The notes below the pieces were generated by a model. That model ran no database searches. It saw only the letters and a program-made list of their open reading frames with translations, and was not told where the DNA came from. Of a DNA stretch of 35,595 nucleotides, positions 1-35,595 are shown one piece after another (position 1 is the stretch's first letter; each line of letters begins with the position of its first letter). A program made the position numbers and the translations under genes. This DNA is from Clostridia bacterium (GTDB lineage: Bacteria > Bacillota > Clostridia > Oscillospirales > CAG-272): contig JAFQGP010000070.1 in assembly GCA_017415485.1 (NCBI GenBank), forward strand, positions 1 to 35,595. Reading direction: 5' to 3'.

Positions 1-369
1 GCCGCCGCCAAAATCAAAGATTTTGACGGCTCCCCTCGGCGCGCGGGCTCGCCCTGCTCGTCAAGGCGGTGTTTTTTCGGTCGGCAAAGCCGCCGAAAAA
101 GCGGATTTATTAATCTTCATAATTTTACAATCGGCTACTTGTTGTTTTGCGTTTGGTCAAAGACCTGCGCGCGAAGCCGCACGCTATATAAAATGAATTA
201 ATTTTCGAACTTGATTTTCTGTTTTTGGGTTTTGCGATTTGCTGAATTATATATTTACAACGATAGTATTCCCGTATTTGTTGCCCGAAAGCATCTGTAT
301 TCAGCTAATTATTTGTTAAATAAACAATTTTTGTATACTGTACTTATTTTTGTAAATATCCTATAAATG
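1..369. other. Non-coding left edge with palindromic sequence
   Basis: I see no gene here. Positions 1-110 are GC-rich and hairpin-forming: a small hairpin at about 9-23 (AAAATC, loop, GATTTT) and a larger one at 73-100 whose arms pair over about 12 bp with one bulged T and an AAA loop. The larger hairpin has T5 before it and A5 after it, so neither strand gives a hairpin followed by a U-run and it is not a standard terminator. Positions 120-369 are AT-rich spacer. The segment may be part of an interspersed repeat or the end of an intergenic region belonging to a gene left of the window. Confidence 0.5.
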
Positions 370-410
370 AGCAAATCAGCGGTGAGCGTATTTGCTCACC
401 GCCGTTTGCT
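370..410 (-). terminator. Hairpin terminator after the substrate-binding protein gene
   Basis: A 9-bp GC-rich stem (GCGGTGAGC paired with GCTCACCGC) is extended by an outer AGCAAA/TTTGCT pairing. It lies about 40 bp past the stop codon of the leftward gene at 449. The sequence after the hairpin on the minus strand is only moderately T-rich (CATTTATA), so termination may be incomplete. Confidence 0.6.
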
Positions 411-448
411 TAGGAATAATTAATCGTAATTAATTAGTTATTCGGTAA

Positions 449-2974
449 TTACTCGGACTTCTTGTATTCGGTAGCGAGGTCGCCGTTGTTCTGAGAAACA
501 AAGGCAGTCCACTCATCATCGGTGTAGTTAACTTCCATATATCTGATGCCGCCGAAGCCCATGAAGGTGTGCTCGTCCTCAGAGAAGTAAGAGAACTTAG
601 CGCCGAGGAAGGATCCGCCGCCGTCTGCGATAAGCATTACGGAACGGGATTCCTTAATGGTGAGCTCCTCAAGAGCGGAGAGGATCATAAGTCTTGCTTC
701 GGTGGGAGCAAAACCTTCGCCCCAGTTGTAGGTCTTGGGCTGATTCTCGGTACCTGCAAGGCCGTTGAGGCAGAAGTACCAGTTCTGAACGCTCATGGTG
801 ATGGTCTCGCCAGCGCCCTCATAATCGCCTGCGGGCATTGTGAGAGTCATATCGATAGCGGAGGTATCCCAGTACATATGGTAGTTGAGGGAGTCATCGG
901 GGTTAACGAATGCGCCAACGATGTCGAAGGGGTTGAATGCGTTACCGGAGAAGCCGTAACCGAAACCGATCTGGGTTGCGCCGGAACGGAAAGCATCTGC
1001 CCATGCGTTACCTGCGGATGCATCGAATACAATGTCGATCTTATCCTGGAGAGCGGTGCCCTCGGTAAGGCCGTCGATGATGCCCTGGAGATAATCGCAT
1101 CTGAATCTCTGCTTGTCGTTATCTACGGAAGAACCGTAAACGATGGTGATGTTCTTGGAAGGATCGTAGCCGTACTTAGCGGGATCTGCATTGAGGATAT
1201 CAATAGCAGCCTTCATCTTTTCCTTAGCAAGAGTGGGGTTGTAACCGGTGAGGGAGTCATAAGCCTCGTCAAGTGCAAGACCTGTGAGGTCGCCGGAGGA
1301 CCACTTGCCGTCATCGCCCTGGGTGAAGCCATAAGCGCGGAGGATACCCTCTTTTGCAAGGGTGGTGTTACGGTACTGACCGCCGTCAGCGAGCTCGGGA
1401 GAGTTCTCGATATCATAGTAGTAAGCTACGTTAAGGAGACCGAAGCAAGGAACTGCGGTACCGGGCCAGATCTTCTCAACGATGTCGCTTCTGTTGAGGC
1501 CGAGGTTGAGAGCGTGTCTGAATTCCTGGATAGCAAGGATACCGTTGTTGTTCTCGCTGTTCTTAAGAACGTCGAGGTTAGAGTAAAGCTGCATACCGAA
1601 GGTACCGGTAGAGGTAGAGGTGAAGTAAACGTACTTGGAGTCGAGGTATTCGCCAACGTTCTCGGTCTGGAGAGAAGCATCGTCGGTTTCACCTGCGAGG
1701 AAGCTCATCCACTGAGTGGAGAAGTCTTCCATCTTACGGCAGTATACGGATGTGATGTTGTACTGGTTCTTGTACTGCTCCATGTTCCAACCGTACCAGT
1801 TCTCGTTCTTTACGAGCTTGTAGTGAGAGCCTGCCTCAAACTCAGCGAGCTTGTAGGGACCCCAGCTTGCGGTGGTCTCGAGGGAGGAGTTATAGTTAGA
1901 GGTCCAAAGAGTTGCGCCGGGTGCGGGAGCGATCTTGGAAGCCTCGTACTTGGTCTTGTGTACGAGCGGGAGTCCGGACATGTAGTAGGGAGCCCAAACG
2001 GAGAGGCTGCCGTCTTCCTTAAGGAAGGAGTATGCCTTATCAAGGCAAACAACGATAGCGTTCTCTTCTTCGATAGCGTATACGCCAACGTCTTCCCACT
2101 TAACGTCACGGTTGGTGTTTACAACGTAGATAGCTGCGTCGTAACCGGTTCCGGGCTCGAGGTAAGCACCGTAGTTCTCATAAAGGAACTTACCGGAAGC
2201 AGAGTCGGAAGCATCAGCATTGCTGTAAACGGTATCGTCAGTGATCTTGACCCACTCAGGGCACTCGTTGCCGTTAGCATCCTTGTAACCCTGTGTGCCC
2301 CACATGTTCCAGATGTTAACCCAGAGCTCCTGACCTGCGTCGAGAGCTGCCTTAACGGATGCATAGCCCTGACCGCCGATGGTCTCATATGTACCTTCCT
2401 GATTCTGGAAGAAGTAGATCTTGGAGTTCTTTACCATGAGGGTATCATAGTAGGTGTTAGCGCGGAAGTTCATGAATGCGGGGTCGAGGAGCTGCTGCAT
2501 AGAGTACTCGAAGTCAGCAGCGGTGATGGATGTGCCGTCATCCCACTTGAGATCATCGCGAAGGGTGATCTTCCAAGCATAGCCGCCCTCTGCCTTCTGA
2601 GCATCGGTGTAGCCCCACTTAGCGTCAACCGAGGAGGTTACGTCCTCGAGCTTGGTAGCTGCGGAATAGTTGGTGGTATAAGCACCGGGAACGATGCCTT
2701 CCTTGTTGATAGAGCCGTCCTTGTTGAACTTCTTATCATCTTCGAACTTATAGTCATAGTCGAAGAAGGAAGAACCGATGTAGCTCATGATCTGAGTATC
2801 GTTGTTGTCAGCGTAGGTGAATTCGTTCCAGTTGCTGGGCATTGTTGCTGTGTAGGTGTTGTACTGAGCCTGCTTGAAAGTAGCCGGTGTTACGGGCTGG
2901 CAAGAAGAAAGAGTACCAACAGCCATGATCAGGCACAGAGCCAATGCAAGCACGGATGTGAGTTTCTTGTTCAT
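449..2974 (-). CDS. Extracellular solute-binding lipoprotein, family 5 (oligopeptide type), large form
   Basis: Predicted peptide- or nickel-type ABC transporter substrate-binding lipoprotein, anchored outside the membrane. The start is at 2974, where GGAGG sits 7-8 nt upstream; an in-frame ATG further upstream is part of the Shine-Dalgarno itself. The product is 841 aa. Residues 1-24 are a lipoprotein signal (two Lys, hydrophobic core, lipobox L-S-S-C) with Cys25 as the lipidation site. The body has SBP_bac_5 features, including the W-K-I-T-L-R-D-D-L-K-W-D-D-G stretch. It is much longer than the usual 500-600 aa for the family. No permease or ATPase gene is adjacent and it is followed by a terminator, so it is a single-gene unit. 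Codon use is strongly biased, which suggests high expression. The ligand cannot be read from sequence. Confidence 0.9.
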   Translation of the reverse strand: MNKKLTSVLALALCLIMAVGTLSSCQPVTPATFKQAQYNTYTATMPSNWNEFTYADNNDTQIMSYIGSSFFDYDYKFEDDKKFNKDGSINKEGIVPGAYTTNYSAATKLEDVTSSVDAKWGYTDAQKAEGGYAWKITLRDDLKWDDGTSITAADFEYSMQQLLDPAFMNFRANTYYDTLMVKNSKIYFFQNQEGTYETIGGQGYASVKAALDAGQELWVNIWNMWGTQGYKDANGNECPEWVKITDDTVYSNADASDSASGKFLYENYGAYLEPGTGYDAAIYVVNTNRDVKWEDVGVYAIEEENAIVVCLDKAYSFLKEDGSLSVWAPYYMSGLPLVHKTKYEASKIAPAPGATLWTSNYNSSLETTASWGPYKLAEFEAGSHYKLVKNENWYGWNMEQYKNQYNITSVYCRKMEDFSTQWMSFLAGETDDASLQTENVGEYLDSKYVYFTSTSTGTFGMQLYSNLDVLKNSENNNGILAIQEFRHALNLGLNRSDIVEKIWPGTAVPCFGLLNVAYYYDIENSPELADGGQYRNTTLAKEGILRAYGFTQGDDGKWSSGDLTGLALDEAYDSLTGYNPTLAKEKMKAAIDILNADPAKYGYDPSKNITIVYGSSVDNDKQRFRCDYLQGIIDGLTEGTALQDKIDIVFDASAGNAWADAFRSGATQIGFGYGFSGNAFNPFDIVGAFVNPDDSLNYHMYWDTSAIDMTLTMPAGDYEGAGETITMSVQNWYFCLNGLAGTENQPKTYNWGEGFAPTEARLMILSALEELTIKESRSVMLIADGGGSFLGAKFSYFSEDEHTFMGFGGIRYMEVNYTDDEWTAFVSQNNGDLATEYKKSE

Positions 2975-3033
2975 AAAGATTTCCTCCATAAATATTTTTT
3001 CATTTTGTAATGTATCATTATTCGGAAACAACT

Positions 3034-3118
3034 TCCTTTTGATGTCCGCCAAGGCACGGAAAAGCGCGCAAAGGCGGGCAAATACGGCAGTCTCACTGAT
3101 GAGATTTGATCAAAAGGA
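3034..3118 (-). promoter_or_regulatory. Structured 5' leader of the substrate-binding protein mRNA
   Basis: The leader between the promoter at 3156-3184 and the start codon at 2974 is about 175 nt. It contains nested complementarity: 3034-3043 pairs with 3109-3118 over 10 bp (TCCTTTTGAT with ATCAAAAGGA). Inside are a hairpin at 3091-3104 (TCTCA-CTGA-TGAGA) and a pairing of 3044-3050 with 3073-3079 (GTCCGCC with GGCGGGC, one wobble). I do not recognise a known riboswitch. It could be a cis-regulatory RNA or simply an mRNA-stabilising structure. Confidence 0.4.
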
Positions 3119-3155
3119 GGGTATTTGCACGGATAAATGATATATGAACATAAAT

Positions 3156-3184
3156 ATTTTACCACAAATTGCTTGTGTTGTCAA
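3156..3184 (-). promoter_or_regulatory. Vegetative promoter for the substrate-binding protein
   Basis: On the minus strand, TTGACA (3184-3179) and TAAAAT (3161-3156) are separated by 17 bp, with TGG before the -10 box (extended -10). It points leftward toward the gene starting at 2974. Confidence 0.8.
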
Positions 3185-3342
3185 TCTCTTTTGGCAAAAA
3201 AATTACGCTTTAATTCATATTTCTTTCATTTTTTTGCAGATTTACGAAAAAAGTCGGAAATTTTGATGCTATTTGATGCAAAACTCGCAAAAGCCAAGAA
3301 AAAATACAACTTTTCGATTATGAATTTTTTTGCAAAAATCAC

Positions 3343-3371
3343 TTGACAAAGCTTTTGCCGTGTGCTATAAT
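3343..3371 (+). promoter_or_regulatory. Vegetative promoter of the leucine-type T-box operon
   Basis: Consensus TTGACA at 3343-3348, 17-bp spacer, consensus TATAAT at 3366-3371, with TGC directly before the -10. The predicted transcript start is near 3378, which begins the T-box leader. The -10 region (GTGCTATAAT) is shared with the second T-box promoter at 9902-9930. Confidence 0.9.
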
Positions 3372-3377
3372 ATCATA

Positions 3378-3650
3378 TCATAAACGCAGGGATGCGGAAT
3401 AGTACGCGAATATCTTCACTTTCAGAGAGTTGCCGGTCGGTGCAAGGCATGGTGGGGTTTTGGCGGAACTCACCGCGGAGCGGTTGCCGTGAAGATAACG
3501 ATAGCGGCAGACGGGTGCTCCCGTTACAGGGCAAGGATGTGTCAGCATCTGAAGTGCATTCCCCCGGGAATGAAAAAGAGTGGTACCGCGGAAACGGTTT
3601 TGGCGTTTTCGTCTCTTTGGATCAACAAAGGGACGGGAGCGTTTTTTTGT
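3378..3650 (+). ncRNA. T-box leader, probable tRNA-Leu sensor (CUC specifier)
   Basis: Tandem marks of a T-box riboswitch are visible: AGUA-type 5' specifier loop (3401-3404), AGAGAG bulge motif (3424-3429), a distal stem TGCC/GGCA (3431-3434, 3446-3449) with a GGUCGGUG-like loop, stem II TTGCCG/CGGCAG (3484-3489, 3505-3510), stem III ACGGG/CCCGT (3511-3524), and the T-box sequence TGGTACCGCG (3581-3590), followed by a terminator. The specifier is read as CUC at 3469-3471. It is followed by A, five bases and GAG, which is the spacing in the Bacillus subtilis glyQS leader (GGC, A, five bases, GAG). By the family rule, uncharged tRNA pairs with the specifier and the T-box bulge and prevents termination. 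Leucine shortage should therefore switch on the genes at 3703-9843. Confidence 0.9.
3603..3649 (+). terminator. T-box regulated terminator (Leu unit)
   Basis: A roughly 16-bp stem with several G-U pairs (CGTTTTCGTCTCTTTG against CAAAGGGACGGGAGCG) and loop GATCAA is followed by a run of seven T. The 5' arm follows the T-box sequence at 3581-3590, as needed for the competing antiterminator. Confidence 0.9.
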
Positions 3651-3702
3651 TGAATTTCTTCCGTTTTATTATTATATACCTTTTGAAAGGGGCTTTCAAA
3701 AA

Positions 3703-5091
3703 ATGAAAAAGATCAATATTTCCGACATCACACTTAAAAAGCTTTCCGCGAACCGCGCGGTATCCCTGCTGTTCCGCGAAAAATCCGCCATTGCAAATTG
3801 CGCCGATCGACTCGGTGCCGATGCCGTGGAGCTCCCCGCAGTCAAAAGCCTTCGGGAAGATTCCATTATATATAAGACCATCGCAAAAAACATACACAAC
3901 GCCGTGCTTGCAATCCCCGGCGGCTCGGAAGCGGACGAAGTCGAAGCGGCTTGGGAATGCATCAAGGATGCAAGATCCCCCCGCCTTCAGATAGAGCTTC
4001 CCGTTTCCACCATTCAAATGGAATATTCCTACCACGTCAAGCAGGCGAAGATGCTCGAAAAGATCGGTGAGCTTGTAAGCGCGGCGAAAGCACTTTGCTC
4101 CGACGTTGAATTCTCCGCAATCGACGCAACAAGAGCGGACGATGATTTCCTTATCGCAGCGGCACGCGAAGCAGAGGCGAAGGGCGCGGATATCATCACT
4201 CTTTGCGATTGCGCGGGTGCTTCGACCCCCGATCAGATCGCGGATATGGTCGCCCGTGTCAAGGCAGCCGTTTCGGTGCCCGTATACGTCGAGCTTTCCG
4301 ACCGCATCAATATGGCAGTTGCCTCCGCATTCGCCGCGATCAAGGCGGGCGCTGACGGACTCAAGTGCGCTATGGTCGGCAAGGATATTCTTCTGACGGG
4401 TGAAATTTCGGACGCCGTGAACACCTGCGGCGCGCAGATCGGCGCGGAGCTGGGGCTCAACAACACCATTATTCACGCAAGCATTGAGGATATGGTTGCA
4501 AGCATCAACCACGAGGCTTACGAGACTGAGGAAGCGGTGAGCGAGAAGAAAAAGATCCTTCTTGACTCCGATTCCTCGATGGCACAGGTATCCGCTGCCG
4601 CTTCTCTTCTCGGCTACGAGCTCTCGGATTCCGACGTCGGCAACGTATACAAGTCTCTCAAGCAGGTCTGCGACAAGAAGGGTGCCGTCGGCGCGAAGGA
4701 ATTTGAGGCTTTGATCGCAAGCTCGGCTATGCAGGCGCCCTCGACATATCATTTTGAGACATATACCACCACAAGCAGCAATCTTTCGAGCGCGATGACA
4801 CAGATCACCCTGAAATGCGACGGCGAGATCATTTGCGGCGTCAGCGCGGGCGACGGACCGATCGATTCCGCCTTCCGCGCCATCGAGCAGTGCATCGGTC
4901 ATCACTATGAGCTTGACGACTATCAGGTACAGTCGGTCACCGAAGGAAAGGAAGCTCTCGGCTCCGCGCTTGTAAGACTCCGCTCGGGCGGAAAGCTCTA
5001 TTCGGGCAACGGCACTTCAACCGATATCGTTGCGGCAAGCATCAGGGCGTTTATAAACGCGCTCAACAAGATAGTATTTGAGGAGGATTAA
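3703..5091 (+). CDS. Isopropylmalate-synthase-like protein with a degenerate catalytic site and an intact LeuA-type regulatory domain
   Basis: A 462-aa relative of 2-isopropylmalate synthase (HMGL-like TIM barrel, about residues 1-280, then a LeuA dimerisation/leucine-binding domain, about 350-460). The start at 3703 has GAAAGGGG upstream and lies 54 nt past the T-box terminator. The barrel lacks the family's catalytic residues. The usual D-T-T-L-R-D is D-I-T-L-K-K (Lys12, Lys13 in place of Arg and metal-binding Asp). The Glu of F-S-x-E-D-A is Ile140. The metal-binding H-x-H-N-D is E-L-S-D-R (197-201). The regulatory domain keeps G-D-G-P-I-D (383-388) and S-T-D-I-V-A-A-S (439-446). Normal condensation of acetyl-CoA with a 2-oxo acid is therefore unlikely. 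It may sense leucine, act as a scaffold or have a different chemistry. It is first gene of the Leu T-box operon, 3 bp before the next gene. Confidence 0.8.
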   Translation: MKKINISDITLKKLSANRAVSLLFREKSAIANCADRLGADAVELPAVKSLREDSIIYKTIAKNIHNAVLAIPGGSEADEVEAAWECIKDARSPRLQIELPVSTIQMEYSYHVKQAKMLEKIGELVSAAKALCSDVEFSAIDATRADDDFLIAAAREAEAKGADIITLCDCAGASTPDQIADMVARVKAAVSVPVYVELSDRINMAVASAFAAIKAGADGLKCAMVGKDILLTGEISDAVNTCGAQIGAELGLNNTIIHASIEDMVASINHEAYETEEAVSEKKKILLDSDSSMAQVSAAASLLGYELSDSDVGNVYKSLKQVCDKKGAVGAKEFEALIASSAMQAPSTYHFETYTTTSSNLSSAMTQITLKCDGEIICGVSAGDGPIDSAFRAIEQCIGHHYELDDYQVQSVTEGKEALGSALVRLRSGGKLYSGNGTSTDIVAASIRAFINALNKIVFEED

Positions 5092-5094
5092 AAT

Positions 5095-7554
5095 ATGAAG
5101 ATCGTATTTTCAACCAAGAACGTAAGCCGTGCTTCCTTTCTTGACACCTGCCGTTTTGCATTTGACTACGGCTTTGAGGGATTTGAAATATACGATGCCG
5201 TAAAGGAGCGTAACGGACATCACGACAGCATCCTGCGCCGCGACCGCACTGCGGATGCCAAAAGAAAGCTTGTCAACAGAAATCTCGCGATCTCGGCTCT
5301 CAGAATGCCCTTCCCCGTTGAAAGTGACGAGGTAAGCGCCGAGCTTGCAGCTAAATACGTTGATATGGCTGCCTTTGCCGGCATCGACAATGTTATAGTA
5401 TGTATCGAAAGCTTCACCTCCTTTGAAGCCCTTGACGAAAAGCTTGCAGGGGCGATCAAGCGCGCGGAAAACGCAGACGTCAATATCCTTTTTGAAACTA
5501 TCGGCTATCTTTCGAACACGGAAAACGTGCTCGGAATAATCAATCATTTTGCATCGGCGGCTGTCGGAGCATCCTGGAACGTTCGCGGAACTTATTTCGG
5601 CGCGGGCGAGACGGCAGAGGCGACGATCAAGACCCTCGGTGCTTACATCAAATACGTTCGTCTCGGCGACATGAAGGACGGCAGGACCGTTCTTATCGGC
5701 GAGGGAGACCTTGAGGTCGGCAAGTTGCTCGGCGCGCTTTCCTCGCTTAACTACGACGGCTTCGTTTGCGCCGCCTGGAACGAGGAGATTGACGATGCGG
5801 ACATCGTTCTGACTCATTTTACAAATTATATTTCCTCTCTTGCGCGCAACAAGAAGTCCTTTGACCGCACATATTACAATCGCGCAAAGACCGGAACCTT
5901 CGTCTGGAAAAAGTACGAGGTCATCGAGGCGACCTTCTCGGACGTTCTTGACACGATGGTGGAACGCTACCCCGACCAATACGCCTTCAAGTACCCCACG
6001 CTTGATTACACAAGGACCTACGAGCAATTCCGCCGCGACGTTGACGAATGCGCCGCCGCGCTCATCTCGCTCGGTGTAAAGGCGGGCGATCACGTTGCAG
6101 TCTGGGCGACAAACGTTCCGCAGTGGTTCATCACCTTCTGGGCAACCACCAAGATCGGTGCTGTTCTCGTCACCGTCAACACTGCTTACAAGATCCACGA
6201 GATTGAGTATCTGCTCAGACAGTCGGATACACACACCCTCGTTATGATCGAATACTGCAAGGATATAAACTACAAATCTATCATAGAGGAGCTCTGCCCC
6301 GAGCTCAAAAATCTCAAGCCGGGCACTCCCCTCTATTCAAAGAACCTCCCCTTCCTGCGCAACGTTGTAACCGTTGGTTTTAATATGGAAGGATGCCTTG
6401 ATTGGGAGCAGATGCTCGCACGTGCTTCTCTCGTTCCGCGCGAGGAGGTACGCAGACGCGCCTCCCTCGTCAAGCCCGACGACGTTTGCAATATGCAGTA
6501 CACCTCGGGTACGACAGGCTTCCCGAAGGGAGTTATGCTGACTCACCGCAACATAGTCAACAACGGCAAGACCATCGGCGACAGAATGGATCTTTCCACC
6601 GCCGACCGTATGATGATCCAGGTTCCGATGTTCCATTGCTTCGGAATGGTCCTTTCGATGACCTCGATGATGACTCACGGCGGAACTCTCTGCCCCATTC
6701 CCTACTTCTCGCCCAAATCCTCGCTCGCCTGCGTAAATGACGAGCATATCACCTGCTTCAACGGCGTTCCGACAATGTTCATCGCAATGTTCAATCACGC
6801 GGATTTTGCGAAAACGGACTTTTCTTATATGAGAACGGGCATTATGGCGGGCGCAAACTGCCCCGCGGATCTGATGCGCCGCGCGTCTGTCGAGATGAAT
6901 ATGCGCGAGATCATCTCCGTCTACGGTCAGACCGAGGCTTCGCCCGGATGCACCATGGGCGAGGTCAACGAGGACCTTGACCACCGCGTTGAGACTGTCG
7001 GAAGTGCCTTTCCCGGCATCGAATGCAAGATCATAGATCCCGAAACCGGCGAAGAACTCCCCGACGGGGAAAGCGGCGAATTCGTCGCCCGCGGCTTCAA
7101 TATTATGAAGGGCTACTACAAAATGCCCGAGGCTACCGCGCAGACCATCGATGCGGAGGGCTGGCTCCATTCGGGCGACATCTGCATGAGAACTCCCGAC
7201 GGCTATTATAAGGTAACGGGCAGACTCAAGGATATGATCATCCGCGGCGGCGAGAACCTTTACCCCCGCGAGATAGAGGAATTTTATCTCACAAACCCCA
7301 AGATCCGTGACGTTCAGGTCGTCGGCGTGCCCGACGAGACATATGGCGAGGAATGCTGCGCGTGGATCATTCTTCACAAGGGTGAAAGTGCAGACGAAGC
7401 CGAGATGCGCGCATACGGCAACGCCTCGATCGCAAAGCACAAGGTTCCGAGATACTTTATCTTTACCGATTCGTTCCCGATGAACGCGGCGGGCAAGATA
7501 CTCAAATACAAGATGCGCGAGGACTCCCTCGAGCTGCTCGGTCTGAAAAAGTGA
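5095..7554 (+). CDS. Fusion: sugar-phosphate-isomerase-like TIM barrel plus AMP-forming acyl-CoA ligase
   Basis: An 819-aa two-domain protein. Residues 1-250 resemble the xylose isomerase-like TIM barrel (AP endonuclease 2 family): G-F-E-G-F-E near 27-31, a conserved Glu in I-L-F-E-T (131-135), and G-E-G-D-L (202-206). The usual His of the V-H-x-K-D motif is Arg189 (V-R-L-G-D), so metal binding may be changed. Residues 270-819 are an acyl-adenylate/CoA ligase: T-S-G-T-T-G-F-P-K-G (470-479), Y-G-Q-T-E (610-614), S-G-D (693-695), G-R-L-K-D (709-713) and the catalytic Lys801 in A-G-K-I-L-K. The expected reaction is carboxylic acid + ATP + CoA to acyl-CoA + AMP + PPi. The acid is unknown; the leucine T-box suggests a leucine-linked acid such as isovalerate (inference). 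GAGGAGG lies 8 nt before the ATG, and the stop overlaps the next reading frame. Confidence 0.85.
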   Translation: MKIVFSTKNVSRASFLDTCRFAFDYGFEGFEIYDAVKERNGHHDSILRRDRTADAKRKLVNRNLAISALRMPFPVESDEVSAELAAKYVDMAAFAGIDNVIVCIESFTSFEALDEKLAGAIKRAENADVNILFETIGYLSNTENVLGIINHFASAAVGASWNVRGTYFGAGETAEATIKTLGAYIKYVRLGDMKDGRTVLIGEGDLEVGKLLGALSSLNYDGFVCAAWNEEIDDADIVLTHFTNYISSLARNKKSFDRTYYNRAKTGTFVWKKYEVIEATFSDVLDTMVERYPDQYAFKYPTLDYTRTYEQFRRDVDECAAALISLGVKAGDHVAVWATNVPQWFITFWATTKIGAVLVTVNTAYKIHEIEYLLRQSDTHTLVMIEYCKDINYKSIIEELCPELKNLKPGTPLYSKNLPFLRNVVTVGFNMEGCLDWEQMLARASLVPREEVRRRASLVKPDDVCNMQYTSGTTGFPKGVMLTHRNIVNNGKTIGDRMDLSTADRMMIQVPMFHCFGMVLSMTSMMTHGGTLCPIPYFSPKSSLACVNDEHITCFNGVPTMFIAMFNHADFAKTDFSYMRTGIMAGANCPADLMRRASVEMNMREIISVYGQTEASPGCTMGEVNEDLDHRVETVGSAFPGIECKIIDPETGEELPDGESGEFVARGFNIMKGYYKMPEATAQTIDAEGWLHSGDICMRTPDGYYKVTGRLKDMIIRGGENLYPREIEEFYLTNPKIRDVQVVGVPDETYGEECCAWIILHKGESADEAEMRAYGNASIAKHKVPRYFIFTDSFPMNAAGKILKYKMREDSLELLGLKK

Positions 7555-7562
7555 GAAGCATA

Positions 7563-8363
7563 ATGAAAAAATACAGAATAATCGACTCACATTGCCACAT
7601 CTATCCCGACAAGATCGCGCAAAAGGCATCGGATGCGACCGCAAATTTTTACGAGCTTCCGCCAAGCCTTGACGGCAGGATATCCACCCTGCTCGAGCAC
7701 GGCGAAAAAGCGGGGATCGACCATTTTATCGTGCAATCCGTCGCAACGACTCCAAAGCAGGTATCAAGCATCAACAGATTCATTGCGGCATCGGTTGCCG
7801 AAAGCGGCGGCAGATTCACGGGGCTCGGCACTCTCCACCCCGACAGCGAGGATATGGCGGCAGACGTTGAAGAAATCATCAGCCTCGGATTGAGGGGAGT
7901 AAAGCTCCACCCGGATATTCAGAAGGTCAAGCTTGACGACTACCGTATGCTTAAGATGTACGAGCTTTGCGAGGGCAGACTGCCCATCCTCATCCACACG
8001 GGCGATAAACGCTATGATCACTCAAACCCCAACCGTTTGCTGCCGATACTTGACATTTACAAGAATCTGACCGTCATCGGCGCACATTTCGGCGGATGGT
8101 CTATCTGGGAGGAGGCTTGGAAGGAGCTGGCGGGGCGCGAAAACTTCTACGTTGACTGCTCCTCATCGCTCTATGCCATCTCCCCGGAAACAGCAAAGGA
8201 GCTCATCCACGCTTACGGCTCCGACCGCGTCCTTTTCGGCACGGACTATCCTCTTTGGACGCCGGAGAGCGAGATCGAAAGATTCATGAAGCTTGATCTC
8301 ACCGAGAAAGAGCGCGAGGATATACTTTACAACAACACCGCCAAGCTGTTCGGTATAAACTGA
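7563..8363 (+). CDS. Amidohydrolase-2 family metal-dependent hydrolase
   Basis: A 266-aa TIM-barrel hydrolase or decarboxylase of the amidohydrolase-related family (relatives of ACMS decarboxylase and isoorotate decarboxylase). Visible metal and active-site elements are D-S-H-C-H (His10, His12), K-L-H-P, L-I-H-T-G-D, the A-H-F-G-G histidine, and F-G-T-D-Y-P with the catalytic Asp near the C-terminus. The ATG at 7563 is preferred. A GTG at 7551, overlapping the previous stop (GTGA), would add four residues and is possible through translational coupling. The reaction on this substrate cannot be inferred. It may remove a side product or decarboxylate an intermediate made by the neighbouring ligase. 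Confidence 0.85.
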   Translation: MKKYRIIDSHCHIYPDKIAQKASDATANFYELPPSLDGRISTLLEHGEKAGIDHFIVQSVATTPKQVSSINRFIAASVAESGGRFTGLGTLHPDSEDMAADVEEIISLGLRGVKLHPDIQKVKLDDYRMLKMYELCEGRLPILIHTGDKRYDHSNPNRLLPILDIYKNLTVIGAHFGGWSIWEEAWKELAGRENFYVDCSSSLYAISPETAKELIHAYGSDRVLFGTDYPLWTPESEIERFMKLDLTEKEREDILYNNTAKLFGIN

Positions 8364-8403
8364 GGCAAGCATTGTATTTTGGCGATACAAACAGGGGATC
8401 AGA

Positions 8404-9843
8404 ATGAAAAAGACTTACGTAACCTCTATGCCGAATCATATCGGTGCGTTCCTCAAAGCCAGCCGTTGCTTTTGCGAGCTCGGAATAAACATAACTCGCG
8501 TCAGCTATAACAAGGCAGTCGATTCACATAAGCTGTTTATCGACGCCGAAGGCACCGAGGAACAGTTGAAAAAAGCCGACATCGAACTTGAAAAGATCGG
8601 ATATCTGCAAGACAGCGTCAAGGGAACGAGCGTTGTGCTGATAGAATTCCGCCTGGCGGACGTTCCCGGAAGCGTTACCGATGTGCTCACACTCATCAAT
8701 GATTTCAATTTCAATATATCCTATATCAGCTCCCAGGAAAACGGCTCGGATTATCAATATTTCAAAATGGGGCTCTACGTTGAGGATACGCAAAAAATCG
8801 CCGAATTTTTAAAAGAAGCAGAAAAGCTGTGCAAGGTTCGGGTCATTGATTACAACAGCTCAAAAAAGGTCTATGACAACAGCATCTTTTACAGCACCTA
8901 CGTTATGGGCCTGACAAAAGCCACCGGGCTTTCGGATGACATCGGGCGCGAGCTCTTGGTTCACGTGAATCTTGCAATGCAAACACTCGACGAAAACGGT
9001 CTCTCGCCCTACCGCACTTTCGACAGCATCAGCAAATTTGCGGAATTGCTCGGCGCGGGCAAGGGCAGATCCTTCGAGCCGAGGATAAGTTCTCACAAAA
9101 TAACCGACAACACCGAGATAATCCTCATCGAACCGCCCTGCGGAAGCAATACTATGATAATCGCGAGCCGCGGCAAGTACCTTTTCGTTGACAGCGGATA
9201 TGCATGCTACAAAGATGAAATGCTCGAGCTGTTCCATAAGCTCATCCCCGATTTTGACAGTATTGAAAAAACGGTCCTCATCACCCATGCCGACGTCGAC
9301 CATTGCGGCCTTTTGCCCTTGTTCGACAAAATCATAGCAGGGCACAAAACCGCACGCTGTCTCGAAAACGAATTTCTCGGAAAGAACGGCTACCGCGATG
9401 AAAATCCTCTGCACCGCCCCTATATCAATATTTGCAAAATGTTGACCTCATATAAGGCAGTCGATCCGAATAAGATCGAGGCTATGTGGAATAATAACGA
9501 CGAGCTGACCGAACCGCTTACACAGATCGGATTTTTCGATTATGAGGAGCTCCATTTCGAGGTATACGAAGGCAAGGGCGGACATCTGCCGGGTGAGATC
9601 GTGCTGATCGATTACACTCATCACCTTGCTTTCACGGGCGATATCTATATCAATATGCGCGGAATGACCAAGGAGCAGGCGGAGTATAACCAATACGCCC
9701 CCATCCTTATGACTTCGGTGGACACGGATCCCAAGCTGTGTGCAGAGGAACGCAAGGCTATCCTCGGCCGACTCGGTGTCGGGCAGTGGCAGATCTTCGG
9801 TGCTCACGGATTCAAAAAGGACTACTCGGTCAATTTTCAGTAA
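8404..9843 (+). CDS. ACT-domain / metallo-beta-lactamase-fold fusion protein
   Basis: A 479-aa protein with two tandem ACT-like segments (about residues 1-70 and 75-150; the second contains L-A-D-V-P-G-S, the typical ACT ligand loop). A linker follows, then an MBL-fold hydrolase domain from about 228 to 479. MBL metal ligands are seen as T-H-A-D-V-D-H (294-300; the middle His of H-x-H-x-D-H is Asp), G-G-H-L-P-G (392-397), T-G-D (411-413) and G-A-H-G (466-469). ACT domains usually bind amino acids and control the enzyme they are attached to, so leucine or a relative may gate the hydrolase. A thioesterase-like role on acyl-CoA is one possibility, but this is inference. Last gene of the Leu T-box unit, 40 bp after the amidohydrolase; no terminator is seen before the next promoter. 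Confidence 0.8.
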   Translation: MKKTYVTSMPNHIGAFLKASRCFCELGINITRVSYNKAVDSHKLFIDAEGTEEQLKKADIELEKIGYLQDSVKGTSVVLIEFRLADVPGSVTDVLTLINDFNFNISYISSQENGSDYQYFKMGLYVEDTQKIAEFLKEAEKLCKVRVIDYNSSKKVYDNSIFYSTYVMGLTKATGLSDDIGRELLVHVNLAMQTLDENGLSPYRTFDSISKFAELLGAGKGRSFEPRISSHKITDNTEIILIEPPCGSNTMIIASRGKYLFVDSGYACYKDEMLELFHKLIPDFDSIEKTVLITHADVDHCGLLPLFDKIIAGHKTARCLENEFLGKNGYRDENPLHRPYINICKMLTSYKAVDPNKIEAMWNNNDELTEPLTQIGFFDYEELHFEVYEGKGGHLPGEIVLIDYTHHLAFTGDIYINMRGMTKEQAEYNQYAPILMTSVDTDPKLCAEERKAILGRLGVGQWQIFGAHGFKKDYSVNFQ

Positions 9844-9901
9844 GACAAGTGAAGAAGAACGAGAAAGCACAAAAAAGTTTGGATTTTTTATTAAAAAACT
9901 A

Positions 9902-9930
9902 TTGACAAACTCGTTTTTCTGTGCTATAAT
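9902..9930 (+). promoter_or_regulatory. Vegetative promoter of the isoleucine-type T-box unit
   Basis: TTGACA at 9902-9907, 17-bp spacer and TATAAT at 9925-9930 with TGC before the -10. The -35 start (TTGACAAA) and the -10 region (GTGCTATAAT) match the promoter at 3343-3371. Confidence 0.9.
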
Positions 9931-9936
9931 TTTAAA

Positions 9937-10217
9937 AAATTTGAATATCACAAAAAACGACTGCGATGAAGACGGTCGGTGCGCAAGGCTTGCAGAGAGT
10001 TGTCGGTAGGTGTAAGACAACAGCGGAACGCCCCAATGACTATCACTTCTGAGTCGAAGGACCGAACGGCGAAAGCCCAGTAGACTCCTTCCGTAATGCT
10101 GCGTAAAGGCAAAGGACTTGTCAGAGTCCGGAAAGTGACGGAATCTTTTCCGTAATTTGAGTGGTACCGCGGGTTAATAACTCGTCTCAAAGGTTTCTTT
10201 TGAGGCGAGTTTTTTGT
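9937..10217 (+). ncRNA. T-box leader, probable tRNA-Ile sensor (AUC specifier)
   Basis: Stem I base CGACT/AGTCG (9958-9962 with 10052-10056), AGAGAG motif (9994-9999), distal helix GTTGTC/GACAAC (9999-10004 with 10016-10021) around a GGUAGGUG-like loop, and the T-box sequence TGGTACCGCG (10162-10171). The specifier is read as AUC at 10042-10044, followed by A, five bases and GAG, the same spacing as in the leader at 3378. AUC indicates isoleucine. The one-base-shifted alternatives (UAU, UCA) fit the spacing less well. The leader should raise expression of the gene at 10262 when tRNA-Ile is uncharged. Confidence 0.88.
10179..10216 (+). terminator. T-box regulated terminator (Ile unit)
   Basis: A stem of about 12 bp (ACTCGTCTCAAA with TTTGAGGCGAGT, one wobble) is followed by TTTTTTG. 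It sits 7 nt past the T-box sequence and 45 nt before the start codon at 10262. Confidence 0.9.
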
Positions 10218-10261
10218 TTTATTCAAATCAGTAATCAAATCCAAAGAAGGAGACAAAAACA

Positions 10262-12562
10262 ATGGATTACAGTTTGAAAGAAGTTGCAGGCAGAATAAAG
10301 GACCTGCGCGAAGCAAAGGGATTCACACCGGCAGAGCTTGCAAAGCTTACCGGCGTATCGCTTGAGGACTATCTCGTTCTCGAAAAGGGTGAGACCGATT
10401 TCAGCTTCACCTTCATTTACAAATGCGCAAAAGCCTGCGGAGTCGAGGTCGTTGACCTTCTTGAGGGACGAAGCTCGACCCTCACCTCTTTCGCCATCAC
10501 CCGCCGCGGCGAGGGTCTTAAGATCCTCAAGCAGCACGGAGTTGAATATAACAACCTCGCGCCCAAATTCAAAGAAAAGCTCGCAGAGCCCTTCCTTGTC
10601 AAGTTCCCCTATCTTCCCGAGGAACAGAATGCTCCCATAAAGCTCAACTCGCATAACGGACAGGAATTTGACGTTATCGTCAAGGGCTCCTTAAAAGTTC
10701 AGGTCGGAAACCACGTTGATATCCTGAACGAGGGTGACTCGATATTCTATAATTCCCTCATCCCCCACGGTATGATCGCAGTCAGCGAGGGAGGATGCGA
10801 ATTCCACGCCGTAGTCCTCAACCCGCAGGACGGTCAGGTCAGCGAGGAATACCCCGAGGTTCCCTTCACCCACAAGGAGGCGGTCGAAAAGGAAGAAAGC
10901 ACCGCTACGGTTGCCGACAACTTCATCACTTCCACCTATGACGAAGAAGGCGTCTTCAACGGGATCTCCTTCAAAAACGACGATAAATTCAATTTCGCCT
11001 TCGACTGCGTTGACGAGATCGCAAAAAAGAGCCCCGACAAGCTTGCAATGCTTTGGGTAGCAAACGACAAGAGCGAGCGCAGATTCACCTTTAGCGATAT
11101 GAAGAAATATTCGGCAAAGACAGCCAATTATTTCGAATCGCTCGGCATCAAGAAGGGCGACACCGTAATGCTCGTGCTCAAGCGTCACTATCAGTTCTGG
11201 TTCTGTATGCTTGCGCTTCACAAGATCGGCGCGATCGCGATCCCTGCGACCAATCAGCTCGTCGAGCACGATTTCGAATACAGATACAAGGCTGCGGGAG
11301 TCAAGGCTATCGTCTGCACCGCGGACGGCGAGGTTTCGACCGAAGCCGAAAAGGCTGCAGCGGGCTTCCCCGGAATGCTCAAGATCCTGGTTGGAGGTAA
11401 AAAAGAGGGTTGGAACGACTTCAATGTTGAAATGGAGCGCTTCAGCACCCACTATTACCGCACCGAAAGCACTCCCTGCGGCAGCGACCCGATGCTTATG
11501 CTCTTCACCTCGGGCACCACGGGATATCCCCGCATAGCAACGCACTCCTACAAATACGCACTCGGTCATTATCCCACGGCAAAGCATTGGCACAACGTCG
11601 ATCCGAACGGTCTGCACTTCACGATCTCGGATACCGGCTGGGGCAAGGCTCTTTGGGGCAAGCTTTACGGTCAGTGGCTCTGCGAGGCGGCTACCTTCAC
11701 CTATGACTTCGACAGATTCCACTCCGAGGACATTCTGCCGATGTTCGCAAAATACAATATCACCACCTTCTGCGCACCGCCCACTATGTACCGCTTCTTC
11801 ATAAAGGAGGATCTCTCGAAATACGACCTTTCCTCGATCAAGTACGCGACAACGGCAGGCGAGGCGCTCAACCCCGAGGTCTTCAACCGCTTCAAGGAAG
11901 CAACCGGACTGACCATCATGGAAGGCTTCGGACAGACCGAGACCACCCTTTCGATCGCAAACTTTGTCGGCTCGACTCCCAAGATCGGATCTATGGGCAA
12001 GCCCAGCCCGCTTTACGACGTTGTTGTTCTTGATCCCGACGGAAACGAGTGCAACACGGGTGACACGGGTGAGATCTGCATCCGCACCAAGGATCACGTT
12101 CCCTGCGGACTCTTCATCGGCTACTATCTCGATGAAGAAAAGACTCACGAGGCTTGGCACGACGGCTACTATCACACCGGCGACCAGGCAACGATGGACG
12201 AGGACGGCTACCTCTGGTACGTCGGTCGTATCGACGACGTCATCAAGTCCTCCGGCTACCGCATCGGCCCGTTCGAGATCGAAAGCGTCATCATGGAGCT
12301 TCCCTACGTTCTTGAATGCGCGGTCACTCCCGTTCCCGACGAGGTACGCGGTCAGATCGTCAAGGCAACGATCGTCCTTGTAAAGGGCAAGGAAGGCAAC
12401 GACGCGCTCAAGAAGGAGATCCAGGATTACGTCAAGACCCACACCGCTCCCTATAAGTACCCCAGAATCGTCGAATTCGTAGACGAGCTTCCCAAGACCA
12501 TCAGCGGCAAGGTAAGACGTGTCGAGATCCGCAAAAATGACCTTGCAAAACTGAATAAATAA
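10262..12562 (+). CDS. HTH-cupin-acyl-CoA ligase (ACSM/butyryl-CoA synthetase-like)
   Basis: A 766-aa three-part protein. Residues 5-70 are an XRE-type helix-turn-helix, about 100-190 a cupin ligand-binding barrel (F-D-V-I-V-K-G and I-P-H-G-M), and 220-766 an AMP-forming acyl-CoA ligase. Ligase motifs are T-S-G-T-T-G (416-421), G-F-G-Q-T-E (555-560), H-T-G-D (638-641), G-R-I-D-D-V-I-K-S-S-G-Y-R (655-667) and the acyl-adenylation Lys750 in S-G-K. The ligase is closest in type to the medium-chain/butyrate family that activates short and branched acids. With an isoleucine-type T-box in front, 2-methylbutyrate is a reasonable substrate guess (inference). The HTH-cupin part resembles stand-alone regulators of the SutR/PuuR type, so the enzyme may also bind DNA. 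Start: ATG after GAAGGAG. It is followed by a strong terminator. Confidence 0.87.
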   Translation: MDYSLKEVAGRIKDLREAKGFTPAELAKLTGVSLEDYLVLEKGETDFSFTFIYKCAKACGVEVVDLLEGRSSTLTSFAITRRGEGLKILKQHGVEYNNLAPKFKEKLAEPFLVKFPYLPEEQNAPIKLNSHNGQEFDVIVKGSLKVQVGNHVDILNEGDSIFYNSLIPHGMIAVSEGGCEFHAVVLNPQDGQVSEEYPEVPFTHKEAVEKEESTATVADNFITSTYDEEGVFNGISFKNDDKFNFAFDCVDEIAKKSPDKLAMLWVANDKSERRFTFSDMKKYSAKTANYFESLGIKKGDTVMLVLKRHYQFWFCMLALHKIGAIAIPATNQLVEHDFEYRYKAAGVKAIVCTADGEVSTEAEKAAAGFPGMLKILVGGKKEGWNDFNVEMERFSTHYYRTESTPCGSDPMLMLFTSGTTGYPRIATHSYKYALGHYPTAKHWHNVDPNGLHFTISDTGWGKALWGKLYGQWLCEAATFTYDFDRFHSEDILPMFAKYNITTFCAPPTMYRFFIKEDLSKYDLSSIKYATTAGEALNPEVFNRFKEATGLTIMEGFGQTETTLSIANFVGSTPKIGSMGKPSPLYDVVVLDPDGNECNTGDTGEICIRTKDHVPCGLFIGYYLDEEKTHEAWHDGYYHTGDQATMDEDGYLWYVGRIDDVIKSSGYRIGPFEIESVIMELPYVLECAVTPVPDEVRGQIVKATIVLVKGKEGNDALKKEIQDYVKTHTAPYKYPRIVEFVDELPKTISGKVRRVEIRKNDLAKLNK

Positions 12563-12570
12563 CAATTATA

Positions 12571-12615
12571 AAACTCAATCGCCTCCGCAAATTCGCGGAG
12601 GCGATTGAGTTTTTA
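12571..12615. terminator. Bidirectional terminator between convergent genes
   Basis: A perfect 18-bp stem (12571-12588 with 12595-12612) with a 6-nt loop AAATTC and T-runs on both strands. It ends the ligase gene on the plus strand and sits against the stop codon of the minus-strand gene at 12613. Confidence 0.95.
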
Positions 12616-13449
12616 TGCTTCGTCGGGACAACAGGGGGTGAAATCGGTATCTATATAGTTGGCAATAAAACGTGCGCGATAGGTGCGGTCGGCGCAAGGA
12701 GGAAGAGGGTTGTCGGGCAGCTCGGGGATGACGAATGTGACGCAATTGATGTTGACGTCACGGCAGACCTCGCCCGTAAACGCGGGGACTGTCAGCACCT
12801 TCATTCCTCTGCCGAGCTCGTTGCCCTCGTCATCGACCTCGTTGAGGATCACGGCAAGTGCGACTCTTCTGCCGGGGCAGACCTCGCGTAGGACTGCGCT
12901 CACGCGCACGATCCTGCCAAAGCCCTCAATGCAAATGTCGCCCGCATCGAATTCGATGCTGTCGGTACAACCGGGTGCGGTGAGATCGACGGGCTCGGCA
13001 CATCTGCCCTCGCAGAAATTGATGCCACAATCGACCGTAATGGTGGGTGAGGGGAAGGTCGCGGTGCCGCCCTCGGCATCATCGTAACTCGAACTCTCGT
13101 TGACCTCCACCGTACCCGAACAGGGACCGATGTGCTGAACGGTAAACTCAAGAGTCGCGGTCTCGGTAGCGGTCTCGGCAAGCGAATCTATCGTCCAAAC
13201 AACGTTGTTCGAATTGCTGAGCGTCGCAGTTCCTCTTGTGGGCGAGGAAAGACCCGTTATGCGGAAACAGGGATTAACGATGTCGCTGACAACAATATTC
13301 GTCGCGCCCGCCACGGGGATCTCGGTACCGGGATTATCGGGATCGTCAATAAAATTCGGCTCAGCCGTGAGAGTCAGCGTAATGCTGAAGCTGCCCCCGC
13401 AAGCAATGCTGCCCGTGCTGAGTTCTTTGTTTGTAAAAATTATACCCAT
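12613..13449 (-). CDS. DUF11-like beta-sandwich protein, Cys-rich C-terminal half
   Basis: A 278-aa protein that I do not recognise by function. The first about 140 residues look like a DUF11/conserved-repeat beta-sandwich (many Thr/Ser, V-V-W-T-I-D, L-E-F-T-V-Q-H-I-G). The second half carries many Cys (C-G-I-N-F-C-E-G-R-C, C-T-D, C-P-G, C-R-D-V-N-I-N-C and the C-terminal C-C-P). There is no signal peptide or anchor, so it is probably cytosolic or a spore or surface component exported in another way. The start at 13449 (M-G-I-I-F) has AGAAAGG 10 nt upstream; upstream in-frame ATGs lack a good site. It lies 68 bp downstream of the MMPL transporter gene on the same strand. The start codon falls inside an inverted repeat (13441-13504). 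Confidence 0.6.
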   Translation of the reverse strand: MGIIFTNKELSTGSIACGGSFSITLTLTAEPNFIDDPDNPGTEIPVAGATNIVVSDIVNPCFRITGLSSPTRGTATLSNSNNVVWTIDSLAETATETATLEFTVQHIGPCSGTVEVNESSSYDDAEGGTATFPSPTITVDCGINFCEGRCAEPVDLTAPGCTDSIEFDAGDICIEGFGRIVRVSAVLREVCPGRRVALAVILNEVDDEGNELGRGMKVLTVPAFTGEVCRDVNINCVTFVIPELPDNPLPPCADRTYRARFIANYIDTDFTPCCPDEA

Positions 13450-13504
13450 ATCTTTCATTCCTTTCTGTGATACTACAGACAGTGTATGCAAAGATATGGG
13501 TATA
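13441..13504 (-). promoter_or_regulatory. Inverted repeat that sequesters the start codon at 13449
   Basis: A perfect 15-bp inverted repeat: 13441-13455 (TATACCCATATCTTT) and 13490-13504 (its complement), separated by 34 nt. On the minus-strand mRNA the 3' arm contains the AUG and second codon of the DUF11-like gene, and the loop contains its Shine-Dalgarno. ATTTTT follows the 3' arm, so it could also act as a weak terminator after the transporter gene. Confidence 0.55.
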
Positions 13505-13517
13505 TGTGAAAGATTAT

Positions 13518-16500
13518 TTACTGTTTTTTGCTCTTCATGGAAAGCTTGAGGATGAATCCGTCAAGCAGGTAGAGCACAGAGGGCAGAACGAGGGTTATCA
13601 TGACGATGGAGACCAGCGTTCCCTTGCCGAGAAGGATTCCGACCGAGGAGATCGAGGTCTGGCTTGCTACAAATCCGACAACAAATCCGCAGATCGTGAG
13701 GATAAGTCCCGAGGTGAAAACGGTGGGCATAGCCGCCGCAACCGACTTGTAAAGCGCTTCCTTCTTATCAAGAGTTACTCTGAATCCGATATAATTCGTC
13801 GACATAAGGATACCGTAGTCGATCGTTGCGCCCATCAGGATGCAGATGGCAACGATATAGCTCATAAAGAACATAGGACCCGAAATGAGCGACATCGACA
13901 TACAGATCCAGATCGCGCCCTGAATTACGGTAACAAGTACAACAGGCAGCGAGACCGAACGGAACACGATCATTACGATGAGGAAGATGGAAACGATGGT
14001 GAAGATGCTGATGAAGGTATTATCCTTATCAAACACCACCTGCTGCTCATAGGTGGAGACCATCTCGCCCGCAACGTGAGCACCGTCGCCGAAGACATCC
14101 TTGACGTTGCTTATAAGATACTCAACGAACTTCGAGGATTCCTCGCTTTCATTGGGCAGATCAACCGAGAGAAGCATACGGGAATAATTCTCGCTGACGA
14201 AGAGATCTGTGCCGCTTTCAATGCTTTCCTGAGCTGCGGTGACCTTTTCGCGGTGTGCCGCAGTCATCTTGGACTTGAGAAGCGCGTGTGAATCCATCTT
14301 CTCGGTCACAAATGCAAGAAGCTCCTTTGCACCGACCGCGTCGGTCAAAGCAAGGTCGTTTGCCAATGCATACTTGATGTAAATGCCCGATATCAGGTCA
14401 GCACCGAGCTCGGCATCGCTTGAAATGCTCTTGACATTTGCAAGAAGCGTCTCGATCATTGCCGCCATAGCGTTGAAATCATAGGTGTTTGTATCGGCAA
14501 GGAACTTGGCAGCCACACCAAGATCGCTGAGCTTTGCTTTTCCGTCTTCCGAAAGCTGGGATGCCACGATGGCGTTGGTTTCGCTTTCCTTGATAATGAA
14601 CTCAACGAAGGTCTTGCCCAAAACAGGCTTAACGGGGATCGTCTTCTGCTGGTTGAAATACATAATGTAGATCTGCTGAATAGCGTCGTTGAGATCGCCG
14701 AGAGCGGGAGTGCTGCCGGTGAGCGCAGTCGTGATCTGCGCGAGAGCGGGAAGGAACTGCTCATAGGAGTATTTTGCCTTTACCGCGGCATATGCGGCGC
14801 CGTAGTTCCTGATAGTTGCAACGGCATTCGCATCGGTGATCTGCTTCTGATCGATGAGGAAGTTCATAAGATCAAGGAAGGGGATGGTTTCCTGCTCTGC
14901 CTGACCTTTCGAGAGGAAATAGCCCGACCATATCTTCGCGGTAGTAAACTCATCAAAGATCACGCCTGCGGTTGAGAACATATAGCCCTGGAACTGCGCC
15001 TTTGTGAGGGGAGTTTCCATATTCTTGTTGAGCTCCTTGATACCCTCGGAAAGAGCGTTGAGGTTGCCCACAGTCTGTGCGTCGAACATACCCGCAAGAG
15101 CCTCCTGCTTTGAAGCCGCGAGCATATAATTGAGCATAGTTTCGAAATCGACCGACTTATCGGCGATACCGTCATAGAAATAGAGGCCGTACATCTGATC
15201 GATCGCGAAGGAGCTCAGCGACATACCCGACATTGAAGCAGAGGTCGCAAGATTATAAAACTCCTCTGCGGTGTGCTCACCGCTCATAAGCTGATCGATA
15301 ACGAGCATCATACCGATGGTCTTGGTCATATTCTCGTCGGCAAAGGCCTTGCCGTCGGGATCCTCGGTGATGAGAGTATACGCATATTTCACAAAATCCA
15401 TGGGAGAAAGCTTCAAAGCGGAGCTGTCACCATAGAGGTGGTACATCGTCAGAAGCATTTTAACGTCATTTTCGGGCAGACCCATGGTTTGAGCAGCCAG
15501 CTCGACGTCATAAAGTGCCCCGACGGTATTGCTATACGCGGTGTAACCCTTCAGCGCAAGCTTGCCGTCTGCGGTCTTGTATGTATTGAGGCGGTCGGCA
15601 AGAACTTTTTCATTTGCAAGGGTATCCGCACCGCTCGGGTAGACCACAACAACGGTATTATTCTGTCCGAAGGTATCGGAGATCACGCGGTTGGCGTTTT
15701 TGCTGTCGGTGAAGGAATAGGTGTTTCCAAACTGCAAAGTACCGCAAACGATGATAAGAGCGAGCGCGACGGGAACGACCGCCTTGCACGCCTTGAATGC
15801 TGCCTTGCAGAAAATTTTGCCCTTCAGCTCAAGCGCGGGCTTTTCGGTCTTGCTCATCAGCTTGTCGAAGATGAGAAGAAGCACGGGGAGAAGGGTGAGC
15901 GAGGTGATCGCGGAGATCGCAATACCCTTCATAAGCACGATACCGATGTCAAATCCGATCTTGAAGCTCATAAAGAGCAGAGCAAGCAGACCCGCGATGG
16001 TGGTGAGAGCACTTGCAGATACGGGCTTGATGACTTCTTTGACAGCCTTTGCCATAGCCACACCGTGATCTTCCTCGGTCTCCTTGAGCGCACGGTAGCT
16101 GTGCAGAAGCACGATGCTGTAGTCAATGGAAAGCGCAAGCTGAAGGATCGCGGAAACCGCGTTGGTGATATAGGAGATCTCACCAAAGATCGCATTGGTT
16201 CCCATATTGAGAAGGACCGCAACGCCGGAGGCTGCAAGCAGAATCAAGGGTTCAAACCAGGATTTCGAAGTGAGGAGCATAATGATGCAGGTCAGAATGA
16301 GAGAGATCGCAAGAATGAAGGGGATCTCGCTTTCGATCGCCTCTCTCAGCTTTGCCTTTTCTATAACCGCACCGCCGTAATTGGTCTTACCCTCAAATTC
16401 AGTGTCGAGTGCCTCGCGGATATCCTCGACTGCCTCGGCGGCAACCTCGGAATATTCATCACCTGCAAGAAGGACAACGAACAGCGCGTTGCCGTCCTTG

Positions 16501-16805
16501 TAGTAGCCCTCGTCGCTTTCGTTGAAGTTTACCGTCAACACGTTCGGGACGTCCTTAAGAGTATTGACAACTTCCTTTGCCGTGGAAACGTCAATATCCT
16601 CGATCATAACCTGGATATTGCCGGTCATACCGAATTCTTTCTCGATAATATCAAGAGAGATCTTCGTTTCCGTGCTGTCATCGAGATAGTTGGATATGTT
16701 GTAATTGATCGCAACTCTGCCCATAAACACCACCGAAAGAACGGCGGCAACAAGAAAGGCAACGAGTATGATCAGTTTTCTTGCTTTGCCGAAGCCTTGT
16801 TTCAT
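13518..16805 (-). CDS. MMPL/RND-family transporter
   Basis: A 1095-aa polytopic membrane protein of the RND superfamily, MMPL type (as in YdfJ and mycobacterial MmpL). One helix lies at about 11-29, followed by an outside domain (30-155), a bundle of five helices (about 160-315), one helix near 340-360, a very large outside domain (about 360-900) and a second five-helix bundle to the C-terminus. Both halves have the expected S-A-L-T-T-I-A-G-L-L-A-L-L-F-M and T-I-D-Y-G-I-L-M-like segments. The family exports lipids, peptides or drugs using the proton gradient. It lies 78 bp after the MATE gene on the same strand, so the two are probably one unit. Nothing shows the substrate. Confidence 0.88.
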   Translation of the reverse strand: MKQGFGKARKLIILVAFLVAAVLSVVFMGRVAINYNISNYLDDSTETKISLDIIEKEFGMTGNIQVMIEDIDVSTAKEVVNTLKDVPNVLTVNFNESDEGYYKDGNALFVVLLAGDEYSEVAAEAVEDIREALDTEFEGKTNYGGAVIEKAKLREAIESEIPFILAISLILTCIIMLLTSKSWFEPLILLAASGVAVLLNMGTNAIFGEISYITNAVSAILQLALSIDYSIVLLHSYRALKETEEDHGVAMAKAVKEVIKPVSASALTTIAGLLALLFMSFKIGFDIGIVLMKGIAISAITSLTLLPVLLLIFDKLMSKTEKPALELKGKIFCKAAFKACKAVVPVALALIIVCGTLQFGNTYSFTDSKNANRVISDTFGQNNTVVVVYPSGADTLANEKVLADRLNTYKTADGKLALKGYTAYSNTVGALYDVELAAQTMGLPENDVKMLLTMYHLYGDSSALKLSPMDFVKYAYTLITEDPDGKAFADENMTKTIGMMLVIDQLMSGEHTAEEFYNLATSASMSGMSLSSFAIDQMYGLYFYDGIADKSVDFETMLNYMLAASKQEALAGMFDAQTVGNLNALSEGIKELNKNMETPLTKAQFQGYMFSTAGVIFDEFTTAKIWSGYFLSKGQAEQETIPFLDLMNFLIDQKQITDANAVATIRNYGAAYAAVKAKYSYEQFLPALAQITTALTGSTPALGDLNDAIQQIYIMYFNQQKTIPVKPVLGKTFVEFIIKESETNAIVASQLSEDGKAKLSDLGVAAKFLADTNTYDFNAMAAMIETLLANVKSISSDAELGADLISGIYIKYALANDLALTDAVGAKELLAFVTEKMDSHALLKSKMTAAHREKVTAAQESIESGTDLFVSENYSRMLLSVDLPNESEESSKFVEYLISNVKDVFGDGAHVAGEMVSTYEQQVVFDKDNTFISIFTIVSIFLIVMIVFRSVSLPVVLVTVIQGAIWICMSMSLISGPMFFMSYIVAICILMGATIDYGILMSTNYIGFRVTLDKKEALYKSVAAAMPTVFTSGLILTICGFVVGFVASQTSISSVGILLGKGTLVSIVMITLVLPSVLYLLDGFILKLSMKSKKQ

Positions 16806-16883
16806 TTTCTTTTTTCTCCAATCTAAAGTTTTAACAAATAATTATACAATACTAATATCAACTCAAACTAAATTAAAAGTAAA

Positions 16884-18269
16884 CTATTGTTGATTCAGCG
16901 TCGATTGCTTTTTCTTTATCTCCTTGCCGACGATGTTGAGCATTATCGCGGAAAGGACGGCAAGAAGGGCGTTTGCGCCGAAGAAATTGAGCCAGATGCC
17001 GTCAAGTCCGAGTCCCCAGAGCGCGCCGAGCATCAAAACGGGGAAAACGAGCGCGATCGACACAGACATAATTGTTGCGAGCGCGGGCTTTTCGATGGCG
17101 GAGAGGAAGCTTTGAGTCATAACGCCGACCCAACGGAAGATATACGCGAGGCAGAAAAGTCTGATCGCGCGGGTCGATACCTCGAGAAGGCGGATCTCCT
17201 CGGCATCGACGAAGAGCGAGGCGATCGTGCCGGGGAAGAAAAAGAGGATCGAGGTCGAAACAAAGCCGATGACGGCTGTTCCGATGAATCCGCAGCGGAC
17301 GATCTTTTTGACGCGGTCATAATTCGCTGCGCCCCAGTTGAAGCCGATGGCGGGCGAGAGCGAGTCGCTGACGCCGTAAAGCAGCGGCCAGCAGAGGTCG
17401 GAAGCGTACATCAAAACGGCATAGACCGCAACCGCAGTCGTTCCGCCGCCCTCGCCGAATTCGATAACTCCGAGAGTCATCAGCGAGATGTTCATAAGGA
17501 TCGAGGTAACTCTGCCCGCGACGTTGTTGAGGAAGACGGGCGAGCCGCAAGCCGCGATCTGCTTGAACATTGAAAGATGAAAATGCGGTTTTGTGAATCT
17601 GAGCAGCGTTTTTCCGCGCAAGAACGGGATCATGGCAACGACAGAGCAAACGCACATCGAAAGCGAGACCGCAAGTGCCGAGCCGACAACGTCCATCTTG
17701 AGTCCGAGAAGGAAGAAGGTGAGAAGCACAAGAGTCAAAAGATTCGAGCCGATGTTGATCGCCATGCTCGTTTTGACGTATCCGCTGATGCGGAGGTAGT
17801 TATCCATCGCAAAAAAGATGGTTGCAAGCGGGCCGAGAAGCGCGCAGGTGCGCAGGTATCTGACCGAGGTATCAAGCAGTTCTCCGTCCGCTCCCATAAG
17901 TCTTGAAAGCGGCTCGGCGGCAAAGACCATGATCGTGCCCATAATCACCGACGCGATCAGTATCATCACGACCGAGCAGGAAAAGACGTTGTTTGCCGTT
18001 TCCTTGTCGTCCTGACCGAGAGCGATCGAGATCGGCACCGACGCGCCGACGCCGATGAGGTCGGAAAGCGAGAAATTTATCATAACGAGAGGCATTGCGA
18101 TATTCACCGCCGCAAAAGCGCCCTCTCCAAGTGTTTGTCCTATAAAAATGCCTTCAATGATGCTGTATACCGACATCGCGAACATACTGATCATACCCGG
18201 CATCGCAACAACGAAAAAGAGCCGCCATGGGTTCATCGAGGCATACATCTCTTCGGTCTTGGTTTTCAT
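16884..18269 (-). CDS. MATE-family efflux transporter (MepA-like)
   Basis: A 461-aa, 12-helix membrane protein of the multidrug and toxic compound extrusion family. It shows the family's N-terminal P-G-M-I-S-M-F-A-M-S-V-Y and the I-E-G-I-F-I-G, G-A-S-V-P-I-S-I-A-L-G-Q and F-N-W-G-A-A-N-Y segments. It is expected to export cationic compounds in exchange for Na+ or H+. GGAGG lies 12 nt upstream of the ATG, and a consensus promoter lies at 18305-18333. First gene of the MATE-MMPL unit. Confidence 0.9.
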   Translation of the reverse strand: MKTKTEEMYASMNPWRLFFVVAMPGMISMFAMSVYSIIEGIFIGQTLGEGAFAAVNIAMPLVMINFSLSDLIGVGASVPISIALGQDDKETANNVFSCSVVMILIASVIMGTIMVFAAEPLSRLMGADGELLDTSVRYLRTCALLGPLATIFFAMDNYLRISGYVKTSMAINIGSNLLTLVLLTFFLLGLKMDVVGSALAVSLSMCVCSVVAMIPFLRGKTLLRFTKPHFHLSMFKQIAACGSPVFLNNVAGRVTSILMNISLMTLGVIEFGEGGGTTAVAVYAVLMYASDLCWPLLYGVSDSLSPAIGFNWGAANYDRVKKIVRCGFIGTAVIGFVSTSILFFFPGTIASLFVDAEEIRLLEVSTRAIRLFCLAYIFRWVGVMTQSFLSAIEKPALATIMSVSIALVFPVLMLGALWGLGLDGIWLNFFGANALLAVLSAIMLNIVGKEIKKKQSTLNQQ

Positions 18270-18304
18270 ATCAAGTCGTGTCCTCCAAAAAAAGCTACCT
18301 ATTA

Positions 18305-18333
18305 ATTATATATCCTTTATATATCAATGTCAA
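18305..18333 (-). promoter_or_regulatory. Vegetative promoter of the MATE-MMPL unit
   Basis: On the minus strand, TTGACA (18333-18328), a 17-bp spacer and TATAAT (18310-18305), 36 bp before the start codon. Confidence 0.87.
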
Positions 18334-18384
18334 TAGCGCGGGGGATTGTTTTACAGAAAGTTTATATAAAGGACGGGGACATTA

Positions 18385-18492
18385 CCATTATTCATTCATC
18401 ATCCTTCATTATTCATTATTCATTTGACCAACGTAAGTTTTGTAATGAATAATGAAGCCGCTTCGCTGATGAATAATGAATAATGAATAATC
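18385..18492. repeat. Heptamer-repeat inverted arms (TTCATTA family)
   Basis: Two arms made of 7-bp units: TTCATTA repeats at about 18387-18424 and the complementary TAATGAA repeats at about 18444-18488. They are separated by a short unrelated loop and interrupted by a GC-rich patch (GAAGCCGCTTCGC). The arms can form an imperfect hairpin. It looks like a MITE-like or slippage-prone intergenic repeat. The rest of 18334-18583 is AT-rich with no gene seen. Confidence 0.6.
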
Positions 18493-18583
18493 AGCAAGTG
18501 CGAACATAGCTTTCCTGGTATCGTTTGTTTGTAATAAATTATATTAATCAGCTATCTTTGCCCGAAATAATTCAAACTATATA

Positions 18584-18612
18584 TTTACTTAATGGTATTT
18601 TTATGTTATAAT
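18584..18612 (+). promoter_or_regulatory. Putative promoter for the DMP19-like gene
   Basis: TTTACT at 18584-18589 (4 of 6 consensus), 17-bp spacer, TATAAT at 18607-18612, about 49 bp before the start codon at 18661. Confidence 0.6.
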
Positions 18613-18660
18613 AATATCAATCAATAAAATTGCATTTGACAAATTGAAAGGAGCACTGAT

Positions 18661-19116
18661 ATGGAACACATCTGGAATTTGACCGACACAAACGATTTTG
18701 TTGTCGCTATGACCGAGCATCTTGAAAATAAAACTCGGTATGGTGATGATATGTCTGTTTTGAGTGAGGCAGAACGAATCTTCTACATTACCCAGACCCT
18801 TGAAATGGAAGTGAACAATGGCGGCTTTTCTCAGTTTTTCTACAATTCCAGCGGCAATTTTTCGGGTGAACTGGTGAGTGCATTTACCGCAATCGGGGCA
18901 AATGCAACCGCCGCTATTTGTCGGAAAGCAATTGCAGCATTCGGTCGGGACATTCCCGTTGACAGAGACGAACGGGAGCAAATGTTAGACGAGATGGATA
19001 GCGATGAAATCGATGAAATTTTGGATGAATGTGACAGCGCTTTCTACGACTACGAAGACGATCTGAACGAATTGAACTATAACTTTGTAATGAAGAACAA
19101 GGAATCTTTCAATTAA
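18661..19116 (+). CDS. Acidic DMP19/DUF4375-family protein
   Basis: A 151-aa soluble protein matching the DMP19 (DUF4375) pattern: a helical N-terminus, E-M-E-V-N-N-G-G-F-S-Q-F-F-Y-N-S-S-G near 50-67, and a C-terminal half rich in Asp/Glu. The family takes its name from Neisseria DMP19, a DNA-mimic protein that binds a transcription factor; members also occur near polymorphic toxin loci. The strong acidity here agrees with either a DNA-mimic or an immunity-type role (inference). AAAGGAG precedes the ATG. The DNA is more AT-rich than the neighbouring genes, which suggests transfer. Probably co-transcribed with the small membrane protein that follows. Confidence 0.75.
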   Translation: MEHIWNLTDTNDFVVAMTEHLENKTRYGDDMSVLSEAERIFYITQTLEMEVNNGGFSQFFYNSSGNFSGELVSAFTAIGANATAAICRKAIAAFGRDIPVDRDEREQMLDEMDSDEIDEILDECDSAFYDYEDDLNELNYNFVMKNKESFN

Positions 19117-19149
19117 GCCTATTTCAATTTAACAAAGGAGTGTGATTGT

Positions 19150-19326
19150 ATGAAAAAGATACTTTTTGGAATTATGTTGATTCTTATGAGCATGGCGTTC
19201 GTTTTTGCGGAGGAATTCATGAGTGTACTTATCGTAGATGAGTATATTGATGCGATCGTATGTGTCATACTTCCTATTATCGGCTTTGTTATAAGTCTTT
19301 GGGGACTTCTTGAAAAAGACAAATAA
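19150..19326 (+). CDS. Small two-helix membrane protein (58 aa)
   Basis: A 58-aa hypothetical protein starting M-K-K-I-L-F-G. It has a hydrophobic segment at about 4-20 and a second at about 35-52, and a short charged tail (E-K-D-K). AAAGGAG lies 11 nt before the ATG, and a strong terminator begins 5 bp past the stop. It lies 33 bp after the DMP19-like gene. I do not recognise a family. Confidence 0.65.
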   Translation: MKKILFGIMLILMSMAFVFAEEFMSVLIVDEYIDAIVCVILPIIGFVISLWGLLEKDK

Positions 19327-19330
19327 CAAC

Positions 19331-19378
19331 ATACAACACAGCAGCATCTTTCGTTCGGAAGATGCTGCTGTGTTGTAT
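19331..19378. terminator. Bidirectional terminator, perfect 20-bp stem
   Basis: Arms 19331-19350 and 19359-19378 are perfectly complementary with an 8-nt loop (TCGTTCGG). It separates the plus-strand small membrane protein from the minus-strand dapF and ends at the dapF stop codon. Confidence 0.93.
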
Positions 19379-20142
19379 TATTCTATTTCACCCTCGGAAA
19401 CAAATTCCGCGGGACCGCGCATGAGGCAGGTGAAGTCGTTTTTGACTGTAATTTCAAGGTCGCCGCCGTCAAGGTGCACCTTGATCGGCTCACCTTTGCG
19501 GCATAAGCCTTTGCTCACAGCCGCCGCGGCGGAGGCGCAAGCGCCCGTACCACAAGCCAAGGTCTCGCCGCTTCCCCTCTCCCAGACTCGCATTCGGAGC
19601 TCGTTATCGCCAACGACTGAAACAAATTCAACGTTGACCCTGCCGGGGAAAGCCTTGTTGCATTCTATCTTCGGCCCGATGTCGCGAAGGAGAATGAGCG
19701 CGACGTCATCGGTAAATATCACCGCGTGCGGGTTTCCGACGCTGACGGGAGTGCATTCAAAGCCAAGATCAAGCATTAAATCATCCGAAATCTCCGCTTT
19801 TCCCATATCGACCGTGACGCCGCCCCCGTCTATCAGGAGGCGCTTGACGCCCGAAAGAGTCTCGACGGTCAGCTCATCCTTGTCGGTATATCCCTTTTCG
19901 CGGACGAATTTTGCCACGCAACGGATCCCGTTGCCGCACATTTTCGCCTCGCTTCCGTCGGCGTTGAAGATACGCATCGAGAAATCGGCGATTTCCGAAC
20001 TGCCAATATAGATCATCCCGTCCGAGCCGATGCCGCTTTGTCTGTTTGAATATTTCACCGCAAGCTGTGCGGCGTTTGCGGGAACCTCTCCGAAAACGAA
20101 GAGATAATCGTTCCCGATGCCGTGCATTTTTGTGTAGCGCAT
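19378..20142 (-). CDS. dapF: Diaminopimelate epimerase
   Basis: A 254-aa enzyme converting LL- to meso-diaminopimelate, for lysine and peptidoglycan synthesis in the cytosol. Both catalytic cysteines are present: Cys69 in A-K-M-C-G-N-G-I-R-C and Cys197 in E-T-L-A-C-G-T-G-A-C-A. N-A-D-G-S (60-64) and S-V-G-N-P-H (134-139) also match the family. Slightly short for the family (about 270-280). GGAGG precedes the ATG. It lies 20 bp after the membrane-protein gene on the same strand and is likely co-transcribed with it. Confidence 0.95.
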   Translation of the reverse strand: MRYTKMHGIGNDYLFVFGEVPANAAQLAVKYSNRQSGIGSDGMIYIGSSEIADFSMRIFNADGSEAKMCGNGIRCVAKFVREKGYTDKDELTVETLSGVKRLLIDGGGVTVDMGKAEISDDLMLDLGFECTPVSVGNPHAVIFTDDVALILLRDIGPKIECNKAFPGRVNVEFVSVVGDNELRMRVWERGSGETLACGTGACASAAAAVSKGLCRKGEPIKVHLDGGDLEITVKNDFTCLMRGPAEFVSEGEIE

Positions 20143-20162
20143 TATATGCCTCCGCAGATGTT

Positions 20163-20507
20163 TCAGGAGATGGCGTTGATAAAGCCGATAACAAGAGCCG
20201 CTGCCGCGCAGATCCTTGAAGCAAGGCTGAGGCGGTCAAGTCCCTTCTTTGCGCCGATGATATCAAGGACTACTGCCCCGATCGCCGCCGCGCCTGCAAG
20301 GAGCGCGATCAATGCCTGACCGACGAAGCCGTAAAGCGCAATATAGAATCCCATTGCCGCAAGGTATAATGCGAGCGCAGAAACGATATAGAGGCTGACC
20401 CTTCTGACGGTCTTGTTTCTGATAAGGAACATCAGAAGTGCCGCAAGCAGGCTGAGCGCTGTGATAGCCATAAAGGCGATTACCAAAAGATCAAGAGAAG
20501 TCAACAT
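20163..20507 (-). CDS. Hypothetical four-helix membrane protein
   Basis: A 114-aa protein with four hydrophobic helices at about 5-28, 37-55, 58-83 and 95-112, separated by short basic loops (R-N-K-T-V-R-R, G-A-K-K-G). I do not recognise a family. GAGG lies upstream of the ATG. It is the gene before dapF and shares its transcript. Confidence 0.6.
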   Translation of the reverse strand: MLTSLDLLVIAFMAITALSLLAALLMFLIRNKTVRRVSLYIVSALALYLAAMGFYIALYGFVGQALIALLAGAAAIGAVVLDIIGAKKGLDRLSLASRICAAAALVIGFINAIS

Positions 20508-20562
20508 TTTAATTTCCTCACTTTCATTGTTTGTTTTTGGGTTGCTTTTCTTTTGTGTCTAT

Positions 20563-20619
20563 ATTATACCGCAGACTTCTGAAGAAAACAGCGAGGAAAT
20601 TCTGAAGAATTCTAAAGAA
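20563..20619 (-). promoter_or_regulatory. Putative promoter and operator repeats upstream of the dapF unit
   Basis: A consensus -10 TATAAT lies on the minus strand at 20568-20563, with no convincing -35. Just upstream are three near-identical 10-bp sites: TTCTGAAGAA at 20577-20586, TTCTGAAGAA at 20600-20609, and TTCTAAAGAA at 20610-20619. The last two are directly abutting. Regular direct repeats beside a weak -35 suggest an activator site, possibly for the response regulator encoded at 21635 (inference). Confidence 0.4.
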
Positions 20620-20622
20620 GAT

Positions 20623-21642
20623 CTATGAAAAATCGGTAAAAACGACGGTTATGCGAAAAATTCCGTGCTCTTCCTCAACACAAGCACTGCCGCCGTAAAG
20701 CCCCGCAATGCGCTTGATGCTTTTGAGCCCGATGCCGTAGCTTTCGCTCTTTTCAATATCCGCGCGGATGCGGTTCTCCTGCGAAAGCGTCAGTTTGCCC
20801 TCCGCAAGGGAAAGTGAGATCGCAACAGAGCTTTGCCTGTCGGCGTATTTTCTTATATTGGAAGAAAGATTGTCAAAAACTCTTTGCAGCTCGCGGACGT
20901 CGAAATTGCCGGCAAACGGCGAAAGCGTAACCTTTGCCTCGATGCTGAAATCATCCTCAAGTGAGGATTCAAATTCATCGACAAGCTGACAAAACAGCAA
21001 ACGGGCATCATCGAAGCGCTCAAGCTTTCTTGCGCCGCCGTCAAGAAGAATATCGGTCAGCTCCTTGATCTGCAAGCTCTTTTTGCGGATCAATTCAAGA
21101 TAGTTTCGGCGCTCTGCCTCGGGGAGATCACCCGACGTCAAAAGCTCCGAATAGGACATAATGGATGTCAGCGGAGTTCTGATATCGTGTGAAAGCGAGC
21201 GGATGAGCTCTTCTTTTTCGCTTTGCAAAGCCGCCTCCTCGGCGCGAACACGCTTTTGCGTTTCGGAAAGATAATTGATCGAGCGCGCAAGATCGCCAAG
21301 CTCGTCATTGCCCTCGACGGGGACTGTGTGCTCCTCGCCCGAGTGAAGCGCCTCGATGCCCTTTGCGATCTTCGGAATATATGAAAGCCGCTGGCCGAGC
21401 AGGAACAAAAAGAGCATAACGAAGACCAGAACCGATATTATCGCCCCAAGGCTGAATATCCGGCTTGTCATATAGTCGAGATCGATATCCGTCATTTCGA
21501 TATTCTGCGAGTAAACAAAGCTATCGGCTATATGCAATGCAAGAAATACAAGCAGGCAAAAAAGGCATACCGCCGCCGCAAGGGATACCGCAAGATCGCC
21601 GAGTATTTCAAAAGACAGCTTGCTCTTTCTCGAATCAGTCAA
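20623..21642 (-). CDS. Sensor histidine kinase
   Basis: A 339-aa membrane histidine kinase. Two helices (about 16-38 and 64-84) bracket a short outside loop of about 25 residues. A HAMP segment (85-135) follows, then the H-box S-L-S-H-D-I-R-T-P-L with phosphorylated His152, and a HATPase domain with N-box (F-D-N-L-S-S-N-I-R-K-Y) and G-I-G-L-K-S-I. The start is a TTG at 21642, overlapping the response regulator's stop by 8 bp, with a GGGG-rich site upstream; later ATGs would remove the first helix. The partner is the regulator at 21635-22330. The small sensor loop suggests it senses the membrane or a partner protein. Confidence 0.88.
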   Translation of the reverse strand: MTDSRKSKLSFEILGDLAVSLAAAVCLFCLLVFLALHIADSFVYSQNIEMTDIDLDYMTSRIFSLGAIISVLVFVMLFLFLLGQRLSYIPKIAKGIEALHSGEEHTVPVEGNDELGDLARSINYLSETQKRVRAEEAALQSEKEELIRSLSHDIRTPLTSIMSYSELLTSGDLPEAERRNYLELIRKKSLQIKELTDILLDGGARKLERFDDARLLFCQLVDEFESSLEDDFSIEAKVTLSPFAGNFDVRELQRVFDNLSSNIRKYADRQSSVAISLSLAEGKLTLSQENRIRADIEKSESYGIGLKSIKRIAGLYGGSACVEEEHGIFRITVVFTDFS

Positions 21643-22330
21643 TGTAATATCCCCTTCCCCACGCGGTTTTTATATATGCGGGATTGCGCGAATCGTCGCC
21701 GAGCTTCTTGCGGATGTTCTTGATATGAACCATTATCGCGTCATTACCCACCGCGTTCTCGTTCCATATACTCTCATAGATATTGTCGAGCGAGTATATC
21801 TTCTTTCTGTGCGAAGCAAGCAGCTCGAGGATCTTGAATTCGGTATATGTCAGCGCGACCGTCTCGCCGTTTTTAACTATGGATTGCGTGTCAAGATCAA
21901 GGAAAAGGTCGCCTATCGCAAGTCTGTTCAACTCGGGTTCTTTTTCGGGCGGTGTACTATTCACACTTCTGCGAAGGATCGCTCGGACTCGCATAAGAAG
22001 CTCGATATTCGAGAAGGGCTTGACTATATAATCGTCCGCTCCCGCGGAAAATGCCATAACCTTGTCGGACTCGCCCGAAAAAGCGGTGAGGAAGACTATC
22101 GGCGCATCATATTTCTTGCGGAGCTCCGCCGCCGCCATAATGCCCGAAAGCCGCGGCATATTTACGTCGAGGAGATAAAGATCGACCTCGGGTGAAGCCA
22201 GAGCGAGCACCCCTTCGCCGTCCTCCGCCGCCATAACCTCGTAGCCTTCGCCGCGAAGAAGAAGCCCGACCACATCGCGGATCTCCTTTTCATCATCGGC
22301 TATGAGAATCAGTTTTTTGTCGTTTTTCAT
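21635..22330 (-). CDS. OmpR/PhoB-family response regulator
   Basis: A 231-aa two-domain regulator. The receiver domain (1-120) has the acidic pair Asp12/Asp13, phosphoacceptor Asp55 (L-Y-L-L-D-V-N-M-P), T/A-F-S-G and the conserved Lys in D-Y-I-V-K-P-F. The winged-helix DNA-binding domain (about 140-231) has T-Y-T-E-F-K-I-L-E-L-L and G-R-G-Y. The start is at 22330, 7 nt after GGAG; the reading frame is open for 30 more codons upstream but that segment overlaps the sirtuin gene. The stop overlaps the kinase start. Confidence 0.92.
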   Translation of the reverse strand: MKNDKKLILIADDEKEIRDVVGLLLRGEGYEVMAAEDGEGVLALASPEVDLYLLDVNMPRLSGIMAAAELRKKYDAPIVFLTAFSGESDKVMAFSAGADDYIVKPFSNIELLMRVRAILRRSVNSTPPEKEPELNRLAIGDLFLDLDTQSIVKNGETVALTYTEFKILELLASHRKKIYSLDNIYESIWNENAVGNDAIMVHIKNIRKKLGDDSRNPAYIKTAWGRGYYID

Positions 22331-22346
22331 GTCGTACTCCAAATGT

Positions 22347-23075
22347 TTATATACCTTCCGCCAGCGCGGAAAGAACCTCGCCGACGGATTCTCTGATAAC
22401 GAATTCCGCAGATCGGTCATAGTCAGTCGGCGAATAATTGATGATTATGAGGTGCTTACCCTCAAAATTTCCGACGAGTGACGCGGCGGGATAAACCGTC
22501 AGCGATGAACCGCCGACAATGAGCACATCGGCAGCCGCGATCTCATTCTCGGCATCCCTGAAAGTGAAACCGTCGAGCGCTTCTCCGTAAAGAGTGACGT
22601 CGGGGCGGACTATGCCTCCGCACGCGGGACATTTCGGCACGATTTCATCTTTCCCAAGCACATTCGGCTCACAAACCTTGCCGCAACGCATACAATAGCT
22701 CCTGCTGACAGTGCCGTGCAGCTCGATGACACGCCCGCTGCCCGCGGATTGATGCAGCCCGTCGATATTTTGCGTTATGACGGACTTGAGGATCCCCTTC
22801 TCTTCGAGCTTCGCCAAAGCATAATGCGCGCGATTCGGCTTTGCATCGGGGTATACCATATTTTTGTTATAAAAATTGTAGAACGCGAGTGGATTGATCG
22901 TCAGACAGCGGCGGCTGAGATAGTATTCGTTGCCCTCGCCCTCGGATGTATAAAGCCCTCCGCTACCGCGAAAATCGGGGATCCCGCTTTCGGTCGAAAC
23001 TCCCGCGCCACCAAAAAAGACAACGTGCTTCGCCTCGCGAAGTATTTCGCGGATCAACTCTATTTCCTTACTCAT
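22347..23075 (-). CDS. cobB: Sir2-family NAD-dependent protein deacylase
   Basis: A 242-aa class-type bacterial sirtuin that removes acyl groups from lysines using NAD. Seen: G-A-G-V-S-T-E-S-G-I-P-D-F-R near residue 25-38, T-Q-N-I-D-G-L-H near 103-110, catalytic His in E-L-H-G-T near 120, and a Cys4 zinc site (C-x-x-C, then C-P-x-C). The ATG at 23075 has AAGGA 6 nt upstream. An ATG two codons earlier (23081) would overlap the previous stop as ATGA and cannot be excluded. Second gene of the HAD-sirtuin-regulator-kinase operon, 16 bp before the regulator. Confidence 0.92.
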   Translation of the reverse strand: MSKEIELIREILREAKHVVFFGGAGVSTESGIPDFRGSGGLYTSEGEGNEYYLSRRCLTINPLAFYNFYNKNMVYPDAKPNRAHYALAKLEEKGILKSVITQNIDGLHQSAGSGRVIELHGTVSRSYCMRCGKVCEPNVLGKDEIVPKCPACGGIVRPDVTLYGEALDGFTFRDAENEIAAADVLIVGGSSLTVYPAASLVGNFEGKHLIIINYSPTDYDRSAEFVIRESVGEVLSALAEGI

Positions 23076-23077
23076 GT

Positions 23078-24241
23078 TCATTCCTTTTCGATCTCCGCCT
23101 TGATCTCAAGCGCGGCATCGGATATTTTCGCATCGCAAAGAAGCGAGGCAAAAAAAGCCTTCACGTCCCCGTCGCCGAGGATGTAATGTACCTGGCTGTT
23201 TCCGAGGGCGGCTGTGAAGAGTGCTTCCTTCTCGTCGAGCGTCCACTCCTTGACCTCGTCGAGCTCTGCGATGATCTTATGCGTCTGCGCGAAGCTGTGG
23301 CTGTCCTCGAGTGCCATTATGAGGTCGCTTCTTCTCTGCTCATCCGCGCCGATATTGCTCTCAGCGGCGGCGGTTGCACTCTTGCAGGAGTAATGCTGCG
23401 ACTCGAGCACCTCGTTTGTCGCGGTGCGGTCGATGATCGCCTTGACGAGCACGTCAAGCTCCTCGCCCTCTCTGTAGTCCGCGGGCGCGAAATACTTGAT
23501 GCGTTTGTCGCGCATCATCTTGTGTACCTTGGTCTTGTCCTTCGTTTCGGTATGATAAACGCCGATCGAATGTCCGCCATTCGAGTTGACAAGCTTCATG
23601 CAGGGCACGTCGGTGTCGCTGTCGCCGATGTAGACCATATTTCTGAAGGGAACGCGAAGCTCCTCGGGCGCGAAGGAATCATTGACTGCGGAATCGTTGA
23701 CGTCAAGCACGCCCTTTTCGATCCTGAAAAGGAACTGTGTTTTGTTGGTGTAATTGATGACCTGCGCGGGCCAGACGGCAAGTCCGCGCTCGTTGTAATA
23801 GAAGGATGAGGCATATATCCTCTCGAACTCGCCCGCAACGCGCGTGCCCTCGATCATCTCCTTGAGTCCCGAGGAGATTATATAATGCTCGACCTTAACA
23901 CCCTTCCCCGCGCCGTACTCGCGAATGCGCGAGAACCAATCCTCGACTCCGGGGAACAGAGTCACCCTCGAGCCGTAATCGGCAAGAGTCTTGCGGCTGA
24001 AAACGATATTTCCCTCCGCCTCGCGCACCATTTTGAGCATATAAGCGAGGTTCTGATCCATCTCGTTCTGCTCGGCAAGCACGTTCACTTCCTTCCAGAA
24101 CTCGCCGACGTCGTAGCCCACCGACTGAATATATCCCTGCGCCTGCATATCATCGGGCGAGAGTGTTTTATCAAAATCATAGCAAATAGCAAGGACGGGC
24201 ATGTCCTCTTTTCTTCTTCTTTCAAAAACCTTGGTTGCCAT
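23078..24241 (-). CDS. HAD-family phosphatase (phosphoserine-phosphatase-like)
   Basis: A 387-aa haloacid-dehalogenase-fold hydrolase. Motif I is C-Y-D-F-D-K-T-L-S (two catalytic Asp near residues 22 and 24), motif II is I-I-S-S-G, and motif IV is I-G-D-S-D-T-D-V. A helical cap lies between I and II. About 120 C-terminal residues past the HAD core are helical and acidic, and I do not recognise them. GGAGG is 7 nt before the ATG. First gene of the operon, with a good promoter at 24271-24299. The substrate is unknown. Confidence 0.85.
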   Translation of the reverse strand: MATKVFERRRKEDMPVLAICYDFDKTLSPDDMQAQGYIQSVGYDVGEFWKEVNVLAEQNEMDQNLAYMLKMVREAEGNIVFSRKTLADYGSRVTLFPGVEDWFSRIREYGAGKGVKVEHYIISSGLKEMIEGTRVAGEFERIYASSFYYNERGLAVWPAQVINYTNKTQFLFRIEKGVLDVNDSAVNDSFAPEELRVPFRNMVYIGDSDTDVPCMKLVNSNGGHSIGVYHTETKDKTKVHKMMRDKRIKYFAPADYREGEELDVLVKAIIDRTATNEVLESQHYSCKSATAAAESNIGADEQRRSDLIMALEDSHSFAQTHKIIAELDEVKEWTLDEKEALFTAALGNSQVHYILGDGDVKAFFASLLCDAKISDAALEIKAEIEKE

Positions 24242-24270
24242 AGGTAACCTCCAAATATTTATTCGAGTTT

Positions 24271-24299
24271 ATTATACCATTTTTTAGAACGATTGTAAA
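24271..24299 (-). promoter_or_regulatory. Promoter of the HAD-sirtuin-two-component operon
   Basis: Minus-strand TTTACA (24299-24294), 17-bp spacer ending in TGG, and TATAAT (24276-24271), 29 bp before the ATG at 24241. It is divergent from the promoter at 24321-24349. Confidence 0.85.
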
Positions 24300-24320
24300 T
24301 GCCCGAAGATAAAAAATCTA

Positions 24321-24349
24321 TTGAAAATGCATATTTTATATGGTATAAT
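24321..24349 (+). promoter_or_regulatory. Promoter of the GH20 gene
   Basis: TTGAAA at 24321-24326, a 17-bp spacer ending in TGG, and TATAAT at 24344-24349. It lies 75 bp before the ATG at 24425. Confidence 0.85.
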
Positions 24350-24424
24350 ATTAACAATAAATGCCAGACTGAAATACTCGCGCGAAATCCCGATTATATT
24401 CCTTGGTAAGGATGGTAAAACATT

Positions 24425-26752
24425 ATGTTTATAGGAAAATTAAATGACAAAATTGCCGCCATCGAGTGGCAGGCAGTAAGATCGGACAACGGAAAAGCTC
24501 CGAAATTCAAAGAATCGGGCGATCCCTTTCGTGGGGAGCGTTTGGTGATAGCATGGAGCGAACTTGCTCCCTCGGGACTTGAACTGCAAATCCGCATTCC
24601 CGAAGGTCTGTGGCTCGACAGCATCGTTTTGCACTTTGGGGCAAAATCCGAGCCCGTTTGCGTTTCGCTTTTCACGGCGGATAAGGAACGATTGGTCGAC
24701 TCTTACCACAGCGAAACGGGAAAAGCCATCTCGCAAAAGGAGATCGCGCTTCACGCCGAGGGAGAATACGAGAGTGTAATTTTGAGTATCAACGCCGAGC
24801 TTTCGGACGTGATCCTTGAGGGCATTGAGCTTTACGGTGCGGATTTTTCGGGTGAACGGCTCTATCCCACTCCCGCGAAATTCGATCTGACAAGCGCGGA
24901 ACGCCTTCCGATCGCAGATTACAATACCGTCAGCGCAGATTGCGCCGAGGCAGAAAATGCCATCGCGATTCTTGAAGAAAAGCTTTACGAAACCGTCGCG
25001 CTCACCGTCAGCCGCGCGGATGATGGTAAGATTGCCTTCATCCACCGCGCCGATATTGCCGCAAACGGCTATACGCTGACTGCTGACGCCGAGCGCATCA
25101 CCATTGAAGCTTCAGACTTGCGCGGCTTTGTTCAGGGTGCAGAAACGCTTATCAAGTTGATCGACGCCTCCTCCATCCCGAATTGCCGCATTGAGGATGC
25201 GCCTTTTTGCGAATTTCGCGGCGTGCACCTCTTTGTTCCCGCGCCCGACCGTATGGATTACACCAAGCGGCTGATCAAATATCTGCTCTCGCCCATGGGC
25301 TACAATCACATCATTATGGAGCTTGCGGGAGCGATGCGCTATCACTCCCACCCCGAGATCAATGAGGCTTTCCTTGAAGCAAACCGCCGCGCGGATGCCG
25401 GCGAATGGCCTCCCTTCCCTCACGGTAGTGTGGGCGGAAAGCAGATCGTCGAGCACGAGGACATCCGCGACCTGATCGATTACGCCCGCAGCTTCGGCAT
25501 TGAGATCATCCCCGAAATACAGAGCCTTGGCCACGTACAATTTATGACTTTGGCACACCCCGACATTGCCGAGCGACCCGTCGATGCTCCCGTTTTTGAA
25601 GCCGTTGACGAGCGCTTTGCAGACATCCCGCCCAAGGATTTTTACGCGCATTGCTTCTGCCCCTCGAATCCGAAGTCATACGAGATCCTTTTCGACCTGA
25701 TGGACGAGGTCATCGAAGTTTTTAAGCCGAAAAAGTACGTTCATATGGGTCACGACGAGATCTATCAGATAGGCGTTTGCCCCGTTTGCAGCAAGCGCGA
25801 TCCCGCAGATATTCTTGCAGAAGATCTCTGTCGCCTGCACGACTACCTTGCAGAGCGCGGACTTAGTATGATGATTTGGTCGGATATGCTCCAGCCCGTC
25901 ACAAAATACAAGACTCCGTCCGCGATCAGCCGAATCCCGAAGGATATCGTGATGCTCGACTTTATCTGGTATTTCCACGTTGACAAGGACATCGAGGACA
26001 ATCTGCTTCGCGAGGGTTTTGAGGTCATAATGGGCAATATGTACTCCAGCCACTATCCGCGATATGAATCGCGCATCCGCAAAGCGGGGATGCGCGGGGC
26101 GCAGGTTTCTTCCTGGGTGCAGACCGACGAGGAAACACTCGCGCGAGAAGGAAAGCTTTATGATTTCCTGTATTCCGCGCAAATGATGTGGTCGGATTCC
26201 TACACCCGCTACGCGCGCTATGCCTACGATAAGATCATTTCGGGAATCCTACCGCAACTGCGCGAGCATTTGAAGCAGGTGCGCTACCCATCGCTCGCAC
26301 CCCATAACGAAACGATTCTTTACGATGGCGGTGCCCTTCGAGATACTTATAAAGTAAACGGCAGATTCGACAGCCTGCTGATCGAGCACACAGCCCTCCG
26401 CGAGCGGCATAGAGTACCCTGGAAGCCGCTTGAGGTGATCGGCAACTACGTCATCACATACGAAAGCGGTGCGGAAGAGATCCTTCCCGTGACCTACGCG
26501 GGCAACATCGGTCACTGCAAACGCCGCCACCATCAGCCCTTTACGCACCAATACTACCGCCACAACGGCTACATAACCGCTTGGGAAACCGACGGAATTG
26601 AAAAATACGATGAAAACGGAGAGCGAATCACGTTCTACGAAATCGAATGGATCAATCAGCGCCCCGAAGAGGTGATTGCGAATGTCGTATATCGTCCTGT
26701 CGATGATGCGAGCGACCTTTACGTTGGCAGGATTGTCGGCGTTAAGAAGTGA
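24425..26752 (+). CDS. Family 20 glycoside hydrolase (beta-N-acetylhexosaminidase type)
   Basis: A 775-aa enzyme predicted to release terminal N-acetylhexosamine residues. An N-terminal beta-sandwich (about 1-150) is followed by a GH20 N-terminal alpha/beta domain (about 160-255), the TIM-barrel catalytic domain (about 262-620) and a C-terminal extension. The catalytic Asp-Glu pair is Asp444-Glu445 in H-M-G-H-D-E-I-Y. There is no signal peptide, so it probably acts in the cytosol on imported oligosaccharides, glycan fragments or cell-wall turnover products. Only a weak ribosome site (AAGGATGG, about 10-12 nt) precedes the ATG. Its stop codon TGA lies within the inverted repeat at 26747-26786. 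Confidence 0.87.
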   Translation: MFIGKLNDKIAAIEWQAVRSDNGKAPKFKESGDPFRGERLVIAWSELAPSGLELQIRIPEGLWLDSIVLHFGAKSEPVCVSLFTADKERLVDSYHSETGKAISQKEIALHAEGEYESVILSINAELSDVILEGIELYGADFSGERLYPTPAKFDLTSAERLPIADYNTVSADCAEAENAIAILEEKLYETVALTVSRADDGKIAFIHRADIAANGYTLTADAERITIEASDLRGFVQGAETLIKLIDASSIPNCRIEDAPFCEFRGVHLFVPAPDRMDYTKRLIKYLLSPMGYNHIIMELAGAMRYHSHPEINEAFLEANRRADAGEWPPFPHGSVGGKQIVEHEDIRDLIDYARSFGIEIIPEIQSLGHVQFMTLAHPDIAERPVDAPVFEAVDERFADIPPKDFYAHCFCPSNPKSYEILFDLMDEVIEVFKPKKYVHMGHDEIYQIGVCPVCSKRDPADILAEDLCRLHDYLAERGLSMMIWSDMLQPVTKYKTPSAISRIPKDIVMLDFIWYFHVDKDIEDNLLREGFEVIMGNMYSSHYPRYESRIRKAGMRGAQVSSWVQTDEETLAREGKLYDFLYSAQMMWSDSYTRYARYAYDKIISGILPQLREHLKQVRYPSLAPHNETILYDGGALRDTYKVNGRFDSLLIEHTALRERHRVPWKPLEVIGNYVITYESGAEEILPVTYAGNIGHCKRRHHQPFTHQYYRHNGYITAWETDGIEKYDENGERITFYEIEWINQRPEEVIANVVYRPVDDASDLYVGRIVGVKK

Positions 26753-26786
26753 ACAGTGGTTAGTGGACAGTGGACAGAAAGATGCG
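26747..26786 (+). repeat. Left arm of a perfect 40-bp inverted repeat
   Basis: Perfect 40-bp match in inverted orientation to 26952-26991. It contains 7-bp-like units (CAGTGGT, TAGTGGA, CAGTGGA). The first bases AAGTGA supply the last Lys and the TGA stop of the GH20 gene. Confidence 0.95.
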
Positions 26787-26844
26787 AATGATAATTTTGT
26801 TTATCTTTTCTATTCATTATTTGGTTTATAATTAAAATAATCAA

Positions 26845-26886
26845 AACTCTCGGATATATTGAATTACTTCAAAATATCCGAGAGTT
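26845..26886. terminator. Bidirectional terminator inside the inverted-repeat element
   Basis: A 13-bp stem (AACTCTCGGATAT at 26845-26857 with 26874-26886) is flanked by CTTTCTT on the plus side and TTTTGATT on the minus side. It lies between the convergent GH20 and group-B hydrogenase genes. Confidence 0.8.
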
Positions 26887-26951
26887 CTTTCTTATTATGT
26901 TATTGTACAGTACAAAAACTCTATGTATTGAACAAAATTATAGCAGTAACC

Positions 26952-26991
26952 CGCATCTTTCTGTCCACTGTCCACTAACCACTGTTCACTT
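26952..26991 (-). repeat. Right arm of a perfect 40-bp inverted repeat
   Basis: Reverse complement of 26747-26786 over all 40 bp. Its outer end supplies the last Lys codon and the TGA stop of the minus-strand hydrogenase gene (26986-26988). With the left arm it bounds a 245-bp element with an AT-rich 165-bp centre. Confidence 0.95.
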
Positions 26992-28401
26992 GATTTCCGC
27001 ATCGGAAATCTTCCTGTCCGCCGCTTCCTTGCCGTATTTATCGACCTCGGTCTTGTTCTTCTCGCCGTGGGTCAGGCAACCGGCGCCGCCGATGCAGCCG
27101 CCGATGCACGCCATTCCCTCGATGAAATTGCCTTCAAGGAGATTCTTGTTCTTCTTGAGAAGTGCCACGCGGCAAGCCTCGATTCCGTCGCAGATGACGG
27201 GCTTGAGATCGAATTCGATATTCTGCTCCGCCATTGCAGCCGCAACAGCCTCGGAAAGACCGCCAGAGCGGGCGAAGATGCGTCCGTAATAGGATGCGTC
27301 GTCGAGTCCCGATTCCTCGAGCAGAGTGATGTCGATGTCGCGGCTGTCGAAGAGAGCCTGAAGCTCCTCGAAGGTGATGACTGAGTCAACGTAGGGCTTG
27401 ACGTCCTCGCGCTGAGCCTCGCCCTTCTTTGCCGTGCAGGGGCCGACGAAGATGACCTTTGCATCCGCATCGCGCTCCTTGATGACCTTCGCGAGAAGTG
27501 CCATCGGCGAGGGATTATGCGAGATGAACTCCTTCAGATTCGGGAAAGCGGAGTTTATGTAGGTCACGAAAGCGGGGCAGCAGGAGCTTGTGAGGAATCC
27601 TTTTTCCGCAAGCTCGCGCGACTCGGCAAGCGCGACAAGATCGGCGCCGAGGGCGGCTTCGATGACCTTGTCAAATCCGAGCTTGCGCAAACCCGTGATG
27701 ACCTGACCGTTCTTCGCATAGGTGAACTGACTTGCGATCGAGGGGGCAACCATGGCATAGACCTTGCCCGAGCCCTCGCGCTTGCTCTTTTTGATGATCT
27801 CGATGACGTCAACGATGAAGGACTTATCCGAGATCGCACCGAAGGGGCACTGATAAACGCAGGCGCCGCAACGGATGCACTTGTTGTTGTCGATAAGAGC
27901 CGCCTTCTGCTCGTTCATCGAAATTGCCTTGACCTTGCAGGCATTCTGGCAGGGACGGGTACGCTTTACGATAGCGGTGTAGGGGCAGACCTTCGCGCAG
28001 GCGCCGCACTCGACGCACTTTGATTTGTCGATGTGCGCGACGTGGTTTTCGTCGAAGGACAGCGCGCCCTTCTTACAAACGTCCTCGCAACGGTGGGCAA
28101 GACAGCCTCGGCAGGCGTTTGTGACCTCATATCCGCTGACGGGACACTCATCGCAAGCGATCTCGATGACCTCGATAACGTTGGGATTCTGTCTGTCGCC
28201 GCCGATGGCAAGCTTGACACGCTCGCCGAGGATCGCGCGCTCCTTGTATACACAGCAACGCATCGTCGGCTCGTTTCCGGGAACGATGGTCTTGGGAATG
28301 TCGATGCAGTTCTCAAGAAGCGTGTCGTTCCAGGCAAGGCGAGCCACCTCGCGGAGTACCTTATATTTCAGATGTTGAACTTTTGTATCAAATTTACGCA
28401 T
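26986..28401 (-). CDS. [FeFe] hydrogenase, group B (monomeric, ferredoxin-type clusters)
   Basis: A 471-aa hydrogenase. N-terminal Cys motifs hold [4Fe-4S] clusters (C-V-E-C-G-A-C-A-K-V-C-P and C-I-R-C-G-A-C-V-Y-Q-C-P), and the H-cluster domain follows. Its three signatures are T-S-S-C-C-P-A-F-V, F-V-G-P-C-T-A-K-K-G-E and E-G-M-A-C-I-G-G-C-I-G-G-A-G. The T-S-C-C-P-A-F variant, instead of T-S-C-C-P-G-W, is typical of group B. It is expected to exchange electrons between ferredoxin and protons, in either direction. It lies downstream of hydA with a 53-bp gap containing a strong hairpin (28420-28446). It is last of the redox cluster, and its stop lies in the right inverted-repeat arm. Confidence 0.9.
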   Translation of the reverse strand: MRKFDTKVQHLKYKVLREVARLAWNDTLLENCIDIPKTIVPGNEPTMRCCVYKERAILGERVKLAIGGDRQNPNVIEVIEIACDECPVSGYEVTNACRGCLAHRCEDVCKKGALSFDENHVAHIDKSKCVECGACAKVCPYTAIVKRTRPCQNACKVKAISMNEQKAALIDNNKCIRCGACVYQCPFGAISDKSFIVDVIEIIKKSKREGSGKVYAMVAPSIASQFTYAKNGQVITGLRKLGFDKVIEAALGADLVALAESRELAEKGFLTSSCCPAFVTYINSAFPNLKEFISHNPSPMALLAKVIKERDADAKVIFVGPCTAKKGEAQREDVKPYVDSVITFEELQALFDSRDIDITLLEESGLDDASYYGRIFARSGGLSEAVAAAMAEQNIEFDLKPVICDGIEACRVALLKKNKNLLEGNFIEGMACIGGCIGGAGCLTHGEKNKTEVDKYGKEAADRKISDAEIK

Positions 28402-28419
28402 TTTTACACCTTATATTTT

Positions 28420-28446
28420 GAATGCGGCAGCAAAGCTACCGCATTC
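28420..28446 (-). other. Intercistronic hairpin between hydA and the group-B hydrogenase
   Basis: A 12-bp stem (GAATGCGGCAGC with its near-complement, one wobble) with an AAA loop on the plus strand, TTT in the mRNA. No U-run follows on the minus strand, so it is better read as an mRNA stability or processing element than as a terminator. Confidence 0.55.
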
Positions 28447-28454
28447 ATTATGAA

Positions 28455-30149
28455 TTAGTCTTCGTGTTTTGCGGTATAGTGAACGTGGAGAAGCTCGTGA
28501 GCGCGGTCCTTGATGATCTTCTTGTAAACAGAGTTTACAATGGGATTTTCCTGCGATCGACGAATGCTGAGCATTCTGTCTGCTTCATAAAGTCCCTTGC
28601 TTCTTGCTTCCTTGGCGTTGCTGAAGTAGGGCTGACCGCCGCCGTTTACACAGCCGCCGGGACAAGCCATGATCTCGATGAAATCGAAATGCTCGCCTGC
28701 GGATGCGCGGAGAAGAACTCTCTCGGCGTTGCCAAGTCCGCTTACAACTGCGATGTGGAGCTGACGGTCACCGTAGGGCAGGTAGAATTCCTTGATGCCT
28801 TCCATACCGCGCTGACCTGCGTTTGCCGCCTCGAGGAGACCCGCGCGCGACTTGTTTTCGGAAACGCGGCGAAGAACTGCCTCGGTTACGCCTCCGGTAA
28901 CGCCGAAGATAACGCCCGCACCAGAAACGGTGCCGAAGGGCATATCAACTGCCTCGGGCTCGAGCTCGTCGAATACAAGACCCGACTCCTTGATCATACG
29001 GATGAGCTCCTGGGTGGTGATGACCGCATCAACGTCGGGCTCGCCGTTCTTGGTGAACTCGGGGCGCGAAGCCTCGAACTTCTTTGCGGTACAGGGCATA
29101 ATTGCAACGTGGAACATCTTCTGCTCGGCATCCATGTTCTGATCCTTGACAAGAGATCCCATCATCTGCATAGGAGAACGGCAGGTGGAGATGTTCTCGA
29201 GGAATTCGGGATGCTTCTTCTCGGCATACTGGATCCAACCGGGACAGCAGGAGGTGATGAGCGGGAGCTTGCCGCCGTTTTCGAGGCGGTCGATGAACTC
29301 CGCGGTCTCCTCCATGACCGTGAGGTCGGCGGAGAGAGTGGTGTCATAGATCTCGTCAAAGCCCATACGGCGGAGCGCGGCAACGATCTTGCCCATTACG
29401 TTCTCACCTTCACGGCACTTGAGCTCCTTGCCGATCGCAACACGGACTGCGGGCGCGATCTGCACGCTTGTTCTTACGTTCGGGTCGGAGATAGCGTCCC
29501 AAACGCACTGGATGTTATTCTTGACTACGATAGCACCCGTGGGGCAAACTGCCGCACACTGACCGCATCCGACGCAGGGGGATTCTGCGAGGGGCTTGCC
29601 GAAGGCGGTGGAGATGACCATCTTCGAGCCGCGGTGTGCGAAATCGATCGCGCCGACGTTCTGGATCTCGTTACAAACTCTTACGCAGTCGCCGCAGAGG
29701 ATGCACTTGCCCGCGTCGCGGACGATGCAAACAGACGAGGTATCGTCGTTCTTTGTGGACTTTGCGCGGTTGGGGAAGCGAACGCCCTCAATGTTGAAGC
29801 GCATTGCAAGCTCCTGGAGCTTACAGTTCTGGTTGTTCTCGCAAACCGTGCAATCGCGGCAATGGTTTGCAAGAAGAAGCTCGAGGATGTTCTTGCGGTA
29901 ACGGCGAAGACGCTCGGTGTTTGTCTTGATCTCCATTCCCGCGCGGGGAGGAGTCGAGCAAGCTGCCTCGATGCCGCCCCACTTGTTCTCGACCATACAC
30001 ATACGGCACGCGCCGTAGATCGAAAGATCGGAGTGGTAGCAGAATGTGGGCATCTTGATGCCGATCTTCTGGCAAAGCTCAAGAATGTTCTTCTCACCGT
30101 TTATTTCAACCGGAATACCGTCTATTGTCATATACTGTTTTTCGCTCAT
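28455..30149 (-). CDS. hydA: [FeFe] hydrogenase catalytic subunit HydA (bifurcating, group A)
   Basis: A 564-aa catalytic subunit of a trimeric hydrogenase. From the N-terminus: a [2Fe-2S] domain (C-x11-C-R-M-C with Y-G-A-C-R-M-C), a His/Cys-ligated [4Fe-4S] (N-H-C-R-D-C-T-V-C), two ferredoxin-type [4Fe-4S] sites (C-I-L-C-G-D-C and C-V-G-C-G-Q-C-A-A-V-C-P), then the H-cluster domain with T-S-C-C-P-G-W-I, M-P-C-T-A-K-K-F-E and M-A-C-P-G-G-C-V-N-G-G-G-Q-P. In the HydABC complex it couples oxidation of ferredoxin and NADH to H2 formation, or the reverse. AAGGAGG lies in the end of hydB, 3 bp gap. Confidence 0.95.
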   Translation of the reverse strand: MSEKQYMTIDGIPVEINGEKNILELCQKIGIKMPTFCYHSDLSIYGACRMCMVENKWGGIEAACSTPPRAGMEIKTNTERLRRYRKNILELLLANHCRDCTVCENNQNCKLQELAMRFNIEGVRFPNRAKSTKNDDTSSVCIVRDAGKCILCGDCVRVCNEIQNVGAIDFAHRGSKMVISTAFGKPLAESPCVGCGQCAAVCPTGAIVVKNNIQCVWDAISDPNVRTSVQIAPAVRVAIGKELKCREGENVMGKIVAALRRMGFDEIYDTTLSADLTVMEETAEFIDRLENGGKLPLITSCCPGWIQYAEKKHPEFLENISTCRSPMQMMGSLVKDQNMDAEQKMFHVAIMPCTAKKFEASRPEFTKNGEPDVDAVITTQELIRMIKESGLVFDELEPEAVDMPFGTVSGAGVIFGVTGGVTEAVLRRVSENKSRAGLLEAANAGQRGMEGIKEFYLPYGDRQLHIAVVSGLGNAERVLLRASAGEHFDFIEIMACPGGCVNGGGQPYFSNAKEARSKGLYEADRMLSIRRSQENPIVNSVYKKIIKDRAHELLHVHYTAKHED

Positions 30150-30152
30150 GAT

Positions 30153-32039
30153 TTAGCCCTCCTTAATAGCCCCAAACGGGCAAGTCGAGATACAGCTTCC
30201 GCAGCGGATGCACTTCTCAAGATCGATCGAGAAGGGTTCCTTGACCTTGCCGCTGATAGCCTCAACGGGACACTGTCTTGCGCACTTGGAGCATCCCTTG
30301 CAAAGCTCGGGGTCGATATAGATCCTCTTGAGCTTCTGGCAAGCGCCTGCGGGACATCTCTTCTCGTAGATGTGCGCCTCATATTCCTCGCGGAAGTTCT
30401 TGATGGTACTTACAACGGGATTGGGAGCCGACTTGCCGAGACCGCAAAGAGCGGTTGCGGAAATGGTCTCCGCGAGCTCGAGAAGGAGCTCGATGTCGCC
30501 GTCGCGGCCCTCGCCTGCAACGATCCTCTCAAGGATCTCAAGCATACGCTTGGTACCCTCACGGCAGGGAACGCACTTACCGCAGGACTCGTTCTGAGTG
30601 AAATTCATAAAGAAGCGTGCAACCTCGACCATACAGGTGCTCTCGTCCATAACAACGAGACCGCCCGAGCCGACCATTGCGCCGACCTTCTTGAGGGTGT
30701 CGAAATCGAGAGGCATATCAAGGTGTTCCTTGGTAAGGCAAGCACCCGAAGGGCCGCCGATCTGAACTGCCTTGAATTCTGCGCCGTTCTTCATACCGCC
30801 GCCGATGTCAAAGATGACCTCGCGGAGGGTGGTTCCCATGGGAACCTCGATAAGGCCGGTATTCTCGATCGCACCGGTGAGCGAGAAGGTCTTACAACCC
30901 GAGCTGTTGTCTGTGCCGATAGCGCGGAACCAATCCGAGCCCATCTCGATGATCTTCGGCACGTTTGCATATGTTTCTACGTTGTTGAGAACGGTGGGCT
31001 TGTCGAAAAGGCCGTGCTCAACGGTTCTGGGGGGCTTAACTCTCGGGAATCCGCGGTTACCCTCGATGGATGCGGTCAGAGCCGAGCCCTCGCCGCATAC
31101 GAACGCACCCGCGCCGCGGTTGATGTGCATATGGAAGCTGAAATCGGTGCCCATAATATTGTCACCGAGCAGACCTCTCTCCTCGAGAGTCTTGATGGCG
31201 AGCTTAAGACGGCTGACGCTCATCGGGTACTCGGCGCGCACGTAGATATAACCGTTTTCCGCGCTTACGGCATAAGCCGCGATCATCATACCCTCGATAA
31301 GCTTGTAGGGGTCGCCCTCCATTACAGAACCGTCCATAAATGCGCCGGGGTCGCCCTCGTCGCCGTTACAAACAACGTAACGGACCTTCTCCTTCTGCGA
31401 AGCTACCTGCTTCCACTTTCTGCCTGCGGGGAATCCGCCTCCTCCGCGTCCGCGGAGACCAGATTTATCGATCTCCTCGATAACTTCCTCGCGGCTCATT
31501 TCGAACATAGCCTTCTCAAGTGCCTTGAAGCCTCCCGAGGCAAGATATTCGTCGAGCGATTCGCTGTCAAAGCGTCCGCAATTTTCAAGAACCATGCGGG
31601 TCTGCTTTGCGATAAAGGGAATATCGGAAGGGCTGCGGAATGCCTCCCCCGCTTTATGATAAAGGAGTTCTTCGATGACCTCGTCACCGAGAACGGATCT
31701 TTCAAAGATAGCTTTGCAGTCGCTCTGCTGGACCTTTACGTACTGAATGACACGTTCGCCCTTCTGAATGCGGACGAGCGGGCCAAGCTCACAGCAGCCC
31801 TGGCAGCCTGTCTTCTTTACGCCGACAAGCTCCTCGTGCTCTTTTGCATCGTGGGGAGCAAACTCAAGCGTAACGCCGGGGGTCTCTTTTACGAGCTCTG
31901 CAAATATCTCGTATATCTTGTTCGAGCCGGTAGCGATACAGCCCGTGCCCGAGCATACGAGGATGCGGCAATCATATGAAGCAATGGCATCAAGAGCCGC
32001 GGTGCGATTGAGAGCAAGCTCATTCTGTGTTTTGATCAT
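30153..32039 (-). CDS. hydB: NuoF-like flavoprotein subunit HydB of the bifurcating hydrogenase
   Basis: A 628-aa FMN- and NADH-binding subunit. A thioredoxin-like [2Fe-2S] domain (Cys29/Cys34 and C-Q-G-C-C near 75) leads into the NuoF core with L-R-G-R-G-G-G-G-F-P-A-G (FMN/NADH loop), a [4Fe-4S] at E-S-C-G-K-C-V-P-C-R-E-G, and two C-terminal ferredoxin clusters (C-K-G-C-S-K-C and C-I-R-C-G-S-C). This layout, longer than respiratory NuoF, is that of HydB/HndC proteins. It overlaps the hydC stop by one base (TGATG). Confidence 0.95.
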   Translation of the reverse strand: MIKTQNELALNRTAALDAIASYDCRILVCSGTGCIATGSNKIYEIFAELVKETPGVTLEFAPHDAKEHEELVGVKKTGCQGCCELGPLVRIQKGERVIQYVKVQQSDCKAIFERSVLGDEVIEELLYHKAGEAFRSPSDIPFIAKQTRMVLENCGRFDSESLDEYLASGGFKALEKAMFEMSREEVIEEIDKSGLRGRGGGGFPAGRKWKQVASQKEKVRYVVCNGDEGDPGAFMDGSVMEGDPYKLIEGMMIAAYAVSAENGYIYVRAEYPMSVSRLKLAIKTLEERGLLGDNIMGTDFSFHMHINRGAGAFVCGEGSALTASIEGNRGFPRVKPPRTVEHGLFDKPTVLNNVETYANVPKIIEMGSDWFRAIGTDNSSGCKTFSLTGAIENTGLIEVPMGTTLREVIFDIGGGMKNGAEFKAVQIGGPSGACLTKEHLDMPLDFDTLKKVGAMVGSGGLVVMDESTCMVEVARFFMNFTQNESCGKCVPCREGTKRMLEILERIVAGEGRDGDIELLLELAETISATALCGLGKSAPNPVVSTIKNFREEYEAHIYEKRCPAGACQKLKRIYIDPELCKGCSKCARQCPVEAISGKVKEPFSIDLEKCIRCGSCISTCPFGAIKEG

Positions 32040-32515
32040 CAGCCTCTACCTCTCAATTCTTCAAGTACTGCCAGAACCTTTTCGGGGGTCATGGCTGCGT
32101 ATACCTGCTCGTTGACCATCATAGTCGGTGCAAGACCGCAAGCGCCGAGGCAGGAAACAGTTTCAACGGTGAACATAAGGTCATCTGTGGTGTGCTTTTC
32201 CTTGGAAAGTCCAAGCTCGTTCCAAAGAGCCTCAAGAACGGGTGTGGAGTGACGAACGTGGCACGCGGTGCCGTCGCAGACCTTGATGACGTACTTGCCC
32301 TTCGGCTCGAAGGAAAAGTTCTCATAGAAGGTCGCAATGCTGTAGATCTTCGCCTCGCTCATTCCGAGCTTTGCGGAAAGGTGGGGGACGATCTCCTTGG
32401 GGAGATAACGGTAGTGCTCCTGAATGTCCTGCAGGATAGCGATAATAGCCTGTGGGCTATTGTTGTTGGCGGCCAGGATCTGATCCACCACGGTGAAATC
32501 GAAAGAACTGTTCAT
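32039..32515 (-). CDS. hydC: NuoE-like [2Fe-2S] subunit HydC
   Basis: A 158-aa thioredoxin-fold subunit. Four cysteines bind a [2Fe-2S]: C-D-G-T-A-C and C-L-G-A-C-G-L-A-P. An N-terminal helical domain (to about 75) precedes them. It passes electrons between HydB and HydA. The start at 32515 has AAAGGAG 8 nt upstream. The frame stays open for 57 codons upstream, but that segment is leader. The stop TGA overlaps the hydB ATG. Confidence 0.95.
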   Translation of the reverse strand: MNSSFDFTVVDQILAANNNSPQAIIAILQDIQEHYRYLPKEIVPHLSAKLGMSEAKIYSIATFYENFSFEPKGKYVIKVCDGTACHVRHSTPVLEALWNELGLSKEKHTTDDLMFTVETVSCLGACGLAPTMMVNEQVYAAMTPEKVLAVLEELRGRG

Positions 32516-32528
32516 TTTGTTCTCCTTT

Positions 32529-32620
32529 ATATAGGCGCAAAGTTTCTGCGCAAAATTTTTCGGGTTAAAATGCCCTATATGCATTCTTCCGTGACTGAAT
32601 ATAAACAGCCACGGAAGAAT
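32529..32620 (-). promoter_or_regulatory. Structured leader before hydC
   Basis: Within 100 bp before the hydC start there are three stems: ATATAGG/CCTATAT (32529-32535 with 32574-32580) enclosing GCGCA/TGCGC (32535-32539 with 32547-32551), and an 11-bp hairpin ATTCTTCCGTG/CACGGAAGAAT (32583-32593 with 32610-32620). The first stem ends just before the ribosome binding site. No clear promoter is seen, so the leader may be reached by read-through from nfnB. Confidence 0.45.
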
Positions 32621-32621
32621 C

Positions 32622-32788
32622 AAAGGCAATACCGCACAATTCTGATGGTGCAATTGCGCCGTCAGAAATTTCGTCAGGGTGTACAAAATTCCGCAGGCAA
32701 TAGATAACCTATTGACAAGGGATTTTGTACAGCTTGACGGAATTTATGCAAGCAAGTGTGCCGTCACGAATTTGCGCGGTGTTGCCTT
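32622..32788. mobile_element. MITE-like palindromic element between nfnB and hydC
   Basis: A 167-bp imperfect palindrome. The left end (AAAGGCAATACCGCAC) matches the reverse complement of the right end (TAAGGCAACACCGCGC). The two arms, each about 80-85 bp, stay about 70 percent complementary to the centre, with a shared TGTACAAAAT and a central CAATAG/CTATTG hairpin. There is no coding sequence. The right end is 6 bp from the nfnB stop. This fits a non-autonomous insertion or an imperfect palindromic repeat. I cannot define a target-site duplication. Confidence 0.75.
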
Positions 32789-32793
32789 AAGTA

Positions 32794-34209
32794 TTACTTG
32801 GAAAGATACTCGTCGATTGCCTTTGCAGCTGTCTTACCTGCGCCCATTGCGGAGATAACGGTTGCAGCACCGGTTACAACGTCGCCGCCTGCGTAAACCG
32901 CGTTGCGGGAGGAAAGTCCGTCCTCGTTGACGATGATGCCGCCGTGTGCGTTGACCTCAAGACCCTCGGTGGTGGACTTGATCAGCGGGTTGGGGGAGGT
33001 ACCGATGGAGATAACTACGGTGTCAACTTCGATCTCGAACTCGCTGTCCGGGATAACAACGGGGCGGCGGCGTCCCTTTGCGTCGGGCTCGCCAAGCTCC
33101 ATCTTGACACACTTCATGCCGGTAACGAAACCGTTCTTGGGATCGCGAGGATCTTCGGGGTTGTTGTAGCCGAGGATCTCGGTGGGGTTGCAAAGGAGAC
33201 GGAATTCGATTCCCTCTTCCTCAGCGTGCTCGACCTCTTCCTTACGTGCGGGAAGCTCTTCCATCGAACGACGGTATACAATGTAAACCTTTTCAGCGCC
33301 CAGACGGAGTGCGGTTCTTGCAGCGTCCATAGCAACGTTACCGCCGCCGACAACTGCAACCTTGCCGCCCTTCATAATGGGAGTTTCGGGGTTGTCGAGA
33401 TATGCCTTCATCAGGTTGGATCTGGTGAGGAACTCGTTTGCGGAATATACGCCCTTGTAGGACTCGCCGGGAATGCCCATGAAGTTGGGAAGACCTGCGC
33501 CGGAGCCGATGAATACAGCCTCAAAGCCCATACCGAAGAGCTCGTCAACGGTAAGGGTCTTACCGATAACAACGTTGGTCTCAACCTTAACGCCGAGCTT
33601 CTTGAGGGTATCTACTTCCTTTGCAACGATAGCCTTGGGAAGACGGAACTCGGGAATACCGTAAACAAGAACGCCGCCTGCGGTGTGGAGTGCCTCAAAT
33701 ACGGTTACCTCATAGCCCTTCTTTGCGAGGTCGCCCGCACAAGTAAGACCGGAGGGGCCGGAGCCTACAACAGCAACTCTGTGACCGTTGGACTCGGGGC
33801 GAACGGGCTCTGCGGTTGCAAAGGTGTTGTGCCAGTCAGCAACGAATCTCTCAAGACGTCCGATACCTACGCTCTCGCCCTTGATGCCGCGAACGCACTT
33901 GGACTCACACTGGGTCTCCTGGGGGCATACACGGCCGCAAACTGCGGGAAGCGAGGAGGACTTCGAAATGATCTGGTAAGCGCCCTCGAAGTCGCCTTCC
34001 TTGATCTTTGCGATGAATTCGGGAATATGTATCTTAACGGGGCAGCCGTCAACGCAGGGCATATGCTTGCAATTGAGACAACGCATTGCCTCGTCGATAG
34101 CGGTCTCTTCGGAATAGCCGAGAGCAACTTCTTCGAAGTTATGTGCTCTTACCAGGGGATCCTGGTTGGGCATGGGGTTACGGGTGAGTGACATATTTGC
34201 CTTTGCCAT
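32794..34209 (-). CDS. nfnB: NfnB: large subunit of NADH-dependent ferredoxin:NADP oxidoreductase
   Basis: A 471-aa FAD/[4Fe-4S] protein of the glutamate-synthase small-subunit family. N-terminal Cys motifs C-L-N-C-K-H-M-P-C-V-D-G-C-P and C-G-R-V-C-P-Q-E-T-Q-C-E-S-K-C hold two [4Fe-4S] clusters. The Rossmann motifs G-S-G-P-S-G-L and V-V-G-G-G-N-V-A-M-D bind FAD and NADPH. Annotation as gltD or sudA is possible from homology, but nfnA directly upstream (stop and start 1 bp apart) and no gltB make the electron-bifurcating transhydrogenase the better call. Confidence 0.92.
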   Translation of the reverse strand: MAKANMSLTRNPMPNQDPLVRAHNFEEVALGYSEETAIDEAMRCLNCKHMPCVDGCPVKIHIPEFIAKIKEGDFEGAYQIISKSSSLPAVCGRVCPQETQCESKCVRGIKGESVGIGRLERFVADWHNTFATAEPVRPESNGHRVAVVGSGPSGLTCAGDLAKKGYEVTVFEALHTAGGVLVYGIPEFRLPKAIVAKEVDTLKKLGVKVETNVVIGKTLTVDELFGMGFEAVFIGSGAGLPNFMGIPGESYKGVYSANEFLTRSNLMKAYLDNPETPIMKGGKVAVVGGGNVAMDAARTALRLGAEKVYIVYRRSMEELPARKEEVEHAEEEGIEFRLLCNPTEILGYNNPEDPRDPKNGFVTGMKCVKMELGEPDAKGRRRPVVIPDSEFEIEVDTVVISIGTSPNPLIKSTTEGLEVNAHGGIIVNEDGLSSRNAVYAGGDVVTGAATVISAMGAGKTAAKAIDEYLSK

Positions 34210-34210
34210 T

Positions 34211-35065
34211 TTACTGTACCTCCTTTTTGAAGAGATTGCAGGTCTCTTCGTGAGCGTGGCGCTCGAAATCGAAATACATTCTTCCGCGGGACATAGCCTC
34301 GTCGAAGTCTACTTCGTAGCCGTTGAAGTCGGGGCCGTCAACGCAAGCGAACTTGGTGACCTTCTTACCGTCAACGTTGAGGGTAAGACGGCAGCCGCCG
34401 CACATACCTGTGCCATCGATCATGATGGGGTTCATCGAAACGGTTACGGGAGTGCCGAAGGGCTTTGCGGTGAGAGTTACGAACTTCATCATGATCAGAG
34501 GACCGATGGTGATGATCATATCAAACTTCTCGCCTGCCTCGAGCATTTCCTTGAGCGGAACGGTAACGTTACCGTGCTCGCCGTAGGAGCCGTCGTCGGT
34601 CATAACGCGAAGGGTGTTCGAGCAAGCTCTGAACTCGTCCTCAAGGATGAGAAGATCCTTGTTTCTGAAGCCGATGATGGAGGTGACCTCAACGCCTCTT
34701 GCGTGAAGAGCCTCAGCGATGGGCATTGCGATAGCGCAACCAACGCCGCCGCCAACGATGCAGACCTTCTTGAGTCCGTCGAGGTGGGTAGCAACGCCGA
34801 GAGGACCTACGAAGTCCTGGATGTAGTCGCCCTCTTCCTTGTGGCTGAGCTTTTCGGTGGTACCACCGACGATCTGGAAAATGATCTTAACGGTGCCGGC
34901 TTCCTTATTGGTGCCTGCAACGGTAAGGGGGATGCGTTCGCCGCTCTCATCCACGCGAAGGATGATGAACTGACCGGGCTTTGCCTTGTTTGCAACAAGA
35001 GGAGCCTCGATCTGGAGCTGAACGACGGTGGGGTTCAAAATCTTTTTTTCAACGATTCTGTACAT
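34211..35065 (-). CDS. nfnA: NfnA: small FAD/[2Fe-2S] subunit
   Basis: A 284-aa ferredoxin-NADP reductase-like subunit. It has an FAD domain (about 1-100), an NAD-binding domain with G-G-G-V-G-C-A-I-A near 110, and a C-terminal [2Fe-2S] site with G-M-C-G-G-C-R and the later Cys in F-A-C-V-D-G-P. Together NfnAB couples NADH and reduced ferredoxin oxidation to reduction of two NADP+. GGAGAG precedes the ATG. First gene of the redox cluster, with the promoter at 35140-35168. Confidence 0.93.
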   Translation of the reverse strand: MYRIVEKKILNPTVVQLQIEAPLVANKAKPGQFIILRVDESGERIPLTVAGTNKEAGTVKIIFQIVGGTTEKLSHKEEGDYIQDFVGPLGVATHLDGLKKVCIVGGGVGCAIAMPIAEALHARGVEVTSIIGFRNKDLLILEDEFRACSNTLRVMTDDGSYGEHGNVTVPLKEMLEAGEKFDMIITIGPLIMMKFVTLTAKPFGTPVTVSMNPIMIDGTGMCGGCRLTLNVDGKKVTKFACVDGPDFNGYEVDFDEAMSRGRMYFDFERHAHEETCNLFKKEVQ

Positions 35066-35139
35066 TTTATCTCTCCGTTCAATAAAAAATTCTGTGGTTT
35101 ACGGATGAAAACAATGTTTTCTACCTATTAAATCATATA

Positions 35140-35168
35140 ATTATAACATATATAACGCCATATGTCAA
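35140..35168 (-). promoter_or_regulatory. Promoter of the nfn-hyd redox cluster
   Basis: Minus-strand TTGACA (35168-35163), 17-bp spacer ending in TGT, TATAAT (35145-35140). It lies 75 bp before the nfnA start. Confidence 0.9.
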
Positions 35169-35201
35169 GCCGAATTGGCAAATAGGCGGAAAATTGACAG
35201 A

Positions 35202-35520
35202 AAGTTTACGAAATGAACGAATGAATAAGGAAAATTCTATTAGGTGTTTTTTATAATAGGAATTATTTCTATTGAAAATTTTTCGGGTATACCTAAATAA
35301 TTTCTGTTAATAGGTAATATATGGAAATTCAAAAAACTACGTTCACACTCGCAATGCAGGGGTGAAGGGGGCGCAGCCCCCTTCAAAAGAAACGATGTCA
35401 TCCTGAGGCGGCGCCCGCAGGCTGCCTTGCCGCCGAAGGATCTCGTGACGCGCAAATTGTTCTTTGCGCGTCGCGGTGCTGGCAAAGTGGTCTGTAGTGC
35501 ACCAAAAACTAAATATATAT
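35202..35520. repeat. Non-coding right edge with a GC-rich hairpin cluster
   Basis: No gene is seen. Three strong hairpins lie close together: TGAAGGGGGC/GCCCCCTTCA (35363-35372 with 35376-35385), GGCGGC/GCCGCC (35407-35412 with 35429-35434), and GACGCGCAAA/TTTGCGCGTC (35447-35456 with 35463-35472). The AT-rich part from 35202 to 35340 has nothing I can call. The hairpin block resembles interspersed repeats of gut Firmicutes, a recollection I cannot test here. Confidence 0.45.
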
Positions 35521-35529
35521 GAAAACGTA

Positions 35530-35565
35530 AAATCACTGTGTAGTTTCAAAATTACACAGTGATTT
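35530..35565. terminator. Terminator-like hairpin at the right edge
   Basis: A perfect 13-bp stem (AAATCACTGTGTA at 35530-35542 with 35553-35565) and 10-nt loop, with T-rich sequence on both sides. It may terminate a gene lying to the right of the window. Confidence 0.55.
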
Positions 35566-35595
35566 CGTTTATGTTGACTTTAGAATGTGCGAACA

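Follow-up and report, generated by a model that had tools for sequence, protein, structure and literature searches.

What is a 2-isopropylmalate synthase (LeuA) homologue retained for when its catalytic residues have been replaced and its leucine-regulatory domain has not? The question is raised by a 462-amino-acid protein, here named PLeuA, that is encoded at positions 3703–5091 (+) of a 35,595-nt stretch of DNA from a Clostridia bacterium (Oscillospirales; CAG-272; GCA_017415485.1, contig JAFQGP010000070.1, positions 1 to 35,595, forward strand); this whole stretch is referred to as the window. The original prediction described PLeuA as a pseudoenzyme retained as a leucine sensor or scaffold, which may modulate the ligase fusion encoded immediately downstream, here named TIMlig. 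Our preferred reading, to which we assign a probability of roughly 0.6 on the basis of sequence comparison, is that PLeuA derives from a 2-isopropylmalate synthase and now serves as a non-catalytic, leucine-sensing regulatory subunit of TIMlig, a presumed isovalerate ligase.

Gene presence and absence were scored in 98 relatives and in a wider set of 70 further genomes carrying PLeuA. Distribution was surveyed in 394 genomes of the order and, with a strict threshold, in 397 genomes drawn from the phylum outside the order. Because many of these genomes are draft MAGs and the genome of the window itself is 87% complete, single absences mean little and it is the pattern over many genomes that carries the argument.

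Lost catalytic residues and conserved frame of PLeuA

The PLeuA frame runs for 462 residues without an internal stop, as originally claimed, and an AAAGGGG ribosome-binding site lies upstream of its ATG. Two Pfam domains were recognized well above their cut-offs: a degenerate HMGL-like TIM barrel (residues 4–226, positions 3712–4380, +; PF00682, 104.7 bits against 29) and a LeuA_dimer leucine-regulatory domain (residues 331–457, positions 4693–5073, +; PF08502, 107.9 bits against 24.9). The alignment set PLeuA against 10 canonical LeuA proteins encoded by other members of the order; active-site and leucine-site residues have been listed for M. tuberculosis LeuA (PMC2704214). The motif regions align clearly, and every replacement named in the original prediction was found at the residue number given there: K12 and K13 stand in place of the RDGEQ Arg and Asp, I140 in place of the FSxED Glu, and E197 and S199 in place of the two metal-binding His of HxHND. 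D8, the first Asp, is retained among the metal ligands that were examined. The losses also go further than had been described, as 103 of 103 PLeuA homologues have gaps at the GERAGN-loop (GxGERxG) Glu and Arg and at the FAHESGIHQxG stretch, and the KHSG motif is gone from nearly all of them. The RDGEQ Arg-Asp, FSxED Glu and HxHND His are likewise absent across the 103, with few single-residue exceptions. PLeuA falls below the catalytic-synthase cut-offs of TIGR00973 (leuA_bact; 221.4 bits against 598.7) and NF002086 (245.2 against 532); the isopropylmalate-synthase equivalogs are all far below cut-off, and no NCBI equivalog model fits the protein, of which only the domains are recognized.

The same catalytic losses are present in approximately 100 full-length homologues at 39%–85% identity, which excludes chance or sequencing error as the cause; a frameshift, assembly or misalignment artefact was ruled out by this family-wide pattern. 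PLeuA occurs in 36 of the 98 relatives and, with full-length frames, in 83 of the 394 genomes of the order, spread over 45 genera. It is rare outside the order, where one of the 397 genomes carries it at the strict threshold, and no relatives were found on viral contigs. In a tree, PLeuA is monophyletic beside canonical LeuA, with modest support (0.75). PLeuA is also present in Spirochaetales MAGs (L103, L104, L106 and L107), with TIMlig downstream where the contig allows; these copies form one clade nested within the Clostridia family tree, which looks like the result of horizontal transfer and was likely acquired that way.

Among homologues, median dN/dS was 0.074 for the barrel and 0.013 for the LeuA_dimer domain (14 close pairs), values that are rough because dS is approximately 0.8. 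They indicate that PLeuA is under strong purifying selection and that the leucine domain is its most constrained part. At every distance, homologues resemble the window PLeuA more closely in the dimer domain than in the barrel, with identities of 0.87 and 0.70, respectively, for close homologues and of 0.59 and 0.36 for far ones. Family-wide loss of the catalytic residues, together with selection to keep the protein, agrees with the proposed pseudoenzyme status.

The classical leucine route is also largely missing from genomes with PLeuA. LeuA (TIGR00973 or NF002991) was found in 52 of the 98 relatives, and none of the 98 has both LeuA and PLeuA (p ∼5e-18, uncorrected for relatedness). LeuB over cut-off was found in none of the 36 PLeuA genomes among the relatives and in six of the 70 further ones. 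One of these six (G635) carries duplicate PLeuA and LeuB, so it may be a mixed assembly. By these gene counts, the exclusion between PLeuA and LeuB is strong but not absolute. Ketol-acid reductoisomerase is present in only six of the 36 PLeuA relatives, and VorB is over cut-off in 29 of them, with the copy in one genome (G000) cut by a contig end. Judging from its gene content, the gut bacterium from which the window comes seems to have lost the usual leucine route. Separately, ten relatives have a LeuA at or near the TIGR00973 cut-off and no LeuB over cut-off, and most of these also carry TIMlig or its ligase part.

Could PLeuA nevertheless still be an isopropylmalate or related synthase whose catalytic residues have migrated? 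It matches PF00682 well and is the only such match found in its 87%-complete genome, but the clear alignment of the motif regions and the physical absence of the GERAGN loop and the FAHESGIHQ stretch make this very improbable, and with LeuB missing the product of a synthase would lead nowhere. Motifs, model cut-offs and missing LeuB together led us to reject the active-synthase reading. The opposite extreme, a decaying leuA relic without function, would fit the loss of catalytic residues and of a subdomain and the missing isopropylmalate pathway, but full-length frames recur across the order with a conserved leader and gene pair. We give a relic almost no weight, as dN/dS far below 1 and the many intact homologues contradict a pseudogene.

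The leucine domain and its leader

Leucine-pocket positions were mapped onto PLeuA from M. tuberculosis LeuA, with the conserved GDGP motif as anchor. For the stretches between the listed pocket residues, we used what we take to be the M. tuberculosis sequence, which agrees with the published residue numbers. The pocket maps to G383, D384, G385, P386, I387, D388, L404, Y407, S411, A418 and G420, and at these positions PLeuA has the same residues as canonical LeuA of the order or similar ones. The claim that the LeuA-domain motifs are preserved thus holds for both the domain score and the pocket.

The PLeuA gene is preceded by a T-box leader at 3380–3619 (+) (Rfam RF00230, 129.2 bits, gathering threshold 93), with the leucine specifier CUC at 3469–3471 and an intrinsic terminator at 3606–3647 (+) composed of a hairpin (3606–3639; −17.6 kcal/mol) and a run of T. 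The leader had been predicted to be a leucine T-box, and its score, specifier and terminator all agree with this. The homologous leaders of PLeuA-TIMlig loci have a leucine specifier (CTC or CTG) in 81 of 83 parsed cases; the two that read as non-leucine codons are probable parsing slips. A kept pocket, a domain that is the most constrained part of the protein and a leucine T-box ahead of the gene are what would be expected if PLeuA were kept for its leucine domain, as first proposed.

The predicted structure of PLeuA has a mean pLDDT of 79.6, mostly high in the barrel, and a pTM of 0.58. Its barrel fits the isopropylmalate synthase 3EWB with an rmsd of 1.9 Å over 262 residues. Overlay on leucine-bound LeuA (3FIG), a check suggested with the original prediction, gave a divided result: residues 1–458 align, but the rmsd is 14.8 Å, too large to confirm the placement of the domains. 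Positions at which PLeuA homologues share a residue unlike that of LeuA are concentrated in the dimer domain (22, compared with 10 in the rest of the protein; p ∼1e-6), a pattern that fits a new interaction surface on that domain.

These data bear on the main rival to our reading, in which the PLeuA barrel is not dead but has evolved another activity, independent of metal or with other ligands, that acts on acyl-CoA or oxoacid intermediates, while leucine remains an allosteric effector. Purifying selection on the barrel (omega ∼0.07) would suit such an activity, and D8, S102, E107, Y108, D141, R144 and D169 are kept on or near its catalytic face, which leaves room for one. However, nearly all of these face residues are common to LeuA and may be structural, the newly conserved positions cluster in the dimer domain rather than in the barrel, and the metal-binding His, the GERAGN loop and the acetyl-CoA groove subdomain are gone. 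The pathway described below needs no further enzyme either, and we consider a new barrel activity unlikely.

Pairing of PLeuA with TIMlig

TIMlig (5095–7554, +) joins a xylose-isomerase-like TIM barrel (residues 20–229) to an AMP-forming acyl-CoA ligase (residues 288–801), both recognized by Pfam. As the original prediction stated, it starts 3 bp after PLeuA, and the GAGGAGG ahead of its ATG sits within the last PLeuA codons. Where both genes could be read, TIMlig is practically always the next gene and has the same orientation; the gap was measured in 61 loci and lies between −4 and +9 bp in 60 of them, usually at 1 bp. This gene order argues for the proposed tie between PLeuA and the downstream fusion. 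The few PLeuA loci without an adjacent TIMlig are attributed to contig ends or to ORF-calling failures caused by long antisense frames. Very long antisense open frames lie opposite real genes at 3622–4905 (−), 569–3010 (+) and 10691–12565 (−), and frames of this kind caused PLeuA to be missed by a longest-ORF gene caller in several loci.

The ligase motif residues that we checked are intact in 102–103 of 103 TIMlig copies, and the fused barrel has a different history. The 15 full-length TIMligs that lack a PLeuA partner group in a single clade (support 1.0), and all of them keep the putative metal-site residues E-D-H-H-E. Among PLeuA-linked TIMligs, E-D-H-H-E is kept in only three of 88 and lost in 85, most commonly to E-N-G-R-A, which is also the pattern of the N-terminal, PF01261-type barrel of the window TIMlig (region 5095–5934), so that its putative metal site is lost. 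The TIMlig barrel has thus decayed mainly where PLeuA is present, and the three exceptions suggest that linkage to PLeuA preceded the decay. A T-box also precedes most of the unlinked copies, and its specifier is CTC where it was read by eye. Because TIMlig exists without PLeuA, and usually under a T-box, the ligase does not need PLeuA everywhere. The predicted structure of the TIM domain has low confidence (mean pLDDT 61.6) and was left aside, and no PDB relative of this domain was found by sequence.

Further downstream lie an Amidohydro_2 protein (7551–8363, +; Pfam), which neighborhood comparison identified as a common next gene, and a protein with an ACT domain and a metallo-beta-lactamase fold (8404–9843, +; Pfam), which belongs to the leucine cluster and is found close to PLeuA in several relatives as well. 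The corresponding region of relatives encodes VorB, VorA and VorC (2-oxoacid:ferredoxin oxidoreductase), IlvE (branched-chain transaminase), one or two HTH-cupin-ligases and an NTPase resembling ParA/CbiA. Three genomes of the window's genus have the order PLeuA-TIMlig-IlvE-NTPase-VorB-VorA-VorC-HTH/cupin-ligase on one strand, and a fourth (G007) shows the same order from TIMlig onward. The NTPase is a P-loop protein of ∼220 aa situated between the transaminase or ligases and VorBAC (L080, 4994–5650; L166–L173). In the window's own genome, VorB-VorA-VorC-IlvE is located on a short contig (C154). Elsewhere in the window, iron-only hydrogenase-like and NuoF-like (Complex1_51K) proteins are encoded at 26986–32039 (−), possibly a bifurcating hydrogenase cluster.

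This neighborhood admits a second target for PLeuA, which could sense leucine and act on VorABC, IlvE or the ACT-domain protein, or serve as a free leucine-binding scaffold. The Vor and IlvE genes do share the cluster in many relatives, but only TIMlig is directly adjacent and tightly spaced in practically every locus, Vor and IlvE lie elsewhere in many genomes, the window's own included, and it is the TIMlig barrel that decays with PLeuA present. A target other than TIMlig is hence improbable in our estimation, and we continue with PLeuA as a regulatory subunit of TIMlig.

Branched-chain acid ligases and related systems

A second T-box leader is located at 9954–10192 (+) (RF00230, 93.9 bits, gathering threshold 93), with a conserved isoleucine specifier, AUC, at about 10042–10044. 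It is followed by an HTH-cupin-acyl-CoA ligase (10262–12562, +), which Pfam, NCBIfam (MbcS-like) and the specifier mark as a presumed 2-methylbutyrate ligase. Relatives carry a second HTH-cupin-ligase copy under a valine T-box; overall, the leader specifiers of these ligases are isoleucine in 36, valine in 17 and other in one. One locus (L168) encodes the HTH-cupin part on its own, in a gene adjoining that of the ligase. MbcS, the nearest NCBIfam family, activates 2-methylbutyrate and isobutyrate and hardly isovalerate (PMC10026030), and this substrate range matches the isoleucine and valine T-boxes, pointing to isoleucine from 2-methylbutyrate, valine from isobutyrate and TIMlig for leucine from isovalerate. 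The MbcS-like ligases and TIMlig would then complete a presumed pathway from the three branched-chain acids to leucine, isoleucine and valine.

Most PLeuA carriers probably make leucine from isovalerate. In the mechanism we propose, TIMlig would convert isovalerate to isovaleryl-CoA, VorABC would carboxylate this reductively to 2-oxoisocaproate, and IlvE would transaminate the latter to leucine. If leucine is made by activation and carboxylation of isovalerate, the ligase is the first committed step, and PLeuA could supply the end-product control that formerly came from LeuA. Leucine would bind the LeuA_dimer domain of PLeuA, and a PLeuA-TIMlig complex would slow isovalerate activation, presumably by inhibition rather than activation; contact would be made perhaps through the remodeled dimer domain, the degenerate TIM barrel of TIMlig, or both. 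The T-box would add control at the level of transcription. More tentatively, and at slightly less than even odds, a retired biosynthetic enzyme would have been recruited as a separate feedback subunit for the enzyme that took the place of its pathway: the dead LeuA would make an isovalerate-CoA ligase subject to inhibition by leucine through an assembly of two catalytically dead TIM barrels, those of PLeuA and TIMlig, and each of the three branched-chain acid ligases in the system would be adjusted by a T-box for the corresponding amino acid. The pathway of acyl-CoA ligases, VorABC and IlvE in genomes mostly without LeuA and LeuB, and the barrel decay in the linked TIMlig clade, extend what was originally predicted.

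A literature search that covered few subscription journals returned no description of an inactive LeuA, of T-box-controlled branched-chain acid ligases or of this gene set, and no account of the regulation of isovalerate, 2-methylbutyrate or isobutyrate ligases. The locus family offers candidate genes for all three ligases, with the T-box of each pointing to a single amino acid, and suggests a way in which control by the end product survived the loss of the isopropylmalate route. A LeuA-like annotation in these genomes is not proof of leucine synthesis by the classical path.

The acid-to-amino acid route itself has long been known in the rumen (PMC7356843; PMC2812497), and for gut anaerobes, knowledge of the routes from isovalerate, 2-methylbutyrate and isobutyrate goes back to the 1960s (Allison and co-workers, as cited in PMC7356843). 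Reductive carboxylation in rumen anaerobes and methanogens shares with the system proposed here a ligase, a ferredoxin-dependent oxoacid oxidoreductase and a transaminase, all biochemically known there; here, in contrast, it is the T-box codon that assigns each of the three ligases, and the leucine branch comes with a dead LeuA. MbcS is the 2-methylbutyryl-CoA synthetase of Staphylococcus aureus, whereas the window-type ligases have added HTH and cupin domains, score below the family cut-off and, unlike MbcS, probably feed amino-acid rather than lipid synthesis.

With LeuA of the TIGR00973/PRK00915 type (M. tuberculosis, 3FIG), PLeuA shares the two-domain order, TIM-barrel fold, LeuA_dimer domain and leucine-pocket residues, and leucine T-box control by the same kind of leader is known for leuA in other bacteria (PMC2494555). 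PLeuA differs in lacking the catalytic Arg, Asp, Glu and His, in the deletion of the acetyl-CoA loop and linker subdomain I, in scoring far below every equivalog cut-off and in occurring mostly in hosts without LeuB.

HisZ, which descends from a tRNA synthetase, offers a precedent, as PLeuA would likewise be a non-catalytic protein with an end-product pocket that controls a separate first-step enzyme, and its gene is almost invariably paired with that of its presumed catalytic partner, TIMlig. HisZ is the non-catalytic regulatory subunit of the short-form ATP phosphoribosyltransferase and controls HisGS (PMC9734150); its fold and pathway are unrelated to those of PLeuA, and the complex and the inhibition have been demonstrated for HisZ and are proposed for PLeuA. 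Pseudoenzymes that act as allosteric regulators are an already known kind (PMC10211241), and among them PLeuA would, if our reading is right, show cleanly how an enzyme can persist as a sensor subunit after its own reaction has been lost.

Follow-up and report, generated by a model that had tools for sequence, protein, structure and literature searches.

The question raised by this locus is what a protein made of two ACT domains and a metallo-beta-lactamase (MBL) domain does among genes for acyl-CoA ligases and amino acid metabolism, and which amino acid it would answer to. A first-pass annotation of the window (the whole 35,595-nucleotide stretch of DNA that was analyzed) had placed the gene at 8404..9843, here called ACT-MBL, in a leucine operon and proposed a leucine-gated hydrolase, perhaps a thioesterase. 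The gene and its product have the following features.

8404..9843, + strand: ACT-ACT-linker-MBL protein, 479 aa, ATG start (open reading frame, Pfam, fold model and codon-position pattern)
8404..8613, + strand: ACT repeat 1, about residues 1-70 (fold model; PF01842 in the homologues L172 and L137)
8629..8856, + strand: ACT repeat 2, residues 76-151 (PF01842, E 6.8e-8)
9061..9831, + strand: MBL-fold domain, residues 220-476 (PF00753; fold matches with Z 15-17)
9286..9303, + strand: motif II, H295-A-D297-V-D299-H300, HxDxDH replacing HxHxDH (conserved in orthologue alignments)

The encoded protein is ordered as ACT1, ACT2, a helical linker (residues 160-218) and MBL domain. When the architecture was searched with Pfam, both families were over their cut-offs in the window protein, PF01842 at residues 79-143 (E 6.8e-8, 32.6 bits versus a cut-off of 27) and Lactamase_B PF00753 at residues 245-414 (E 6.4e-7, 29.9 bits versus a cut-off of 22.7). 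No Pfam match to repeat 1 (about residues 1-70) of the window protein was obtained; in two homologues PF01842 was over its cut-off with repeat 1 as the best stretch (L172, residues 8-65, 30.2 bits; L137, residues 8-57, 29.9 bits). An AlphaFold model, for which 42 aligned orthologues served as input (mean pLDDT 78.6 for the full protein and 76.0 for the ACT pair alone), contained two beta-alpha-beta-beta-alpha-beta ACT units, the helical linker and the MBL domain, and the tandem ACT-MBL architecture that had been read from the sequence was thereby confirmed. Compared with solved structures, the MBL part gave Z scores of 15-17 (top 16.9) with the alpha-beta-beta-alpha MBL fold present, the matches including the Burkholderia MBLs 5i0p and 5u8o, TTHA1429 (2zo4), a flavodiiron protein (1vme, Z 16.5), BcII and PqsE (3dh8, Z 15.8). 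A canonical zinc beta-lactamase was rejected as an identity for the window protein: no resistance family claims it, and the BcII and Burkholderia matches are to the fold only.

Differences between this reading frame and those of relatives fell mostly at third codon positions (69/41/271 by codon position in L030). Since it is conserved with mostly third-position change and with residue D297 of motif II kept, the frame is not a chance one. The window protein was over no NCBIfam cut-off and matched no NCBIfam family at E up to 0.001, and while the ACT fold is present, the protein falls into no characterized MBL family that acts on a different substrate. A literature search for ACT domain, metallo-beta-lactamase and T-box together found nothing, and no ACT-MBL fusion appeared in titles or abstracts among the matches listed. 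ACT-MBL is a real, conserved and uncharacterized enzyme family, a new combination made of known domains.

Motif II of the MBL domain lies within T-H-A-D-V-D-H-C-G (residues 294-302, with the His295 codon at 9286). The replacement of its second His by Asp, already noticed in the first reading, was found in every sequence compared: D297 was kept in 91 of 91 close orthologues, and the MBL hallmark HxHxDH was absent, HxDxDH standing in its place in these 91 as well as in all 21 rows of a more divergent alignment. The 21 rows represent 20 distinct genes (one gene appears as both L013 and L132) and reach 22% BLAST identity over most of the protein (L177). Residues D263, H295, D297, D299, H300, H394, D413 and H468 were invariant in 21/21 rows, the motif I Asp and the ligands of motifs III, IV and V (D263, H394, D413 and H468) thus all being present. 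Because the ligands are invariant across the divergent alignment, a complete dinuclear site in which Asp replaces the second His is a family trait; the predicted site is complete, with one fixed replacement. A degenerate metal site was ruled out, since every ligand is invariant.

The earlier suggestion that this motif alters metal use has a precedent in ComEC, in which motif II also carries Asp for one His and which, according to the report on that protein (PMC8579336), has Mn2+ and not Zn2+ as the metal that it binds and uses. A survey of the superfamily (PMC7785958) describes the Fe sites of MBL oxidoreductases as more acidic than Zn sites, and HxDxDH itself occurs in the MBL literature in a quorum-quenching lactonase variant (PMC6146095). 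Since D297 replaces the second motif II His, Mn or Fe is probably used rather than Zn. A fixed HxDxDH site would extend knowledge of metal use in the MBL superfamily.

In structure comparisons of the model, both repeats of the ACT pair matched Synechocystis aspartate kinase (Z 14.6) and the regulatory domain of E. coli threonine deaminase with isoleucine (Z 14.4 and 12.8), the better of the latter matches (9d2s, 149 residues, 3.6 A) being a tie with aspartate kinase. As modelled, the ACT pair has a fold like that of the domain by which threonine deaminase (IlvA) binds isoleucine; common to both are the tandem ACT arrangement and a fold match over both repeats. The ACT pair differs from that domain (PF00585) in falling below the Pfam cut-off and in being fused to an MBL domain rather than a PLP enzyme, and isoleucine binding is putative. 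Thr_dehydrat_C (PF00585) was matched below its cut-off in 16 of 42 close members at E up to 0.5 (best E 1e-4) and in 4 of 10 wider members (best 26.2 bits versus a cut-off of 27), and the cut-off was reached by no member tested (42 close, ten wider); ACT_AHAS_ss was matched in 42/42 close members at E up to 0.5. Alignment of the ACT pair with E. coli IlvA by hhalign was weak (probability 13%, the ACT pair alignment having an effective depth of about 1.5), and when solved structures were searched with a profile at E up to 1, PheH, IlvN, a GTP pyrophosphokinase and others were listed, with IlvA absent. As reported for threonine deaminase (PMC3901761), ACT pairs of this type usually serve end-product inhibition. 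A further likeness is offered by AAPatA, the ACT-GNAT amino-acid-sensing acetyltransferases (PMC6434083), in which the ACT domain controls the enzyme fused to it; these differ in enzyme and in phylum and are not known to have a T-box link. We are fairly confident that the MBL domain is gated by an amino acid through the ACT pair, and the ligand would probably be a branched-chain amino acid (BCAA).

The genes and leaders around ACT-MBL bear on which BCAA this may be.

3343..3371, + strand: promoter-like TTGACA-17-TATAAT, 12/12, of the unit containing the ACT-MBL gene (promoter scan)
3380..3619, + strand: T-box leader, specifier CUC (Leu) (RF00230, 129.2 bits, cut-off 93; specifier from Rfam alignment)
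3602..3643, + strand: terminator-like hairpin of the first T-box (scan)
3703..5091, + strand: pseudo-LeuA, a LeuA-like gene with a LeuA_dimer domain and with catalytic motifs lost (Pfam; alignment)
5095..7554, + strand: TIM barrel (AP_endonuc_2) fused to acyl-CoA ligase (Pfam, NCBIfam)
7551..8363, + strand: amidohydrolase (PF04909) (Pfam)
9902..9930, + strand: promoter-like TTGACA-17-TATAAT, 12/12, of the next unit (promoter scan)
9954..10192, + strand: T-box leader, specifier AUC (Ile) (RF00230, 93.9 bits; specifier from Rfam alignment)
10262..12562, + strand: fusion of XRE-HTH, cupin and MbcS-like acyl-CoA synthetase, the commonest partner of ACT-MBL (Pfam, NCBIfam)

Both promoter-like sites lie just 5' of T-box leaders, and both leaders end in a terminator-like hairpin. 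On the + strand between 3200 and 10300, promoter-like sites were found at 3343 and 9902 alone, and because no further + strand promoter-like site occurs before 9902, the simplest reading makes ACT-MBL the final gene of the first (Leu T-box) unit. The placement in a leucine operon therefore holds insofar as a promoter at 3343 and a Leu T-box at 3380-3619 head the unit; it does not hold insofar as the LeuA-like gene is no normal LeuA. The product of this gene still has the dimer domain that binds leucine (PF08502, E 4.4e-31), and in it the catalytic T-L-R-D-G-E-Q of isopropylmalate synthase has become T-L-K-K-L-S-A and the metal-binding H-C-H-D-D has become E-L-S-D-R. All 11 aligned sequences have TLKKL as the first motif and a second motif with neither His, and pseudo-LeuA may be an inactive enzyme that now senses leucine. 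In the next gene of the unit, 5095-7554, the TIM barrel half is xylose-isomerase-like.

When leaders in related loci and the window were located by motif scan and read by eye, the specifier was CUC in 9 of 9 readable leaders of LeuA-like genes (10 in all) and AUC in 25 of 25 readable leaders of XRE-cupin-MbcS genes (26 in all). The motif scan also gave nine T-box-like sites with ACT-MBL as the next recognized gene, of which eight read AUC and one, in L028, was not clearly readable; in L028 and L081 the leader is separated from ACT-MBL by a MaoC-like gene. The RF00230 cut-off was passed by the leaders 5' of ACT-MBL in L072, L077 and L080, and also by a leader in L029; motif-scan sites 5' of ACT-MBL in L053, L068 and L078 were not over the Rfam cut-off. 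Frequently an orthologue comes after a branched-chain-type acyl-CoA synthetase under an Ile T-box, or directly after a T-box. In the window ACT-MBL adjoins the Ile T-box unit, and its place in the Leu unit may therefore be a local arrangement. Because the orthologue leaders read AUC and the ACT pair resembles the threonine deaminase domain, isoleucine is our best guess for the ligand and likelier than leucine, BCAA in general being the safer description. The proposal of an amino-acid-gated hydrolase stands as a good hypothesis, whereas for its leucine ligand the same two observations favor isoleucine. A T-box at C86:5645-5854 of the same genome lies 5' of an ORF that by eye is valyl-tRNA-synthetase-like (L200 1410-4064).

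Conservation of the neighboring genes was assessed in the best 80 of 239 genome_contigs stretches encoding a relative, a gene being counted as near when it was on the same strand and ended within 3 kb upstream, or started up to about 3 kb downstream, of the ACT-MBL gene. In these 80 loci, XRE-cupin-MbcS was near ACT-MBL in 28, a MaoC-like gene in 15, TIM-FadD in 7, pseudo-LeuA in 4, PaaK in 3, the amidohydrolase in 2 and a tandem-ACT gene in 1. At least one of the synthetase, TIM-FadD, PaaK and MaoC was near in 42/80, and none of the four was in 38/80, partly through contig ends. Pfam supports the MaoC, ACT_8 and AMP-binding names for three representatives. The arrangement of XRE, cupin and MbcS-like synthetase in one polypeptide was seen also in many related genomes. 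In a quick tree, many rows of which are close kin, the synthetase lay upstream in 22 and downstream in 8 tree-labelled rows; because both arrangements occur, each with about three changes, linkage to the synthetase appears to have been kept through rearrangement. Members of the synthetase clade (at least 80% identity) were found in 14/34 genomes with ACT-MBL compared with 2/34 without it (Fisher p 0.0012, kinship ignored). The linked genes were near at 0 of 10 loci of distant homologues (36-47% identity, L132-L141), whose neighborhoods had no theme in common, and the link to acyl-CoA ligases may therefore hold for the gut clade alone. In L051 and L150 a phenylacetate-CoA-ligase-like gene, a tandem-ACT gene (ACT_8) and the ACT-ACT-MBL gene are consecutive on a single strand.

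For BCAA synthesis, many rumen bacteria depend on a supply of branched short-chain acids (isoacids). The genome to which the window belongs gave no ketol-acid reductoisomerase (IlvC) over cut-off, one match reaching 19.9 bits, no IlvD over cut-off and no catalytic LeuA, the sole LeuA_dimer gene being the pseudo-LeuA of the window; as the assembly is 86.9% complete, missing BCAA genes may be unassembled. A full IorA was present (708.6 bits), with an IorB-like gene adjoining by eye. True IlvC (KARI) was found in 4/22 genomes with a close orthologue compared with 17/34 without ACT-MBL (p 0.024, kinship ignored), and when genomes with any ACT-MBL were taken (11/34 versus 17/34) the difference was not significant (p 0.22). 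Isoleucine from 2-methylbutyrate is presented as a proposed, probable route in the rumen methanogen Methanobrevibacter ruminantium (PMC2812497), and BCAA formation from branched acids is discussed for mixed rumen cultures (PMC7356843). The gene inventory fits, without proving, a supply of BCAAs from branched acids via acyl-CoA and ferredoxin-dependent carboxylation.

We tentatively favor a reading in which ACT-MBL would be a BCAA-responsive, likely isoleucine-responsive, metallohydrolase of a T-box isoacid-to-BCAA salvage regulon, acting probably on an acyl thioester. Uncharged Leu or Ile tRNA would switch on the T-box-controlled regulon of this gut Clostridium, which is poor in BCAA pathway genes; ligases of the FadD/MbcS type would convert branched short-chain acids to acyl-CoA, and a ferredoxin-dependent step of the IorAB type would carry the acyl-CoA to the 2-oxo acid, from which the amino acid would then be made. 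The tandem ACT module would sense a BCAA, most likely isoleucine, and set the activity of the MBL domain, which would hydrolyze an acyl thioester or a related acyl intermediate; such hydrolysis when the amino acid is plentiful would adjust ligase flux and CoA. A drain induced by starvation would be an odd design unless the ACT gate holds it off.

Taken on its own, the assignment of an acyl thioester or similar compound as the MBL substrate is a cautious one, suggested by recurring neighbors which, by family, handle acyl-CoA. Glyoxalase II and PqsE-type hydrolases share with ACT-MBL the MBL fold (PqsE 3dh8, Z 15.8) and every residue of motifs I and III-V; ACT-MBL differs in carrying HxDxDH and not HxHxDH, in its ACT module and in having no glutathione-binding C-terminal domain. 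PqsE is known for thioester chemistry. The same chemistry is known for glyoxalase II according to the superfamily survey (PMC7785958). A putative thioesterase activity of ACT-MBL is plausible. We would regard as speculative the fuller version in which an isoleucine-gated Mn/Fe acyl thioesterase polices branched acyl-CoA in isoacid-dependent rumen bacteria under T-box control, beside a dead LeuA maybe sensing leucine, and represents an undescribed allosteric MBL class. Regulation of the isoacid-to-BCAA route is, to our knowledge, little described, and ACT-MBL would tie that route to two sensors, the T-box RNA and the ACT pair. It is a defined enzyme open to test and, if the favored reading is true, an MBL hydrolase with allosteric gating and a fixed HxDxDH site.

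The alternative which survives best is a biosynthetic MBL enzyme, one that would perform or protect a step of salvage and be inhibited by the end product through its ACT pair, as with threonine deaminase and aspartate kinase. Induction by a T-box on starvation suits an enzyme of this kind, although no hydrolytic step is known in the route from acid through acyl-CoA to oxo acid. The end-product inhibition which such ACT pairs usually give (threonine deaminase, PMC3901761) also speaks for it; the adjoining amidohydrolase and TIM barrel, without assigned reactions here, do not, and we consider it unlikely.

It is improbable that ACT-MBL is instead a non-hydrolytic sensor or redox protein, that is, an ACT-coupled di-iron MBL like the flavodiiron proteins or the ODP oxygen sensor. 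In flavodiiron proteins the second His is replaced by an acidic residue, and ACT-MBL shares this with the flavodiiron/ODP group along with the MBL fold. The acidic motif II, the more acidic Fe sites of MBL oxidoreductases (PMC7785958), the presence of flavodiiron 1vme among the best fold matches (Z 16.5) and ODP (PF19583) matches below cut-off in several members are all consistent with a di-iron protein. Nevertheless, PF19583 reached 17.8 bits versus a cut-off of 27.2 in the window protein and 24.2 bits in the best of ten wider members, neither a flavodoxin nor another electron-transfer domain was found in the window protein by Pfam, and the neighbors are acyl-CoA ligases and amino acid genes. 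Similarly doubtful is a leucine-gated thioesterase exactly as first proposed; the position of ACT-MBL within the Leu T-box unit of the window supports it, while the AUC specifiers of direct orthologue leaders (8/9) and the adjoining Ile T-box unit oppose it. An amino-acid-controlled nuclease or phosphodiesterase with ComEC- or RNase J-like chemistry, for example one trimming RNA in starvation, is very unlikely: ComEC, a Mn-dependent nuclease (PMC8579336), shows a similar replacement in motif II together with an MBL fold in its C-terminal nuclease domain, and weak RNase J profile matches occurred in 28/42 members, but the RNase J match of the window protein (15.5 versus a 400-bit cut-off) covers residues 247-307, the metal motif region alone, Pfam detected neither a beta-CASP domain nor one that binds nucleic acid in the window protein and wider members, and ACT-MBL differs from ComEC in having His394 where ComEC has Asn for the motif III His and in being without a channel domain or a DNA link.

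ACT-MBL is single copy in its own genome. Matches at E up to 0.001 were obtained in 17 of 98 genomes of relatives (own included, those in G070 and G088 being short or weak) and in 33 of 393 genomes of the class, several of them weak near E 1e-4; 46 of 398 genomes of the phylum matched the MBL part, the first nine (window included) being ACT-MBL and the others weak. By record titles, the best 80 of 239 genome_contigs relatives come mostly from ruminant gut samples. Phage or plasmid cargo was rejected, with no match among 50,697 phage records and, in plasmids, one Methanosphaera plasmid alone (two record versions). An anti-phage protein was likewise rejected: PADLOC gave LmuA alone, at E 0.0054 over 48 metal-motif residues, and an Avs1a match was below cut-off. 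The archaeal homologue (L198 9992-11413), carried by the rumen plasmid pNP174 of Methanosphaera sp. ISO3-F5, is 37.5% identical and annotated merely as an MBL-fold metallo-hydrolase, and an aldo/keto reductase gene adjoins it on the other strand. Elsewhere in the window, positions 26986-32686 of the minus strand carry what is by eye an NADH-linked [FeFe] hydrogenase-like set, with NuoE/NuoF-like and iron-sulfur-rich hydrogenase-like ORFs.
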